Shown here one piece after another: positions 1 through 64,000 of a DNA stretch of 64,000 nucleotides. The number at the start of each line of letters is the position of its first letter. Within the stretch, counting starts at the first letter, position 1. This DNA comes from Oscillospiraceae bacterium (GTDB taxonomy: Bacteria > Bacillota > Clostridia > Oscillospirales > Oscillospiraceae). Under the pieces are notes generated by a model. It worked only from the letters and a program-made list of their open reading frames with translations. It made no database searches and was not told the origin of the DNA. Where the stretch lies: the NCBI GenBank assembly GCA_902779945.1, contig CACZDN010000017.1, forward strand, positions 1 through 64,000, written 5' to 3'. The translations under genes and the position numbers were made by a program.

Positions 1-145
1 CATCAAGGGTATCGACAAGCAGAAGGTCGGCCAGTTTGCAGCCGAAGTCCGTGGTAAGAGACCTCCCGAACCCTACAAGGGCAAGGGCATCAAGTACGAC
101 TACGAGACCATCCGCCGCAAAGAAGGCAAGACCGGCGCCAAGTAA
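1..145 (+). CDS. rplF: 50S ribosomal protein L6, C-terminal part (partial)
   Basis: The window opens inside this gene; the reading frame begins at base 2 and gives 47 residues before TAA at 143-145. The tail has the basic, KGKG-containing C-terminus typical of L6 ([19 protein letters not shown]). L6 binds 23S rRNA near the GTPase-associated region of the large subunit. It sits directly before rplR, as in the standard spc operon order. The start is outside the window. Confidence 0.93.
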
Positions 146-161
146 ACGGAGGTGTGCCTGA

Positions 162-521
162 ATGATTAAGAGACCCGATACCAGAGGACAGCGCATCAAG
201 CGCCACCAGAGAGTGCGCGGCAAGATCTCCGGTACCCCCGAGAGACCCAGGCTCAGCGTATTCCGCAGCGAAAACAACATCTACGCCCAGATCATCGACG
301 ACGTGGCCGGCAACACCCTCGTGTCCGCCTCCAGCGTCGAGAAGGGCTTCGAAGGCAACGGCGGCAACATCGAGGCCGCAAAGAAGGTCGGCGCGAAGGT
401 CGCCGAGCGCGCCCTGCAGAAGGGCATCGAAGAGGTCGTGTTCGACCGCGGCGGCTACATTTATCACGGCCGCGTCCAGGCACTGGCAGACGGCGCCCGC
501 GAGGGCGGCCTGAAATTCTGA
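162..521 (+). CDS. rplR: 50S ribosomal protein L18
   Basis: 119 residues, normal for bacterial L18, which binds 5S rRNA and anchors it in the central protuberance. The basic N-terminus, the core segment [19 protein letters not shown] and the terminus ending GGLKF are all diagnostic. A GGAGGTG ribosome binding site lies at about 147-153. It lies between rplF and rpsE with short gaps, as part of the co-transcribed spc operon. Confidence 0.97.
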
Positions 522-540
522 GGAAGGGGGATAACGAAAC

Positions 541-1071
541 ATGGCTTACAACAATGACAGAAGGGATCGCCGCAACAGCAAGGAAGAGGCTCCCTCCGAG
601 TTCATCGAGAAGGTAGTTTCCCTCAACCGCGTCAGCAAGACCGTCAAGGGCGGCCGCGTGGCGAAGTTCTCCGCGCTCTGCGTCGTCGGCGACGGCAAGG
701 GCCGCGTCGGCTACGGCATGGGCAAGGCCAACGAGGTCTCCGAGGCTATCCGCAAGGGCCTCGAGGACGCCAAGAAGAATATCGTCACCGTCACCCTCCA
801 GGGCACCACCATCCCGCATGAGGTGCTCGGCGCGTTCGGAGCCGGCCGCGTCCTGCTCAAGCCCGCCCCCGAAGGCACCGGCGTCATCGCCGGCGGCGCG
901 GTGCGTGCGGTCGTCGAGGCCGCCGGCATTTCCAACATCCGTACGAAGTGCCTGCGCACCAACAACCCCGCCAACGTCGTGGCCGCCACCATGGAGGGCC
1001 TCAAGTCTCTGCGCAACGCTGCCCAGGTCGCCGCTGTCAGGGGCAAGAATCCTGAAGAAATTCAGGGCTAA
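541..1071 (+). CDS. rpsE: 30S ribosomal protein S5
   Basis: 176 residues. It has the N-terminal double-stranded-RNA-binding S5 domain (about residues 18-85, with [16 protein letters not shown] and the glycine-rich VGYGMGKA) and the C-terminal S5 domain containing [17 protein letters not shown]5 acts in translational accuracy and helicase activity at the mRNA entry site. The length and order (rplR-rpsE-rpmD) are standard. The preceding ribosome binding site is GGAAGGGGG. Confidence 0.97.
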
Positions 1072-1083
1072 GGAGGGCGAAAG

Positions 1084-1263
1084 ATGGCTAATCTCAGAAT
1101 CAAGCTCGTCAAGAGCCTCAACGGCAGACACGACAAGCACATTGCGACTGCCTACTCCCTCGGCCTGCACAAGATCGGCAACGAGACTCTGCAGCCCGAC
1201 AATCCCCAGACCAGGGGCAAGATCGCCAAGATCGGCTATCTGGTCCAGGTAACCGAAGAATAA
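1084..1263 (+). CDS. rpmD: 50S ribosomal protein L30
   Basis: A short gene of 59 codons plus stop, beginning MANLRIKLVKSLNG and ending QVTEE. It matches the single-domain bacterial L30 in length and in the conserved IKLVKS and LGLHKIG segments. An AAGGAGG ribosome binding site at 1070-1076 sets the ATG at 1084. It occupies the canonical position between rpsE and rplO. Confidence 0.95.
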   Translation: MANLRIKLVKSLNGRHDKHIATAYSLGLHKIGNETLQPDNPQTRGKIAKIGYLVQVTEE

Positions 1264-1276
1264 GGAGGGCCAGAGA

Positions 1277-1717
1277 ATGTATATCAACGATCTTTCTCCC
1301 GCAGCCGGCTCCACCCATGTCGACAAGCGCAAGGGCAGAGGCCACGCCACCGGCAACGGCAAGACCGCAGGCCGCGGTCACAAGGGCCAGAAGGCCCGCA
1401 GCGGCGGCGGCACCCGCATCGGGTTTGAGGGCGGCCAGATGCCTCTGGCGCGCCGCATCCCCAAGAGAGGCTTCAACAACATCTTTGCAAAGCCCCTCGA
1501 TGCGCTGAATGTCTCCGTGCTCGACCGTTTTGAGGACGGTTCCGTCGTCGACGTCCAGGCCATTCTGGACGCGGGCATCATTTCGAAGTGCAAGTACGGC
1601 ATCAAGTTCCTCGGAGGCGGCGACGTTTCCAGGAAGCTGACCGTTAAAGCTTCTGCCTTCTCCGAAACCGCAAAACAGAAGATAGAAGCGGCCGGCGGAA
1701 AGGCAGAGGTGGTCTAA
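1277..1717 (+). CDS. rplO: 50S ribosomal protein L15
   Basis: 146 residues. The glycine/lysine-rich N-terminal extension (residues about 20-50, GRGHATGNGKTAGRGHKGQK) that threads into 23S rRNA is obvious, followed by the folded C-terminal domain (LDRFEDGSVVD, IKFLGGG). It is an early assembly protein of the large subunit. The stop codon directly abuts the GTG of secY, so translation of the two is probably coupled. Confidence 0.97.
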   Translation: MYINDLSPAAGSTHVDKRKGRGHATGNGKTAGRGHKGQKARSGGGTRIGFEGGQMPLARRIPKRGFNNIFAKPLDALNVSVLDRFEDGSVVDVQAILDAGIISKCKYGIKFLGGGDVSRKLTVKASAFSETAKQKIEAAGGKAEVV

Positions 1718-3019
1718 GTGCTTCAGACATTACGCAACGCATGGAAGATCGAGGAGCTCCGCAGGAAGATCCTCTTCACGCTCCTGATCCTGGCGCTGTA
1801 CCGTCTCGGCAACGCCATCCCCGTCCCCTATGTGAACGTCAGCGCCCTGCAGGCTTATTTCTCCCAGCTGCAGAACACGGTCCTGGGCCTGCTGAACGTC
1901 ATGTCCGGCGGCGCTTTCTCCAACGCGACCATCTTCGCGCTTTCCATCCAGCCCTACATCAACGCCAGCATCATCATCCAGCTGCTGTGCATCGCCATCC
2001 CGGCCCTTGAGCGCATGAGCAAGGACGAGGGCGAGGAGGGCCGCAAGAAGATCGCCTCCATCACCCGTTACTCCACCGTCGCGATCGGCCTGCTGCAGGG
2101 CTTCGGCTTCTACATGCTCATCAAGAACTACGGCATCCTGACTCCCGAGGCCAAAGGCAATGTCTGGGCCGCGATCGTCATCGTGCTGACCTTTACCTCC
2201 GGCTCCGCACTGATCATGTGGCTGGGCGAGCAGATCACCGAATTCGGCATCGGCAACGGCATCTCCATGATCCTGTTTGCCAGCATCATCTCCCGCTTCC
2301 CCACCATGATCTTCACCAGCATCACCAACATGGCCCGTCCGGCGGACGATCCGAACCATCTGAACTGGTGGGTCTTCCTGTTCATGCTCCTCGGCGCGCT
2401 GTGCATCATCGTGCTCATCGTCTTCGTCAACGACGCCGAGCGCCGCATCCCCGTCGTCTACGCCAAGCGCGTGGTCGGCCGCAAGATGTACGGCGGCCAG
2501 AGCACCCATCTGCCCATGAAGGTGAACATGTCTGGCGTTATGCCCATCATCTTCGCCCAGTCCATCGCCTCCGTTCCCGCGACCATCGCGGCCTTCACCG
2601 GCAAGACCAACGGCTGGGTCAGCACCTGGTTCGGCACCAACTCCATCCCCTATGCAATCGTCTATCTGCTGCTCATCATCTTCTTCGCCTACTTCTACTC
2701 CACCATCCAGTTCAACCCCGTGGAGGTTGCCAACAACCTAAAGAAGAACGGCGGCTATATCCCCGGCTTCCGTCCCGGCAAGCCGACCAGCGATTTTATC
2801 CAGAAGGTCCTGAACAAGATCACCCTCTTCGGCGCGATCTATCTGGGCATCATCGCTGTCGTTCCGATCCTGATCGCGCACTTCTCTACGCAGTCCGCTC
2901 TGACGGGTATCTCCCTCGGCGGCACCTCCATCATCATCGTTGTCGGTGTTGCGCTTGAGACGATCCGCGCGCTCGAGGCTCAGATGCTCATGCGCAACTA
3001 CAAGGGCTTTCTTGATTAA
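1718..3019 (+). CDS. secY: Preprotein translocase subunit SecY
   Basis: 433 residues with ten predicted transmembrane segments, the usual size. SecY forms the protein-conducting channel with SecE and SecG in the cytoplasmic membrane. The N-terminus (MLQTLRNAWKIEELRRKILF) is typical of Firmicutes, and the plug-region and lateral-gate helices are present. The start is GTG at 1718, immediately after the rplO TAA, with a purine-rich ribosome binding site (GGCAGAGG) inside rplO. It is followed by adk and map, the usual order. Confidence 0.97.
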   Translation: MLQTLRNAWKIEELRRKILFTLLILALYRLGNAIPVPYVNVSALQAYFSQLQNTVLGLLNVMSGGAFSNATIFALSIQPYINASIIIQLLCIAIPALERMSKDEGEEGRKKIASITRYSTVAIGLLQGFGFYMLIKNYGILTPEAKGNVWAAIVIVLTFTSGSALIMWLGEQITEFGIGNGISMILFASIISRFPTMIFTSITNMARPADDPNHLNWWVFLFMLLGALCIIVLIVFVNDAERRIPVVYAKRVVGRKMYGGQSTHLPMKVNMSGVMPIIFAQSIASVPATIAAFTGKTNGWVSTWFGTNSIPYAIVYLLLIIFFAYFYSTIQFNPVEVANNLKKNGGYIPGFRPGKPTSDFIQKVLNKITLFGAIYLGIIAVVPILIAHFSTQSALTGISLGGTSIIIVVGVALETIRALEAQMLMRNYKGFLD

Positions 3020-3037
3020 AGAAAGGAGCGCTTGAGC

Positions 3038-3670
3038 ATGAGACTGATCCTTCTGGGCGCCCCCGGCGCAGGCAAAGGAACACAGGCAGAGATCCTCTCG
3101 AGGCTTTTGAGCATCCCCACGATCTCCACGGGCAACATCCTCCGCGCCGCCATGAAGGCCGGCACCGAGGTGGGCCTCAAGGCCAAAGCCTACGTGGAGT
3201 CCGGGCAGCTCGTTCCGGACGAGGTCATCATCGGCATCATCCGGGAGCGCCTCGCGGAGCCCGACTGCGCCGCGGGTTATATTCTCGACGGCGTACCCCG
3301 CACGATCCCCCAGGCCCAGACCATGGAGGACATGGGCATCGAAATCGACTGCGCCCTGTCCATCGAGGTCGAGGACGAGGTCATCGTCCGCCGCATGTCC
3401 GGCCGCAGGACCTGCAAAGACTGCAGCGCCACCTTCCACGTGGAGAGCAATCCCCCGAAAACGGAGGGCAAATGCGACTTCTGCGGCAGCGAGCTGACGA
3501 TCCGCAAGGACGACGCGCCCGAGACCGTCAAGAACCGTCTGACCACCTATCACCGCGAGACCGAGCCTCTCAAGGCCTTCTATGCAGAGCGCGGCAAGCT
3601 GCGCGAGGTCCGGAACCAGCCGAGCATCGAGGCGACCACGGCAGCCATCCGGGACTGCCTGGGGATCTGA
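3038..3670 (+). CDS. adk: Adenylate kinase
   Basis: Catalyses ATP + AMP = 2 ADP in the cytosol. From ATG 3038 it has 210 residues, with the P-loop GAPGAGKGT at residues 7-15, the AMP-binding STGNILR and LDGVPRT motifs, and a long LID domain carrying a Cys4 zinc site (CKDC and CDFC). An in-frame TTG at 3032 is possible but would leave only about 3 nt to the AAAGGAG site at 3022-3028, so the ATG with about 9 nt spacing is preferred. Confidence 0.96.
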   Translation: MRLILLGAPGAGKGTQAEILSRLLSIPTISTGNILRAAMKAGTEVGLKAKAYVESGQLVPDEVIIGIIRERLAEPDCAAGYILDGVPRTIPQAQTMEDMGIEIDCALSIEVEDEVIVRRMSGRRTCKDCSATFHVESNPPKTEGKCDFCGSELTIRKDDAPETVKNRLTTYHRETEPLKAFYAERGKLREVRNQPSIEATTAAIRDCLGI

Positions 3671-3671
3671 A

Positions 3672-4442
3672 ATGTCCGACACGATCTATATCAAGTCGAA
3701 ATCAGAAATCGAGATCATGCGTCAGGCTGCGCGCATCGCGGCCGGCGCACGATCCATGGGCCGCCAGGCTGTTCGGGACGGCTTGACCACCCGACAGATC
3801 GACAAAGCGGTACATGAATTCATCGTCAAGTCCGGCGCGAAGCCGAGCTGCCTGGGTTACGCGGGCTTCCCCGCGGCGACCTGCGTCTCGGTAAACGACC
3901 AGGTCATCCACGGCATCCCCGGCAGGCGCGTGGTCCGAAACGGGGACATCGTCTCCATCGACCTCTGCGCGGGCTACAAGGGCTTCATCGGTGACTGTGC
4001 GGGGACCTATCCCTGCGGCGAGGTCAGCGAGGAAGCGCAGAAGCTCATCGCGGTGACGCGGGAGGCCTTCTTCGAGGGCATCCGCTTCGCGAAGGTCGGC
4101 TACCGCATCGCCGATATCGGCGGCGCGGTGCAGGATTATGTGGAGGGCCACGGCTTCTCCGTCGTGCGCGACTTCGTGGGCCACGGCATCGGCCGCGGTA
4201 TGCACGAGGCGCCAGAGGTGCCGAACTACCGCCCGGAACGCGGGCGGCACAATCCGCGCCTTGTCAAGGGCATGACCATCTGCATCGAGCCGATGGTCTG
4301 CGCGGGCGACTGGCACGTCGAGATCCTGGACGACGACTGGACCGTCGTCACCCGGGACGGCTCTCTCGCGGCACACTATGAAAACACCATTCTGATCACC
4401 GACGGTGAGCCGGAGATCCTAACAATGGCAGACGATATTTGA
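3672..4442 (+). CDS. map: Methionine aminopeptidase, type I
   Basis: 256 residues. It removes the initiator methionine from nascent proteins. The dimetal site is complete: D97, D108, H171, E206 and E237, with substrate-contacting H80 in [11 protein letters not shown]. There is no N-terminal zinc-finger extension, so this is the short type Ia form. The ATG lies one base after the adk stop, so the two are translationally coupled. The order adk-map-infA is typical of Gram-positive spc operons. Confidence 0.96.
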
Positions 4443-4464
4443 TGAGACTTGGGAGGAATCACCT

Positions 4465-4683
4465 TTGGCAAAAGACGATGTAATCGAACTTGAAGGCACG
4501 GTAGTCGAGTCTCTGCCCAACACCATGTTCAAGGTGGACATCGGCAAAGGCCACGTAATACTGGCGCACATTTCCGGCAAGCTCCGGATGAACTTTATCA
4601 GGATCCTTCCCGGCGATAAGGTCACGGTGCAGATGTCGCCCTACGACATTACCCGCGGCCGCATCGTGTGGAGAAGCAAGTAG
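4465..4683 (+). CDS. infA: Translation initiation factor IF-1
   Basis: 72 residues, the classical S1/OB-fold IF-1 that binds the 30S A site during initiation. The sequence from [19 protein letters not shown] to [12 protein letters not shown] is diagnostic. The start codon is TTG at 4465, supported by a GGGAGGA ribosome binding site 7 nt upstream; no ATG could give the conserved N-terminus. Between map and infA there is no KOW-domain protein gene, which some Firmicutes carry. Confidence 0.97.
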
Positions 4684-4697
4684 GAGGTATATCACAA

Positions 4698-4811
4698 ATG
4701 AAAGTCAGACCTTCCGTCAAGCCCATGTGCGAGAAGTGCAAGATCATCAAGCGCAAGGGCAAAGTCATGGTCATCTGCGAGAACCCCAAGCACAAGCAGC
4801 GCCAGGGCTGA
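4698..4811 (+). CDS. rpmJ: 50S ribosomal protein L36 (zinc-binding form)
   Basis: 37 codons, [19 protein letters not shown] to KHKQRQG. The four-ligand zinc ribbon (Cys11, Cys14, Cys27, His32) is intact, so this is the C+ form. A TAGGAGGT ribosome binding site sits at 4681-4688. It is the last gene before the repeat-containing gap that separates it from rpsM. Confidence 0.96.
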
Positions 4812-5096
4812 TCGCAGGATAGAGTGAAGAGTTGAGCGTGAAGAGTGAAGTGAAGGAATCGCTGCGCGATATCTTGATTCGTCCCCGAAGGGGACACCAT
4901 AACTCCACTCTCCACACTCCAAACTCCACACTGAACTGAGGCGTTTGCCTCACCCACATTCAGAGACACGGAAGTCTGTTGAGCAGACAATCCTGTCCTT
5001 ATACAACACTCCCGCATGGACACGGAGGCTCCCTCCGGCGGGAACAAGTCCCCGCGTCGCAGACATGCGGAAAAAAATCGAAAGGATGATCGTATT
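4812..5096. repeat. Repeat-bearing gap splitting rpmJ from rpsM
   Basis: 285 nt with no coding evidence. Bases about 4820-4935 contain degenerate inverted tracts: GTGAAGAGTGAAG-type units on the left, and units whose complement reads GTGGAGAGTGGAG on the right, flanking a CCCCGAAGGGG hairpin. Similar tracts border the gap at 21083-21330. The remaining 4936-5096 is unique sequence that could hold a leader or promoter for the alpha operon, but no convincing -35/-10 pair was found. In most relatives rpmJ and rpsM are nearly adjacent, so the gap looks like an insertion. Confidence 0.55.
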
Positions 5097-5465
5097 ATGG
5101 CACGTATAGCCGGCGTTGACCTGCCCAAGGACAAGAGAATCGAGATCGGTCTCACCTACGTCTACGGCATTGGCAGAACCAGCGCGAACAAGATCCTGGC
5201 CATGACCGGGATCAACCCCGACACCAGAGTCAAGGACCTCACCGACGAGGAAGAGGCCAAGCTCCGCGAGTGCATCGACCACAACTTCATCGTTGAGGGC
5301 GACCTGCGCCGCCAGACCGCGCTTGACATCAAGCGTCTCACCGAGATCGGCTGCTACCGCGGCCTGCGCCACCGCCGCGGCCTGCCCGTGCGCGGCCAGC
5401 GCTCCAAGACCAATGCCCGTACCCGCAAGGGTCCGAAACGCACCATCGCGAATAAGAAGAAGTAA
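5097..5465 (+). CDS. rpsM: 30S ribosomal protein S13
   Basis: 122 residues from [21 protein letters not shown]; the helix-two-turn-helix and the basic tail ([14 protein letters not shown] to KKK) are typical. S13 contacts the P-site tRNA and 23S rRNA at the head of the 30S subunit. An in-frame ATG exists at 5016, but the conserved N-terminus and the GAAAGGATG site at 5080-5088 place the start at 5097. First gene of the alpha operon. Confidence 0.96.
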
Positions 5466-5479
5466 GGAGGGAGCCGATC

Positions 5480-5881
5480 ATGGCAGCACAGAACGCAAAA
5501 AAGAAAGTCAGAACCCGCAGAAGAGAGCGTAAGAACATTGAAAAGGGCCAGGTTCATATCAGCTCTTCCTTCAACAACACCATGGTCACCGTGAGCGATA
5601 CCCAGGGCAACGCCATTTCCTGGGCCTCCGCCGGCGGCCTGGGCTTCCGCGGAAGCAAGAAGTCCACTCCCTTTGCCGCACAGACCGCAGCCGAGACGGC
5701 CGCCAAGGCCGCCATGGAGCACGGCCTGAAGACCGTCGAGGTCTTCGTCAAGGGCCCCGGCTCGGGCCGTGAGGCCGCCATCCGCGCCCTCCAGACCGCC
5801 GGTCTCGAGGTTACGATGATCAAGGATGTCACTCCCATTCCTCACAATGGCTGCCGTCCTCCGAAACGTCGTCGTGTATAA
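5480..5881 (+). CDS. rpsK: 30S ribosomal protein S11
   Basis: 133 residues. The conserved core is complete: [50 protein letters not shown] and the C-terminal [14 protein letters not shown]11 forms part of the 30S platform next to the mRNA exit. The AAGGAGGG site is at 5464-5471. It lies between rpsM and rpsD as expected. Confidence 0.97.
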
Positions 5882-5901
5882 GAAAGGGAGGATAGACTGT
5901 T

Positions 5902-6440
5902 ATGGCTAAGAACAGAGAGCCCATTGCACCAGAAATTCCAACAGCCAGGTCAGACGGAAAAAGTCCGAGTATGCCCTGCAGCTGCAGGAGAAGCAGAAGG
6001 TCAAATTCGTGTACGGCGTGCTGGAGAAGCAGTTCCGCGGCTACTACGAGAAGGCCGAGCGTATGCCCGGCAAGACCGGCGAGAACCTCCTCTTCCAGCT
6101 TGAGTGCCGCCTTGACAACGTGATCTACCGCCTGGGCTATGCCGCTACCCGCCGCGAGGCGCGCCAGATGGTCAACCACGGCCACTTCACCGTCAACGGC
6201 CACAAGGTCAACATCCCCAGCTACCAGGTGAAGCCCGGCATGGTCATCGCCATCAGAGAGAGCAGCCGCAGCATCGAGCGCTTCAAGGTGAATCTCGAGG
6301 CAAACGCCTATCATGTCATTCCGAAGTGGCTTGAGTTCGACGCAAACAATATGGTCGGCAAGGTCGTTGCCGTCCCCGCAAGAGAAGATATTGATCTGCC
6401 CGTTGAAGAGCGTCTCATCGTCGAGTTGTACTCCAAGTAA
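5902..6440 (+). pseudogene. rpsD: 30S ribosomal protein S4, N-terminal deletion with frameshift
   Basis: The ATG at 5902 (ribosome binding site AAGGGAGG) encodes the normal S4 beginning MAKNREPIA, but the rest of the protein ([19 protein letters not shown]... through the S4 RNA-binding domain to VELYSK) lies in a different frame from about base 5931 to 6440. Aligned by eye to family S4 (about 195-200 residues), roughly 19-20 residues after MAKNREPIA are missing. The net loss must be 1 modulo 3 bases (for example 55, 58 or 61). No ATG, GTG or TTG precedes the conserved part in the downstream frame; the first ATG is at 6009 and would remove the whole N-terminal region. S4 is normally essential, so this is either an assembly error, a real lesion compensated by a second rpsD, or an unusual truncated S4. 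Confidence 0.8.
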
Positions 6441-6522
6441 ACCAGATACCCTCAAATTGGTAAGCTGCATCACCGAAGACACCAACTATGGCGCAAACTT
6501 ATAAGGAGGGTTATATTATCAT

Positions 6523-7473
6523 ATGATCGAAATTAAGAAGCCGCGTATCGAGTGCATTGAGACGCCCACCGACAGCTCGTATGGCAAATATATCATCGAG
6601 CCTCTGGAGCGCGGCTATGGTACTACGCTTGGTAACTCTCTTCGCAGGGTACTTCTCTCTTCCCTCCCCGGCATCGCGTGCACCAGCATCAAGATCGCCG
6701 GCGTTCAGCATGAGTTTTCCACCATCCCCGGCGTCAAGGAGGACGTGACGGAGATCGTGCTCAACGTCAAGAGCATCATCGCCCGCCTCCACAGCACCGG
6801 CCCCAAGACCGTGTACATTGAGGCCAGCGGCGAGGGCCTTGTCACCGCGGGCGACATCAAGCCCGACGCCGAGGTGGAAATCCTCAACCCCGAGCAGCCC
6901 ATCGCAACGCTGGGCCCCGACGGGGCGCTGAGCATGGAGCTCGTTCTGGACCACGGCAGAGGCTACGTCTCCGCCGACAAGAACAAAAACCCCCAGATGC
7001 CCATCGGCACCATCCCCGTCGACTCGATTTACACGCCCGTTCTCAAGGTCAACTATACGGTGGAGAACACCCGTGTCGGCAACCAGACCGACTTCGACAA
7101 GCTGACCATCGAGGTCTGGACGGACAAGACCATGACCGCAAGGGACGCCGTCTCTCTGGGCGCGAAGATCCTCTGCGACCACTTCACGCTTTTCACCAAC
7201 CTCTCCGACACCATCGGCACCAATTCCACGGTGGTCGAAAAGGTCGAGAAGGAGCCCGACACCATGCTCAAGATGACCATCGAAGAGCTGGATCTGTCCG
7301 TGAGAAGCTTCAACTGCCTCAAGCGTGCGAACATCAACACGGTTGAGGATCTGGTAAGCAAGACCCAGGACGAAATGATCAAGGTCCGCAACCTTGGCCG
7401 CAAGTCCCTCGAGGAGGTCGAGCACAAGCTCACCATGATGGGCCTGTCTCTTGCCAGCAATGACAACCAGTAA
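6523..7473 (+). CDS. rpoA: DNA-directed RNA polymerase subunit alpha
   Basis: 316 residues. The N-terminal dimerisation/insert domains (about 1-230, with [22 protein letters not shown]) assemble RNA polymerase. The C-terminal domain (about 245-305, with [19 protein letters not shown] and [11 protein letters not shown]) contacts UP elements and activators. AAGGAGGG lies at 6502-6509. An 82-nt gap separates it from rpsD. Confidence 0.97.
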
Positions 7474-7491
7474 TTAGGAGGAAACGACATT

Positions 7492-7833
7492 ATGCCTGGT
7501 ACAAGAAAACTCGGCAGGACCACGCCCCAGCGCATGGCGATGCTCCGTCAGCAGGTGACCGACTTCCTGGACAAGGGCCGCCTGGAGACCACCGTCACCC
7601 GCTGCAAGGAAATCGCGCCTCTGGCCGAGAAGATGATCACCCTCGGCAAGGCGAAGGATCTGGCCGCCTACCGTCAGGCGCTGGCCTTCATCACCCGCGA
7701 GGACGTAGCCAAGAAGGTCTTTGACGAGATCGCCCCCAAGTACGCCGACCGCAACGGCGGCTACACCCGCATCACCCGCATCGGCAACCGCCGCGGCGAC
7801 GCCGCCGAGGTAGCCGTCATCGAGCTCGTCTGA
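7492..7833 (+). CDS. rplQ: 50S ribosomal protein L17
   Basis: 113 residues, [21 protein letters not shown] to AEVAVIELV, the standard bacterial L17 length and the last gene of the alpha operon. L17 lies at the bottom of the 50S subunit near the peptide tunnel exit. TAGGAGGAAA precedes the ATG. A strong terminator follows 16 nt after the stop. Confidence 0.97.
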
Positions 7834-7849
7834 TCTCTGCTTCAATCAA

Positions 7850-7889
7850 AAAACCACCCGAAACGATTCTGTTTCGGGTGGTTTTTTTG
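7850..7889 (+). terminator. Rho-independent terminator of the alpha operon
   Basis: A perfect 13-bp stem (AACCACCCGAAAC with GTTTCGGGTGGTT) around a 6-nt loop, followed by seven T residues. An A-run on the left side could make it partly bidirectional. It ends the rplF-rplQ transcription unit. Confidence 0.93.
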
Positions 7890-7992
7890 ACCGCAAATGA
7901 CTTGCTTGAATCGGCCCCGCGTGAGCGGAAGCGAAGAATCTTTTGCTGCATTTGTGAAGAAAGAGTCTTCGTAACTTTCTTCCTCCGTATAA

Positions 7993-8213
7993 CAGCGACT
8001 GATACTCTTCTCCAATAGAGCGCTATGAATCTTTCCGGCCGGATTTGCGCCATGCTTCGTTATCGCCCTTGGCAATACACAAAGTATTCCCTGCGGGCGC
8101 GTTATCGCCCTTGGCAATACACAAAGTATTCCCTGCGGGCGCTGCCTTGCCTGACACAAATCCGCCTCGGAAATCTTTCACAGCACCTTATTGGAGAAGA
8201 GTATGAATCGCTG
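7993..8213. repeat. 221-bp inverted-repeat element with internal 42-bp tandem duplication
   Basis: The arms at 7993-8017 and 8189-8213 are inverted copies over 25 bp with two mismatches; the inner 16 bases (ATACTCTTCTCCAATA) match perfectly. Imperfect inverted similarity continues inward (CCGGATTTG near 8040, CAAATCCG near 8158). The centre holds a 42-bp unit repeated exactly twice at 8059-8100 and 8101-8142. No open frame looks coding. It resembles a MITE or large palindromic intergenic element. It lies downstream of both rplQ and mrdA, so it interrupts no operon. Confidence 0.7.
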
Positions 8214-8230
8214 CGAACAGGGAACAGAGA

Positions 8231-10345
8231 TTACTTCAAAAGCGTCATTTCGGGCTCGGAGGTGTCGCTGTAGCCGCGGATCGTGATGTAGGCGTCCATG
8301 ATCTGGCGGGCGATGAACTGGACGTCGGCGCCGGCGCCGCCGCGCTCCACCACCACAAAGATGGCGACCTCGGGGTCCTTGTAGGGGCCGTAGCACATGA
8401 AGATGCCGTCGTTCTGGATGCCCTCGCCCTTCTGGGCGGTCCCGGTCTTGCCGGCGCAGCGCCAGGCGCAGGGGACCCAGATGTTGGCGTTGGTCTCGTT
8501 GGTGTAGTCGTTGAGCACCAGCCACATCCCCTCATGCACGGCGTCCCAGTTGTACTGGGGCGTCTCCACCTTGGACATGACGCGGCTCTCGCGCTCGTAG
8601 AGCTTTTCGGAGTAGTCAAAATTGCGGATGGCCTTGATGATGGACGCGGAGTAACGGGTGCCGCCGTTTGCGACGGTGGCGCAGTACTCGGCCATCTGGA
8701 TGGGAGTGAACACGGAGTCGGACTGGCCGATGGCGGCCTGCAGCGTGTCGCCGATGCGCCACTCGGAGCCGGCGTAGTCCTGGTGGTTGGCGCGGTTGGA
8801 CATATTGCCCTTGGCCTCCACCAGCTCGATCCCCGAGAACTGCCCGAGCCCGAAGGCCGCCGCAAATTCACCCATGTCGTCGACGCCGAGGTCGTTGCCG
8901 ACGGTGTAGAAGAAGTAATTGCACGAGTCGCGGATGGCGGTGGTGACGTTCTCCTCCGGGTGGGTCAGGTGCTCCTTCTTGTTGACGTTCCAGATCCAGC
9001 ATTCCGGCGCGTAGCCCTCAGCCGCGTAGCGGGTGTACACGCCCTGGCACTTGATCTTCTTCTCGGTGTTGATGATGCCCTTGGTCAGCCCCGCGATGGC
9101 GGTGCAGGGCTTGAAGGTGGAGCCGGGGGCGTAGGTGCCCAGCAGCGCGCGGTTGAAGAGCGGAGCGTTCTCCGCCGCCAGCAGCTCCTGATAGTCCTCA
9201 ATGATGCGGGACACGTCGTAGGTCGGCCAGCTTGCCAGGGCGAGAGGGGAGCCGTCCTTCACGTTCACCACCACGGCGGAGGCCCCGGTGATGTTGTCCT
9301 TGAGATCGACGTTGTAGTCGCCGCGGGCCGTACCCTCGGCGCGCTTCTGGGCGATGTTCTTTTTCAGGATCTCCACGCCGTTGCCGAGGATACGTTCGGT
9401 CTGCTCCTGGAGCACGCTGTCGATGGTGAGGTAGATATGGTTGCCGGGCACGGGCTCCTTGGTGTAGACCGTGGCGAGGATGGTGCCGGCGGCGTTGCGG
9501 GTCTCCTCCACCTCGCCGTCCTGGCCGTGGAGGTAGTTTTCAAAGGCATACTCGATGCCGTCCTTGCCCACCATGGCGTCGGTAGAGTAGTCGAGCAGGG
9601 AGTACTTCTCATACTCCTCCTGCGTCATGAGACCCACATAGCCCAGGATGTGGGCCGCGTAGTCCGTGGAGTACTGACGGATGTAGGCGCGTTTGACCTC
9701 GATGCCGACCAGCTTGTTCTCCATGATGGAGGAGATGAGGTTCATGCTCGCGTCCTGGACGAAGACGTAGTCCGCGGTGTTGATGGCGTAGCGCACGTTG
9801 ATCGAATAGCGCACGCCCGCGATCAGACGCATTTCGGAGGCGGAATACTTGTTGTCGATGTTGTAGCGCGTGCGCATGTAGCTCATGAGCTCCACGGCCG
9901 TGCAGTTCGGGTCCAGCCCCTGGCGCTTATAGTACGCCTCCAGCATCGTGCGCTGGATGGCGGTCATGTTCTCGTCGTACTCAAAGGGCGGCTCGAAGGT
10001 GACGGGCAGGTCGTCGGTGTACTCGTCGCCGTAGCTGCGCACCATGCTGACAAGCTGGAGGATGACGGAGTTCGGGTCCTCATTGGCAAAGAGCTTGTCG
10101 GTGTCGATGCGGAGGTTGTAGCACTCGGCGTTCGAGACCAGCACGCGCCCGTAGCGGTCGAGGATGTTGCCCCGCGCCGCGGTGACCGTGCGCGTGGTGT
10201 GGATGAGCTCGTTTGCGCGGTTGTAGTACTCCTCGCCCTTGACGATCTGGAGCTGGTAGAGAAAGTACATGTACACGGCCAGCAGCACCGCCGCGATAAT
10301 GGCCAGCGCCGCCAGCCTTCCGCGGCTGATGAGTTTTTGATTCAT
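8231..10345 (-). CDS. mrdA: Penicillin-binding protein 2 (elongation transpeptidase)
   Basis: 704 residues with one N-terminal transmembrane anchor (about 12-32), a PBP dimerisation domain, and a C-terminal transpeptidase domain. The catalytic S409 lies in STFK, SCN forms the SxN motif, and K633 starts KTGTAQ. The protein cross-links peptidoglycan in the rod (elongasome) complex. It is the last gene of the minus-strand maf-mreC-mreD-mrdA cluster, which supports assignment to PBP2 rather than a sporulation or divisome PBP. The 78-nt gap to mreD contains a small hairpin. Confidence 0.93.
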   Translation of the reverse strand: MNQKLISRGRLAALAIIAAVLLAVYMYFLYQLQIVKGEEYYNRANELIHTTRTVTAARGNILDRYGRVLVSNAECYNLRIDTDKLFANEDPNSVILQLVSMVRSYGDEYTDDLPVTFEPPFEYDENMTAIQRTMLEAYYKRQGLDPNCTAVELMSYMRTRYNIDNKYSASEMRLIAGVRYSINVRYAINTADYVFVQDASMNLISSIMENKLVGIEVKRAYIRQYSTDYAAHILGYVGLMTQEEYEKYSLLDYSTDAMVGKDGIEYAFENYLHGQDGEVEETRNAAGTILATVYTKEPVPGNHIYLTIDSVLQEQTERILGNGVEILKKNIAQKRAEGTARGDYNVDLKDNITGASAVVVNVKDGSPLALASWPTYDVSRIIEDYQELLAAENAPLFNRALLGTYAPGSTFKPCTAIAGLTKGIINTEKKIKCQGVYTRYAAEGYAPECWIWNVNKKEHLTHPEENVTTAIRDSCNYFFYTVGNDLGVDDMGEFAAAFGLGQFSGIELVEAKGNMSNRANHQDYAGSEWRIGDTLQAAIGQSDSVFTPIQMAEYCATVANGGTRYSASIIKAIRNFDYSEKLYERESRVMSKVETPQYNWDAVHEGMWLVLNDYTNETNANIWVPCAWRCAGKTGTAQKGEGIQNDGIFMCYGPYKDPEVAIFVVVERGGAGADVQFIARQIMDAYITIRGYSDTSEPEMTLLK

Positions 10346-10423
10346 AGAAATCCTTTCCTTGAGACGCAGGTTAAAAAACGCAGGGGCCGTCGAGGGCGTA
10401 GGCCCCTGCGGAGAACAATGGTT

Positions 10424-10921
10424 TCACGCCCGTGCCCACTTCTCCGGCAGCGGATAGGCCAGCGCGGCAACAGGGAGGGACAGGAGCGTCTGCAGGCCGG
10501 CGACAACGGGCATGTCCACACTCCACGCGTCGCCCGCGAGGGTCTTGAGCATCTGCAGAATCGACGTGATCAAAAGCGCCAAAAACGCCACGCCCATGAA
10601 GGCAAAGAAGCGGCGGTTGATGAAAAACTGCGACAGAAACGCGGCCATCAGGCTCAGCGCCGGCAGGAGCAGCAGAAAAAACACGCGGTTTTCCACAAAG
10701 CTCATGTCCGCAAAATAGCCCATCAGCAGGCAGAAGAGCGGCCCCCAGGTTGCCCCCTCGAACATGCCGACCGCGGCCGCCACTGCCGGCAGCACCAGCG
10801 GGCACACGCCGTAGATCCGGATGTGGCTCAGCACCATGTTCTGCGCCATCAGCGTCAGGAACATGAACAGCAGATACCGGACCAGCTTGCGCAGGTCGAT
10901 TTTTTCAAGCAGCTCCCTCAT
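10424..10921 (-). CDS. mreD: Rod shape-determining protein MreD
   Basis: 165 residues, almost entirely hydrophobic, with five to six predicted transmembrane helices, the size and profile of MreD. It links MreC, RodA and PBP2 in the elongasome. It begins one base after the mreC stop, indicating coupled translation. The sequence itself is poorly conserved in the family, so the call leans on topology and position. Confidence 0.87.
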   Translation of the reverse strand: MRELLEKIDLRKLVRYLLFMFLTLMAQNMVLSHIRIYGVCPLVLPAVAAAVGMFEGATWGPLFCLLMGYFADMSFVENRVFFLLLLPALSLMAAFLSQFFINRRFFAFMGVAFLALLITSILQMLKTLAGDAWSVDMPVVAGLQTLLSLPVAALAYPLPEKWARA

Positions 10922-10922
10922 G

Positions 10923-11765
10923 TCACTCCACCACCGTAAAGCTCTTGATGACGAAAACCTGCACCAGAGAGTCGAGCTTGGCCTGCGGCTCCACGATGCC
11001 GTATTCGATTTGGCCGCCGGCCTCGGTCTGGACGGCGGTGAGGGTGCCGATCATCAGCCCCGCCGGGAACGCGCCGCCGGAGCCGGAGGTCAGCACGTCG
11101 TCGCCCACGAAGATCTGGGCCCCGTCGGCAAGATAGGTGAGCTTCGCGGTTTTCTCGCGCATAAAGGAGTATTCGCCCACCACCATGCCGGAGTTGCCGG
11201 TCGCGCCGACGAAGGCGCCGACGGACATGTCCACGTCGATGACCGTGGAGACCGTGGCCCAGTTGGTGCCCAGCTCCGTAATCTGCCCGACCACGGCGCC
11301 GTACTCGGTGATCACGGGGTCGCCCAGCTCGATGCCGCTGGAGGAGCCCTTGGAGATCGTAAAGGAGCTGGACCAGTTGGAGCTGGACCAGAGCACCACC
11401 TTGCAGGACTCCATTACATAGTCCGTGTGCTTCTCGCGCAGCTCCAGAAGCTGGCGCAGGCGGGAGTTTTCCTCGCTGGCGGCGATGCCGTCGCGGGCGG
11501 ACTTCTGCGCGTCCGCGAGCTGGGAGCGCAGGGATTCGTTTTCGGCCATGAGCGAATCGTACTCGTACAGATAGCCGTACATGCTGTCAAACCAGTTGAC
11601 GGCGGAGCTCAGCACCTTCTGAATGGGAGCCTTGACGATGCCGGCCACATTCTGGATGACGCCGATGTTCCCCTTGCGGGCGGCCGCGCCGAGACTAATG
11701 ATGAGCGCCGCGGACAGCACGATGATGCCGACGCGGATGCCGTTTTTCCTCAGATATTCCTTCAA
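10923..11765 (-). CDS. mreC: Rod shape-determining protein MreC
   Basis: 280 residues: a short cytosolic N-terminus, one transmembrane helix (about 10-28), a coiled coil (about 65-105, LMAENESLRSQLADAQK) and the beta-rich extracytoplasmic MreC domain (from WSSSFTISKGSSSGI onward). It scaffolds PBP2 and the cytoskeleton. The start overlaps the maf stop by 4 nt. mreB, usually next to mreC, is absent here. Confidence 0.93.
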   Translation of the reverse strand: MKEYLRKNGIRVGIIVLSAALIISLGAAARKGNIGVIQNVAGIVKAPIQKVLSSAVNWFDSMYGYLYEYDSLMAENESLRSQLADAQKSARDGIAASEENSRLRQLLELREKHTDYVMESCKVVLWSSSNWSSSFTISKGSSSGIELGDPVITEYGAVVGQITELGTNWATVSTVIDVDMSVGAFVGATGNSGMVVGEYSFMREKTAKLTYLADGAQIFVGDDVLTSGSGGAFPAGLMIGTLTAVQTEAGGQIEYGIVEPQAKLDSLVQVFVIKSFTVVE

Positions 11766-12334
11766 AGCAGCTCAACCCCCAGCTCGCGCAGCATGATTCC
11801 GAGCCTGCACAGCGGCAGGCCCATGACATTAAAGAAGTCGCCCTCAATCCCCTCGACAAAGAGGGAGGCCCTGCCCTGGATGCCGTAGGCCCCGGCCTTG
11901 TCCATGGGCTCGCCGGTGGCGATGTAGGCGGCGATCTCCCGGTCAGAGAGCGCACGGAAGCGGACCGCGCTGCGCTCGTAATCCAGAAGCGTGACGCCGC
12001 CCCGGATCACGGCGACGCCGGTATAGACCTCGTGCTGCCGCCCGGAGAGGGTGCGCAGCATTTCGGCGGCGTGGGTCTCGGACCGCGGCTTGCCGAAGAC
12101 CGCCCCGTCCGCCCACACGATGGTGTCCGCCGCGAGCACGACGTCGTCCGGCGAAGCGATCGCCGAGACCTCCTTCGCCTTGTGGGCGGCGAGAGCCTTG
12201 ACCAGCTCCGAGGGCGGCAGCCCGGGCGCGGCCTTCTCCTCCCCGACGGCGGGCACGATGCGAAGCTCCCGCACGCCGAGCATTTCCAACAGTTCCTTCC
12301 TCCGCGGAGAAGCGGAGGCGAGTATGATCGACAT
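11762..12334 (-). CDS. maf: Maf-family nucleoside triphosphate pyrophosphatase
   Basis: 190 residues. The N-terminal ILASASPRRKELLEML (SxRR substrate-binding motif), the central ADTIVWADG and the C-terminal GEPMDKAGAYGIQG are diagnostic. Family members hydrolyse dTTP/UTP or modified nucleotides and affect septation in Bacillus. First gene of the operon with mreC-mreD-mrdA, overlapping mreC by 4 nt. Confidence 0.93.
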   Translation of the reverse strand: MSIILASASPRRKELLEMLGVRELRIVPAVGEEKAAPGLPPSELVKALAAHKAKEVSAIASPDDVVLAADTIVWADGAVFGKPRSETHAAEMLRTLSGRQHEVYTGVAVIRGGVTLLDYERSAVRFRALSDREIAAYIATGEPMDKAGAYGIQGRASLFVEGIEGDFFNVMGLPLCRLGIMLRELGVELL

Positions 12335-12365
12335 TTTAATAATCTCCAGGTTTACACCGATTTAT

Positions 12366-12566
12366 GGGGGAGCTGTCAGTGCCGTTCGCGGCTCTGACTG
12401 AGAGGGCTCCAGCCTCTGACGAAGGATATGGCCCCCTTGCCTGAAGGGGGCTGGCACCAGTGTTCACACTGGTGACTGGGGGATACCGTTTTCTGCACAG
12501 CGTCGATAAGACTGTATCCCCCGCCTCAGTTTGCGAACTGGGGCACCTCTCCCAAAGGGAGAGGCA
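12366..12566. repeat. GC-rich hairpin repeat cluster (copy 1)
   Basis: A series of nested hairpins: GGGGAGCTGTCAG... to CTGACTGAGAGGG, CCCCCTTGCCTGAAGGGGG, CACCAGTGTTCACACTGGTG and CCTCTCCCAAAGGGAGAGG. The same modules recur at 14699-14824 and 21124-21265. No coding evidence. It separates maf from the U32 gene and may serve as a bidirectional transcription barrier. Confidence 0.7.
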
Positions 12567-12573
12567 GGAAGGT

Positions 12574-14658
12574 TCACTCCACGCCTCTGTAGTACAATCC
12601 GCGCGTCAGCACGTTCGGCTGATAGTCGGACTGGCCGAGGTAGACCTTTGCCACCTCGAGACACTCGCGGGGCGTCTCGGTGGTGAAGAGCATACGCATC
12701 CCCCAGAGGCCCGCGCCGTAGAGGTCCTCCGCCTTGTCGGCGAGGTAGAGCTTGTGGGCGTTGTAGATCACGTTCCGGCAGCCGAATTCCTTGACCACCG
12801 GGAACACCGCGCCCATGCGGTCGGCCATCTGCGCCGGGGTCTGGCAGGTGCAGCGGCCCGAGGAATGGCGGATCACGCACTGGTCCGACACCATGAGCGG
12901 GAGCCTGCCGTAGACGATCATCTCGGTGTCGAGCGTCTTCGACAGGTCACGTATCTGCGCAATGCGCAGCTCGAACGAGGCCGTGGCGGACAGAAAGCCC
13001 GCCTGCCGCACCATCTCCATCGAGAGGGAGTTGAACACGTTCAGCCCGAAGTCGCCGCGCACGCTGAGCCCCACGGATCGGGCCAGCATCGCGTGGCCGA
13101 GATTGCCGACCAGCGCCTCGTTGATGCCGAAGTCGAAGAGGCGCTCGAGCGTCTCGCGCACGATGTGCTCCTCGTCGTCGGTGATGACGCGGGGCAGCAC
13201 CACCACCGGCACGGTGCCGTGCTCCTCAAAGGGCTCCAGCAGATCAAAGTACTCGCTCATCACAGTCATCGGGACGTAGATATAGCGGGGCTTCAGGGCC
13301 GCAAGCTCCGGTGTGAGCTGCTCGGGCGATAAGACCTGAAAGATCATGGCGGGGTCTGTCCCCGGCGGCGTGCCGGCGGGCTTTGCCGGGATCGTGCCCA
13401 CGCGGCGCTGCGGCGGTCTGCCGCGCTGCTCGCTGAGCTCCGCGCAGAGATTGCGCCGCAGCTCGTTGATCGCGGCGGCGGGGGCAAAGAGCCCCGGGTC
13501 CGTTTTGGCCTGGTTGTCGACCACGCTGTAGGGCGTGCCGCCGGTTTTGAACATCTGTTCGGTGATATAGGTGGGCGAGAGGCCGATGCCCCGCGCTTTC
13601 TCAGGCGCGCGCCCCTCGGCGACGGCCTTGTGCCCCTCGTCATCAAAGGCGATGGCGCGCAGGGGCTGGCCCTTCTCGACCAGGGTGTAGAAGTGTACGG
13701 GCACGCGGCGCAGCTCCCCCTCGGAATAGCCCTTGCGGGCCTGGGCGAAGAGCTGGTCGACCTCGCGGTCGGTATCCGCGCGCACGCCGAACATGTCCTC
13801 CTGGTCGCCGTTGAAGTAGCCCTGGGTGAAGCCCTGGCGGGAAAAGGCGCGCTCGAGCTCCTCCAGCTCCTCGGACGAGGGCTGGCGGTGCTCCTTGAGG
13901 GCGTTTGCGTAAATGCGGGTGACGATGGCGGTATATTCGGGCCGCTTCATGCGCCCCTCGATCTTGATGCAGGCGACGCCCGCCTCCTCGATCTCCTGCA
14001 GTCTGTCCACGAGACAGTTGTCCTTGAGGGAGAGGGGGTGGTCGTCCATGCGCCCGCCGAGCGAGTACTGGAGGCGGCATGGCTGGGCGCACATGCCGCG
14101 GTTGCCGCTGCGCTGGCCGATCAGGGCCGACATGTAGCACTGGCCTGAGTGGCAGAAGCACAGGGCCCCGTGTACGAAGATCTCGGTCTCGATGGGGGCG
14201 TTCTGCGTGATATAGCGTATCTGGTCGAGACTCAGCTCCCGGGCGAGCACCGCGCGGGTCATGCCGAGCTCTGCCGCGGCCTCCACGCCCGCCAGATTGT
14301 GGATCGACATCTGGGTGCTGGCGTGCAGCGGGATGTCCGGCAGATAGCTCCGGATCGCGGCGGCAAGCCCCAGGTCCTGAATGATGATGCCGTCGGCCCC
14401 CGCGTCGGAGGCCAGGCGTGCGGTCCGGAGGGCCTCCTCCACCTCGCGGTCGCCCACCAGCGTGTTGAGGGTGACGTAGGTCCTGCAGCCCCGGATGCGG
14501 CAGTAGCGCACCGCGCGCTCAAACTCCTCGTCCGTGAAGTTCTTCGCGCCGCGCCGGGCGTTGAAGTTGCCGAGCCCCATATAGACGGCGTCCGCGCCGT
14601 TCTGCACCGCGGCGATCACAGCCTCGGGCGACCCGGCGGGTGAGAGCAGTTCTGTCAT
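12574..14658 (-). CDS. U32 family peptidase-like protein (RlhA-type, with DUF3656)
   Basis: 694 residues. The N-terminal U32 TIM-barrel segment begins with ELLSPAGSPEAVIAAVQNGADAVY and carries a Cys cluster (C167, C169, C174, C190, C194 in CFCHSGQC and GMCAQPCR) that in this family holds an iron-sulfur centre. The central part resembles DUF3656. Length and architecture match E. coli RlhA (YdcP), which makes 5-hydroxycytidine at 23S rRNA C2501, so an RNA hydroxylase role is more likely than proteolysis. That functional transfer is inference. The gene is monocistronic, with hairpin repeats on both sides. Confidence 0.85.
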   Translation of the reverse strand: MTELLSPAGSPEAVIAAVQNGADAVYMGLGNFNARRGAKNFTDEEFERAVRYCRIRGCRTYVTLNTLVGDREVEEALRTARLASDAGADGIIIQDLGLAAAIRSYLPDIPLHASTQMSIHNLAGVEAAAELGMTRAVLARELSLDQIRYITQNAPIETEIFVHGALCFCHSGQCYMSALIGQRSGNRGMCAQPCRLQYSLGGRMDDHPLSLKDNCLVDRLQEIEEAGVACIKIEGRMKRPEYTAIVTRIYANALKEHRQPSSEELEELERAFSRQGFTQGYFNGDQEDMFGVRADTDREVDQLFAQARKGYSEGELRRVPVHFYTLVEKGQPLRAIAFDDEGHKAVAEGRAPEKARGIGLSPTYITEQMFKTGGTPYSVVDNQAKTDPGLFAPAAAINELRRNLCAELSEQRGRPPQRRVGTIPAKPAGTPPGTDPAMIFQVLSPEQLTPELAALKPRYIYVPMTVMSEYFDLLEPFEEHGTVPVVVLPRVITDDEEHIVRETLERLFDFGINEALVGNLGHAMLARSVGLSVRGDFGLNVFNSLSMEMVRQAGFLSATASFELRIAQIRDLSKTLDTEMIVYGRLPLMVSDQCVIRHSSGRCTCQTPAQMADRMGAVFPVVKEFGCRNVIYNAHKLYLADKAEDLYGAGLWGMRMLFTTETPRECLEVAKVYLGQSDYQPNVLTRGLYYRGVE

Positions 14659-14698
14659 GTCTGTGTGTTCCTTCTGTGTCTGCGTTAAAAATCAAATT

Positions 14699-14824
14699 CC
14701 CGGCTCCCCCTGCAGGGGAGCAGCCAGCGCCGTTCGCGGCGCTGACTGAGAGGGCGTTGCGCCGACGGCCGGCCCTCTCCGCCCCGGTGTGCGCACCGGG
14801 GCGCTTCTCCCAGAGGGAGAGGCA
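14699..14824. repeat. GC-rich hairpin repeat cluster (copy 2)
   Basis: It contains CCCCTGCAGGGG, the palindrome AGCGCCGTTCGCGGCGCT followed by GACTGAGAGGG, and CCCCGGTGTGCGCACCGGGG, ending in a CTCTCCC...AGAGGCAAG arm. It shares the TTCGCGGC...CTGACTGAGAGGG module with copy 1. It lies between the divergent U32 and DnaD-like genes. Confidence 0.7.
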
Positions 14825-14871
14825 AGAGCTGAGCATAAAAATACAGGTTAATTATAGCACAAGGTCAAGGC

Positions 14872-14900
14872 TTGCGGCAAGGGGATAATCGTGGTATAAT
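14872..14900 (+). promoter_or_regulatory. Sigma-A type promoter of the DnaD/DnaI-like operon
   Basis: TTGCGG (14872-14877) and a perfect TATAAT (14895-14900) are separated by 17 nt. The predicted transcript start is about 50 nt before the GTG at 14953. Confidence 0.75.
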
Positions 14901-14952
14901 ACGGTTCCGGCGTGAACAATACATGAATTTTGCGCCCGGCGGAGGTGAGAGC

Positions 14953-15828
14953 GTGGGAAGCGGGAACATCAGCATTCAGTCCGAAGAGCTTGAGCGGCTG
15001 GTCGCCGCGCATGACGGGGACGTGGCCCTGCTGTGGCTGTACAGGCTCCTGCGCGGCTCCGACGCGCCGGAGGACGCGGCCCGCGCGCTCTGCCGCACAA
15101 GGGCGGAGATCGAGGCCGCGCGCGAAAAGCTCCGCCGTATGGAGCTCTCGCCGCCAGCGAGCGCGGCAAAGCTCCCGCCGCCGGACGAGACGCCGGAGTA
15201 CACGGCGAAGGACCTGGCCGTGCGCAGCCGGGAGGACCCGCGCTTCGCCGCCCTGGTCACCGAGGCTCAGCGCGCCCTGGGCCGCCTCCTCTCGAGCAGC
15301 GACCTCAAAAAGCTCTTCGGCCTGTACGACTATCTGGCCCTGCCGCCGGAGGTCATCATGATGCTGCTCAACTACTGCGTCAGCACCGCGCCCGCCGGCA
15401 GTCCCCCCTCCATGCGCCTGATCGAGAAGGAGGGCTATGTCTGGGCCAACCGCGAGATCCTCACGCTCGAGCAGGCGGACGAGTACATTGCCAAAAGCCG
15501 CAGGCGGCGCGACCAGCTCGCCCGCGCGGCGCAGCTCCTGGGCATTTCGGGCCGCGCCCTGAGTCCGACGGAGAGCAAGTACCTCGCCGCCTGGCTCGAC
15601 ATGGGCTTCGGGGAGGAGCTGCTGGAGCTGGCCTACGACCGCACCCTCACCAACACGGGCGGTCTCAAATGGAGTTATATGAACGGCATCCTCAAGAGCT
15701 GGCACGAGAAGGGCCTGCACACCCCCGAGGACGTGCGCGACAGGGACACCCGCCGCCCCAGAGGGCAGGATAAGGACCGTACCCCGCAAAACCTCGGCGA
15801 GCTTGTCGCGGGGCTGGACAAGATATAG
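14953..15828 (+). CDS. DnaD-domain primosomal protein
   Basis: 291 residues from GTG 14953. That start is chosen because a perfect anti-SD match (GGAGGTGA, 14941-14948) lies 4 nt upstream; an ATG at 14923 has no good site. The N-terminal part resembles the DnaD winged-helix domain. The segments FGLYDYLALPPEVIMMLLNYC and YLAAWLDMGFGEELLELAYDRT... GGLKWSYMNGILKSWHEKG show two copies of the DnaB/DnaD C-terminal fold (about residues 110-170 and 195-260). It probably helps load the replicative helicase together with the adjacent ATPase. Confidence 0.87.
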   Translation: MGSGNISIQSEELERLVAAHDGDVALLWLYRLLRGSDAPEDAARALCRTRAEIEAAREKLRRMELSPPASAAKLPPPDETPEYTAKDLAVRSREDPRFAALVTEAQRALGRLLSSSDLKKLFGLYDYLALPPEVIMMLLNYCVSTAPAGSPPSMRLIEKEGYVWANREILTLEQADEYIAKSRRRRDQLARAAQLLGISGRALSPTESKYLAAWLDMGFGEELLELAYDRTLTNTGGLKWSYMNGILKSWHEKGLHTPEDVRDRDTRRPRGQDKDRTPQNLGELVAGLDKI

Positions 15829-15837
15829 GAGAGCGCC

Positions 15838-16830
15838 ATGAGCTATGACGGGAAGCTGCTGGCCCGCGCCAGGGGCGAGCTTGAAAACATACGCACGCAA
15901 AACCGCGCGGAGATGCAGCGCCGCTATGCGGAGGTCACGGCCCGCGTGCCGGAGATCCGCCGCATCGACGAAAAGCTGCGCGCCCATATGGCCAGGCTCG
16001 TGCGCCTGACGATCGCGAAGGGGCCCGACCTGAAGGAGCGCCTCGACGAGATCCGGAACGAAAACCTGGACCTCCAGATGAAAAGGGCGGAGCTGCTGAC
16101 CGCGGCGGGCTTTAAGTCCGACTATCTGGACGAGATCATCAGCTGTCCCCTCTGCCGCGACACCGGCATTTACAAAAGCGGGGTGTGCAAATGTCTCGAC
16201 CGCCTTTACAACCGGGAGCTGACAAAGGAGCTCGGCGCGCTGATGCGGCGCGGAGACGAGAGCTTTGAAAAATTCGACCTCACGCTCTACCCGGCGCAGG
16301 TGGACCCCGCCTCGGGCCTCGTCCCGCGCGAGGTCATGCGCAAGGTGTCCGACGCCTGCCGCCGCTATGCCGATAATTTTTCCGCGGCCTCGCCTAACCT
16401 GCTGTTCCAGGGCGGCACGGGCCTCGGCAAGACCTGGCTGTCCGCCTGCATCGCCCGCGTCGTCGCGGAGCGGGGCTTCTCGGTCTGCTACGACACCGCC
16501 GCCTCCGCGCTCGAAAACTATGAGCGGGCCAAGTTTTCCCGTGACCTGCCGGAGGGGGAGGAAGCAGCCCTGCGCATAAAACGCATGGAGAGCTGCGGCC
16601 TCATGATCCTCGACGATCTGGGCACCGAGATGACCACCCCCATGGCCCAGAGCGCGCTGTACACCCTGGTCAACAACCGCCTCGTCAACGGGAGAAAGAC
16701 CATCATCAGCACCAACCTCACAAACGACGAGCTTACAAAGCGCTACACCCCACAGATCGCCTCCCGCATCCTGGGCGAATTCCAGTGCCTGCCCTTCGTC
16801 GGGGAGGATATCCGGAGAATGAAACGATAA
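15838..16830 (+). CDS. DnaI/DnaC-like helicase loader ATPase
   Basis: 330 residues. A helical N-terminal region is followed by a zinc-binding cluster (C103, C106, C117, C119: CPLC and CKC), then an AAA+ domain with Walker A GGTGLGKT (192-199), Walker B LMILDDLG, and sensor region TIISTNLT. Family members load the replicative helicase at origins or restart sites. It begins 9 nt after the DnaD-like gene and ends in a terminator, so the two form a two-gene operon. DnaI is the closest named relative; exact orthology is not certain. Confidence 0.9.
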   Translation: MSYDGKLLARARGELENIRTQNRAEMQRRYAEVTARVPEIRRIDEKLRAHMARLVRLTIAKGPDLKERLDEIRNENLDLQMKRAELLTAAGFKSDYLDEIISCPLCRDTGIYKSGVCKCLDRLYNRELTKELGALMRRGDESFEKFDLTLYPAQVDPASGLVPREVMRKVSDACRRYADNFSAASPNLLFQGGTGLGKTWLSACIARVVAERGFSVCYDTAASALENYERAKFSRDLPEGEEAALRIKRMESCGLMILDDLGTEMTTPMAQSALYTLVNNRLVNGRKTIISTNLTNDELTKRYTPQIASRILGEFQCLPFVGEDIRRMKR

Positions 16831-16833
16831 AAA

Positions 16834-16867
16834 AACTCCTGCGGCTAAGCCGCAGGAGTTCGTTTTT
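16834..16867 (+). terminator. Bidirectional terminator between convergent genes
   Basis: A perfect 12-bp stem (AACTCCTGCGGC with GCCGCAGGAGTT), 3-nt loop, five T residues on the right and an A-run on the left. It sits between the convergent helicase loader and Ig-like repeat protein genes, so it can stop transcription from both sides. Confidence 0.9.
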
Positions 16868-19149
16868 CAGCGCTTGTCGTGTCTGCCGGTCTCAATGTAG
16901 GTCGGGGCCGGGTCCTCCTTTTTGTCCTGCCTGCGCAGGTAGAGGACGATGCAGATCAGACCGGCCAGGGCCAGGAGGGCCACGACGAACAGGATCTTGA
17001 CCATCGTGCCGACGCCGGTGTTCTGCCTTGCGGGGGAGCTGGTGACCCTGGGTGCGGCCGTCGTCTGGGCGCCGGGCGACGGGAACGGGGTATACGCCCC
17101 GCCTGTCGGCCGCGGCGAGGGGGTCGGGATGCTGCTGGTGGGCCGCGGCGTCGGCGTCGGGGCCGTGGCCGCGCGCACGTCGACGGTAAAGGTCGCGCTC
17201 TGGTTGCCGTAGAGGACCGTAATGGTCTGGGTGCCGGCGCCGGTCGCGACGCGCGGAGTGATCGTAAAGCCGCTTGTCACGGTCTCGTAACCGCTGCCGG
17301 TGCGCACCGAGAGCGACAGGCCCGAGGTGCTGATCGAATCGCCGACGGTGTATGTGCGGTTGACCGGCAGACTCGCGATCGAGATGCTGAGGATACGGTT
17401 ATCCTCCTGGACCGCGACCGTAAAGGTGCAGGTCCGGTTGCCGAAGGTGACCGTGATGACCTGGTTGCCGACATTGGACAGGCGCGTCGGCGAGCACTCA
17501 AAATTGTGGTCCATGTCGACGTAGCCGCCCTCGACCGAGTAGATGCGCAGGACGAGACCCGTGGTGTCCAGCGTGTCGCCGACGCGGTAGGAGGTCTTGT
17601 TCGGCATCTGCAGCACCGCGATGCCGCTGACGGCATCCCATGCGCTGCGCACGCTGATCGGGTAGGCGACGGACGCGCCGTTGTAGGACACGCGCACGGT
17701 CTGGCTGCTGCCGCCGCTGTAGACCGCGGTCTCGGGGCTGACCGTGAAGCCATCGGAGATGTGGCCGATGCTTCCGTCGTCATAGCGCACCAGCAGGCGC
17801 AGGCCGCTGGTGTCGATGCGCTGGCCGTCGTAGTAGCTGGTCTTCGCGGGCATGGCTTCGATGCTGACCGAGAGGGCCTGGCGTTCGACCACGGAGAGGA
17901 TATGGGATTCGGACATGGCCTGGCGGCCCGCGGAGTCCGTGACCAGGCAGAAGTAGTTCCACACGCCGGCGCGCGAGGTGTCAGGCACGAGACGGCTGTT
18001 GTTCGCGCCCTCCACCGGGGCGGAGTACGGGCCCAGGGTGTAGTACCACTGATAGCTGATCCAGCCGCTGTTTCCCGTGACGTCCGCGCTCAGCACGACC
18101 GAGTCGCCCGGGCGGCACTCCGTCTGGCCCGTGATGTACACCGACAGCGGGTTGGCGGGCGGCTGCGTGTAAACCGGCGGCTGGGTATATACCGGGGGCT
18201 GCGTGTAAACCGGGGGCTGCGTGTAGGTCGGCTCCTCGGTGAAGACGAAGGTCGGCTCCTGTGAGACCGGCGGCACATAGGGCGTCTCGCTGTAGCTCTG
18301 GGCCGGCTGGTCATAGGTCGCGGTGTCCTCGACCTGGGGCGCGGTGTATCCGCCCTCGGGCTCCACGGCCACGATCGGGGCGGACTCGTTCCACTCCTCG
18401 GGGAACGCGGTCTCGGCGGAGGGCGCGTCAGGCTCGACCGCGGGCGCCTCCGGCTCCGCTGCGGGCGCCTCCGGCTCCGCTGCGGGCGCCTCCGGCTCCA
18501 CTGCGGGGACGAAGGGCTCATAGGCCGGCTGATCCGGCGTGACCGCGGGCGTCACGGGACCGGGATAGGGGATGTCGGACGCATCCGCGTCCTTGTCCGG
18601 CAGCTCGGTCAGCACATCCTGGCTGCACAGATAGAGCGTGCCGCCCGCGTAGACGAAAAACAGGCAGCTTCCCGTCTCTCTGGGCGTGCCCAGCAGATAG
18701 AGGTAGGAGGCCTCCCGGTCGAGATTGGGGTCCTCGGGCACGCCGAGAAAGCGGGTCAGCTCCGGCTCCTCGTCGTCGTCCTTTTCGGCGTTTCTGAGGG
18801 CGAGGGCCTCCTCATGCTCCCGTACGGACTCCTTGCGAATCTCGGTGCTCAGGCCGGGGAGCAGCTCGCCGACGGGCATGATCGCAGCGTCCTCGGGCAG
18901 CTCGCCGACACAGGTCTCAAACTCGTCCCAGGCGGCGCGGTCTTCGAGAAAGACGACGTTTTTGACGTCGATCTCCGTGCCGCTGATGTTGACGGTCTTT
19001 GTCGTCTCATCCACAAAATTGCGCAGGGAGGTCGGCAGCTCCGGCTGGGGATAGAAGGGGGAGTCCCCTCCCTCCGCCAGGGCGGCAGGCTGCGCGGCCA
19101 GCGCCAGCACGAGGGCCAGCGCGATCAGGCAGAGGATCTTTTTCTTCAT
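16867..19149 (-). CDS. Exported, membrane-anchored Ig-like (Big_3-type) repeat protein
   Basis: 760 residues from the ATG at 19149, chosen because a signal peptide (MKKKILCLIALALVLALAA) begins there; the open frame extends 93 codons further without support. After the signal comes an acidic N-domain of unknown fold. It is followed by a proline/glutamate tract with EPEAPAA repeats (about 210-240), TQPPVY repeats (about 305-328), one Ig-like domain (about 335-420), three bacterial Ig-like domains of the Big_3 kind (about 423-660), a threonine/proline stalk, a transmembrane helix (about 713-738) and a basic cytoplasmic tail. It is probably a cell-surface adhesion or stalk protein. No LPXTG motif is seen, so anchoring is by the C-terminal helix. 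Confidence 0.85.
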   Translation of the reverse strand: MKKKILCLIALALVLALAAQPAALAEGGDSPFYPQPELPTSLRNFVDETTKTVNISGTEIDVKNVVFLEDRAAWDEFETCVGELPEDAAIMPVGELLPGLSTEIRKESVREHEEALALRNAEKDDDEEPELTRFLGVPEDPNLDREASYLYLLGTPRETGSCLFFVYAGGTLYLCSQDVLTELPDKDADASDIPYPGPVTPAVTPDQPAYEPFVPAVEPEAPAAEPEAPAAEPEAPAVEPDAPSAETAFPEEWNESAPIVAVEPEGGYTAPQVEDTATYDQPAQSYSETPYVPPVSQEPTFVFTEEPTYTQPPVYTQPPVYTQPPVYTQPPANPLSVYITGQTECRPGDSVVLSADVTGNSGWISYQWYYTLGPYSAPVEGANNSRLVPDTSRAGVWNYFCLVTDSAGRQAMSESHILSVVERQALSVSIEAMPAKTSYYDGQRIDTSGLRLLVRYDDGSIGHISDGFTVSPETAVYSGGSSQTVRVSYNGASVAYPISVRSAWDAVSGIAVLQMPNKTSYRVGDTLDTTGLVLRIYSVEGGYVDMDHNFECSPTRLSNVGNQVITVTFGNRTCTFTVAVQEDNRILSISIASLPVNRTYTVGDSISTSGLSLSVRTGSGYETVTSGFTITPRVATGAGTQTITVLYGNQSATFTVDVRAATAPTPTPRPTSSIPTPSPRPTGGAYTPFPSPGAQTTAAPRVTSSPARQNTGVGTMVKILFVVALLALAGLICIVLYLRRQDKKEDPAPTYIETGRHDKR

Positions 19150-19270
19150 GGCGTGTCCTTTCCGAGCGCCGAAGCCGGCGCTCTCCGCTAAACTCGGTTT
19201 TTTAAAATCATGGCACAAAAAGCGCCGTTTGTCAACAGGGGCGGGCAGGCAGTTTTTTCTGGAAGCGCTG

Positions 19271-19299
19271 TTGGATTTTTCCTGAGAATGTGTTAGAAT
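19271..19299 (+). promoter_or_regulatory. Promoter of the GH13 glucosidase gene
   Basis: TTGGAT (19271-19276) and TAGAAT (19294-19299) with a 17-nt spacer and a TGT extension before the -10 box. It lies in the 250-nt gap between the divergent surface-protein and glucosidase genes and leaves a leader of about 95 nt. Confidence 0.65.
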
Positions 19300-19399
19300 A
19301 GATGAATAGACAGAGAAGAAGCGTTTATGTATCGGCGTTCGTCCGACCTCTTTTCCGGAGGGAGTCCGGACGGGAAAACGGTGTAAGGAGGGTTCTGCC

Positions 19400-21082
19400 A
19401 TGGCGTTTGGCCCCTGGTATAAGGACATGGTCGTCTACCATATCTGGCCCCGCAGCTTTTGCGACGGCAACGGCGACGGGATCGGCGACCTCTACGGCGT
19501 CCTGTACCGCCTGGACTATATCAAGAGTCTCGGCGCGGACGCGATCTGGTTCTCACCCCTCTACCCCTCGCCCAACGCGGACTGGGGCTACGACATCTCG
19601 AACTATATGGACATCCACCCGGACTTCGGCGACCTGACCGTGTTCAGACGCGTGCTCAGCGAGGCGCACGACCGGGGGATGCGCGTGTTCATGGACCTGG
19701 TGATCAACCACACCTCGGACGAACACCCCTGGTTCATCGAGAGCCGCAAGAGCAGGGACAACCCCTATCACGACTACTACCACTGGCGCCCCGCAAGGCG
19801 CGGCAAGGGGGGCCGTCTCCTGCCGCCGAACAACTGGACCAGCATCTTCGAGGGCGAGGCCTGGGAGTATGACAGTAACTTAGACGAATATTATCTGCAT
19901 TTGTTCGCAAAAAAACAGCCGGATTTAAATATGGACAATCCGAAGGTCCGCGAGGAGGTCAAGCGCATCCTGCGCTTCTGGCTGGACATGGGGGTGGACG
20001 GCTTCCGCGAGGACGTGATCACCTTCATCGCCAAGACCCCGGGCCTGCCCAGCGCCTACCCCAGAATCCCGGTGGCGAACGGCCTGCGGCACTACTCCAA
20101 CCTTCCCGCGGCGCACGACTACCTGCGGGAATTCAAGCGCGACGTGCTGAGCCGGTACGACTGCTTCATCGTCGGCGAGAGCCCCATGACCGACGCGGAC
20201 ATCGCCCTGCGCTACGTCAGCGAGGGGCCGAACCAGGTCCTCGACGAGATGATCGCCTTCTCGCACATGGAGGCCGACTGCTTCAAGGTGGACATGCTCC
20301 GCCGCCCCTTCAACCTGCTCAGGCTGAAAAAGGCGCTCAGCGAGTGGCAGTACAAGCTGGCGGGCCGGGGCTGGAACGCGCTCTACATCGAAAACCACGA
20401 CCACCCGCGCGTCATCAGCCGCTACGGCAGCGAGAAGTACCGCAACGAGAGCGGGAAGATGCTGGCCGCGATGTACATGCTCCTCCAGGGCACGCCCTTC
20501 ATCTACCAGGGCCAGGAGATCGGCATGACCAACATGCCCCTGCCGGAGCTCAACATGTACAAGGACGTGATGACCTTCAACGCCGCGCGTATCCTCGGGA
20601 AGTTCCTGCCGCAGAAGAAGGTCCTCTCCCTCGTCCAGAGCGGCACGCGCGAAAATGCCCGCAGCCCCATGCAGTGGGACGACGGGCCGAACGCCGGCTT
20701 CACCACCGGCAGACCGTGGTTTTTCGTCAACGGCAACTATCGCGAGGTCAACGTCCGCACGGAGGACGCAGACCCCGACTCCCTGCTCAACTTCTACCGC
20801 CGCCTCATCGCCTTTCGCCGGGCCACCCCCGTCGTGCTGCGCGGCGATTACAGGGAGCTCTTCCCGCGCGACAGGCACTTCTACGTGTACGAGCGCCGCT
20901 ATTTCGACCAGCGGCTTCTGGTGATCTGCAGCTTCTCGGACGAGCTGCAGCGCTTCAACGCGCCGGAGGACGTGCGGCTGGACAAGTGGCAGCTCGTCCT
21001 GACCAATTATGAGACCTGCTTCAACATCGGCAACGGCTTCACCGCCCGGCCGTACGAGCTGCGGGTCTACTATCTGAAATAA
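19400..21082 (+). CDS. GH13 alpha-glucosidase, probable oligo-1,6-glucosidase
   Basis: 560 residues, a cytosolic enzyme without signal peptide. The (beta/alpha)8 barrel carries the calcium-site loop DGNGDGIGD (22-30), nucleophile D205 (GVDGFREDVI), acid/base E260 (FIVGES) and third acid D334 (ENHDHPR). Valine directly after the nucleophile (V206) is the residue associated with alpha-1,6 specificity in this subfamily (GH13_31), so isomaltose-type oligosaccharides are the likely substrate. A strong AAGGAGGG precedes the ATG. No sugar transporter lies next to it. Confidence 0.92.
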   Translation: MAFGPWYKDMVVYHIWPRSFCDGNGDGIGDLYGVLYRLDYIKSLGADAIWFSPLYPSPNADWGYDISNYMDIHPDFGDLTVFRRVLSEAHDRGMRVFMDLVINHTSDEHPWFIESRKSRDNPYHDYYHWRPARRGKGGRLLPPNNWTSIFEGEAWEYDSNLDEYYLHLFAKKQPDLNMDNPKVREEVKRILRFWLDMGVDGFREDVITFIAKTPGLPSAYPRIPVANGLRHYSNLPAAHDYLREFKRDVLSRYDCFIVGESPMTDADIALRYVSEGPNQVLDEMIAFSHMEADCFKVDMLRRPFNLLRLKKALSEWQYKLAGRGWNALYIENHDHPRVISRYGSEKYRNESGKMLAAMYMLLQGTPFIYQGQEIGMTNMPLPELNMYKDVMTFNAARILGKFLPQKKVLSLVQSGTRENARSPMQWDDGPNAGFTTGRPWFFVNGNYREVNVRTEDADPDSLLNFYRRLIAFRRATPVVLRGDYRELFPRDRHFYVYERRYFDQRLLVICSFSDELQRFNAPEDVRLDKWQLVLTNYETCFNIGNGFTARPYELRVYYLK

Positions 21083-21123
21083 GTGTGGAGTTGCGGTGTC
21101 CGCTTTGCGGATGGATTGAAACC

Positions 21124-21265
21124 TGCCTCTCCCTCTGGGAGAGGTGGCTCGCCCCGTCTCACGCAAGGGGCGAGACGGAGAGAGTGTTGGAGCCTGTACC
21201 ATGTCCGACAGCCCTCTCCGTCACCAGTGTGCGCACTGGTGACAGCTCCCCCGGAGGGGGAGCCA
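21124..21265. repeat. GC-rich hairpin repeat cluster (copy 3) inside a second repeat
   Basis: It contains CCTCTCCCTCTGGGAGAGG, the inverted pair CGCCCCGTCTC/GAGACG, the palindrome CACCAGTGTGCGCACTGGTG and GCTCCCCCGGAGGGGGAGC. The outer edges of the gap (21085-21120 and 21285-21320) carry GTGTGGAG and CTTCACTTCACTCTCCACG tracts like those at 4812-4935, so one repeat type appears nested in another. Confidence 0.65.
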
Positions 21266-21330
21266 AGGAATATCGCGGCAAAGCCGCTCCTTCACTTCAC
21301 TCTCCACGCTGTTGATCGGAGGTATCCCGT

Positions 21331-22200
21331 TTGATAACTCTGCATGAAAAGGCTTATGCCAAGCTCAATATCTCGCTCGACGTGACGGAGCGGAGAGCCG
21401 ACGGCTACCACGACATGGCGATGGTCATGCAGACCGTCTCCCTCTGCGACGAGGTGGAGCTCCGCTTCACGGATACCGGCACGGTGCAGGCAAAAAGCAA
21501 CCTCTCCTTCGTCCCGGGGGACGAGCGCAACCTCGCCGTCCGCGCGGCGCTCGCGTATCTGCGCGCGGCGGGACAGGAGGGGCAGGGCCTTGCGATCCGT
21601 CTCGACAAGCGCGTGCCGGTCGGCGCGGGGATGGGCGGCGGCTCGTCCGACGCCGCGGCGGTGCTGCGCGCTCTGAACCGGCACTACGGCGCCCTGGGTC
21701 CCGGCGAGCTGGAGACCTTGTCGGCCTCGGTGGGGTCGGACGTGCCCTTCTGCGTGCGCGGCGGCACGGCCCTCGCCACGGGGAGAGGCGAAAAGCTCGA
21801 ATCCCTGCCGGACATGCCGGACTGCGCGTTTGTGATCTGCAAGCCCAACTTCTCCGTCTCCACGCCGGAGCTCTTTCGCAGGCTCGACCAGGGCGGCGCG
21901 CACTGCCACCCGGACACCATCGGCCTGGTCGAAGCCCTGCGCGCGGGCGATCTCGCGGGCATCTGCCGGCGCATGTACAACGTCTTTGAGGACGTGGACG
22001 ACCGCCGCCTGCGCACCGTCAAGGAGATCAAGAGCCGCCTGCTCGACTGCGGCGCCCTCGGCGCGGTGATGACGGGCACCGGCTCCGCGGTCTTCGGCAT
22101 ATACCCCGGCGACGCCCTTCCGGGAGACGAGACGCTCGCCGCCCTGAAGGCGGAATACGGCTTCTGCGAGAGCGCCGTACCGGTCGGGAGGACGAACTGA
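21331..22200 (+). CDS. ispE: 4-diphosphocytidyl-2-C-methyl-D-erythritol kinase
   Basis: 289 residues. It phosphorylates CDP-methylerythritol in the MEP isoprenoid pathway. The GHMP-kinase signature PVGAGMGGGSSDAAAVL is intact, with the N-terminal EKAYAKLNISLDV and the C-terminal MTGTGSAVFG loop. The start is TTG at 21331 with GGAGGTA 7 nt upstream; the nearby ATG at 21344 is out of frame. Confidence 0.95.
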   Translation: MITLHEKAYAKLNISLDVTERRADGYHDMAMVMQTVSLCDEVELRFTDTGTVQAKSNLSFVPGDERNLAVRAALAYLRAAGQEGQGLAIRLDKRVPVGAGMGGGSSDAAAVLRALNRHYGALGPGELETLSASVGSDVPFCVRGGTALATGRGEKLESLPDMPDCAFVICKPNFSVSTPELFRRLDQGGAHCHPDTIGLVEALRAGDLAGICRRMYNVFEDVDDRRLRTVKEIKSRLLDCGALGAVMTGTGSAVFGIYPGDALPGDETLAALKAEYGFCESAVPVGRTN

Positions 22201-22266
22201 GACAAACGCGACGCCGGGGGAACGCCGCCTTACGACGCAAGAAGCTGAAGCGAGGAGTATTATTTC

Positions 22267-23136
22267 ATGAACGACATCAGGCTCATCTGTTTTGATCTCG
22301 ATGGGACCTTTCTCGACGACAAAAAGAACATCCCGCCGGAAAACCTGCGGGCGCTGGAGCTGGCCGCGGCGCGCGGGGTTTTGATCGTCCCCGCGACGGG
22401 GCGCATCTATACCGGCGTCCCGGAGCAGCTGCGCCGGCTGCCCTTCATGCGCTGGTACATCACGGTCAACGGCGCCTATGTCTACGACGCCGTGGAGGAC
22501 CGGGCCGCCGCGCGGGCGGAGGTGCCCCTCGACCTTGCGCTGCGCTTCTACGAGTACTGCGACGGGCTGGACTGCTTTTACGACTGCTACCAGGACAACT
22601 GGGGCTTCATGACGGCGGACATGCTGGCCGTCGCCGCAGAGCGCATCCCGGACCCCGGCATCCGGCGCCTTATCGTGAACCTGCGCACCCCGGTGCCGGA
22701 GCTCAAGGCCTATCTGCGCGACAAGGGCGAGCCGGTGCAGAAGCTCCAGCTCTATTTTGAGGACATGGCGCTGCGGGCAGAACAGCTGCGCGAGCTGCCG
22801 CGCCGCTTCCCGGAGCTCAGCGTTTCGAGCTCCGTGCCCTTCAACATCGAAATCAACGCCGGGAACGCCACCAAGGGCCGTGCCCTGCTGACGCTGTGCG
22901 GGCTTTTGGGCATTGACCCGGGGGAGACCATGGCCTTCGGCGACGGCACCAACGACCTCGACATGATCCAAAAAGCAGGTCTCGGGGTTTCCATGGCAAA
23001 CGGAGACCCCGCCCTCCTCGCCGCCGCGGACTATATCACCGCCACAAACAACGAGGCGGGCTTTGCGCAGGCGGTGGAGCGCTTCGTGCTGGATACACCG
23101 CAGACGCGGCTTTTCGGCGAACACAAGGAACGGTAA
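22267..23136 (+). CDS. Cof-type HAD-IIB family phosphatase
   Basis: 289 residues. The HAD motif I is FDLDGTFLDD (D10, D12), motif II is VPATGR, the C2B cap spans about 85-200, and motif IV is FGDGTNDLDMI. Relatives dephosphorylate sugar phosphates, flavin precursors or pyridoxal phosphate; the substrate here cannot be told. It lies 66 nt after ispE on the same strand. Its stop codon overlaps the first base of a MITE-like element. Confidence 0.9.
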   Translation: MNDIRLICFDLDGTFLDDKKNIPPENLRALELAAARGVLIVPATGRIYTGVPEQLRRLPFMRWYITVNGAYVYDAVEDRAAARAEVPLDLALRFYEYCDGLDCFYDCYQDNWGFMTADMLAVAAERIPDPGIRRLIVNLRTPVPELKAYLRDKGEPVQKLQLYFEDMALRAEQLRELPRRFPELSVSSSVPFNIEINAGNATKGRALLTLCGLLGIDPGETMAFGDGTNDLDMIQKAGLGVSMANGDPALLAAADYITATNNEAGFAQAVERFVLDTPQTRLFGEHKER

Positions 23137-23401
23137 AGGCAGCACCGCATAATTCGGCGAGAGCGAATCCTGAAAAAATTTGGGTTCTGATGAAGACAGT
23201 TTTTTGCAGGAATGCTTTGTGTATTGCAAGAAAAAGTGACAAAATCAGGGCGCTAAGGCAATACCGCATAATTCGGCAAGAACAGATCCTGAGAAAATTT
23301 GGGTTCTGATAAAGGCGCTTTTTCGCAGATGTACTTTGTGTACCTCAAGAAATGCCCTAATTTTCCAGGAGGCGCCGAAGGCGGATTGTGCGGTGTTGCC
23401 T
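23136..23401. mobile_element. MITE-like element, one truncated copy followed by one full copy
   Basis: Bases 23136-23254 are a left-hand copy that starts AAGGCAGCACCGCATAATTCG and stops at ATCAGGGCGCT. The second copy, 23255-23401, starts AAGGCAATACCGCATAATTC and ends in the inverted terminus ATTGTGCGGTGTTGCCT. The interior TTTGGGTTCTGAT and TACTTTGTGTACCTCAAGAA motifs recur in other copies (26258, 31870, 42485, 48917). No open frame codes for a transposase, so it would be non-autonomous. Confidence 0.75.
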
Positions 23402-23462
23402 AAAGCAAATCGCCGCCGGAAGGGGCCTGCCCCTCCCGACGGTATCATGATTGCGAAAACAT

Positions 23463-23503
23463 ACGACGAAATCGCAGCCTGTCTGCGATTTCGCCGTTTT
23501 TTT
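23463..23503 (+). terminator. Rho-independent terminator downstream of ispE-HAD
   Basis: The stem CGAAATCGCAG/CTGCGATTTCG, extended by flanking ACG/CGT, has a 5-nt loop and is followed by seven T residues. A second GC hairpin (GGGGAGGGGCT / TGCCCCTCCCC) lies at 23530-23551 without a T-run. The rest of the 23137-23605 gap shows no gene. Confidence 0.7.
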
Positions 23504-23605
23504 CACAGGATCGGTGCGCTTTTTTGAAAGGGGAGGGGCTTGCCCCTCCCCCTGTTATGAGTTGCTGCCGGATATGGGGCCCTTTTCACAGGCCAGGATT
23601 CGCGC

Positions 23606-25513
23606 TTACGCAGCAGAGGCGAGATCGCCGGCTGCGGCGTAGTCCGCGGCGCTCTGGCCGGCGATGCGGCCGAAGATCGTGAAGTCGGCCACGGCGTTGC
23701 CGCCCAGACGGTTGTTGCCGTGCACGCCGCCGGTCACCTCGCCCGCGGCAAAGAGGCCGTTGATGACGGCGCCGTCGGTGCTGATGACCTCAGCGTTGTC
23801 GTTGATCTTGATGCCGCCCATGGTGTGGTGGACGCCGGGCTGGACCTTGATCGCATAGAACGGGGCCTGATCGAGGGGGTTGGCGAAGGAGACACGGCCG
23901 AACTCGGGGTCGGATTTCTGCTCGACGCAGGCGTTCCAGTTGGTCATGGTGTTGATCAGCGTCTCGGCGGGCGCGCCGATCGCGGCGGCCAGCTCCTCCC
24001 AGGTCTCGCCCTTCTCGGCGTAGCCCTTGTTGATGTAGCCCTGGATGACGTTGGAGGCGTCGGACATGCGGCTGTCGACGATCAGCCAGGCGTAGCCGCC
24101 GGTCTGCTCAAACTCGGCAGCGGAGACCTTGTCGCGGGTAGAGACCTCATCGAAGAAGCGCTCGCCCTCCTGATTGACCAGGATGGCGCCGTCGCCGCGC
24201 AGACCCTCGGTGATGAGGACGGCGCTGGTGCCCTCGACGTGGACGGTCGGGTGGAGCTGGATCTCAGCCATGTCCACGGTGTCCGCGCCGATGGCCTGGG
24301 CCATCTGAATGCCCTGGCCCTGGATGCCGGGGGCGTTGGTGGTGATGAAGCCGTCAAGCTCGGGGCGGATGGAGGCGATCATGTCGTTGTTCGCGCCGAA
24401 GCCGCCGGAGGCGATGACGACAGCCCCGGCGTTGATGGTGTAGACGGCGTCCGCACTCTCGGCCTTGACGCCGACGGCGCAGCCGTGCTCATCGGTGAGG
24501 ATCTGCGTGGCCGGGGTGTCGGTCATGAGCTCGATGCCGCGCTTGTTCAGGTTCTCCTGCAGCAGGGGGACGACGTAGGCGCCGACGGAGAGGACCTTGC
24601 CGTCCGCGTCTACCGGGCGGTGGATGCGCTTGACGGACGCGCCGCCGAAGGCAGCCACGTTATGGAGGATGATCTCGGGATCGAGGGAGTCGAGCCAGGC
24701 GATGGCGTCGACGCTGCTCTCAACCAGCTTCTTGACCAGGGCGGGGTCGTTCTTGCCGCCGCCGCCGATGATGGTGTCGAGCTGGAAGAGCTCGGGCGTA
24801 TCAAAGTAGCCCTCGGGATTGGCCTGATAGGCGGCCCACTGCTCCGCGACGATCGCGCCGAGCTCCTGGATGCGGGCGTTGTCGGGGTAGTTGGCGACCT
24901 TCTTAAGCGTGGCCTCCACACCGGCGGCCTCCTTGAACTCGTTCTGGTTGCGCCACTCGGTGGGGCCGGCGTTCATGCCGCCGGTGGAGCGGACGGAGTT
25001 GCCGCCGGGCATACTGGTGCTCTCGAGCACGATGACCTTCGCGCCGGCGTCGGTGGCGGTGATAGCGGCGGTCATGCCTGCGCCGCCCGCGCCGATGACG
25101 ACCACGTCGCAGTCAAGCGTGATCTCGGCCTTCTCGGCGGGCTCGGCCGCGACAATGGCCGCGCCCTGATAGGCGGCGGGATCAAAGCCCATGGCGGTCA
25201 GAGCCTCGGTGACGGCGGTCTTGATGGCGGTGGAGGAGACGGTCGCGCCGGAGATGCCGTCCACCTCGATGGAGTTGGCCTCGACGATCGCGCCGGGGAG
25301 CTTCTCCACGGCGACGGAGCCGATGCCCGGGGTCTCGTTCTGCTCGAGGATATTGACCGCGTAGATCGTGGTCTCGTCGGCCGTAACCTCGACGACGATG
25401 GGGCCGTCGATGCCGATACCGGAGCCGGTGGCGGTCTGCGTGTCCGCGTACGCGGGCACGGCCAGGGCCAGCAGCATCACAGCGGCCAGCAGCAGGGACA
25501 GAAGTTTTTTCAT
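23606..25513 (-). CDS. Secreted FMN/FAD flavoprotein reductase (flavocytochrome/fumarate reductase family)
   Basis: 635 residues. A signal peptide (1-23, cut after AYA) is followed by an FMN-binding domain (about 30-115) with the ApbE flavinylation motif DGISGAT, T91 being the expected attachment residue. An FAD_binding_2 domain starts with VVIGAGGAGMTAA (GAGGAG at 141-146). The arrangement matches extracytoplasmic reductases of small organic acceptors such as fumarate, urocanate or acrylate-type acids; the acceptor is not evident. There is no haem motif and no lipobox cysteine. AGGAGG precedes the ATG. Electron donors and ApbE are not nearby. Confidence 0.88.
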   Translation of the reverse strand: MKKLLSLLLAAVMLLALAVPAYADTQTATGSGIGIDGPIVVEVTADETTIYAVNILEQNETPGIGSVAVEKLPGAIVEANSIEVDGISGATVSSTAIKTAVTEALTAMGFDPAAYQGAAIVAAEPAEKAEITLDCDVVVIGAGGAGMTAAITATDAGAKVIVLESTSMPGGNSVRSTGGMNAGPTEWRNQNEFKEAAGVEATLKKVANYPDNARIQELGAIVAEQWAAYQANPEGYFDTPELFQLDTIIGGGGKNDPALVKKLVESSVDAIAWLDSLDPEIILHNVAAFGGASVKRIHRPVDADGKVLSVGAYVVPLLQENLNKRGIELMTDTPATQILTDEHGCAVGVKAESADAVYTINAGAVVIASGGFGANNDMIASIRPELDGFITTNAPGIQGQGIQMAQAIGADTVDMAEIQLHPTVHVEGTSAVLITEGLRGDGAILVNQEGERFFDEVSTRDKVSAAEFEQTGGYAWLIVDSRMSDASNVIQGYINKGYAEKGETWEELAAAIGAPAETLINTMTNWNACVEQKSDPEFGRVSFANPLDQAPFYAIKVQPGVHHTMGGIKINDNAEVISTDGAVINGLFAAGEVTGGVHGNNRLGGNAVADFTIFGRIAGQSAADYAAAGDLASAA

Positions 25514-25565
25514 GCGTTTTCCTCCTTGTGAAATTTTGGGTACAGGTTAACTTGCCCTTGTTGAA

Positions 25566-25594
25566 ATTTTATCATTCCCGGGCGCTTCTGTCAA
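25566..25594 (-). promoter_or_regulatory. Near-consensus promoter of the flavoprotein gene
   Basis: On the minus strand, a perfect TTGACA (25594-25589), a 17-nt spacer and TAAAAT (25571-25566). The -10 lies about 52 nt before the ATG. It is the mirror twin of the promoter at 25681-25709. Confidence 0.85.
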
Positions 25595-25680
25595 TTCAAG
25601 AGTAGAAAGATTTCACGGGTCGGGCGGCGCGGCGCCCCTGCGGGCCATGTAATGTTTCTGTTAACAATCGCCCGGCGGGC

Positions 25681-25709
25681 TTGACAGTGCCGGGCGCGCT
25701 TTTTAAAAT
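25681..25709 (+). promoter_or_regulatory. Near-consensus promoter of the zinc-ribbon membrane protein gene
   Basis: Perfect TTGACA (25681-25686), a 17-nt spacer and TAAAAT (25704-25709). It leads into the TTG start at 25748 and uses the same -35, spacer length and -10 as the divergent flavoprotein promoter. Confidence 0.85.
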
Positions 25710-25747
25710 GGCCGTACAGAGAAAATGCGCGAAGGGAGGCGGACGCT

Positions 25748-26149
25748 TTGAAGGACTGGCTGCGTCGGGTGTTTATGGGCCGGCAGGGCATGGACGAGCT
25801 TTCAAAGCTCCTGTTCTGGACGGCGATCCTCTTTTTCATGCTGGCGCTGCTGCTCGGCGGCGCGTTCGGCTCGCTGCTGCTGACGCTGTCTGTCATGCTG
25901 CTGGCGTTTGCATTCGCCCGGGCCTTCTCCCGGAACCTGCCGCTGCGCGAGGCCGAAAACCTGCTGCTGCTGCGCTGGGTTGACAGGAAAAAACGTGCGT
26001 GGTCCGCGTGGAAGGACCGCTTTGCCGACCGCCGGGAGTACCGATATTTTAAGTGCCCGGGCTGCGGCAAATGGCTGCGCGTCCCGCGGCACAAGGGGAA
26101 AATCCATATCAACTGCCGCTGCGGCTACACCCTGTACCGGCGGACGTGA
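25748..26149 (+). CDS. Small membrane protein with C-terminal zinc ribbon, unknown function
   Basis: 133 residues from TTG 25748 (GGGAGG site at 25735-25740). Two adjacent hydrophobic helices (about 21-40 and 43-62) form a hairpin in the membrane. A basic cytosolic linker leads to a Cys4 zinc ribbon: CPGCGK and CRCGY, with the two CxxC/CxC pairs about 19 residues apart. I do not recognise a named family. The position divergent from the flavoprotein, with matching promoters, is suggestive but does not prove a shared role. Confidence 0.75.
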   Translation: MKDWLRRVFMGRQGMDELSKLLFWTAILFFMLALLLGGAFGSLLLTLSVMLLAFAFARAFSRNLPLREAENLLLLRWVDRKKRAWSAWKDRFADRREYRYFKCPGCGKWLRVPRHKGKIHINCRCGYTLYRRT

Positions 26150-26175
26150 GCCATACCCGCGGCAATCACATGAAA

Positions 26176-26252
26176 ACAAGCCCTGTCATTTTGAGCAGGC
26201 AACGCGAAGAAAGATTCTTCGTCGCGTTGTTCCTCAGAATGACAGGGCTTGT
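26176..26252. repeat. 77-nt hairpin made of inverted TTCTTCG...CAGAATGACA repeats
   Basis: The ends ACAAGCCCTGTCATT (26176-26190) and AATGACAGGGCTTGT (26238-26252) pair perfectly, and the interior (ACGCGAAGAA / TTCTTCGTCGCGT) pairs further. It may terminate the zinc-ribbon transcript. Single arms of the same repeat (CTCCTCAGAATGACA or its complement) occur near 31832, 38722 and 42608. Confidence 0.7.
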
Positions 26253-26257
26253 TCTTT

Positions 26258-26418
26258 AGGCAACACCGCACAATCCACCTGCGGCATCTCCTGGAAAATT
26301 TGCGCCCTGATTTCGAGCCTTTTTCTTGAGGTCCACAAAGTACATCTGCGAAAAAGCACCTTTATCAGAACCCAAATTTTATCAGGATCTGCTCTTGCCG
26401 AATTATGCGGTATTGCCT
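26258..26418. mobile_element. MITE-like element, full copy
   Basis: 161 bp with inverted termini AGGCAACACCGCACAATCC and (right end, complement) AGGCAATACCGCATAATTC. TTTA flanks both GGCAA termini, a possible 4-bp target duplication. It carries the TTTGGGTTCTGAT interior motif in reverse orientation relative to the copy at 23255. It lies between the convergent zinc-ribbon and DUF4317 genes. Confidence 0.75.
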
Positions 26419-26438
26419 TTACGTTGCAGCTTTGACCG

Positions 26439-27599
26439 TCATGCCTGTTCCGCAGGGGCGCCGGAGCCGTCCTCCCGGATCTCCACCGCCAGGCCGTTGA
26501 GCTCCACGCCCGCGTCGGCGGAGACGAGGAGGTATTTGTGCCCGTCGATGACGCGGGGCTGGATGAGGTAGCTGTATTTCGGATCGACGCTGATTTTGAC
26601 CTCCGGCGTCTGGATCTCCATCTTCTTTGCGCTGGAGATGTTCGCCGGGCGCAGGGGCGTGTCCCTGCCCAGCTCCTCCTCCATGCGGCGGCAGAAGGTC
26701 TCGGCCCGCTCGGGGCTGACGCCGCTGTTCTCCAGAATGTCGCCCATCTCGCCCCCGTCGAGCGTCAGCGGCTCCGGGTCGCGGCTCTCCTTGTGCAGCA
26801 CCAGGCGCTCCGAGAGCTGCTCATGCACGGCCTGTACCACGTCGAAGCTGCACTCTGTTTCCAGGCTCTGGCTCAGAAGCTCCCCGAAGAGCTCCTTCTG
26901 CCGCGCGGCGGGGATGGGGGCCTCGGCGCGGAAGACCGCCTCGACAAAATCGTCGTGGCTGCGGCTGCTGTCCTTCGTGTAGAGCAGGGCGCTGTAGATG
27001 TTGGCGCTGCGGTCGTCAAAGGCGGGGAAGAGGAAGCCCAGCTCCGGCGCGCCCACGATCTGGCCGATGGCGGCGCTGTGGAAGCGCCTCTCCTCCGGCT
27101 CGTACCCGAGCTCGGCCCTGCCCTCCTTCACGGGGCAGACGCAGCAGACAAAGTAGCGGTACAGCTCGCCCGCGTCCTCCTTCTGCCCGTCCTTGCCGTA
27201 GTGCGGCACGTCGTACACATCGTACGCCATGAGGATGAGATAGTTGCGCTCCTCCATGTCGAGCCGGTCGATGATGCTGCGGCAGAATTCCTCCCGCAGG
27301 GCCGCGTCCCGGAGCTCCGTCTGCCGGAGGCGGGAGAGGAGCCGGTACTGCTCCCCCTCCATGACCTCCCTGGTGGCGAAGGGGATATCCACAAGATTCT
27401 TGCCCAGCGCGCCGGAGAGCGTCTTTTTCAGGAGCGTGAGATATTTCTCCGTCTCGTTCTGGCTCAGCAGGCCGAGGGATTCCTCAAAGCTCGCGATGAT
27501 TTCTCTGCTCGTGTTGACATAGCAGCCGTAAACCTGCTGAATGTTGCTGCGGTCCGGACGAAAGCGGCGCCGGATCTCGCCGAGTTCCTTTTGATTCAT
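26439..27599 (-). CDS. DUF4317 family protein
   Basis: 386 residues from the ATG at 27599, beginning MNQKELGEIRRRFRPDRSNI with the QVYGCYVNTSREIIASF segment. This matches the clostridial DUF4317 family, a soluble protein of unknown function. It has no signal peptide and no catalytic motif that I recognise. The frame stays open upstream, but the start is fixed by a 4-nt overlap with the preceding NUDIX gene and an AAGGA site. Probably one operon with the NUDIX and DUF1643 genes. Confidence 0.82.
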   Translation of the reverse strand: MNQKELGEIRRRFRPDRSNIQQVYGCYVNTSREIIASFEESLGLLSQNETEKYLTLLKKTLSGALGKNLVDIPFATREVMEGEQYRLLSRLRQTELRDAALREEFCRSIIDRLDMEERNYLILMAYDVYDVPHYGKDGQKEDAGELYRYFVCCVCPVKEGRAELGYEPEERRFHSAAIGQIVGAPELGFLFPAFDDRSANIYSALLYTKDSSRSHDDFVEAVFRAEAPIPAARQKELFGELLSQSLETECSFDVVQAVHEQLSERLVLHKESRDPEPLTLDGGEMGDILENSGVSPERAETFCRRMEEELGRDTPLRPANISSAKKMEIQTPEVKISVDPKYSYLIQPRVIDGHKYLLVSADAGVELNGLAVEIREDGSGAPAEQA

Positions 27600-28168
27600 G
27601 GGTCCTTCCTTGTGCTTTTCAGTTTTTCTATGAGCTTGCCGTAGACGCGCGCGACGAACCAGGGCTCGGTGGACGCCGCCAGGGCCTCCTCCGGCGTGAA
27701 CCAGCGCACGCCGCTGTTCTCCCCCTCGCAGACCGTGAGGGGGTCCAGATCGTCGGCCTCGAGAAGATAGGTGACGTTCAGGTGCAGATGGCTCGGCACA
27801 TAGGCGCCGTGCTTTTCGTGCCCGTCGACCGTGAGGGATTCGAGGGAGAAAATCTCGTCCGACAGAAGCCGCGCGGACCTGACGCCCGTCTCCTCCCGCA
27901 GCTCGCGCAGGGCGACCGCGGCGAGGTCCTCGTCCCCGTCGGCATGGCCGCCGGTCCAGGACCAGGAGTTGTAGATATTGTGATAGACCATCAGCACGCA
28001 GTCCCGCGCGGGGTTGACCACCCAGGCCGAGGCCGTCATGTGGGCGATCAGATTCGTGCGATAAAAGGCGTCGGGGTTCTTCGCCAGAAAGTCGAGGATC
28101 AGCGCTTTGTCCGCGGCCTCCTGTTCGTTGAAGGGGCAATAGTCGCGTATTGCCTGTCGGATATCCAT
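27596..28168 (-). CDS. NUDIX hydrolase
   Basis: 190 residues from MDIRQAIRDYCPFNEQEA. The NUDIX box is complete: GG at the start, then E, and RELREETGV at its end (GHADGDEDLAAVALRELREE core). The long N-terminal extension and HLNVTYLLEA strand resemble NUDIX proteins annotated as ADP-ribose or (deoxy)nucleotide pyrophosphatases, but the substrate is unknown. An AGGAGGCTGA site lies just upstream. The gene overlaps DUF4317 by 4 nt. Confidence 0.9.
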   Translation of the reverse strand: MDIRQAIRDYCPFNEQEAADKALILDFLAKNPDAFYRTNLIAHMTASAWVVNPARDCVLMVYHNIYNSWSWTGGHADGDEDLAAVALRELREETGVRSARLLSDEIFSLESLTVDGHEKHGAYVPSHLHLNVTYLLEADDLDPLTVCEGENSGVRWFTPEEALAASTEPWFVARVYGKLIEKLKSTRKDP

Positions 28169-28170
28169 AT

Positions 28171-28800
28171 TCAGCCTCCTGTATGCAGCGTGTCGAGATA
28201 GGCGCGCACGTCGAAATCGCGCATCTGCTCGTCCTTTCTTAGATAGAGCGGATGGTGGGGGTGGCCCCTGCCGGAGCATTTGCCCGCGCAGAGCCAGCGC
28301 GCGCCGTACGCCTCACCGAGCGCGACCATCTCCCGCACGCAGTCCGGCAGATAGGGCCGCTTCTCAATGATCGTCCCCCAGGCGGCCCACACGGCGGGGC
28401 GCACCCCCGCGCCCACATGGGAGAGGATGTAGCGAAAGGCGTCCATGTTCGCCCGGTGGAGCGGGACGTTCAGCTCCCGGTCCATGTCGTCCGGCCGGGT
28501 GGCGCGCTGAGCGTAGACATTGAACATCAGAAAGCTGTCGTAGCCGTTGCCCCGCGCGATGCGTTCGACGGATTTGAGCGTGTTGTCCAGCTTGTCCGGC
28601 TCCGCGGTGGAGGGGTTGACGCCGATGCAGATCAGCGGGTTCTCGCCGCGGGTGCCGAGGATATAACGGTATTCGGTATAAAAGTCCGGCACATAGAGCC
28701 AGCGGGTCCGGTCATAGAGATCGCCCTTCCCGGAGAGGGAGAGGGCGGTCTCAAAATCCAGGAGCGCTATCGTCTGGCTTGCGCCGCTCGGAATATGCAT
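28171..28800 (-). CDS. DUF1643 family protein
   Basis: 209 residues. The segment RYILGTRGENPLICIGVNPSTAEP followed by FLMFNVYAQRATRPDDMD is the hallmark of DUF1643, a small globular family of unknown function often found next to nucleotide-handling genes. The stop is 2 nt before the NUDIX start. It is probably co-transcribed with NUDIX and DUF4317. Confidence 0.85.
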   Translation of the reverse strand: MHIPSGASQTIALLDFETALSLSGKGDLYDRTRWLYVPDFYTEYRYILGTRGENPLICIGVNPSTAEPDKLDNTLKSVERIARGNGYDSFLMFNVYAQRATRPDDMDRELNVPLHRANMDAFRYILSHVGAGVRPAVWAAWGTIIEKRPYLPDCVREMVALGEAYGARWLCAGKCSGRGHPHHPLYLRKDEQMRDFDVRAYLDTLHTGG

Positions 28801-28834
28801 GGCAGCTCCTTTCGACAGGGGACGCGAAGCGGCG

Positions 28835-30070
28835 TCACAGCCCCAGATAGGCGGTCTGCTCCTCCGTGAGGCGGTCGATCTCCACGCCCATGGCGGAGAG
28901 CTTGATCCCGGCCACCGCGCGGTCGATCTCCCGCGGGACGGGGATCACGCCGGGGCGCAGACTGTCCCGGTGCTCGGCAAGCCAGCGGCACGACAGGGCC
29001 TGCACCGCAAAGCTCATGTCCATGATCTCGGCCGGGTGCCCGTCGCCCGCGGCCAGGTTCACAAGCCGCCCCTCGGCGATGACGAAGAGGGTCTTGCCGC
29101 TGGGCAGGACGTAGCCCTGGATGTTGTGGCGCGCGTCGTACTTTTTGACGGCCAGCTTTTCGAGCCCCGCCATGTCGACCTCCACGTCGAAGTGGCCGGC
29201 GTTGGTGAGGATCGCGCCGTCCTTCATGGTCTCGAAGTGCTCGGCGGTGATGATGCCGCTGCAGCCCGTGACGGTGATGAAGAGATCGCCGAGCTTCGCG
29301 GCCTCCCGCATGGGCATGACCTCGTAGCCGTCCATCACAGCCTCGAGAGCGCGCACCGGGTCCGTCTCGGTGACGATGACCTTCGCGCCGAGGCCCTTGG
29401 CCCGCATACTCACGCCCTTGCCGCACCAGCCGTAGCCGGACACGACCACGTGCTTGCCCGCCACGATGAGGTTCGTGGTGCGCATGATGCCGTCCCAGAC
29501 GGACTGGCCGGTGCCGTAGCGGTTGTCGAACATGTGCTTGCAGTCGGCCTCGTTGACCATGACCATGGGGAAGGCCAGCTCGCCCGCCCGGTCCATCGCG
29601 CGCAGGCGGTGGATGCCGGTGGTGGTCTCCTCGCAGCCGCCGATGATGCCGGGGATAAGATCCCGGTACTTCGTGTGCATGAGGTGGACAAGGTCGCCCC
29701 CGTCGTCGATGATGATGTTGGGGCCCTTTTCCAGCACGCTGCAGAGGCAGTCCTCGTACTCCGCCATCGTGCAGCCGTGGAAGGCAAAGGTCTCGATCCC
29801 GCCGGCCGCGACGGCGGCAGCCACGTCGTCCTGGGTGGAGAGCGGGTTGCAGCCCGTCACGTACATCTCGGCCCCGCCCATCTCCAGCACGCGGCAGAGA
29901 TAGGCGGTCTTCGCCTCCATGTGCACCGACAGGGCGATTCTCAGTCCCGCGAAGGGCCTGTCCTTCTGAAAGGTCTCCCCGATGCCGCGCAGCACGGGCA
30001 TGTTTCGCTGTACCCAGTTGATCTTCATCTCGCCCGACGGGGCGAGGGAAATGTCGCGTATGCGGCTCAT
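28835..30070 (-). CDS. ahcY: Adenosylhomocysteinase
   Basis: 411 residues. It hydrolyses S-adenosylhomocysteine to adenosine and homocysteine with bound NAD. The NAD-binding motif is VVVSGYGWCGKGVSMRAKG; substrate residues lie in EETTTGIHRL, NEADCKHMFDNRYGTGQS and NAGHFDVEVD. The length fits the shorter prokaryotic form lacking the 40-residue insert. AGGAGGGT precedes the ATG. It recycles the by-product of methyltransferases that use the SAM made by metK about 5 kb away. Confidence 0.95.
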   Translation of the reverse strand: MSRIRDISLAPSGEMKINWVQRNMPVLRGIGETFQKDRPFAGLRIALSVHMEAKTAYLCRVLEMGGAEMYVTGCNPLSTQDDVAAAVAAGGIETFAFHGCTMAEYEDCLCSVLEKGPNIIIDDGGDLVHLMHTKYRDLIPGIIGGCEETTTGIHRLRAMDRAGELAFPMVMVNEADCKHMFDNRYGTGQSVWDGIMRTTNLIVAGKHVVVSGYGWCGKGVSMRAKGLGAKVIVTETDPVRALEAVMDGYEVMPMREAAKLGDLFITVTGCSGIITAEHFETMKDGAILTNAGHFDVEVDMAGLEKLAVKKYDARHNIQGYVLPSGKTLFVIAEGRLVNLAAGDGHPAEIMDMSFAVQALSCRWLAEHRDSLRPGVIPVPREIDRAVAGIKLSAMGVEIDRLTEEQTAYLGL

Positions 30071-30233
30071 AATACCCTCCTGGTTTCAAGATATAATAAT
30101 CTGCAAGTTCGCCGGGGGCAGATACAAGTATCAGGTTTATCTCTGCCGGGCTGCCGAGAGCGTCAGCCCCTGACGTGTTGATATTCCCACATTCCCGATA
30201 AGGGATCTTTTTTCACAGCCCTTTTTTACAGTA

Positions 30234-31748
30234 TCAGTCCTCCGCCTCTTTGAGACGCTCTGCAAAGCTGCTCTCTCTGGAGCTGTGCTTATCGGCGGCG
30301 GCCTTGTATTTTTCGACGTTCTTGGTGGACTGGGGCACGGGCGTGATGGTCCCCGCGCCGGCCACGCACCCGCCGGGGCAGGCCATGCCCTCCAGCAGAT
30401 AGCCGTTGCGCAGGCCCTTGCGGGCCATGAGCAGCATCTTGCGGCACTCCCGCAGCCCGTCGCCGAATTCCATGGGCACCTCTCGGTCCGGGGCGACATG
30501 GGCGATGTGGTCTTTCACCGCCTCCGCAACGCCGCCCACCACGCCGAAGCCGCGGCCCATGGCGCTGCCCTCCCGGAACTCCTCGTCGCAGGGGTCCGGC
30601 TCAATGGCGGCAAAGTCGATGTCCCTCGCGGCAAACATACCGTTGAGCTCCTCAAAGGTCAGCACGAAATCCACATCCGAGCGGACGCTGCGGCGGCTGG
30701 CCTCCAGCTTCTTGGCGGCGCAGGGGCCGACGAAGACGATCTTCGCGTCGGGGTGGTCCTTCTTCATCAGGCGTGCCGTAAGCACCATGGGCGTCAGCGC
30801 CATGGAGATGTACGGGGCGAGATCCGGGAAGTTCGTCTTTGCCATGACGCTCCAGGCCGGGCAGCAGGAGGTGCCCATGAAGGGCTGCTCCGCGGGGACC
30901 TTCTCCAGAAAGTCCTCCGCCTCCTCGATGGTGCAGAGGTCCGCGCCCACCGCGACCTCCACGGTGTCCTGGAAGCCGAGGATGCGCATGGCCTTGCGCA
31001 GCTTCGGCACCGTCGCCCCCTTGAACTGGCCGACGAAGGCGGGCGCCACGATGGCGTAGACCTTCTCCCCGTTTCGGATGGCGCGGATGAGCTGGAAGAT
31101 CTGGCTCTTGTCGGCGATGGCGCCGAAGGGGCAGTTGACAAGGCACATGCCGCAGGACACGCACTTGTCATAGTCGATTTTGGCGCGGCCCATCTCGTCG
31201 GAGTGGATGGCGTCCATGCCGCAGGCCTTGGCGCAGGGGCGCTCGATCTTGCTGATGGCGTCGTAGGGGCACTGGTCCACACAGCGGCCGCACTTGATGC
31301 ACTTCTCGTTGTCGATGACACTGTGGCCGAAGGCGTCCGTGCTGATGGCGTTTTTGGGGCAGACCGCCTGGCACGGGTGGCTGAGACAGCCCTGGCAGTT
31401 GGAGCTGACGCGCATCTCCTTCTCGGGGCAGGCGTTGCAGGCAAAGGGGATGATGTTGATGAGCGGCGGCTCATAGTACTTCTCGGGGATGTTGGCCTCC
31501 TCGATCCCCTCGCCGGGCAGGCCGTATTCCGCCGCGGAGCGCAGCGGCAGCCCGCAGGCCAGGCGCAGGCGCTCGGTGACGATGGCGCGCTCACGGAAGA
31601 CGCTGTCGCGGTAATGGGCGACCTCGCCGGGGATGATCTTGTAGGGCAGCTTGTTGATGCGCCCGACGTCGTCCTCATAGGCCATGCGGGCGACTTCTTC
31701 AAAAACCGATCTTCTCAGCTCGTCGACAACACTGTGGATACCTCTCAT
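30234..31748 (-). CDS. hydA: Monomeric [FeFe] hydrogenase (group B-like)
   Basis: 504 residues from the ATG at 31748 (AAGGAGGCAC site). The N-terminal half has Cys-rich ferredoxin-type clusters (CNAC 104-107, CxxC sets at 118-130, 150-160, 172-176, 196-206). The H-cluster motifs are all present: TSCCPAW (293-299), GPCAAKK with C343, and EGMACPGGCVAGAG with C457 and C461. It lacks the [2Fe-2S] N-terminal domain of group A and is not next to diaphorase subunits, so it probably exchanges electrons with ferredoxin directly. Subgroup B is by resemblance. The open frame reads further upstream into a repeat. Confidence 0.92.
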   Translation of the reverse strand: MRGIHSVVDELRRSVFEEVARMAYEDDVGRINKLPYKIIPGEVAHYRDSVFRERAIVTERLRLACGLPLRSAAEYGLPGEGIEEANIPEKYYEPPLINIIPFACNACPEKEMRVSSNCQGCLSHPCQAVCPKNAISTDAFGHSVIDNEKCIKCGRCVDQCPYDAISKIERPCAKACGMDAIHSDEMGRAKIDYDKCVSCGMCLVNCPFGAIADKSQIFQLIRAIRNGEKVYAIVAPAFVGQFKGATVPKLRKAMRILGFQDTVEVAVGADLCTIEEAEDFLEKVPAEQPFMGTSCCPAWSVMAKTNFPDLAPYISMALTPMVLTARLMKKDHPDAKIVFVGPCAAKKLEASRRSVRSDVDFVLTFEELNGMFAARDIDFAAIEPDPCDEEFREGSAMGRGFGVVGGVAEAVKDHIAHVAPDREVPMEFGDGLRECRKMLLMARKGLRNGYLLEGMACPGGCVAGAGTITPVPQSTKNVEKYKAAADKHSSRESSFAERLKEAED

Positions 31749-31869
31749 AGTGCCTCCTTCTCTGTTTTTTGTAAACAGTCTCCCACGGCCCTTCTTCAAC
31801 ACCTGTCGTTCCGGGGAGCGCCTCATCCCTGTCATTCTGAGGAGCGAGGCGACGAAGAATCCTGTTTTT

Positions 31870-31965
31870 AAGGCAATACCGCATAATTCGGCAAGAGCAG
31901 ATCCTGAGAAAATTTGGGTTCTGATAAAGGCACTTTTTCGCAGATGTACTTTGTGTACCTCAAGA
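31870..31965. mobile_element. MITE-like element, left half only
   Basis: It begins AAGGCAATACCGCATAATTC and carries the TTTGGGTTCTGATAAAGG and TACTTTGTGTACCTCAAGA interior, then breaks off at CAAGA/TCCTTCG without the right terminus. A TTCTGAGGAGCG...CGAAGAATC arm precedes it (31836-31860). It lies in the 306-nt gap between glnN and the hydrogenase gene. Confidence 0.7.
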
Positions 31966-32054
31966 TCCTTCGCTTGCGCCCGGGATGACAGCGGCGGGGG
32001 ACTGAATCGTTTATGGTCGATGATAAACACTTGCGGGGATGGGGTCCCGGGCGC

Positions 32055-34148
32055 TTATTTCACGCTGAACAGGATCTCGCCGTAGCTCGGGTAGGGCCAG
32101 TATTTTGCGCCGCAGCGCAGCTCCATCGCGTCCACGACGGAGCGGAGGCTCTGCATGGCGGGGAAGACCCTGTCGCGGTAATAGCGGGCGACGGGCAAGC
32201 TGTCATGCTGGGCCTTGAGCCCCTCCATCGCAGCCTCGAGGGCGCGGCCGTGGATCGCCGCGGAGGCGGCGAGGGTGCTGAGCTCGCCCGCGATCTGCTG
32301 CTCATAGCTCACGTCCATGGCGGGCGAGAGCTGCTTTTTCTCGTTGGCGGCGCGGGCCAGATCCCCCGTGCAGGCGGAGACCGCGGGCAGGATATCCTTC
32401 CACAGCATATCCAGCATGGTCAGGGCCTCGATGTGCAGGACCTTGGAATAGCCGTCCAGCTTCATCTCGCAGCGGGCGCGCAGCTCCGTCTCGGAATAGA
32501 TGCGGTGGCGCGTGAAGAGCTCCACGTTTTTCGGCGCGAGGTATTCGGGCGTGCAGTCGGGCGTGGAGGGGTAGTTGCAGAGCCCCCGGCGCTCGGCCTC
32601 GCGGGTCCACTCCTCGCCGTAGCCGTTGCCGTTGAAGATGATGCGGCGGTGCTTGCGGATGACCTCGCGGATGAGCTCGTGCAGCTCCTTTTCAAAGTCC
32701 GCCGCGTTTTCAAGGCGGTCGGCGTACTGGCGCAGCGACTCGGCCACGGCGGTGTTGAGCACCACGTTCGGCCCGGAGATCGACTGGGACGAGCCCAGCA
32801 TACGGAACTCAAACTTGTTGCCCGTGAAGGCAAAGGGCGAGGTGCGGTTGCGGTCGGTGGTGTCCTTGGGAAACTTCGGCAGCACGTGCACGCCGACCTT
32901 GAACAGCTCCTTCTCCCGCGTGCCGTAGGGCGCGCCGAGGTCGATGGCGTCCAGGATCGCGTTCAGCTCGTCCCCGAGGAAGACGGACACGATGGCCGGG
33001 GGCGCCTCCGCCGCGCCGAGGCGGTGGTCGTTGCCCGCGGAGGCCACGCAGATGCGCATGAGGTCCTGGTAGTCGTCCACGGCCTGGAGCACCGCGCAGA
33101 GGAAGAGCAGAAACTGGGCATTCTCCGCCGGGGTCTCGCCCGGCTCGAAAACGTTGACGCCGGTGTCGGTGGTGATGGACCAGTTGTTGTGCTTGCCGGA
33201 GCCGTTGACGCCGGCGAAGGGCTTTTCATGCAGCAGGCACACCATGTTGTGCTTGCGGGCGATGCGCTGCATGAGCTCCATGGTGAGCTGATTGTGGTCG
33301 GCGGCGATGTTGGTGGTGGTGTAGATGGGCGCGAGCTCGTGCTGGGCGGGCGCGGCCTCGTTGTGCTCGGTCTTCGCCATGACGCCGAGCTTCCAGAGCT
33401 CCTCGTCCAGTTCCTTCATGAACTCCTGCACGCGCGGCTTGATGGAGCCGAAGTAGTGGTCGTCCAGCTCCTGGCCCTTGGGCGGTCTCGCGCCGTAGAG
33501 GGTGCGGCCCGTATAGATCAGGTCCTTGCGCCGCTCGTACACGTCGCGGTCGATCAGAAAATACTCCTGCTCGGGGCCGACGGTGGTCCTGACGCTGTGC
33601 ACGTCCGCGTTGCCGAAAAGCCTGATGACGCGCAGGCCCTCGCGGCTGATGGCCTCCATGGAGCGCAGCAGCGGGGTCTTCTTGTCCAGCGCCTCGCCCC
33701 CGTAGGAGCAGAAGGCCGTCGGGATGCACAGCACGCCGTCCTTGATGAAGGCGTAGGAGGTCGGGTCCCAGGTGGTGTAGCCTCTCGCCTCAAAGGTGGC
33801 GCGCAGGCCGCCGGAGGGAAAGGAGCTGGCGTCCGGCTCGCCCTGGATGAGCTCCTTGCCGGAGAACTCCATGATGACCTTGCCGCCGCCGACGGGCGTG
33901 ATAAAGCTGTCGTGCTTCTCGGCGGTGATGCCCGTCATGGGCTGAAACCAGTGGGTGTAGTGCGTCGCGCCGTGCTCGATGGCCCAGTCCTTCATGGCGT
34001 TGGCAACGACGGCGGCGGCCGCGCTGTCGAGCCGCCGGCCCTCGTTCATGGAGCGCTGGACCTGCCGGAACACGTCCCTGGGAAGACGCGCGCGCATGAC
34101 GGAGTCGTTAAAGACCATACTGCCGAAATAGTCCGTTACTGTGTTCAT
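32055..34148 (-). CDS. glnN: Glutamine synthetase, type III
   Basis: 697 residues, the large GSIII class (about 700). It condenses glutamate and ammonia to glutamine using ATP. The GSIII N-terminus ([20 protein letters not shown]), [20 protein letters not shown], the [21 protein letters not shown] signature and the [10 protein letters not shown] active-site loop are clear. It is monocistronic or followed by the hydrogenase gene after a long gap. No GlnR or PII gene is adjacent. Confidence 0.95.
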
Positions 34149-34242
34149 AGAGTTCCCTCGCTGTTCGCTTCAGAATCAGGATGTTTTGTCGTAAAAGCGT
34201 CTGTAATTGTGAGAAACGCACGCCTGCGCCCGGAATGGCAAA

Positions 34243-34617
34243 TCAGATAAATTTGTCGATGGCGTCGTTGAGCTCCTCAAGGGCGCGGGCGCTGTCCTCT
34301 CCGCTGATGCAGTGCTCGATATGGTCCTTGAGGATGATTTTGGCTGTGCTGTTCAGCGCCGAGCGCACCGCCGCAAGCTGGATCAGCACGTCGGTGCAGT
34401 CGCGCCCGTCCTCCACCATGCGCCTGACGGACTCCAGATGCCCGATGGCGCGGGCCAGGCGGTTGACGACGGTCCTGGTCTGCGTATGCTCGTGCCCGTG
34501 GGGATGGGTCCCGTCCGGACTGTGCGCGTGCTCATGCGCGCAGCCGGGCTCCGGCCCGTGCGCGTGGACGACGCCGTCGCCGTGGTCGTGATAATACAGC
34601 TGCTGTTCGTTCTCCAT
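34243..34617 (-). CDS. CsoR/RcnR-family metal-sensing repressor with His-rich N-terminus
   Basis: 124 residues from the ATG at 34617 (GAAGGGGGCC upstream). Residues 46-124 form the all-helical CsoR fold with the metal ligands C74, H99 and C103 (RDC...DHIEHC). The first 44 residues hold 11 histidines and one cysteine in HxH runs, an extension likely to bind Ni, Cu or Zn. The family represses metal efflux genes; no transporter is adjacent, so the target is unknown. Cu(I) is expected from the C-H-C ligands, but the His tail could favour Ni or Zn. Confidence 0.88.
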   Translation of the reverse strand: MENEQQLYYHDHGDGVVHAHGPEPGCAHEHAHSPDGTHPHGHEHTQTRTVVNRLARAIGHLESVRRMVEDGRDCTDVLIQLAAVRSALNSTAKIILKDHIEHCISGEDSARALEELNDAIDKFI

Positions 34618-34679
34618 GGCGCATGGCCCCCTTCCGGTTTTTCGTATTATAGCATAACGCGGCGCCCGCGGCAAGCGGC

Positions 34680-35861
<1,182 letters not shown>

Positions 35862-35918
35862 TTTCTTTATCCTCCAAAAATATTGTTTTTTCTGTTTGCA
35901 CAATTGAGCGGGAGCAAT

Positions 35919-35952
35919 CAAAAAAGCGCGCCCCGGAACCGGGGTGCGCTTC
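35919..35952 (-). terminator. Intrinsic terminator of the SAM riboswitch
   Basis: On the minus strand, a GC-rich stem (AAGCGCACCCCGG / CCGGGGCGCGCTT, one G-T type pair) is followed by six T residues. It lies between the aptamer and the metK ribosome binding site, as in transcriptional OFF switches. Confidence 0.9.
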
Positions 35953-35966
35953 AAGTCTGCATTTCA

Positions 35967-36058
35967 GCCTCATCTTTCGTCTCACCGCCGGATTTGGCAC
36001 CACGCTCACGCAGGTTGCCGGGCTTCACAGGGCCGTTCCCTCCACCGCTCTTGATAAG
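35967..36058 (-). promoter_or_regulatory. SAM-I (S-box) riboswitch aptamer
   Basis: Reading the minus strand from 36058: CTTATCAAGAGCGGTGGAGG, then the CCCTGTGAAGCCCGGCAACC core, GGTGCCAAATCC, and GAAAGATGAGG at the 3' side. These are the invariant blocks of the S-box. With the downstream terminator it should stop metK transcription when SAM binds. Confidence 0.95.
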
Positions 36059-36077
36059 GTGTTCAATTGTGTCTGGT

Positions 36078-36105
36078 ATTATATCAGATTATCTCCGCTT
36101 GTCAA
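36078..36105 (-). promoter_or_regulatory. Consensus promoter of the riboswitch-metK transcript
   Basis: On the minus strand, a perfect TTGACA (36105-36100), a 16-nt spacer and a perfect TATAAT (36083-36078). Transcription would begin just upstream of the S-box. Confidence 0.88.
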
Positions 36106-36177
36106 TCGTTTTTATGCCTTTTCATCGGCGGCGCGCTGTGATATAGTGTCTCCATCCACAACGAAGGAGACAGAAAC

Positions 36178-37401
36178 ATGAAACAGACACGGGACTACCC
36201 CGTTTTTACCGTCACGAGGAAGGGCACGCGCTGGGTCGAGGGGGGCCACCCCTGGATCTACGCGGAGGAGATCCTCTCGAAGAGCGCGGAGCCCGAGAAC
36301 GGGGGCCTGGCCGACGCGGTGAGCGAGGGCGGCAAATACCTCGGCACCGGGCTCACGAGCCGCGACAGCAAGATCGGCCTGCGCCTCGTTTCGCGCAACG
36401 CGAACGACCGCTTCGACGCGGCGTTCTGGCGCCGCCGTATCCAATACGCCTGGGACTACCGCAAGACCGTGCTGGAGGCGCCGGACCTCTCCTGCTGCCG
36501 CGTGATCTTCGGCGAGGCGGACGGCTTTCCCGGCCTCACGGTGGACCGCTTTTCTGAGCTTCTGGTCACGCAGACGCTCTCGGCAGGCATGGAGCGGCTC
36601 AAGGACCTGATCTTTCCCCTGCTGGTTGAGGTTTTGCGCGGGGACGGGCAGAACATCCGCGGCATCTATGAGCGTAACGACGCCGCCGTCCGCGCACTCG
36701 AGGGTCTCGGGCAGGGCAGGGGCTGGTACGTCCTCCCGGGGGAGACGCCGCCGGAGAGCGCCGTCACCGAGATCTGCGAGAACGGCATCTTCTACGCGGT
36801 CGATGTGGAGAACGGGCAGAAGACCGGCTTCTTCCTCGACCAGAAATACAACCGCCGGGCGGCGGCGCGGCTCGCAAAGGGCCGCCGCGTGCTCGACTGC
36901 TTCACGCACACCGGGTCCTTCGCCCTCAACGCGGCCCTGGGCGGCGCGGCGCATGTGACGGCGGTGGACGTGTCGGAGAGCGCCGTCGCCATGGCCGAGG
37001 CCAACGCAAGGCGCAACGGGCTTGAAGACCGCATGGACTTCGTGGCGGCGGACGTGTTCGAGCTGCTGCCCACGCTCAAAAAGGGGGAGTACGACTTCAT
37101 CATCCTCGATCCCCCGGCCTTCACCAAGTCGCGCAGGACCGTGGACCGGGCGGAGCGGGGCTATAAGGAAATCAACCTCCGCGCTCTGCGCGCGCTGCCG
37201 CGGGGCGGCTACCTCGCCACCGCGTCGTGCAGCCACTTCATGCCCGCCGAGCACTTCGAGAGGACCCTTCGGGCCGCCGCTCTCGACGCCGGAGTGGAGC
37301 TGCGCCAGATCGAAGCCCGCCAGCAGGCCCCGGACCACCCGATCCTCTGGAACGTCCCGGAGACGGACTACCTGAAATTCTACCTGTTCCAGGTGGTCTG
37401 A
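36178..37401 (+). CDS. Class I SAM-dependent rRNA (cytosine-C5) methyltransferase, RlmI-like
   Basis: 407 residues. The N-terminal PUA domain (about 5-80, VEGGHPWIYAEEI) is followed by a small linker domain and a Rossmann methyltransferase with VLDCFTHTGSFAL, AVDVSESAV and the active-site blocks ILDPPAF and SCSHF. This matches RlmI (YccW), which methylates C1962 of 23S rRNA in E. coli; the target here is inferred. A GAAGGAGA site precedes the ATG. The gene is divergent from metK, with the promoter region shared. Confidence 0.9.
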   Translation: MKQTRDYPVFTVTRKGTRWVEGGHPWIYAEEILSKSAEPENGGLADAVSEGGKYLGTGLTSRDSKIGLRLVSRNANDRFDAAFWRRRIQYAWDYRKTVLEAPDLSCCRVIFGEADGFPGLTVDRFSELLVTQTLSAGMERLKDLIFPLLVEVLRGDGQNIRGIYERNDAAVRALEGLGQGRGWYVLPGETPPESAVTEICENGIFYAVDVENGQKTGFFLDQKYNRRAAARLAKGRRVLDCFTHTGSFALNAALGGAAHVTAVDVSESAVAMAEANARRNGLEDRMDFVAADVFELLPTLKKGEYDFIILDPPAFTKSRRTVDRAERGYKEINLRALRALPRGGYLATASCSHFMPAEHFERTLRAAALDAGVELRQIEARQQAPDHPILWNVPETDYLKFYLFQVV

Positions 37402-37503
37402 CACCCGCCCTCCCGTGTCATGGCTTCGCAGAGCCGAAGCGGCCGTTTTCCTGTCAGTTCTTCACAAATACGGGAGAGGAAGGCAGAAGTTTTTCCCGCA
37501 TTA

Positions 37504-37532
37504 TTGACATTTCAAACAAAGCGCGTTATAAT
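37504..37532 (+). promoter_or_regulatory. Perfect consensus promoter of the ABC transporter operon
   Basis: TTGACA (37504-37509), exactly 17 nt, TATAAT (37527-37532). It lies 98 nt before the ATG of the binding protein. No obvious operator palindrome was found around it. Confidence 0.9.
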
Positions 37533-37629
37533 TTTTCCTGCAAAAATCGGAAGCATTCTTCCCGCCTGCACGGGGCGCTTTCGAACGGGGCGGCCCGGCC
37601 GCCGATTTTATAAAGGAGGAAACACCACC

Positions 37630-38631
37630 ATGAAGAAAACCCTTGCTCTGCTTCTCACGTTGATGATGATCCTTGCCCTGTCCGCGACGGCGTTTGCGGA
37701 TTATTCCGGCACGCTGACCATCTATTCTCCCCATGACTCTGACCCCCTGAACGACGGCGTCGCCGCGTTCGAGGCCGCCTACCCCGGCGTGAAGGTCGAG
37801 GTCGTCGCTGACGGCACCTCCAACCTGGTCGCGAAGATCGCGGCGGAGTCCGCGGCCCCCGTGGCCGACGTGCTCTGGGGCGGCGGCGCCGACACCCTGG
37901 CCGCCTACAAGAGCTACTTCCAGCCCTATAAGCCGAGCTCCATCGACCTGATCGACCCGAGCCTCTATGACGCCGAGTACTACTGGATCGGCGAGTCTCC
38001 GCTGCCCATGGTCTTCATCGCCAACACCAACCTGATCCCCGAGGACGCCATCCCCACCACCTGGAAGGAACTGGCCGACTGGGACGTTGACAAGTACGGC
38101 AAGATCGCCATCGCCGACCCCACCTCCTCCGGCTCCGCCTTCACCCAGCTGTGCACCATGATCTTCCTGTACGGCGAAGAGGCTGACGACTACGCCGCCG
38201 GCTGGGAGCTCGTCGGTCAGATCATGCCCAAGCTCGAGGTCAAGAACTCCTCCTCCCTGGCCCACAAGGACATCTTCGCCGGCGAGAACGCGCTCGGCAT
38301 CACCCTTGAGAAGGCCGCCATCAAGTACACCGAGGACTTCATGAAGGTCATTTACCCGACTGACGGCACCTCCGCCGTGCCCGACGGTGTCGCCATCGTC
38401 AAGAACTGCCCGAACCAGGAGCTGGCTGAGCTGTTTGTCGAGTTCGTCCTCGGCCACGACTGCCAGGCCCGCCAGAACGCCGAGTGGGGCCGCCGTCCCA
38501 TCCGCAGCGATGTCGAGCCCGTCGGCCTCAAGCCCCTGAGCGAGATCGTCCTCATGAACTACAACTTTGACTACGCCGCCAACAACGCCTCCGACATCAA
38601 GGAGATGTGGCAGGATATGCTGGTCGGCTGA
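37630..38631 (+). CDS. Iron-type ABC transporter substrate-binding protein
   Basis: 333 residues from ATG 37630 (AAAGGAGGAAAC site). A signal peptide (about 1-23, LSATAFA|D) leads to a periplasmic-binding fold starting GTLTIYSPHDSDPLN, with FVEAAYPGVKVEVV-like and ADVLWGGGADTL blocks. It resembles the FbpA/FutA/phosphonate-binding group (SBP family 1). Ferric iron is likely, but thiamine or phosphonate cannot be excluded. There is no cysteine at the cleavage site, unusual for a binding protein in a Gram-positive-type cell. ATPase and permease follow. Confidence 0.87.
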   Translation: MKKTLALLLTLMMILALSATAFADYSGTLTIYSPHDSDPLNDGVAAFEAAYPGVKVEVVADGTSNLVAKIAAESAAPVADVLWGGGADTLAAYKSYFQPYKPSSIDLIDPSLYDAEYYWIGESPLPMVFIANTNLIPEDAIPTTWKELADWDVDKYGKIAIADPTSSGSAFTQLCTMIFLYGEEADDYAAGWELVGQIMPKLEVKNSSSLAHKDIFAGENALGITLEKAAIKYTEDFMKVIYPTDGTSAVPDGVAIVKNCPNQELAELFVEFVLGHDCQARQNAEWGRRPIRSDVEPVGLKPLSEIVLMNYNFDYAANNASDIKEMWQDMLVG

Positions 38632-38660
38632 GACTGAGCAGAGTCATCCTTGCATGTTTG

Positions 38661-38697
38661 ACAAGGAGGGAATCCTTGGATTCCCTCCTTGTTTCTG
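38661..38697 (+). terminator. Terminator/attenuator between binding protein and ATPase genes
   Basis: A 15-bp stem (ACAAGGAGGGAATCC with GGATTCCCTCCTTGT) closed by a TTG loop, with a T-rich tail (TTTCTGT). Partial read-through would give more binding protein than ATPase/permease, a common arrangement. Confidence 0.85.
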
Positions 38698-38868
38698 TAT
38701 TTGCTTAATCAAAGGTTTTTGAGCGTCTTCGTCGCTGCGCTCCTCAGAATGACACAGAGGCGAACGCCGCGGGGACACAGACGACGTCAGGGCTGACACA
38801 GCTGCGCAGAACGATCCTGCGCACCGGTTTGAGCTCTGAAAGAATAATGGAAATCGGGAGGAATTACT

Positions 38869-39933
38869 ATGAGCAACGCCGTCATCATCAACAACGCCGT
38901 CAAGAAATACGGAGACTTTGTCGCCCTCAAGGGTGTGTCGCTCAATATCAGGGAGGGCGAGTTCTTTACGCTGCTCGGTCCTTCCGGCTGCGGCAAGACA
39001 ACGCTGCTGCGCATGATCGCGGGCTTCAACTCCATTGAGGGCGGCGAGTTCTATTTCGGGGACAGGCTCATCAACACCGTGCCGGCGCACAAGCGCGACA
39101 TCGGCATGGTCTTCCAGAACTACGCGATCTTCCCCCACCTGACGGTGGAGGAGAACGTGGCCTATGGTCTCAAGGCCCGCAAGGTCCCCAGGGCGGAGAT
39201 CGAGCCGCGTGTCAAGGAGGCGCTGGAGCTGGTGCAGATCGCGCACCTTGCCAAGCGCAAGCCGAACGAGCTCTCCGGCGGCCAGCAGCAGCGCGTGGCC
39301 CTGGCCCGCGCCTTCGTCATCGAGCCGAGCGTCCTGCTGATGGACGAGCCGCTTTCAAACCTGGACGCCAAGCTGCGCGTGCAGATGCGCACGGTCATTA
39401 AAAAGCTCCAGCGCAAGCTCGGCATCACCACGATCTACGTCACCCACGACCAGGAGGAGGCCCTTGCGATCTCCGACCGCATTGCGGTCATGAAGGACGG
39501 CGTCATCATGCAGTGCGGCACGCCTACCGAAATCTACGCCAAGCCCCAGAACCCCTTCGTCGCGGGCTTCATCGGCGTCAGCAACTTCCTCGACTGCGCG
39601 ATGGAAAAGGGCGGCGTCGCCAACATCAAGGGCGAGCTCAGGGTCAAGGTGAACACGTCGTCGGACTACACCGGCCCCGCGAAGCTCTCCGCCCGGCCCG
39701 AGCAGCTTTTCTTCGCCGGGGAGGGTATGCCCGGCGAGGTGCAGTTCTCCACCTTCCTGGGCGACTTCATTGAATACGAGGTGCAGCTCAACGACGGCCA
39801 GAACCTGATTGTCAACGAGTACACCAAGGACACGACCGAAAGGCACGAGGCCGGGGAGAAGGTCTTTCTGAACTTCGACCCGGACCGCATCTCCGTCTAC
39901 AGAGCGGATACGGAGGAGGTCATTACATGCTGA
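38869..39933 (+). CDS. ABC transporter ATP-binding protein (FbpC/PotA type)
   Basis: 354 residues. Walker A GPSGCGKTT, Q-loop VFQNYAIFPH, signature LSGGQQQR, Walker B VLLMDEPLSNLD and H-switch THDQEEAL form a complete ABC domain (1-235). A C-terminal TOBE_2 domain follows (about 265-345). GGGAGG precedes the ATG. The last codons overlap the permease start by 7 nt. It energises the import system with the preceding binding protein. Confidence 0.93.
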   Translation: MSNAVIINNAVKKYGDFVALKGVSLNIREGEFFTLLGPSGCGKTTLLRMIAGFNSIEGGEFYFGDRLINTVPAHKRDIGMVFQNYAIFPHLTVEENVAYGLKARKVPRAEIEPRVKEALELVQIAHLAKRKPNELSGGQQQRVALARAFVIEPSVLLMDEPLSNLDAKLRVQMRTVIKKLQRKLGITTIYVTHDQEEALAISDRIAVMKDGVIMQCGTPTEIYAKPQNPFVAGFIGVSNFLDCAMEKGGVANIKGELRVKVNTSSDYTGPAKLSARPEQLFFAGEGMPGEVQFSTFLGDFIEYEVQLNDGQNLIVNEYTKDTTERHEAGEKVFLNFDPDRISVYRADTEEVITC

Positions 39934-41594
39934 AGCGGAAGAACCTGACGATCCCCTTTTACATGGACCCCTGGTTCTGGGTCAAGCTGATCGTCTTTGT
40001 CATCTTTATCCTGTTTCTGGTCTGGCCCTTCTCGTCCATCATCATCAACGCCTTCAAGTCCAGCAAGGCGGACGGCTTCACGATGGCGAACTTTGAAAAG
40101 TTCTTCAAGAAAAAATATTACTACGGCGCGCTGAAAAACAGCGTCTCCGTCTCCGTGGTCCCCTCGCTGTTCGCCATCGTGCTGGGCGTGCCCATGGCCT
40201 ACCTGATGACCCGCTATAACGTCTGGGGCAAGAAGGTCTGGCACGTGCTGGCCATCCTCTCGCTGATGAGCCCGCCGTTTCTCGGCGCCTACGCCTGGAT
40301 CATGATGTTCGGCCGCGCGGGCTCCGTCACCACGTTTCTGAAAAACTACGGCATCGCCATCCCCACGATCTACGGCTTCGGCGGCATCAGCACGGTGCTG
40401 ACGCTCAAGCTCTACCCCTACATTTACATGTACACCTCCGGTGCGATGGAGAGCATCGACTCCTCCCTGGAGGAGTGCGCCGAAAACCTCGGCAGCGGCA
40501 AGCTGCGCCGCTTCTTCACGGTCACGATGCCGGTCGTCACGCCGTCGATCACCGCGGGCGCGCTGGTCGTATTCATGAGCGCGCTGGCCGACTTCGGCAC
40601 GCCCATGCTCCTCGGCGGGCAGGACTTCCGCACGCTGCCGGTGCTGATCTACAACGAGTACCTGAGCGAGATCGGCGGCAACGGCAACCTGGCCTCGGCG
40701 ATCTCCATCATCATCGTCATCATCACGCTCGTGATGCTGCTGGTGCAGAAGACCTACGTCGGCCGCCGCAACTACATCATGAGCGCCCTGCGCCCCCCGA
40801 AGATGATCGAGGTGCACGGCTTCAGGCGCTTCCTCGTGACGCTGCCGGTCTTCCTCATCAGCTTCGTGTCCTTCCTGCCGCAGATCGTCGTCTGCGCCAG
40901 CTCCTTCCAGCACACGAACTACTCCAGCTTCACCGGCGGCTTCACGTTTGAAAACTACCAGAACCTCGGCTCCCGCCTGTGGTCCACCATGCGCAACACC
41001 TTCACCTACTCGCTGACCGCCATGGTGTTCATCGTGCTCATCGGCATCCTCATGTCCTATGTCATCGTGCGCAAGAAGGGCAAGACCGGCGGCATCCTCG
41101 ACATGCTGCTCATGGCCCCCTACGTGATCCCCGGCTCGGTGCTCGGCCTGTGCTACATCGTCACCTTCAACGTCAAGCCCCTGGTCCTGACCGGCACCGC
41201 CGCCATCATCATCATCTCCTACGTCATCCGCAAGCTGCCCTACACCGTCCGCAGCGCCAGCGCTTTCCTGATGCAGATGGACCCCAGCGTGGAGGAGGCC
41301 TCCATCAACCTCGGCGTGCCCCCGATGCGCACCTTCTGGAAGGTCACGGCCCGCCTCATGCTGCCCGGCGTGTTCTCCGGCGCGATCCTCTCCTGGGTCA
41401 CCTGCATCAATGAGCTGAGCTGCTCGATCATGCTCTCCTCCGGCAAGAACAACACCCTGACCATCGAGGCCTACACCAACATCGTGCGCAACAGCGTCGG
41501 CTCCGGCGCGGCCCTCTCGGCCATTCTGACCGTCACCAGCGCCGTCATCCTCATCATCTGCCTCAAGGTCTCCAAGGGCAAGATCCGCGTTTGA
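39927..41594 (+). CDS. Iron-type ABC transporter permease, fused two-half form
   Basis: 555 residues with about 12 transmembrane helices in two homologous halves. Each half carries an EAA-type loop (EECAENLG near residue 180 and EEASINLG near 455) that docks on the ATPase. This tandem layout is typical of FbpB/ThiP-type permeases. It overlaps the ATPase gene by 7 nt and completes the transporter. Confidence 0.92.
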   Translation: MLKRKNLTIPFYMDPWFWVKLIVFVIFILFLVWPFSSIIINAFKSSKADGFTMANFEKFFKKKYYYGALKNSVSVSVVPSLFAIVLGVPMAYLMTRYNVWGKKVWHVLAILSLMSPPFLGAYAWIMMFGRAGSVTTFLKNYGIAIPTIYGFGGISTVLTLKLYPYIYMYTSGAMESIDSSLEECAENLGSGKLRRFFTVTMPVVTPSITAGALVVFMSALADFGTPMLLGGQDFRTLPVLIYNEYLSEIGGNGNLASAISIIIVIITLVMLLVQKTYVGRRNYIMSALRPPKMIEVHGFRRFLVTLPVFLISFVSFLPQIVVCASSFQHTNYSSFTGGFTFENYQNLGSRLWSTMRNTFTYSLTAMVFIVLIGILMSYVIVRKKGKTGGILDMLLMAPYVIPGSVLGLCYIVTFNVKPLVLTGTAAIIIISYVIRKLPYTVRSASAFLMQMDPSVEEASINLGVPPMRTFWKVTARLMLPGVFSGAILSWVTCINELSCSIMLSSGKNNTLTIEAYTNIVRNSVGSGAALSAILTVTSAVILIICLKVSKGKIRV

Positions 41595-41608
41595 GAGGGG
41601 GAGCGTCC

Positions 41609-42223
41609 GTGATCAGAAACATCGTGTTCGACATGGGCAACGTGATCATCCGCTTCGACCCCGATGCGTTCATCGACCGCTTCGGCGTGAGCGGGGAGGA
41701 TCACAAAACCCTCATCCGCGAGGTCTTCCGCTCGCCCGAATGGGTGATGATGGACCGCGGCGTTCTGACCGACGAGCAGGCGGCGGACGTGCTCTGTCCC
41801 CGCCTGCCGGAGCGCCTGCGCGAGACCGCGCGCAAGCTCATCGCCCTCTGGGACAGGCCCATCTACGAGGTGGAGGGCGTCTGCCCGCTGATCGAGGAGC
41901 TCAAGGGCCTGGGCTACGGGATCTATCTCCTCTCGAACGCCAGCTGCCGCCAGCCCGACTACTGGCAGCGCGTCCCGGCCGCCCGCTTCTTCGACGGCAC
42001 GCTGATCTCCTACGCCGTCAGGCTCGTCAAGCCCATGCCGGAGATCTATGAGAAGTTCTTCGAGACCTTCTCCCTCAGGCGTGAGGAGTGCTTCTTCATC
42101 GACGACAACCCCGCCAACGTCGAGGCGTCGATCTATGTCGGAATGCCCGCCGCGGTCTTTGACGGCGACGTCGGGAGACTGCGCGCAAAGCTCCGCGAGG
42201 CCGGCGTACCGGTGCGGGAATAA
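41609..42223 (+). CDS. HAD-IA family hydrolase (YihX-like)
   Basis: 204 residues from GTG 41609, chosen because the GAGGGGGAG site (41594-41602) lies 6 nt upstream; a TTG at 41591 would overlap the permease stop without spacing. Motif I is FDMGNVI, where the second Asp is replaced by Asn as in YihX-type sugar-phosphatases. SNAS, a lysine in LVKPMPEIYEKF, and FIDDNPANVEAS complete the site. It is probably a sugar-phosphate phosphatase. Downstream of the transporter in the same direction, possibly co-transcribed. Confidence 0.87.
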   Translation: MIRNIVFDMGNVIIRFDPDAFIDRFGVSGEDHKTLIREVFRSPEWVMMDRGVLTDEQAADVLCPRLPERLRETARKLIALWDRPIYEVEGVCPLIEELKGLGYGIYLLSNASCRQPDYWQRVPAARFFDGTLISYAVRLVKPMPEIYEKFFETFSLRREECFFIDDNPANVEASIYVGMPAAVFDGDVGRLRAKLREAGVPVRE

Positions 42224-42484
42224 AGCCCGTTTATCACCGCAGGGGAGGGACTTGTCCCTCCCTGTTGATGTTTGGCGCAGGTTTCCGGCCGCAGGGGCCG
42301 ACATCACGTTTCAGGCGCAGCGGGACGTCTGCTCTGCGTATTCGCCCGGCGAAACGCAAAAACGGAACATCCAGCCGCCGCGCGATTCGTGAATCGTCTG
42401 TTACTCCGGCAATGAAATATCTCCACACCATAGGGCTGTACAGCCGGAGTAATTGGAGATAAAGTGCGCAGCGACGAAGAATCT

Positions 42485-42602
42485 AAGGCAATACCGCATA
42501 ATCCGCCTGCGGCATCTCCTGGAAAATATGTGTCCTGATTTCGTCACTTTTTCTTGAGGTACACAAAGTACATCTGCGAAACCGAATTATGCGGTGTTGC
42601 CC
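42485..42602. mobile_element. MITE-like element, internally shortened copy
   Basis: 118 bp: left terminus AAGGCAATACCGCATAATCC, right terminus CCGAATTATGCGGTGTTGCC, with CTAA on both sides of the GGCAA ends (possible target duplication). The interior keeps TTGAGGTACACAAAGTACATCTGCG but lacks the TTTGGGTTCTGAT part. The rest of the 42224-42680 gap holds a GGGAGGGACTTGTCCCTCCC hairpin (about 42243-42262) and a CTCCTCAGAATGACA repeat arm near 42627; no gene was seen. Confidence 0.72.
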
Positions 42603-42680
42603 TAAACAGATCTTCGTCGCTGCGCTCCTCAGAATGACAAGTTTTTCTTCAGGCACCGGGCCTTTGCCTGTCCGGCCGAT

Positions 42681-43673
42681 TTATGCCGCCTTGTCCATGG
42701 AAAGTCCCGCGGCGCGGAGCATGTCCTGGATGCTGACGGCGTAGCCGCGCGCCGCGTCGGAGACAAAGACGTGGGTCACCGCGCCGACGAGGCGGCCGTT
42801 TTGCAGGATGGGGCTGCCGCTCATGCCCTGGACGATACCGCCGGTGCGGCCCAGCAGCGCCGGGTCCGTCACGCTGAACATGGCGTGGGTGCCGTCCGCG
42901 TCGCGGTAGATGCGGTTGACCTCCACGGCGTACTCGCGCGCCTCACGCCCCTCGATGGTGGAGAGGATGGACGCGGGCCCCGCCGCGATCATGCCGATCT
43001 CCGCGCTGCGGCCGTTCAGCGCGGTGCGGACGCGGCCGAAGATGCCGACCTCGGTGTTGCGCTCCACGCTGCCCAGCACGCGCGAGAGGTCGGAAACGCC
43101 GTCCAGCTCGCCCGGCGCGCCGGCGGTCCCCGGGCGGACGGAGACGATCTGCGCCTCGGTAATGCTGCCCTCGCGCAGCGGGATGGCAAGGCCGGTTTCG
43201 CTGTCGTTGATGCTGTGGCCCAGTGCGCCGAAGACCCCGCTGTCCGGGTCACAGAAGGTCAGGGTGCCGATCCCGTTCATCCCGTCGCGCAGCATGATGC
43301 CCAGCATGGGCCGCCCCTTCTCGCCCGCGGCCGGGGCGACCGGGACTTTCAGCTCCTGCGCGCCGCGCAGCACCCTGAGCTCGAGCCGCTCCCCGGCCTG
43401 CTCCAGCGCCGCGATCAGGTCCGCCGCGTCCGAGATCGCCCGGCCGTCCGCCCCGCAGATGAGGTCGCCCGGCAGCAGGCCCGCGTCCTCCGAGGGGCTC
43501 ACCGTGCCCTCCGCTGTCTCCACCGGGCAGAAGCCCGCCACGACCACGCCGTCGGTGCTGATCTGGATGCCCACGGCCTGCCCGCCGACCATCAGCTCCT
43601 GCGCGAACGCGGCGCCCGCCGCGGCGTACAACAAAAACAGGGACCATAGCCCTGTCAGAAATCGTTTTTTCAT
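42681..43673 (-). CDS. spoIVB: SpoIVB-type S55 serine protease (sporulation signalling)
   Basis: 330 residues. A signal peptide/anchor (about 5-24) is followed by a PDZ domain (about 40-110) and an S55 protease domain. The catalytic triad is visible: H153 (LGHSIND), D270 (VTDPALL) and S285 (GMSGSP), with the 15-residue D-S spacing of Bacillus SpoIVB. SpoIVB is made in the forespore and triggers sigma-K processing in the mother cell. It is shorter than the 426-residue Bacillus protein. The usual partners recN and spo0A are not adjacent. Confidence 0.92.
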   Translation of the reverse strand: MKKRFLTGLWSLFLLYAAAGAAFAQELMVGGQAVGIQISTDGVVVAGFCPVETAEGTVSPSEDAGLLPGDLICGADGRAISDAADLIAALEQAGERLELRVLRGAQELKVPVAPAAGEKGRPMLGIMLRDGMNGIGTLTFCDPDSGVFGALGHSINDSETGLAIPLREGSITEAQIVSVRPGTAGAPGELDGVSDLSRVLGSVERNTEVGIFGRVRTALNGRSAEIGMIAAGPASILSTIEGREAREYAVEVNRIYRDADGTHAMFSVTDPALLGRTGGIVQGMSGSPILQNGRLVGAVTHVFVSDAARGYAVSIQDMLRAAGLSMDKAA

Positions 43674-43730
43674 ACGTTCCCTCCCGCGATGATTTCACAA
43701 AAGTCATTATGTGCGGGGCGGGGCAAAATA

Positions 43731-43791
43731 AAGGCGGATATGTCTGACAATCTCAAAGGCGCAGAGATTGCAGGCAAATCCGCTTTTTTGA
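43731..43791. terminator. Long imperfect hairpin, probable bidirectional terminator
   Basis: GGCGGATATGTCTGACAATCTC pairs with GAGATTGCAGGCAAATCCGC around AAAGGCGCA, followed by six T residues on the plus side. On the minus strand the exit is T-rich too. It lies downstream of mscS and upstream of spoIVB, so its likely use is to end the mscS transcript. Confidence 0.7.
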
Positions 43792-43852
43792 AAATGATGG
43801 ATGCTCGGCAGCGCCGAAGACTGGATACAAGCACACTGTCATCCCGCACGTA

Positions 43853-44683
43853 TCAGCTGTCCAGCATGTGGACGTTGATGTGTTCGTAGCTCATGGCGAC
43901 GCCGTTTTTTGCGAAGGTCTCGCGCACGTTTTCGTTGAGGTTGAAGTAGACGTCCCAGTAATCGGTGTTTTTGCACCAGACACGCGTCACGTATTTGATG
44001 CTGCTTGCCTCATAGGCCAGCAGCCGCACGAAGGGCGCGGGGTTTTTGAGGATGCGCCTGTCCATGGCGACCGCCTCGAGGATGGCATTTTTCACTTTTT
44101 CGGTGCTGTCGTCATAGGCGGCGGAGAAATTGAGGTCCACACGGCGCAGCGTCTCGGCGCTGTAGTTGCGCACGGACGCGGAGGTCAGGTCCCCGTTCGG
44201 GACGATGATGGAGATGTTGTCCAGCGTGTTGATGGTGGTGCTGAAAAAGCCGATGTTCTTCACCGTGCCCAGCCTGTCGCCGACCTCGATGAAGTCGCCG
44301 TCGCGGAAGGGCTTGTTGATGAGCAGCATGATGCCGGAGAAAAAGTTGGTCAGCAGGGTCTGCACCGACAGGGACAGGGCGAGGCCCGCCACGCTGAGCA
44401 CGGCCACCAGTGAGGTCGCGTTGATGCCGAAGGCGCCCGCCGCGATGATAACGGTCAGCACCCACAGCACCGTGGTGATGAGCTTGAAGATGAGGCCGCG
44501 GACAGGCGCGTCCAGCTTCGTCGCCTTGCTGAGCGCCTTGGCCATGACCGCCTTGACGATGCGGATGGCGATGCAGCACACGAGCAGGGTGAGGATGCCG
44601 GAGACGAACGTGTCAAGGGCGAGATTGCCGGTCAGGGTGTCCAGATTTGCGCGGGCCTGCTGTACGGTTTGTTCCACGTCCAT
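43853..44683 (-). CDS. Small-conductance mechanosensitive channel (MscS family)
   Basis: 276 residues from the ATG at 44683 (GGAGGAACC site). Three transmembrane helices; the pore helix and following loop are GLALSLSVQTLLTNFFSGIML, then the MscS beta domain (INKPFRDGDFIEVGD, GTVKNIGFFSTTI, VPNGDLTSASVRNYS) and alpha/beta C-terminal domain. It releases solutes on hypo-osmotic shock. Length matches E. coli MscS (286). A 207-nt gap without coding signs separates it from ruvX. Confidence 0.93.
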   Translation of the reverse strand: MDVEQTVQQARANLDTLTGNLALDTFVSGILTLLVCCIAIRIVKAVMAKALSKATKLDAPVRGLIFKLITTVLWVLTVIIAAGAFGINATSLVAVLSVAGLALSLSVQTLLTNFFSGIMLLINKPFRDGDFIEVGDRLGTVKNIGFFSTTINTLDNISIIVPNGDLTSASVRNYSAETLRRVDLNFSAAYDDSTEKVKNAILEAVAMDRRILKNPAPFVRLLAYEASSIKYVTRVWCKNTDYWDVYFNLNENVRETFAKNGVAMSYEHINVHMLDS

Positions 44684-44890
44684 GATGGTTCCTCCGTTTC
44701 GTTGTATGATTGCCGCTTCGCTCGCCCCTTGACGGGGCAAGCGCGAAACATGACAAAACTGCTCCCCGACAAATTCAAGAATGTATTGGGGGAGCAATAT
44801 GTTCTGCCGCACCATGCGCGGGAGAATGAACCATATGGGAGCCGTCCCGTCATCCGCGCTCACGCGCGCGCAACGACACGGCTGCGGGCC

Positions 44891-45295
44891 TCAGCGTCCG
44901 AGATAGCCCTCCAGGATCAGGGTTGCGGCGACGGCGTCCACGTTTTTGCGGTGCTGCTTTTCTTTTTTGCCCGCGGCGTGGAGGATGGCGTGGGCCTCGA
45001 TGCTGCTGCGCCGCTCGTCCCAGAGGACGACGGGCAGGCCGCTCTCGCGTATCAGCAGCTCGCGGAAGGCACGGCTCTTCCCGGCGCGCGGCCCCTCGCT
45101 GCCGTCCATGTTCTTCGGCAGGCCCAGCACCAGGGTGCCCACGTCCCGCGCCTTCGCCTCCCCGGCGATGCGTGCGGCTGCGCGCTCCATATCCCACTCC
45201 TGCATGGTCCACGCCTCGCCCGCCAGCATCCCCAGCAGGTCCGAGACCGCAAGGCCGATGCGCTGATCGCCGTAGTCGATGGCCATGGTACGCAT
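44891..45295 (-). CDS. ruvX: Putative Holliday junction resolvase / rRNA maturation nuclease YqgF
   Basis: 134 residues with an RNase H-like fold: MAIDYGDQRIGLAVSD with the first catalytic Asp, LVLGLPKNMDGSEG, VVLWDERRSS (Glu/Asp) and the final KNVDAVAATLIL Asp. Known roles are pre-16S rRNA processing and recombination. It follows the glycosyltransferase gene by 11 nt. Confidence 0.93.
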   Translation of the reverse strand: MRTMAIDYGDQRIGLAVSDLLGMLAGEAWTMQEWDMERAAARIAGEAKARDVGTLVLGLPKNMDGSEGPRAGKSRAFRELLIRESGLPVVLWDERRSSIEAHAILHAAGKKEKQHRKNVDAVAATLILEGYLGR

Positions 45296-45306
45296 GGGCA
45301 GCCCTC

Positions 45307-46359
45307 CTATTTTCTGTGCTTGAGTCTGGTGACAAGCCGCGGAGCCAGCGCCCCGGCCCGTGCCACCAGGAAAAAGCTCAAATAATTGAGCGTGACGTTC
45401 TCCGTGCGGACGACGGCGCAGAGCGTCTGCACCGCCGGGCCGCCGAAGAGGTCCCGGTTCCGCTCCCGCACCCGCGGGTGCGTGACGGCGCGGCGGATCT
45501 CCGCCCGCTTCTCGCTGCGCGTGAGGGTACAGCGGGGGGAGAACAGCGTCGTCAGGCAGGAGAAGACGCTTTTCATGAACATATAGCGGAAGTCCCGCTC
45601 GTCCCCGACGCCGAAGCGGCGGCAGAGGGCCTCCATGCGGCGGTCGGCCTGCGCGCAGATTTCAAGCTTGCGGTCGTAGTAGCGCGTGATGAGGCTGTCG
45701 CCGGGGTACATGATGTATTGGTACTTGCATTCCGGCAGCACGGCCACGCGCCCGGCGCGCTCGAGACAGTCGTAGATGAACAGCCGGTCCTCGCCCCAGC
45801 GCCAGTCCTGAAAGCGCAGGGCGCCGCTCAGCACCAGCTCCGCTTTATAGAGCTTGCCCCAGACCTGGTTGAGGAGATTGGCCTTGTAGAGCCTGCCGAG
45901 GGCGGGGCCGAGCGTCTCCGCCGTGTACTGCGCCTGCGGCTCAAAATAGCGGGCGGTGCTGCCGTCGGGGTTGAGGATCGAAAAGCCCATCAGCACGAGA
46001 TCCGCGTCCCCCGCGTTGTCGATCGCGTAGGAAAGCGCGTCCGGGGCCAGAAGATCGTCCGCGTCGCAGAACATCAGGTATTCCGTCCCCGCGGGGACCA
46101 TGTCGAGCGCAATGTTGCGCGCCTTCGCCGGGCCGCCGTTCGGGACCGTGACCGGCAGCACGCGCACGTCTTCCTCCCGCAGGCGGGCGAGAATGGCGGC
46201 GGTGCCGTCTGTCGAGCCGTCGTCCACCGCGATGAGCAGCAGGTCTCCCATCGTCTGGGCGAGGATGCTGCGCACGGTGCGCTCGATGGTGCGCGCGGCG
46301 TTGTAGGCCGGCATGATGACCGCCGCCTTTACCGCGCGCGGTCCGTCTCGTTCGGGCAT
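45307..46359 (-). CDS. Glycosyltransferase family 2 protein
   Basis: 350 residues. The GT-A nucleotide-sugar domain is at the N-terminus: VIMPAYNAARTIERTVRSIL, VDDGSTDGT, and the metal-binding DADD (FCDADDLL). The C-terminal region is helical. It probably adds a sugar to a cell-surface polymer. The start overlaps the end of the DUF2461 gene by 31 nt; an internal start (ATG at KAAVIMPAY) is also possible. Donor and acceptor unknown. Confidence 0.9.
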   Translation of the reverse strand: MPERDGPRAVKAAVIMPAYNAARTIERTVRSILAQTMGDLLLIAVDDGSTDGTAAILARLREEDVRVLPVTVPNGGPAKARNIALDMVPAGTEYLMFCDADDLLAPDALSYAIDNAGDADLVLMGFSILNPDGSTARYFEPQAQYTAETLGPALGRLYKANLLNQVWGKLYKAELVLSGALRFQDWRWGEDRLFIYDCLERAGRVAVLPECKYQYIMYPGDSLITRYYDRKLEICAQADRRMEALCRRFGVGDERDFRYMFMKSVFSCLTTLFSPRCTLTRSEKRAEIRRAVTHPRVRERNRDLFGGPAVQTLCAVVRTENVTLNYLSFFLVARAGALAPRLVTRLKHRK

Positions 46360-47012
46360 GAGAGGTAGACCTCCATGAGAAACTGATACATGGGCAGAAG
46401 CTCCAGCCAGCCGTCGACCAGGATGCCGGGCAGCGTGTCCGTGAAGGCCGCGCCGCCAAGGTCGAAGCTCTTGTGTACGCTGACCCAGCGGCAGTTGTAC
46501 CAGGCGTCGACCAGCGCGTCGTCATGCAGGGCCTTCGGGCGCTTGTAGGGCTCCCCGCCCAGGGTCCATCCGCGGCGCGCGAGGTCGCCGATCAGGCGGC
46601 GAAAGCGCGGGAGATTGGCGTCCGCGCTGCGGCGGTACTGCTCCATCTGCCGGGGCGTCGCCTCGTAAAAGCCCATGCCGCAGCTGTAGTCCGAGGGGCC
46701 GAGCTCAAACCAGAAGGCCGGCCCGTCGCCCCGGCTGCGGCTGTCCTCGAGCGTGAACCACAGGTGGTCCTTGTACGGCCCGCGCCCGAAAAGCCGCCGC
46801 GCGTCCCGGTAGATGCGCGAGACGCGGACCCTTCCCTCGAAGCCGGGCGCGCGCGCCCCCATGAGCTGATAGCAGTCCTGCGCGAGGGCCTTGACGGGCG
46901 TGTTGACAAAGTCCTCAAACTCCTGCTTGTGCGCGAGAAACCACGGCCTCTCGTTGTTGAAGGCGAGGTCCCAGAGAAAGGCCCCCGTCCTTTCGCTGAA
47001 TCCGGTAAACAT
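46329..47012 (-). CDS. DUF2461 family protein
   Basis: 227 residues. The opening FSERTGAFLWDLAFNNERPWF, the VRVSRIYRDARRLFGRGPYKDH block and WFELGPSDYSCGMGFY are characteristic of DUF2461, a soluble family of unknown function. The ATG lies directly after the sufB stop (TGA 47013-47015), so translation is probably coupled. Confidence 0.88.
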   Translation of the reverse strand: MFTGFSERTGAFLWDLAFNNERPWFLAHKQEFEDFVNTPVKALAQDCYQLMGARAPGFEGRVRVSRIYRDARRLFGRGPYKDHLWFTLEDSRSRGDGPAFWFELGPSDYSCGMGFYEATPRQMEQYRRSADANLPRFRRLIGDLARRGWTLGGEPYKRPKALHDDALVDAWYNCRWVSVHKSFDLGGAAFTDTLPGILVDGWLELLPMYQFLMEVYLSCPNETDRAR

Positions 47013-47933
47013 TCAGCGCAAAAAGCCGTTGATGATCTGCTCCTCCGCCTCGCTCTCGGTGAGACCGAGGGTCATGAGCTTGATGATCTGGTCGCCGGCG
47101 ATCTTGCCGATGGCGGCCTCGTGGACAAGGGCGGAGTCGATGTCGTTGGCCTCCAGCTCCGGCACCGCCACGACGCGGGCCTTGTCCATGATGATGGCGT
47201 CGCACTCGGTATGGCCGGAGGAGAGGGCGTTGCCCACGATACGCGAACGGTAGAGCTGACTGCTGCGCTCCTTCGCAACGGAGCGGGAGACCACGTCTGC
47301 GCTGGAATTTTCGCCGTTGAGCTCGACGGTGTAGTCGCTCTCGGCGCGCTGGTCCCCGTGGGTGAGCAGGCGCTCGTGCACGACGAGGCGCGCGCCCTTT
47401 TCGAGCTTTGCCAGCGTCTCGCGCTTCGTGTCGTCCACGCCTTTGATCTGCACCATCTCCATCTCCACGCTGCTGCCCTCGCCGATATAGACCTCGGTGC
47501 GGGGGTTCATGATGCGCCTGCCGCGGCCCGTGCCCTCGCCGTAGTGCTTTTCGACGTATTTGACCTTCGCGTTTTTGCCGATGTGGAAGCAGTGAACGCC
47601 GTCGTGCGCGGAGTCCTGATCCCCGCAGTTGGAGATGCCGCAGCCCGCCACGATGACGACGTCGCAGTCGTCGCCCACAAAGAAGTCGTTGTACACGATC
47701 TCCTTCAGTCCGCTCTCGGAGAGGACGACGGGGATGTGGACGCTCTCGTTTTTCGTGCCGGGTCTGATGCGGATGTCGATGCCCGGCTTGTCGGTCTTGG
47801 AGCTGATGTCGATGTTCGCTGTGGAGTTGCGGCCGGCGGCCTTGCCGTTGGCGCGGATGTTATAGGCCCCCTCAGGCGTCTTGTGGAGATCGGCGATCTC
47901 GGCCAGAAGGCGCTTTTGAATTTCACTGAGCAC
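47013..47933 (-). CDS. SufB/SufD-like Fe-S scaffold protein (minimal Suf/SMS type)
   Basis: 306 residues, much shorter than SufB (about 470) because the N-terminal region is missing; the beta-helix core and the C-terminal helical SufBD segment are kept (SALVHEAAIGKIAGDQIIKLM ... IINGFL). An HTECDAII motif may hold the scaffold cysteine. Together with the adjacent SufC it forms a two-gene system resembling the SmsCB minimal Fe-S machinery. No SufS, SufU or SufD lies nearby. It overlaps sufC by 11 nt. Confidence 0.87.
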   Translation of the reverse strand: MLSEIQKRLLAEIADLHKTPEGAYNIRANGKAAGRNSTANIDISSKTDKPGIDIRIRPGTKNESVHIPVVLSESGLKEIVYNDFFVGDDCDVVIVAGCGISNCGDQDSAHDGVHCFHIGKNAKVKYVEKHYGEGTGRGRRIMNPRTEVYIGEGSSVEMEMVQIKGVDDTKRETLAKLEKGARLVVHERLLTHGDQRAESDYTVELNGENSSADVVSRSVAKERSSQLYRSRIVGNALSSGHTECDAIIMDKARVVAVPELEANDIDSALVHEAAIGKIAGDQIIKLMTLGLTESEAEEQIINGFLR

Positions 47934-48669
47934 GGTTCATGCCTCCCTCCAGAATGCGGCTGCAGGTGACGGGGACGGTGCTCTTCATGAGCTCGGGCAG
48001 CATCTCGTCCCTGCTGCCCTGACCGCGGACCTGCCCGTCGGCGATGAGGATGATGGAGTCCGCGATCTCCAGGATGCGCTCCTGATGGGAGATGATGAGA
48101 ATGGAGGCGTGGACGCGCTTCTGCATATTCTCGAAGACCTGGATGAGACTCTGGAAGCTCCAGAGGTCGATGCCCGCCTCCGGCTCGTCAAAGACGGAGA
48201 GGGTGGTGCCGCGGGCGAGGACGGTGGCGATCTCGATGCGCTTCATTTCGCCGCCGGAGAGACTGGCGTTGACCTCGCGGTTGATGTAGTCGCGCGCGCA
48301 GAGGCCGACCGCGGAGAGATACTCGCAGGCGTCGCCGACGGAGAGCTGCTTGCCCGAGGCCAGGCGCAGCAGGTCGACCACGTGGATGCCCTTGAAGCGC
48401 ACGGGCTGCTGCAGGGCAAAGCTGATGCCGAGCTTTGCGCGCTCCGTGATGCCGAGCGCGGTGATGTCCTCCCCGTCCAGAAGAATGCTGCCGGAGCGGG
48501 GCTTCTCGATGCCCATGATGAGCCGCGCCAGCGTGGACTTGCCGCCGCCGTTCGGCCCGGTGATGACGACGAACTTCTCGTCCGGGACGACGAAGCTCAC
48601 GTCCTTGATGATCTCCTTCGCGCTGTCCTCGTTCTCAACGCCGAAGCAGAGGTTTTTCAGTTCAAGCAT
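47923..48669 (-). CDS. sufC: Fe-S assembly ATPase SufC (SmsC-like)
   Basis: 248 residues, a soluble ABC-type ATPase. Walker A GPNGGGKST, Q-loop SFALQQPVRFKGI, signature SLSGGEMKRIEIA, Walker B LSVFDEPEAGID and H-switch ISHQERIL are complete. SufC drives conformational change in the SufB scaffold. The E-P-E-A-G-I-D form of the Walker B tail is typical of SufC. First gene of the sufC-sufB-DUF2461-GT2-ruvX string. Confidence 0.93.
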   Translation of the reverse strand: MLELKNLCFGVENEDSAKEIIKDVSFVVPDEKFVVITGPNGGGKSTLARLIMGIEKPRSGSILLDGEDITALGITERAKLGISFALQQPVRFKGIHVVDLLRLASGKQLSVGDACEYLSAVGLCARDYINREVNASLSGGEMKRIEIATVLARGTTLSVFDEPEAGIDLWSFQSLIQVFENMQKRVHASILIISHQERILEIADSIILIADGQVRGQGSRDEMLPELMKSTVPVTCSRILEGGMNRAQ

Positions 48670-48773
48670 ACGGGATTTTTACCTTTCCTGTGTATTTCTA
48701 AGACGCTCACATTATACCATACTTTGCCGAAAGCACAAGAGCATGGGGCTGTGAAAAAAAGTCCGATCAAGCC

Positions 48774-48916
48774 GTAGGGGCAGCTATCAGCCGCCCGTGC
48801 TGTGAAGCAATAAAGATTGCAAAAAGGTTGGGCAAATTCGCAAAATGCTACGAATTTGCCCGACTTTGCCTATAAATCATTTGAGTTTCCGCCGGGCGGC
48901 TGATAGCCGCCCCTAC
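48774..48916. repeat. 143-bp palindromic element with 24-bp inverted ends
   Basis: The ends GTAGGGGCAGCTATCAGCCG(CCCG) at 48774-48797 and its inverted copy at 48893-48916 differ at one base. Inside is a second hairpin, GGGCAAATTCG / CGAATTTGCCC, around AAAATGCTA. It abuts a MITE-like copy at 48917. No coding content. Confidence 0.75.
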
Positions 48917-49055
48917 GGCAACACCGCACAATCCGCCATCGGCGCCTCCTGGAAAATTCGCGCTCTGATTTTGTCACTTTTTCTTGAAATACACAAAGTA
49001 TTCCTGCAAAAAAATTTCTCAGGATTCGCTCTCGCCGAATTGTGCGGTGCTGCCT
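48917..49055. mobile_element. MITE-like element, full copy
   Basis: 139 bp: GGCAACACCGCACAATCCG at the left, CCGAATTGTGCGGTGCTGCC at the right, with TTCTTGAAATACACAAAGTATTCCTGC inside. Flanks (CTAC / TTTA) show no target duplication, consistent with insertion against, or recombination with, the neighbouring palindrome. Confidence 0.72.
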
Positions 49056-49087
49056 TTACTTTCCTCGCGCACCCCCCCGGAAGTCCG

Positions 49088-50416
49088 TCAGCCCTTCGCC
49101 GTGGTCAGGTACAGGGTATAATCCACGCCGTCGCCGGGGTAGGCGTAGGGCATGGTATAGCCCTCGTTCATGTAGACCGTGTAGTCGCCCCAGCGGGCAT
49201 CCCAGGGCTTGTACTCCCAATCGGCGGGCAGCTCGATCGTCTCGGTACGCACGCTGCGGCTGCCGCTGTACCAGTCCTCCCAGACGGCCGTCACGCTGCG
49301 CAGCGGCCCGTCCCAGGCGTCCAGGAAGGAAAAGTCGGGCAGCTTTTCGCCGTAGCGGATCACGGTGCCGTTCAGGCGCTCGTCCTCCTCGGTAAAGTAG
49401 TCGATCTCCCGCAGGGCCAGCGTCCCGTAGTCGAGCGTGAGGCGCAGGGGCGTGCCCCACTCGGTCACGCCCTCGGCCAGAAGCGCCCCGTCCCCGATCT
49501 CTGTGAGCTTCAGCGCCGCGATGTCGGCAAGCCAGCCGGTGACCCAGTCCTCCTCGTCGTAGCTGTCGCCGACGTAAGAGACGCGCGTGCGCAGACTGCC
49601 GTCCTCGTCCGTCTCCCGCACATAGCTGCACCCGCGATATTCGCCGCTCGCGTAGCTGACCCCGTCCCCCGTCACGGCGACGTTGACGCCGTCCCGGCGG
49701 AAGATCCAGGTGGGCATGTCCGGCGCGTACTCGTTTTCAAAGCAGATGGAGCCGTAGAGCTCCAGCAGCGTCGAGACCCGGTTCTGTGCCAGCAGCAGCT
49801 CCCAGTCGAAGCCGAGCGCGGGGTCGAGCTCCGGCCCGGCCGGCGGCTCCTTCACCCCGGTGAGCTTCCACGGGAAGGCGCTTCCCGCGTCGTCATTCGG
49901 GGCAAAGCTGAGCTCGTACGGGAAGCTCGCCGTGCGCGTGTCCGAGAGGTGCCGGATCAGCGTGAGGCGCACGACATGCCCGCCCGCGTCCTCGATGCGC
50001 ATTTCCAGCGTCTGGCCGAGCGTGTCGTCCAGCTGCGCCTTGTGGTCGGTGAAATCCAGATTCAGCGTCCAGTCGGCGTTGAAGAGCGTCTGTACCCGGC
50101 TGCGCTCCCAGTCCCTGGGGACGGCGCGCTCGGGCTCACAGCCGATGGCGCGCTCAAAATCGCGCACCTCGTCCTCCGTCAGAAGGTCCACGCCCCGGGT
50201 CCTGTGCAGCCAGGCCGCGTACCAGCCGGCGGCCTCGGCGGCGAACAGCTCGTCCGAAGCCTCGCCCCCGTTGGGGCGCTTGTACCGGAAGCAGGCCATG
50301 GCGACGCCGAAGGCCTGGCCCGCGACGCTGTCGGCAAAGCTCTCCTCTGCGGCGCAGGACGCGGAAAGTCCCAGCAGCAGGGCGGCGGCGATGATCAGAG
50401 AGAGCAGTCTTTTCAT
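49088..50416 (-). CDS. Exported protein of unknown function
   Basis: 442 residues from the ATG at 50416 (AGGAGCCTCATC upstream). The signal peptide is MKRLLSLIIAAALLLGLSAS; the following CAAEE could be either a signal peptidase I site or a weak lipobox (SAS-C lacks the usual Leu at -3). The mature part is acidic, rich in Trp, Tyr and Asp, with many short beta-strand-like stretches and no recognised catalytic motif. I do not recognise the family. It stands alone. Confidence 0.72.
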   Translation of the reverse strand: MKRLLSLIIAAALLLGLSASCAAEESFADSVAGQAFGVAMACFRYKRPNGGEASDELFAAEAAGWYAAWLHRTRGVDLLTEDEVRDFERAIGCEPERAVPRDWERSRVQTLFNADWTLNLDFTDHKAQLDDTLGQTLEMRIEDAGGHVVRLTLIRHLSDTRTASFPYELSFAPNDDAGSAFPWKLTGVKEPPAGPELDPALGFDWELLLAQNRVSTLLELYGSICFENEYAPDMPTWIFRRDGVNVAVTGDGVSYASGEYRGCSYVRETDEDGSLRTRVSYVGDSYDEEDWVTGWLADIAALKLTEIGDGALLAEGVTEWGTPLRLTLDYGTLALREIDYFTEEDERLNGTVIRYGEKLPDFSFLDAWDGPLRSVTAVWEDWYSGSRSVRTETIELPADWEYKPWDARWGDYTVYMNEGYTMPYAYPGDGVDYTLYLTTAKG

Positions 50417-50555
50417 GATGAGGCTCCTTTCAAAGACAGTCAGTCGGCAATTGCGGTTCGCGCCCGTCGCGCGGCTTGCGGGGCGAATCACCGGAGGGCG
50501 GCCCCTCCGGGCTCCCCGGCGGGCGTTTTGCGAAACGGCCGTTTCTGCGAAGGTG

Positions 50556-50584
50556 TTGAAGTTGCGGGGATTCTATGTTATAAA
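50556..50584 (+). promoter_or_regulatory. Promoter of the 50653 membrane protein gene
   Basis: TTGAAG (50556-50561), 17 nt, TATAAA (50579-50584) with a TG two bases before the -10 region. It lies about 70 nt before the ATG. Confidence 0.65.
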
Positions 50585-50652
50585 TAGACTGTATTTCGAC
50601 AGGATTTGTTTCAACACAGAGAATATTTCCAGACCAAGAAAAGGAGCTTGCC

Positions 50653-51489
50653 ATGAACAGAACCGCATCGAAAATCGCGCTGTGCGTCGCGCTTGTCGCC
50701 TTCGCCGTCCTCTCCGTTTTTCCGGTTGCGCAGAAGGCCGCGGAGCCTGAGCGCTACGCCGCCTACACCGCGTCTCTGGACGAGAAGACGGAGACGGTTT
50801 TGACGCTGATGGCCGCGGCCACCGTGACCTCCGCCGGGATCTCCGCCATCCCGGGGGACACCGCCACGCCCATTGCGGACAAGCTGGCGGACTTTTCGGA
50901 GTATTTTCTCCTGATCCTCTGCGTGCTCTACGCGGAGAAGTACCTGCTGACCCTCCTGCCGATGGGCGTCTTCCGCATCCTGGTCCCGCTGACCTGCCTG
51001 ACCTTCATCGGCGGCCGGATCTGGAACCCCCGCTGGATGGACAGGCAGGGCTTCAAGCTCGCGCTCATCAGTCTTGCGATGCTGTGCGTGATCCCGCTGA
51101 GCATCCGGACCTCCGATCTCATCTATGACACCTACCGCCAGTCCATCGAGAACACCATCGTCTCTGCCGAGCAGCTGTCCGATGAGACGACCGAGCTTGC
51201 CGAGGCCGAGGACACGGGGATGCTCCAGACCATCCTGCGCGGCCTGTCCGAGACGAAAAACAGCATCACGGAGAAGGCGTCCAAGGTCATGAACCGCTTT
51301 GTCGAGAGTCTCGCGGTCATGATCGTGACCTCCTGCCTCATCCCGATTCTGGTGCTGATGTTCTTTGTCTGGATCGTCAAGCAGCTCACCGGCGTCGACA
51401 TGCGCGAGTTTGCGATGCCGAAGCCCCCGCTCAGACGCCCCTACCGCCCGTCCGAGGATGAGGAGACTCAGCAGCGCTCGAGCATTTGA
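50653..51489 (+). CDS. Multi-pass membrane protein of unknown function
   Basis: 278 residues. An N-terminal helix (about 8-26), two to three central helices (about 85-105, 110-125, 138-155), a long extracytoplasmic segment rich in Glu/Thr (about 160-215), one more helix (about 220-245) and a basic/proline-rich tail. AAAGGAG lies at 50640-50646. No family recognised. Its 3' end overlaps that of the convergent fRMsr gene by 22 bp. Confidence 0.75.
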   Translation: MNRTASKIALCVALVAFAVLSVFPVAQKAAEPERYAAYTASLDEKTETVLTLMAAATVTSAGISAIPGDTATPIADKLADFSEYFLLILCVLYAEKYLLTLLPMGVFRILVPLTCLTFIGGRIWNPRWMDRQGFKLALISLAMLCVIPLSIRTSDLIYDTYRQSIENTIVSAEQLSDETTELAEAEDTGMLQTILRGLSETKNSITEKASKVMNRFVESLAVMIVTSCLIPILVLMFFVWIVKQLTGVDMREFAMPKPPLRRPYRPSEDEETQQRSSI

Positions 51490-51926
51490 CCGACGAGCTC
51501 TGCGAAGGCCTCGAGCCCGTCGCGGTCCTCCCCGGTGAAGCGGCCGGGCCACGGGCTGTCCAGGTCCAGCACGCCCACGGTCTGCCCGTGTACGCGCAGG
51601 GGGACGACGAGCTCGGAATTCGACGCGCTGTCGCAGGCGATGTGTCCGGGGAAGAGGTGTACGTCCGGCACGAGCTGCGTCCTGTCCTCCGCGACCGCCG
51701 TGCCGCAGACGCCCCTGCCCACCGGGATCTCGATGCAGGCGGGCTTTCCCTGAAACGGCCCCAGCACGAGGCGGCCGTCCTCGAGAAAGTAAAAGCCCGC
51801 CCAGTTCAGGTCCTCGAGCCGGGCAAACAGCAGAGCCGAGGCGTTGGCCAGATTTGCGATCCGGTGCGGCACCCCGTCGGTCAAGGCCCTGAGCTCTTCG
51901 CAGAGCGTTTTGTATGCGTCCGTCAT
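51468..51926 (-). CDS. Free methionine-(R)-sulfoxide reductase (GAF domain)
   Basis: 152 residues, a single GAF domain. The three redox cysteines of the fRMsr family are present at C64, C74 and C98 (GKPACIEIPVGRGVCG and HIACDSASNSELVVP). It reduces free methionine-R-sulfoxide in the cytosol using thioredoxin. The gene is divergent from the LRR gene and overlaps the convergent membrane protein gene. Confidence 0.93.
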   Translation of the reverse strand: MTDAYKTLCEELRALTDGVPHRIANLANASALLFARLEDLNWAGFYFLEDGRLVLGPFQGKPACIEIPVGRGVCGTAVAEDRTQLVPDVHLFPGHIACDSASNSELVVPLRVHGQTVGVLDLDSPWPGRFTGEDRDGLEAFAELVGQMLERC

Positions 51927-52023
51927 TTTGCGTTCCTCGCTTTCGTTTGATATGCGCGGTTTTCTTTTTCAGTATAACCCAGACCGCGCTCTTTTTCCAC
52001 TACAGATTCTGTGAGGTCATCCC

Positions 52024-52995
52024 TTGGAAACGATCAGCGGACTTACAAACTGGCGGCTCACTGTGCGCAGGGGGCAGGACGGCGTCGCGATCATGCGCGC
52101 GCTGACCTGCGACAGGCGCGCCGTGCTGCCGGATACGATCTTCGGCCTGCCGGTCACGGAGCTTGCCGACCGTGCCCTCGCCGCCGGCGCCGCGGACGCC
52201 GAGGGGGAGGCTGTGCGCGTCCTCGGCGGCGCGGAGGCCGAGGACTGGGACAACCGGAACATCACCGAGCTCACCCTGCCCCGGACGCTCCGGGACGTGG
52301 GCGACTATGCCTTCATGAACCTGCGCGCGATGGAGACGCTGCGCTTTTTCGACGGCCTGCGCACCACCGGCAGCGCCAGCTTCATGAACTGCCGCGCCTT
52401 CTCCCGCCTGGAGCTGACGCGCGTGTCGCCCGCCCAGGGACCGGCGCTGGCCTCCGTCGTGCGCGCGCTCCAGCAGGAGCTGGACGTGACGGTCATCGGG
52501 CACGACGGGACGCTTTTGCGTCTCATCTTCCCCGAATATATCGAAAACTATACCGAAAACAGCGCCGCCCACCACTTTGAGCTCAAGATCAGCGGCGGGG
52601 GCTACGCCTACCACGGCGTCTTCCGCGACAAGGCGCTCTCGGTTTCGGACTACGACGCGCTGTGGCGGGACTATCTCGCCGCGGAGCACGACGAAGGCAG
52701 CGCCCTGCGTCTCGCCTACTGCCGCCTGCGCTTTCCCGCGCAGCTGCGGGACGCGGCGCGCGAGAGCTACGCCGCTTACCTGAAAAAACGCCTGCGCGCC
52801 GCGCTGTCCCACGCCCTGCGGGAGCGGGACGGCGAGGGCCTGCGTCTGCTGCTCGCCCTCGGGGATACAGACCCCGCCGCGCTGGACGCCGCGCTCGCCG
52901 AGGCGCGGGCTCTCGGCTATACCGAGGCGACGGCGGTCCTGCTCGAAAAGCGGCACCGGAGCTCTGCGGGCCGGGCGCGGAAATTTGAACTGTGA
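52024..52995 (+). CDS. Leucine-rich-repeat-like protein of the LRR/VWA/MoxR module
   Basis: 323 residues from TTG 52024, with GTGAGG about 8 nt upstream. Residues about 75-125 contain two to three BspA-type repeats (ITELTLPRTLRDVGDYAFMN, METLRFFDGLRTTGSASFMN). The C-terminal third (about 210-320) is helical and Arg/Leu/Ala rich. No signal peptide, so it is cytosolic. It is the first gene of a three-gene set with a VWA-like protein (overlap of one base) and a MoxR-type ATPase, and may be their target or adaptor. Confidence 0.82.
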   Translation: METISGLTNWRLTVRRGQDGVAIMRALTCDRRAVLPDTIFGLPVTELADRALAAGAADAEGEAVRVLGGAEAEDWDNRNITELTLPRTLRDVGDYAFMNLRAMETLRFFDGLRTTGSASFMNCRAFSRLELTRVSPAQGPALASVVRALQQELDVTVIGHDGTLLRLIFPEYIENYTENSAAHHFELKISGGGYAYHGVFRDKALSVSDYDALWRDYLAAEHDEGSALRLAYCRLRFPAQLRDAARESYAAYLKKRLRAALSHALRERDGEGLRLLLALGDTDPAALDAALAEARALGYTEATAVLLEKRHRSSAGRARKFEL

Positions 52996-54362
52996 TGAAG
53001 GAAGCCATGGAAGAAAACAAGCTCGCCTCTGTCGGGCGGGACATCCTGCTCGCGGGACGGGCGCAGCTGTGTATCGCGCTGCCCTATCTGAGCGCGCCGT
53101 TCTGCGCCCTTGAAATCGCGCCGGGCGACACGGTGACCCTGAGCGCCGCCACGGACGGGGAGACGCTGTACTACAACGCGGCTTTTCTCGCCTCTGGCTT
53201 TCTGAAGAGCAAGACCTTTGCCCCGCGGCTGACGCTGCACACGGTGCTGCACTGTCTGTTCCGCCACCTCAAAAAGCGCCGTGGGCGGGACGCGGCCCTC
53301 TGGGACCTGGCCTGCGACGCGGCTGTCGAGAGCGTGATCGACTCCCTCGGCTGTTCCTGTCTCGGCGAGGACAGCCGGCCCCCGCGCAGGCTCTTTCTGG
53401 CCGAGTGCCGGCGGGAGATGAAGGTCCTGAGCGCGGAGGGCATCTACCGTATGCTCCTGCGCGAGCGCCTGCCGGCGTACAGGATCGCAAGCCTCGCCCG
53501 CCTCTTCGCCATGGACGACCACGGCCTGTGGGATCTCGAAGAGAAGCGGGAGCGCGAGCGCAGCGAGCGCCAGGATCAGCGCTGGCAGGACGCGGCCTCC
53601 CGTTCGCAGACCGCGCTGGACAGCATGGTCTCTGAGCGCGGCGCGGGCGGCGAAAACGTGATGGAGCAGCTCTCCGTCTCGGCCCGGGACGACGTGGACT
53701 ACCGCAAATTCCTGCGCCGCTTCGCCGCGCCCCGGGAGATCATGCGCGCCGACGGCGACGCCTTCGACTACATCTACTACACCTACGGCCTCATGCACTA
53801 CGGCAACATGCCGCTCATCGAGCCGCCGGAGACCCGGGAGGAGCGGCGCATCGAGGATTTCGTCATCGCCATCGACACCTCCATGTCCACCTCCGGCGTC
53901 CTCGTGCGCGAGTTTCTGGCGAGCACCTACGCGATCCTCCGCTCCGCCGACAGCTTCACCAGAAGGCTCAACATCCACATCCTCCAGTGCGACGATCAGC
54001 TCCGTTCCGATCAGAAGATCGAGAGTCTTGAGCAGCTGCGCCGCTATATGGAGAACCTGCCCCTCTCCGGCGGCAGCGCCACGGACTTCCGGCCCGTGTT
54101 CGAGCATGTGGACAGGCTTGTCGCGGCGGGCAGCTTCACAAGGCTCCGGGGGCTTCTCTACTTCACGGACGGCATGGGCGTCTACCCCGAAAAGCGCCCG
54201 GACTACGAGGTCGCCTTCGTCCTGCTGGAGGAGCCGCCCCTGTCGGTCAAAATGCCGCCCTGGGCCATCCGCATCACGCCGGAGCTGCCCTGGCGCAAAC
54301 CCCGCGAGAACTTCGACGAATTCTGGCAGGAAGAGATTTTACAAGAACTTCCCGAACTGTGA
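52995..54362 (+). CDS. VWA-like protein with degenerate metallopeptidase domain (DUF2201-like)
   Basis: 455 residues from ATG 52995 (overlapping the preceding TGA; an in-frame GTG at 52992 is possible). The N-terminal part (about 1-180) resembles the putative metallopeptidase domain, but its zinc motif reads HTVLHCLFRH (H83, H87, H92), with Thr where HExxH has Glu. The C-terminal VWA-like domain (about 290-455) has a MIDAS motif in AIDTSMSTSG. Such proteins are substrates or adaptors of MoxR ATPases in metal-insertion or protein-remodelling systems. Confidence 0.87.
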   Translation: MKEAMEENKLASVGRDILLAGRAQLCIALPYLSAPFCALEIAPGDTVTLSAATDGETLYYNAAFLASGFLKSKTFAPRLTLHTVLHCLFRHLKKRRGRDAALWDLACDAAVESVIDSLGCSCLGEDSRPPRRLFLAECRREMKVLSAEGIYRMLLRERLPAYRIASLARLFAMDDHGLWDLEEKRERERSERQDQRWQDAASRSQTALDSMVSERGAGGENVMEQLSVSARDDVDYRKFLRRFAAPREIMRADGDAFDYIYYTYGLMHYGNMPLIEPPETREERRIEDFVIAIDTSMSTSGVLVREFLASTYAILRSADSFTRRLNIHILQCDDQLRSDQKIESLEQLRRYMENLPLSGGSATDFRPVFEHVDRLVAAGSFTRLRGLLYFTDGMGVYPEKRPDYEVAFVLLEEPPLSVKMPPWAIRITPELPWRKPRENFDEFWQEEILQELPEL

Positions 54363-54371
54363 GGGATTTCC

Positions 54372-55868
54372 ATGAACATCAAACAAGCCAAGGAACAGAT
54401 ACGCAACACGCTGCGCGCCTATCTCGACCGCGACGCGCTGGGCTCCTACCGCATCCCCGCGGTGCGGCAGAGGCCGGTTTTGCTGATCGGCCCACCGGGC
54501 ATCGGCAAGACCCAGATCATGGAGCAGATCGCGGCGGAGGAAAACGTGGGTCTCGTGTCCTACACCATCACGCACCACACCCGCCAGAGCGCCATCGGCC
54601 TGCCCTTCATCGAAAAGCGGATCTACGACGGGGTAGAGCGCACAGTCACCGAGTACACCATGAGCGAGATCCTGGGTTCCGTCTGCGCGCTGACCGAGAA
54701 GACCGGCATCCGCGAGGGCATCCTCTTTCTCGACGAGATCAACTGCGTGTCCGAGACGCTCGCGCCCATGATGCTGCAGTTTTTGCAGTGCAAGACCTTC
54801 GGCAACCAGAAGCTGCCGGAGGGCTGGCTCATCGTCGCGGCGGGCAACCCGCCGGAGTACAACCGCTCTGTCCGGGACTTCGACGTGGTGACGCTCGACC
54901 GCGTCAAGCGCATCACGGTGGAGGAGGACTTCGCGGTCTGGAAGGAGTACGCCCGGCGCAAGGGCCTGCACGGCGCGGTGATCTCCTACCTCGACCTCAA
55001 AAAAGAGAACTTCTACCGCATCGAAAACAGCCCCGAGGGGATGCAGTTTGCCACCGCCCGCGGCTGGGAGGACCTGAGCGAGATCCTGTACGCCTACGAG
55101 GCCCTGGGCATCGCGCCGGACACGGAGCTCGCAGTGCAGTACATCCAGATGCCCGCCGTCGCCCGGGACTTCACAAACTACTACGCCCTCTACAACAAAT
55201 ACCGCCAGGTCTACCACATCGACGACATCCTGCGGGGGAACGTCCCGAAGGTGACGCTCACGGAGTTTGCCGCGGCGCCGTTCGACGAAAGGCTCGCGGT
55301 GATGGGCCTGCTGCTGTCCCGCCTGTCGGAGTCCGCGCGGGAGACGAGACGGCAGGACGCCCTGTGCGCCGCGCTCTTCGACACCCTCGCCGGAGTGAAG
55401 GCGCGCCTGCCGGAGCTCCCTGCCGACACCCTGCCCGGAATCCTCGAAGTGCGCCGCGCTGCGCTCAGGCGCGCAGCCGACGCGGGGCAGGAGGACCGGG
55501 AGCAGAAGAATCTCCGCCAGGCGGAGATCAAGCGCCTCGAGGCGTACCAAAAAGCCCTCGCCGACACGGACGAGGGCGCGCAGGCGCAGATGGAGACGCT
55601 GCGCGCGCTCTTCGCAAAGGAGACGCAGACGCGCGAGACCGCCGCGGACGAGACCGGGCGGATGTTTGACAATGCCTTTCGCTTTCTGGAGGAGGCCGTC
55701 GGGCCGAGTCAGGAGCTGGTGCTCTTCGTCACGGAGATCACCGCGGGCTATGACACCTCCTGGTTCGTGGGCGAATTCGGCTGCGACGCTTACTTCCGCC
55801 ATAACCGCGAGCTCCTGTTCGACGAGACGAGGCAGGGCATCCTCGACCGCCTGCGGACAGACGTGTGA
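54372..55868 (+). CDS. MoxR-family AAA+ ATPase
   Basis: 498 residues. Walker A GPPGIGKTQ (about 39-47), Walker B GILFLDEIN (about 116-124), sensor 1 region WLIVAAGNPPEYN, then the AAA lid. The C-terminal half (about 300-498) is a long helical region with a coiled-coil-like, Gln/Arg/Glu-rich stretch (about 370-430), longer than the usual 320-residue MoxR. It lies 9 nt after the VWA gene; the pair is expected to act as chaperone plus partner. Confidence 0.9.
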   Translation: MNIKQAKEQIRNTLRAYLDRDALGSYRIPAVRQRPVLLIGPPGIGKTQIMEQIAAEENVGLVSYTITHHTRQSAIGLPFIEKRIYDGVERTVTEYTMSEILGSVCALTEKTGIREGILFLDEINCVSETLAPMMLQFLQCKTFGNQKLPEGWLIVAAGNPPEYNRSVRDFDVVTLDRVKRITVEEDFAVWKEYARRKGLHGAVISYLDLKKENFYRIENSPEGMQFATARGWEDLSEILYAYEALGIAPDTELAVQYIQMPAVARDFTNYYALYNKYRQVYHIDDILRGNVPKVTLTEFAAAPFDERLAVMGLLLSRLSESARETRRQDALCAALFDTLAGVKARLPELPADTLPGILEVRRAALRRAADAGQEDREQKNLRQAEIKRLEAYQKALADTDEGAQAQMETLRALFAKETQTRETAADETGRMFDNAFRFLEEAVGPSQELVLFVTEITAGYDTSWFVGEFGCDAYFRHNRELLFDETRQGILDRLRTDV

Positions 55869-55954
55869 ACGCCCGTGCAGGGAGTTTTTTCGCAGCCTTG
55901 CATATATCCCGCCCGTGTGCTAAAGTGAGGCAAAACAAACAGGGGGAACACAGC

Positions 55955-56626
55955 ATGAAATATCTCTTTGTCGTGGCCCACCCGGACGATGAGGTCCTGG
56001 GCGCCGGGGCGACGATCTGGAAGCTCGCCCGCGGGGGACACGAGGTCGCCGTCGCGACGATGGCAAACCACGCCGCCGCGCGTGCCAACATCTCCGCCAC
56101 GCTGCAGAGCGACCAGGCCCGCGCCCATGAGGTCCTGGGCGTCAGGACGGCCTACGCCGCGGATTTTCCAAACATCAGGATGAACACCGTGCCGCATCTG
56201 GAGCTCGTGCAGTTTATCGAACACTGCATCGAGGACTTCGGCGCGCAGGCCGTCGTCACGCACCACCCCTCGGACACGAACATCGACCACGTCATGACCG
56301 GCGGCGCGGCCCAGGCGGCGGCGCGGCTCTTCCAGCGCCGGGAGGGGATGGCCCCTCTCAAAAGCTTCTCGTACATGGAGGTCCCTTCGTCCACGGAGTG
56401 GTCCCTCGACAGCGGCCTGAACCGCTTCACGCCGAACTGCTTTGTGGAGATCGGCGAGGAGGGTCTGAGCGTGAAGCTCGAGGCGCTCGCCTGCTACGCC
56501 GGGGTCATGCGGCCCTACCCGCATCCCCGCTCCGGGGAGGCCCTGCGCGGGCTTGCCGCCTGGCGCGGGTCGCAGGCGGGGTGCCTCTATGCCGAGGCGT
56601 TCGAGACCGTCTTCCGGAGAGTCTGA
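55955..56626 (+). CDS. PIG-L family N-deacetylase
   Basis: 223 residues from ATG 55955 (AGGGGGAAC site). The zinc-binding AHPDDE (residues 8-13) and the THHPSDTNIDH motif identify the LmbE/PIG-L fold, which removes N-acetyl groups from amino sugars. It is followed at once by a sugar transferase and a formyltransferase, suggesting that the substrate is a nucleotide- or lipid-linked acetamido sugar. Confidence 0.92.
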   Translation: MKYLFVVAHPDDEVLGAGATIWKLARGGHEVAVATMANHAAARANISATLQSDQARAHEVLGVRTAYAADFPNIRMNTVPHLELVQFIEHCIEDFGAQAVVTHHPSDTNIDHVMTGGAAQAAARLFQRREGMAPLKSFSYMEVPSSTEWSLDSGLNRFTPNCFVEIGEEGLSVKLEALACYAGVMRPYPHPRSGEALRGLAAWRGSQAGCLYAEAFETVFRRV

Positions 56627-56634
56627 GGTGCGCC

Positions 56635-57312
56635 ATGCGTTACGGCTATCTCTTTCTCAAGCGCCTGTTCGACGCGGGCTGCGCGCTTCTAGGGCTGATC
56701 GTGAGCTCTCCCCTGTGGCTGATCGCCGCGGCGGGGATCACGCTCTCGGACCCCGGGCCGGTCTTCTACATGGCCAGCCGCGTCGGGAAGGACAACCGGG
56801 TCTTCCGCATGTTCAAGTTCCGCTCCATGCGCCAGGGCAGGGCAAACGAGGCCGTTTTCCGCGGGGACGAGGACCGCATCTTCCCCTTCGGCCGCTTCCT
56901 GCGCGACACGAAGCTGGACGAGCTGCCGCAGCTTCTGAACATCCTGCGCGGAGACATGAGCATCGTCGGCCCGCGCCCGGCGGCGGTGGACCAGATGCGC
57001 GTGACGCGCGGCGGCCGTTTCGCCGCGGCGGGACAGGTGCAGGCCGGGCTGACCGGCCCCTCGGCGCTCTACGATTATATCTACGGCGACAGCGTGGAGG
57101 GCGCGGACGACTACGAGACCCTGGTCCTGCCGACGCGGCTGGAGCTGGATCTCGTCTATCTCGAGAAGATGGGCGTCACGTTTGACCTCAAAATGATCGC
57201 CTGGACCGCGGCCTGCATTCTGTGCACGGTCGCGGGGCGCAGGCCGGAAAAGATCTTCTCCGCGCTGCTGCGGTGGGCGGAGGAGCACCGGAAGGGAGCG
57301 TGTGTCACATGA
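56635..57312 (+). CDS. Polyprenyl-phosphate sugar-1-phosphate transferase
   Basis: 225 residues, the small monotopic PglC/WcaJ-type. The hydrophobic reentrant helix (about 8-30, LFDAGCALLGLIVSSPLW), FKFRSM, the catalytic Asp-Glu dyad in KLDELPQLLNILRGDMSIVG and the PRP motif are present. It starts assembly of a cell-surface glycan on undecaprenyl phosphate. GAGGTG overlapping the preceding stop is its ribosome binding site; it overlaps the next gene by 4 nt (ATGA). Confidence 0.92.
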   Translation: MRYGYLFLKRLFDAGCALLGLIVSSPLWLIAAAGITLSDPGPVFYMASRVGKDNRVFRMFKFRSMRQGRANEAVFRGDEDRIFPFGRFLRDTKLDELPQLLNILRGDMSIVGPRPAAVDQMRVTRGGRFAAAGQVQAGLTGPSALYDYIYGDSVEGADDYETLVLPTRLELDLVYLEKMGVTFDLKMIAWTAACILCTVAGRRPEKIFSALLRWAEEHRKGACVT

Positions 57313-58097
57313 GCGGAAAATTGAAGGTCGTCGTCATGACGCAGGCCGACCGGTTTTTCATCCCGAAGAACATCGACAAGGTCGCCGGAGCCTGCGAGCT
57401 TCAGGAGATCGTGCAGGTCGACTGCAGATCGGCGCTTGAAAACAGGCTCGGCGACTATTACAGATGGTTCGGCCTTCTGCAGTGCGCGCGGATGGGCGCC
57501 GTCACCGCCGGGCGGGAGGCAGAGCGGCTTCTGGACCGGCTCGCGGGCTACCGCCTGTTCGGGGGCTGCTGCTCGGTCCGGGATGCGGCGCGGAAAAACA
57601 GGATACCCTTCCGCATCATCACCGACAGCAACGACCGCGCCTATGTGCAGCACATCCGGGAGCTTGCGCCCGACCTCATCATCTCGTACTCCGCGCCGCA
57701 GATCATCAAGCCGGAGCTTCTGGGCGTGCCAAAATACGGGGTCATCAACGTACACGGGGCGCTGCTGCCGGACTACCGCGGCTGCCTGCCCTCGTTCTGG
57801 TATCTCTACAACGACGAGAAGCTGGGCGGCGCGACGGTCCACTACATGAGCGCGAAGATCGACGACGGCGACATTATCGAGCAGGGCAGCGTGGATATCT
57901 CCGACTGCCGCAGCATGTTCGAGCTCATGAGAAGGACCAAGGCCGTCGGCGGGGAGCTGATGCTCAAGGCCATCCGGGACATTGAGGACGGCACGGTCGA
58001 GCGCCGGAAGAACGAGACCGAAAAGGGCAGCTACTTCACCTGGCCCACCGAGGAGCAGGCGCGCGATTTCCGAAGAAGAGGCAAGCGTCTCATTTAG
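57309..58097 (+). CDS. Formyltransferase-family protein (sugar N-formyltransferase candidate)
   Basis: 262 residues. The formyltransferase fold has VINVHGALLPDYRG with N147 and H149, and the catalytic Asp lies in KIDDGDII (about 185-188). It is too short and too divergent for Met-tRNA formyltransferase and lacks its C-terminal domain. Coupled to a PIG-L deacetylase and a sugar-phosphate transferase, it may N-formylate the deacetylated amino sugar using 10-formyl-tetrahydrofolate (inference). Confidence 0.87.
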   Translation: MSGKLKVVVMTQADRFFIPKNIDKVAGACELQEIVQVDCRSALENRLGDYYRWFGLLQCARMGAVTAGREAERLLDRLAGYRLFGGCCSVRDAARKNRIPFRIITDSNDRAYVQHIRELAPDLIISYSAPQIIKPELLGVPKYGVINVHGALLPDYRGCLPSFWYLYNDEKLGGATVHYMSAKIDDGDIIEQGSVDISDCRSMFELMRRTKAVGGELMLKAIRDIEDGTVERRKNETEKGSYFTWPTEEQARDFRRRGKRLI

Positions 58098-58131
58098 GTC
58101 CCGTACGGGCCGTGAAAAACCCCGAATGACA

Positions 58132-58173
58132 GAAGCCGCAGGGGAGGGGCTCAAACCCCTCCCCTGCGGCTTC
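58132..58173. terminator. Perfect 18-bp hairpin after the glycan cassette
   Basis: GAAGCCGCAGGGGAGGGG pairs perfectly with CCCCTCCCCTGCGGCTTC around CTCAAA. There is no T-run (GGATAATTTG follows), so it may be a repeat-type palindrome or a factor-assisted terminator. It separates convergent transcription units. Confidence 0.6.
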
Positions 58174-58219
58174 GGATAATTTGTCCGTTCATCGCCGCAG
58201 GAGAGGGGCTTTTCCGTGT

Positions 58220-58567
58220 TCACAGCCACCCCAGCGCCCAGGCGAGGAGCAGGGCGGAGGCCGCGCCCAGGAGGTAGGCCGCCAGCGGATGCAGGAGCGC
58301 CTGCGGGCGGGCGGGCAGGACCTGCCCGGTATAGCCCTCCGCGGCCCGGGCGGCCTCCTGTAAAAGCGCGTCCTGATCCAGCCCCGGGCTTCGCAGCGCG
58401 TCGTCCCGCAGGACGAAGACCGCCTCGCTGAACAGCTCCCCCGGCGCGGGGACGACGATCGCGCGCCGCATCTTCCCGCGCAGACAGGGCGCGCACGCCG
58501 CGCGCGAAGGCGCGCAAAACAGCGCCCGCAGCCGTCCGCGCAAGACGGAGCGCGGGCGGACGCTCAT
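58220..58567 (-). CDS. Small SpoIIE-linked membrane protein, unknown function
   Basis: 115 residues. A basic, Cys-containing N-terminus precedes RRAIVVPAPGELFSEAVFVLRDDAL, a helical middle part and one C-terminal transmembrane helix (about 93-113). It overlaps the spoIIE stop by 4 nt (ATGA), so the two are translated together. The block from RAIVV to LRDDAL looks like a small clostridial family; no function is known to me. Confidence 0.72.
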   Translation of the reverse strand: MSVRPRSVLRGRLRALFCAPSRAACAPCLRGKMRRAIVVPAPGELFSEAVFVLRDDALRSPGLDQDALLQEAARAAEGYTGQVLPARPQALLHPLAAYLLGAASALLLAWALGWL

Positions 58568-60888
58568 GTCCGCTCCTCCACGCGCACGGTGACGACGGTC
58601 ATGTCGTCCAGCGCGCCGTAGAGCTCCTCCGCCTGCCTGAGTACCGCGCGGGCCAGACCCTTCATGTCCTCAAAGCCCTGCAGGAGCAGGTTTTTCAGCC
58701 ACTCGTCCTCCGTGTCCGCCAGCACGCCGTCGGTCGCGATGACGGCGGTGCAGCCGGGCTTGAGGCGCATACGCACCACATCCGGGGCCGTGCCCTCTCC
58801 GGTGGAGAGACCGGCGGCCAGGGTCTCGCCCCGGACGCGGCGTATGCTCTTGCCGCTCAGCACATAGGAGGGCGCGGCGCCGTATTTATAAAAGCTCGTC
58901 TGCCCCGTGAAGAGGTCCACGCACATGAGATCGACCGTGGCAAAGCCCCAGCTCTCCCCGTCGCGCAGCAGCAGTACGGAGTTTAGGAGCTTCATGGCCA
59001 CGGCGGGTTCCATCCCCGCGCGCAGAAACTTCTCCAGAATCCCGATCACGCGGCGGCTGTCCTCAGCGGCCTCGTCCCCGCAGCCCATGCCGTCCGACAG
59101 AATGACGCAGAGGACCCCCGCGTCGGTCTTGAAGTAGGTGCCGCGGTCGCCGCTGACGCGCTCGCCCTGCTTTTTCATGGCGGCGATGCCCACCGACACG
59201 GCCAGCGGCTCCGCCTCCAGAAGCTCGAGCCGCGAGGCGTCGCTCTCCGGCGTATTCGGCTGGCACAGGCGCGTGCCTGCGATCTCCGAGAGCTTTTCGA
59301 GATAATCGGCCTCCCGCAGAAGCGGCGTCAGCCGCCCGCTCTCGACCGTGATGCGCAGCCGCCCGCCCCCGTCGCGGTAGACGGCGGCGTCCGCGTCGAT
59401 GTCGAGACTGCGGAGGTAGCGCAGCAGCCGCCGCTCGATCAGGGGGTCGGAGCCGCTGATGCTCCCCAGCTCTGCGGCGAAGCGCTCCAAAAGCCGGGCC
59501 ACGTCCGCATACTGCCCCCAGGCGACACTGCGGTTCTCCGCGAGGCGGGCGCGAAGCTGCCGCCGGTAGGCCAGGCCGCGCAGCTCCCCGTTGACGGCGG
59601 CGACAAAGGCAGGCAGGCTCACGCACTTGTCGCGGAAGAAGGCCGGGATGTCCTCCACCGAGAGACTCCCGTGCTCCACCATGGCGTTCGTCGCGTCGTT
59701 GAGGGCGGAGAGCGTGTCCACATACTCCGCGTTCCAGCAGCGGTTTTTGAAGCGGCAGGCGACGCAGACCTCGTCGGCGGCGCGGTCAAAGATGCGGGCC
59801 ACGTTCTCGTCGTTGCGCGGCTCGGCCACATTGCGGCGCACGGTCTCGAAGAGCTCGCCGTAGGCCTCGCCCAGACGGCGGAGTCTTGCTGCCTCAAAGC
59901 GCCGCAGGCCGGATTCCCCGCAGCCCCGGTCCATGCACTGAAGCACGACGCCGACGCGGTTCAAAAGCGAGGAGGGCAGGACCATAAAGATGACCGAGGC
60001 GCAGAAGGTCTCGAACAGCGCGCTGACCGGCTGGACGCTGCCCCAGGCGCACACGGTCGCCAGCGCCCCGGCCAGCACGAAGGACAGCACATACACCACC
60101 CGTCCGTGCCGTCCGAAAACGCCGGACAGAAGGCCCGAGAAGGAATAGGCCATCGTGTAGAACAGCGGCCCCTCGCTCGATACGTCCATCGAGAGGCCCA
60201 GCACCGTCCCGACCGCGGCCCCGGTGAGCATCCCGCCCTTCATGGCCGAGGTCATCACCAGCAGCAGCGCGAAAAAGCGCCCCAGCGACACGACGCCGAA
60301 GAGCGTCACGCGCGACAGGGCCATCAGCGCGCAGGAGGCCATGACCATGAGCGACACGCTGTGCCTGAGCTCCGCGGTCTCGGAGCTTCGAAGTCCCGAA
60401 GAGAGCGCGTCCCGGAAGAAATAGGTCCCGCCGAAGGCCAGCGTCAGCTCGAGAAAGAGCTCCGCCGCCACGGGCACAGAGCCCTCCTCCAGGGCAAAGC
60501 TCCCGAGAAAGCCGGTCAGCCCCATGACGAGGGCCGCCGTCGCGGGCATGAAGAACTCGCTCTTGCCGGCCCCGGCCTCATGGAAGACGAAGGCCACCGT
60601 GTACACCAGCACCGAGGCCGCGATGTAGCGGATGCCCCACTCGAGCCCGCCGCCGATCAGATAGCCGGTGCAGGCCCCGACGAGGGCGCACACACCGCTC
60701 AGGCCCGCGCCGGAGCTCGCCACCATCGCCATGCCGAAGGGCGCGCCGCTGCGCAGGACGCGCGCGCAGGCCATCACCCCGCCCATCACGAAATACAGCC
60801 CGCAGCGCGCGGCGACAAAAAAGCGCGGGTCCATGCTCCCCGCCGCAGCGCGCAGACCGGCCGCCCGCCCCTGACCATCAAAGTCCAT
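58564..60888 (-). CDS. spoIIE: Stage II sporulation protein E (serine phosphatase)
   Basis: 774 residues. About ten transmembrane helices fill residues 25-320, a central regulatory domain follows with a Cys-containing block (VCVACRFKNRCWN), and the PP2C-type phosphatase domain is C-terminal (about 555-774) with LSDGMGCGDEA and VIATDGVLADTEDEW. SpoIIE dephosphorylates SpoIIAA to activate sigma-F in the forespore. A possible -10 TATAAT lies on the minus strand at 60929-60924; no clear Spo0A box was found. Confidence 0.94.
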   Translation of the reverse strand: MDFDGQGRAAGLRAAAGSMDPRFFVAARCGLYFVMGGVMACARVLRSGAPFGMAMVASSGAGLSGVCALVGACTGYLIGGGLEWGIRYIAASVLVYTVAFVFHEAGAGKSEFFMPATAALVMGLTGFLGSFALEEGSVPVAAELFLELTLAFGGTYFFRDALSSGLRSSETAELRHSVSLMVMASCALMALSRVTLFGVVSLGRFFALLLVMTSAMKGGMLTGAAVGTVLGLSMDVSSEGPLFYTMAYSFSGLLSGVFGRHGRVVYVLSFVLAGALATVCAWGSVQPVSALFETFCASVIFMVLPSSLLNRVGVVLQCMDRGCGESGLRRFEAARLRRLGEAYGELFETVRRNVAEPRNDENVARIFDRAADEVCVACRFKNRCWNAEYVDTLSALNDATNAMVEHGSLSVEDIPAFFRDKCVSLPAFVAAVNGELRGLAYRRQLRARLAENRSVAWGQYADVARLLERFAAELGSISGSDPLIERRLLRYLRSLDIDADAAVYRDGGGRLRITVESGRLTPLLREADYLEKLSEIAGTRLCQPNTPESDASRLELLEAEPLAVSVGIAAMKKQGERVSGDRGTYFKTDAGVLCVILSDGMGCGDEAAEDSRRVIGILEKFLRAGMEPAVAMKLLNSVLLLRDGESWGFATVDLMCVDLFTGQTSFYKYGAAPSYVLSGKSIRRVRGETLAAGLSTGEGTAPDVVRMRLKPGCTAVIATDGVLADTEDEWLKNLLLQGFEDMKGLARAVLRQAEELYGALDDMTVVTVRVEERT

Positions 60889-61023
60889 AGTTTCGCCCTC
60901 CAGAGTTTACATAAGATACGATCATTATAGTTATGTAACATAGCGAAGGCGCGCGCAACGCGCTGTTGATTCCGCAGTCTTTTTGGAAGATGAGGGAGGG
61001 CCGCAGCTGACAGCAGTAAGAAG

Positions 61024-61068
61024 CGTACGGCGAGATCGCAGCAAACTGCGGTCTCGCCGTACGTTTTT
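61024..61068 (+). terminator. Strong hairpin with T-run upstream of spoIIE
   Basis: CGTACGGCGAGATCGCAG pairs with CTGCGGTCTCGCCGTACG (one G-T pair) around CAAA, followed by five T residues on the plus strand. No plus-strand gene precedes it, so its practical role is probably to end the minus-strand antiporter transcript, or it is a mobile hairpin similar to 23463-23503. The rest of 60889-61181 shows no gene. Confidence 0.65.
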
Positions 61069-61181
61069 CAGGATGAACCCCCGTACCGCCGGAAAGGGCG
61101 TGCCCCTCCCGGTCATACTGTGCGGACAGGCGGGTTTTTTACAGCTTTGTTTTTCTTGCCTGAAGGGCAGGGAAGGCGGTC

Positions 61182-63131
61182 TCAACGCGCCATGTTCCAG
61201 GCCGCCAGGAGGAACAGGGCCAGGACGCCGCAGGCGGCATAGAGGAGGTCTGCGGAGAAGCTGCGCTCCACGCGGCTTCTCCTGCTCCGGGTCCGGTAGG
61301 CCGAGAACTCCGGGTCCTCGGGCGGGACAACCTCGTTCTTCGCGCCGAGGAAGATAAAGTTCACCTGCGACAGCACGAGGAGCGCGCTGACGGTCTCCAC
61401 GAGTCTCGCGGCGACCGCGCCGAGGAAGGCGAGGCCGCGCAGGAGGGGCCGGTAGACCGCGTCCTCCAGATCGAGGCCCCGGGGCCATACGCTGCGGTAG
61501 GTCTCGACCCCGTCCTCGCGACGCGTCAGCCACTTCATGCCGACAAAGGCGAAGACCAGCGCGCCGATGGTGACGGAGATCAACGCGCCCTTGAGGTTCG
61601 TGAGCGAGAAGTAGTGTACCGCGTGGGCCATCGGCTCGCGCCGGAAGAAGGGCAGGGCATACTGCGCGATCCTGTCCATGGTGGCGTGCGGCGTGAGACC
61701 CAGAAGCGGCATCAGGATGCCGCCGGTCACGAGCACCGAGGCCGTCATGCCGTTCATGCAGCGCCCCGGCTTCCGGTGCTGGTGCGCCGGCTTTTTTGCG
61801 AGGAAGAGGATGTAGAAAAGCCGCGCCATGTACGCCAGCGTCAGACCGCCGGAGAGCAGGAAGATCCACTCCACCGCCCGAAAGGGGGCGGCGCTGCGGC
61901 CGTGCTCGGCCAGATGCTCGCAGTACTCCACGATCCCCTCGTGCAGGAGGGTCTTGCTGATATAGCCGCCGAAGCCCGGGATGCCCGCGATGGAGCAAGC
62001 GCCGGAGAGAAAGGCCAGCTTCAGAAGCGGCTGGTCCCGCCCAAAGCCGCGCACCTCGTTGAGGTCCAGGGAGTGGACATTGAAGTACACCACGCCCGCC
62101 GCGACGAAGAGCGTGAGCTTGATGAGCGAGTGGTTCAGGATGTGCAGTGTCGCCCCGCAGGCGGCAATGGAGCCGTGCCCGCCCAGAAGATTGCACATCG
62201 CCACGCCCGTGAGGATGAAGCCGATCTGACTCATGGACGAGCAGGCGAGGGTGCGCTTGAGGTCCGTGGAGAACACCGCCAGCAGCGCGCCGAGGAACAT
62301 CGTGATCACCGCCGGCACGAGCAGCAGAAGGCCCCAGCCTTCCACCCCGTCAAAGAGCCAGCAGGTGACGCCGATGATGCCGAAGACGCCGCTCTTGGTC
62401 AGGATGCCGGAGAGCAGCGCACTCGCGGGCGCGGGGGCCACGGGGTGGGCTTTGGGCAGCCAGATGTGCAGCGGGAACATGCCCGCCTTGGCGCCGAAGC
62501 CGATCAGCGCGCACACGCCCACGGCGTAGCGCAGGCCTGTGTCCATCTTCGGGGCCTTTTTGACGATATTCTCAAAGCTGAGCGCCCCGACCGCGTTTTC
62601 CAGCAGGAACAGGCCCATCAGCATCGTGAGGCCGCCGATGACCGCGATGAAGAGATAGGTCTCGCCGGCGCGGAGGGCCTGCGGCGTCTCGTTCTGGACG
62701 ACCCAGACGTAGGACGTGAAGCTCATCATCTCGAAGAAGATAAAGAGCGTCATGAGATCCGCCGCGAGAAAGACGCCCAGCAGCGCTCCCAGCGTCCAGA
62801 GATAGAACATAAAGTAGCGGGGGTTGAGGCGCGCGCCGTCGAAATACTCGGGCGAGGCCAGCGCCGTCATGAGCCACATGAAGCCCGCGAGGACGGCCAT
62901 GACCGTGCGCATCCCGCCGGCGCAAAAGTGTACGCCGACGCCGCAGAGGCCCCAGAAGCTGCCGACGCCGCCCGTGAGCTCCGGCATACGCAGCAGCGAC
63001 AGGGCCATGGCGAAGATCAACACCGTCACGCCAAGGGTGAGGCGCTGCCCCGCCCGTTCGGACCTGCGGCACAGAAAGTAGCAGGCGACCGCCGCGAAGA
63101 TCGGCAGAAATACCATCAGGGTCAGCATCAT
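61182..63131 (-). CDS. Proton-conducting antiporter-like membrane subunit (NuoL/MrpA/HyfB family)
   Basis: 649 residues from the ATG at 63131, which overlaps the preceding stop (ATGA). About 14-16 transmembrane helices. The proton_antipo_M core includes FEMMSFTSYVWVV (conserved Glu in TM5), FGAKAGMFPLHIWLPKAHP (conserved Lys of TM7), and LHILNHSLIKLTLF (TM8 His/Lys). This family pumps H+ or Na+ in complex I, Mrp antiporters and membrane-bound hydrogenases. The extended C-terminus fits a NuoL-type subunit. Which complex it serves cannot be told from the window. Confidence 0.87.
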   Translation of the reverse strand: MMLTLMVFLPIFAAVACYFLCRRSERAGQRLTLGVTVLIFAMALSLLRMPELTGGVGSFWGLCGVGVHFCAGGMRTVMAVLAGFMWLMTALASPEYFDGARLNPRYFMFYLWTLGALLGVFLAADLMTLFIFFEMMSFTSYVWVVQNETPQALRAGETYLFIAVIGGLTMLMGLFLLENAVGALSFENIVKKAPKMDTGLRYAVGVCALIGFGAKAGMFPLHIWLPKAHPVAPAPASALLSGILTKSGVFGIIGVTCWLFDGVEGWGLLLLVPAVITMFLGALLAVFSTDLKRTLACSSMSQIGFILTGVAMCNLLGGHGSIAACGATLHILNHSLIKLTLFVAAGVVYFNVHSLDLNEVRGFGRDQPLLKLAFLSGACSIAGIPGFGGYISKTLLHEGIVEYCEHLAEHGRSAAPFRAVEWIFLLSGGLTLAYMARLFYILFLAKKPAHQHRKPGRCMNGMTASVLVTGGILMPLLGLTPHATMDRIAQYALPFFRREPMAHAVHYFSLTNLKGALISVTIGALVFAFVGMKWLTRREDGVETYRSVWPRGLDLEDAVYRPLLRGLAFLGAVAARLVETVSALLVLSQVNFIFLGAKNEVVPPEDPEFSAYRTRSRRSRVERSFSADLLYAACGVLALFLLAAWNMAR

Positions 63132-64000
63132 GTCATCCCTCCGATCCAGGTCGAAATGGGGGCCGACAGCAGCGACGCCGCCACGATCAGCGCCGACAGA
63201 AAGAGCAGCGAGCCGCGCATCAGCGCGTCGGCCTCGTGGAAGTCCTCCGGCAGCGGCGGGGCCTCGTGCGTCGGGAAGTAGAAGTGGACCACCGCGCTCA
63301 TCATGCACAGCGTGGTCAGAATCGCGGACACCGCCAGCGCCGCCGCGCCCAGTACGCCCGTCCACCCGCCGGAGGCGGCGGAGGCGACGCCCAGGGTCCA
63401 CTTGCTCAGGAAGGCCCCGAAGGGCGGCACGCCCATCAGCGCCAGCGCCGCCAGCGTGAAGGACGCCGCGGTCACGGGCATCTTCTTTTTAATGCCCTCC
63501 ATGGTGTGGACGTACTCGAGGCCGTTGTTGTGCAGGATCGCGCCCGCGCAGAAGAAGAGCGTGATCTTGATGACCGAGTGATAGATGAGGTGCAGCATCC
63601 CGCCGACAAAGCCAAGCGGACTCATGGCCGTGAAGCCCAGAAGGATGTACGAGAGGTTCGACACCGTGTGGTAGGCCAGGCGGCGCTTGAGGTGGTCCTG
63701 CCGCAGGGCCATGCCCGTGCCGAACATGACCGTAAAGCCCGCCGCGGCCATCACGACCGTCTGCGCCCAGGTGCCGCGGGCAAAGTCCGGGCCGAAGCCG
63801 AAGTAGATCAGCCGCATCACCGCGAAGGCCCCGGACTTGACCACCGCCACCGCGTGCAGCAGGGCGGTGACCGGCGTGGGCGCGACGGCGGCCGCGGGCA
63901 GCCAGCGGTGGAAGGGGAAGATCGCGGCCTTGACGCCGAAGCCGAAGAAGGCCAGCACAAAGACGGTCAGAAGCTCCCGCTCGTGCCCCGCGGTCTTCGC
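63128..64000 (-). CDS. Second proton-conducting antiporter-like subunit (partial)
   Basis: The 5' part lies beyond base 64000; 290 residues are visible. The visible half has FFGFGVKAAIFPFHRWLPAA (TM7 Lys), VTALLHAVAVVKSGAFAVMR, LIYHSVIKITLFFCAGAI (TM8 His/Lys) and LMGVPPFGAFLSKW, the MrpD/NuoM/NuoN signature. It overlaps the next gene by 4 nt. Two such subunits in tandem suggest a multi-subunit ion pump operon reaching to the right. Confidence 0.87.
   Translation of the reverse strand, partial: AKTAGHERELLTVFVLAFFGFGVKAAIFPFHRWLPAAAVAPTPVTALLHAVAVVKSGAFAVMRLIYFGFGPDFARGTWAQTVVMAAAGFTVMFGTGMALRQDHLKRRLAYHTVSNLSYILLGFTAMSPLGFVGGMLHLIYHSVIKITLFFCAGAILHNNGLEYVHTMEGIKKKMPVTAASFTLAALALMGVPPFGAFLSKWTLGVASAASGGWTGVLGAAALAVSAILTTLCMMSAVVHFYFPTHEAPPLPEDFHEADALMRGSLLFLSALIVAASLLSAPISTWIGGMT

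Follow-up and report, generated by a model that had tools for sequence, protein, structure and literature searches.

The rpsD gene of an Oscillospiraceae bacterium is the only broken member of an otherwise complete rpsM-rpsK-rpsD-rpoA-rplQ operon, and the locus raises the question of whether the cell lives with a damaged ribosomal protein S4 or the damage arose in assembly. The window, that is, the whole stretch of 64,000 nt analyzed here, covers the opening 64 kb of the 116,370-nt contig C17, and the genome comprises 2.87 Mb in 39 contigs and is 85.8% complete. It is probably a rumen metagenome bin, since its closest named relatives are rumen metagenome bins (with Ruminococcaceae or Oscillospiraceae in the titles).

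The break is confirmed in the assembled sequence. The normal 5′ end of rpsD (5902–5927, plus strand, codons 1 to 9 in part) is identical to that of relatives and starts with ATG at 5902, opening MAKNREPIA; the frame from this ATG yields an ORF of just 73 aa (5902–6123). The remainder of the gene (5928–6440, plus strand) continues in another frame, which is closed upstream by TAA at 5907–5909, ends with a stop at 6438–6440, and contains no further stops or frameshifts. In alignment with the nearest relative (G108, RUG13855; locus L032), 61 nt, or 20 codons plus 1 nt, are missing at the junction 5927/5928, with 1 nt of homology, while outside this gap the 100-nt bins 5900–5999 and 6000–6099 are 100% identical to it. 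The match to PF00163 begins at position 27 of 95 and has one TAA within its span, so that no single open frame covers the whole S4. In the S4 frame there are no ATG, GTG or TTG codons from the TAA up to 6009, only CTG at 5976 and 5982; the sole listed in-frame ORF (6009–6440, plus strand, 143 aa) starts with GTG, a putative internal start. Hence the description given by the sequence-only reading, with nine normal codons followed by conserved S4 in another frame, about 19–20 residues lost and no alternative start ahead of the conserved block, holds in all parts, and the alignment with close relatives that it had suggested delimits the missing segment. It was also right that the operon neighbors are undamaged: rpsM, rpsK (5480–5881, plus strand; seen both in the ORF list and in the locus survey), rpoA (6523–7473, plus strand) and rplQ are all intact in the window. 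Thus, the gene resembles an ordinary rpsD (uS4, PF00163) of the alpha operon in position, neighbors, start and all protein past the junction, and differs from it in the 61 nt gone near the start and the broken frame.

Three causes had been offered for the break: an assembly deletion, a second rpsD elsewhere with this one decaying, and a tolerated truncation. They are partly supported overall, the first being favored by our data and the second unsupported. Second rpsD copies occur in some clostridia; the genome studied here belongs to the same wider bacterial group but differs in that the proposed search of its remainder found no second copy, the single S4 match in this 85.8% complete bin being the window gene itself. 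Among 60 relatives, 51 have exactly one S4 match each, and the nine with none are all bins of 55–86% completeness. In the genus, the S4 query matches 91 of 102 genomes, and many weak second matches are, by length and identity, other S4-domain proteins. Nor does the gene show decay. Its remaining 168 codons carry 16 synonymous and three nonsynonymous differences from L032, similar to pairs of intact relatives, and this part of S4 is, judging from the codon comparison, under purifying selection. Neither the relaxed selection or additional lesions of a pseudogene nor, in the assembled 85.8%, a working copy elsewhere was found, though a very recent loss would look alike.

Such a loss, a real and very recent deletion in the strain or in a part of the population, in which the missing 14% of the genome would carry another rpsD that supplies S4 or in which the assembly captured a rare allele, seems unlikely. 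The incompleteness of the bin leaves room for it, and two genus bins (G076 and G113) do hold a second real rpsD, partial or more distant; on the other side stand the single S4 match in all 51 relatives that have any, the absence of decay in the remainder of the gene, and the restriction of the junction to this genome among the genus genomes searched. When a 20-nt junction pattern was searched in 102 genus genomes, allowing for at most two mismatches, it matched two of them: the window itself (exactly) and contig C82 of G034 (with two mismatches). As rpsD of G034 is full-length and located on contig C28, the latter match is an unrelated site, and none of the remaining 101 genomes of the genus has the exact junction.

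A real deletion fixed in the species is on the sequence evidence very unlikely; if true, the species would depend on a single S4 gene whose product is without most of the N-terminal region or arises by slippage, and the ribosome would be assembled without the S4 N-terminus. The tolerated truncation of the sequence-only reading is possible, with no positive evidence found for it. In its explicit form, a shortened S4 would be made from GTG at 6009, with approximately 56 N-terminal residues fewer. The S4 delta 41 fragment still binds 16S rRNA. It exists as a solved structure (1c05), and the GTG opens the 143-aa frame with AAGG located eight nt upstream. However, the first residue of the predicted product aligns with residue 19 of the delta-41 chain and would thus be 18 residues short of it at the N-terminus, the same DNA encodes KQKVKF in intact relatives, so that AAGG needs no other explanation, and none of the relatives is naturally devoid of this region; we regard this variant as highly improbable. 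Rescue by –1 ribosomal slippage on a run of five A at 5959–5963 is scarcely credible: such a shift takes the ATG frame into the S4 frame (assessed by eye), but the run encodes RKKS in intact relatives, and an independent rpsD lesion in the sister bin G110 (approximately 17 nt, measured by eye) shifts the frame in the opposite direction, so no common rescue fits both. A programmed frameshift common to relatives was rejected as well, the frame being open here in close relatives except G110 (locus L074), where the lesion is of different length.

Two further candidates were considered for the missing stretch itself. Its transposition or unplaced retention in the own genome was rejected, the search having yielded only 11 weak matches (best E 0.108). 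There is likewise no sign of a two-species chimera: both sides of the junction are nearest to G108 (left side, 96.0% over 971 nt; right side, 95.2% over 855 nt), and therefore both probably come from one genome.

The position of the junction points to the assembly. Identical matches of at least 40 nt between positions 1–8000 of the window and eight relatives (G105, G106 and G094 being covered partially) include a tract of 184 nt (5744–5927, plus strand), shared with G105, G094 and G027 (its final 181 nt also with G095) and ending at the junction, and a tract of 189 nt (5927–6115, plus strand), shared with G108 and beginning at the junction. Moreover, all five longest matches (181–189 nt) start or stop there. 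Together the tracts occupy 372 of 8000 nt (5744–6115), and a randomly placed junction would land in them in approximately 5% of cases. In the passages available from papers on related rumen bins, assigned to the bins by bin names, reads are of 150 nt or of 100/150 nt, assemblies are IDBA-UD single-sample assemblies or MEGAHIT co-assemblies, and the MEGAHIT k reaches 87 (PMC6785717, PMC7820578, PMC5830445). Given these passages, reads of 100–150 nt and a MEGAHIT k of at most 87 are unable to span either tract, and both flanks are shared between species over more than a read length; that the pipeline behind the RUG bins also produced the window genome we infer from its relatives.

The bin is also defective in further conserved genes besides rpsD. 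For rpoC no match was obtained in the own genome, while all 14 control genomes matched. The rpoB gene is open as far as it is present and is truncated where contig C1 ends (345,715 nt; the match ends at 345,713), rplF is cut by the start of contig C17, and contig C10 ends approximately 1.8 kb past the rplB match.

Comparable lesions in indispensable genes were found in related assemblies, in a survey covering the window and 86 loci from genomes of the genus. Broken are rpoA in three sister bins (G108, G106 and G094), rpsK in G107 and G113, rpsD in G110, and rpsM at locus L163 (same as L075), the latter in-frame. To our knowledge, no bacterium lives without rpoA, rpsK, rpsM or rpsD. In rpoA of G108 (RUG13855; locus L153, contig C34, 6410–6806) 68 nt are missing and an exact 67-nt tandem duplication (67/67 identical) is present, the outcome expected if overlapping contigs were laid end to end unmerged. 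The other lesions comprise 149 and 44 nt in rpoA of G106, 55 nt in rpoA of G094, and 29 nt in G107; that in rpsD of G110 begins nearly where the window junction does. No N letters are present in the six lesion loci checked (L163 was outside this check).

Among the 80 named loci, lesions occur in seven of 35 with RUG/mag titles and in none of 45 others (Fisher p 0.002), a post hoc contrast confounded with relatedness, as the nearest relatives are mostly RUG bins. Before curation, which dropped two flagged loci with intact rpsK and one with runs of N, the numbers were 8/35 and 2/45 (p 0.018). Flagged but not counted as lesions were 22 loci with another S4 N-terminus and rplQ of L209, which has a different end. 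As a control, split rpsM, rpsK, rpsD or rpoA were seen in none of 27 loci (19 from other families of the order, eight from the genus), though these loci are best S4 matches biased to intact rpsD, and the test is coarse, having passed the broken L074.

The S4 N-terminus is of two kinds in the genus: in 22 of 86 loci, the match to S4 of the window type begins only at residue 34. Four of these (L082, L087, L097, and L103) show a cysteine-rich start, presumably of the zinc-binding type; the others open with MAKN or MARN without that pattern.

Contig starts are also frequent at this gene. In 87 rpsD rows from 85 genomes (G076 and G113 being represented twice), seven contigs start inside rpsD and six within 600 nt upstream, compared to 27 starts at 2400–9600 nt upstream, or approximately 2.3 per 600 nt; on the downstream side, only one contig end falls within 600 nt. 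These starts in or near rpsD (13 of 87 rows, at most 600 nt to either side of the gene start) support, as a post hoc observation, assembly fragility of the region. At one contig start (locus L146, G035:C169, 1–60) rpoA-like sequence passes directly into rpsD, as seen by eye.

A frameshift scan elsewhere in the window, using loci L240–L256 chosen from matches to window positions 1–20000, compared 845 stop-to-stop frames of relatives and gave 29 flagged pairs; the G108 pairs alone were traced, to the broken rpoA, and the remaining pairs are taken for antisense or over-long frames, so the scan yields no count of lesions in the window.

Several other features of the window were observed. A dispersed intergenic repeat of approximately 108 nt lies at 8098–8207 (also at 8002–8055), with at least 30 copies matched in the own genome, itself counted (among the best 40 of 134 candidates scored), and many matches in G095. 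Another, of approximately 135 nt, lies at 14694–14830, with pieces at 12367–12407 and 12521–12569, and, itself counted, matches at least 20 places in the own genome (among the best 40 of 51 candidates scored); G109 and G027 likewise have many matches. Short stretches at 4819–4935 and 12426–12547 match several places in G094, G109 and G027 and are probably further repeat families. A tRNA-Ile called by ARAGORN at 13086–13168, opposite a minus-strand ORF of 694 aa (12574–14658), may be spurious.

The defective bin, the tracts flanking the junction, the contig starts at rpsD, and the lesions in sister bins agree in favoring a local assembly error, and we consider it very likely that the break is of this origin and that S4 in the living cell is ordinary and undamaged. 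The assembly deletion named by the sequence-only reading is accordingly well supported by the shared tracts, the poor bin and the sister-bin lesions, if short of proof. A short-read assembly of a community with several close species would have fragmented in the conserved rpsK-rpsD stretch, where the species are identical over more than one read length, and two pieces of one genome would then have been joined directly, with the loss of 61 nt. We infer both this joining step and the intact rpsD in the cell from what the sequences show, namely the 61-nt gap, the tracts shared with relatives, other conserved genes of the bin being in poor condition, and the similar lesions of sister bins. Against a misjoin, a de Bruijn graph alone would not drop 61 nt at a junction with a single nucleotide of homology, and the joining step is assumed; the G110 lesion at nearly the same place might also mean a true deletion hot spot; and the contig is otherwise long (116 kb), with sound operon neighbors. 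The locus resembles misjoins and collapsed or duplicated overlaps known from short-read metagenomes, in that conserved essential genes of several related bins carry small deletions and, in one case, an exact tandem duplication, and in that contigs end within conserved genes.

For the biology of the organism, the break is probably of little weight. Where gut bacteria are abundant and closely related, their bins can make essential genes appear broken or absent, as exemplified by the broken rpsD and missing rpoC here and the broken rpoA in three sister bins, and claims of pseudogenes or gene loss from bins of that kind need support from reads.
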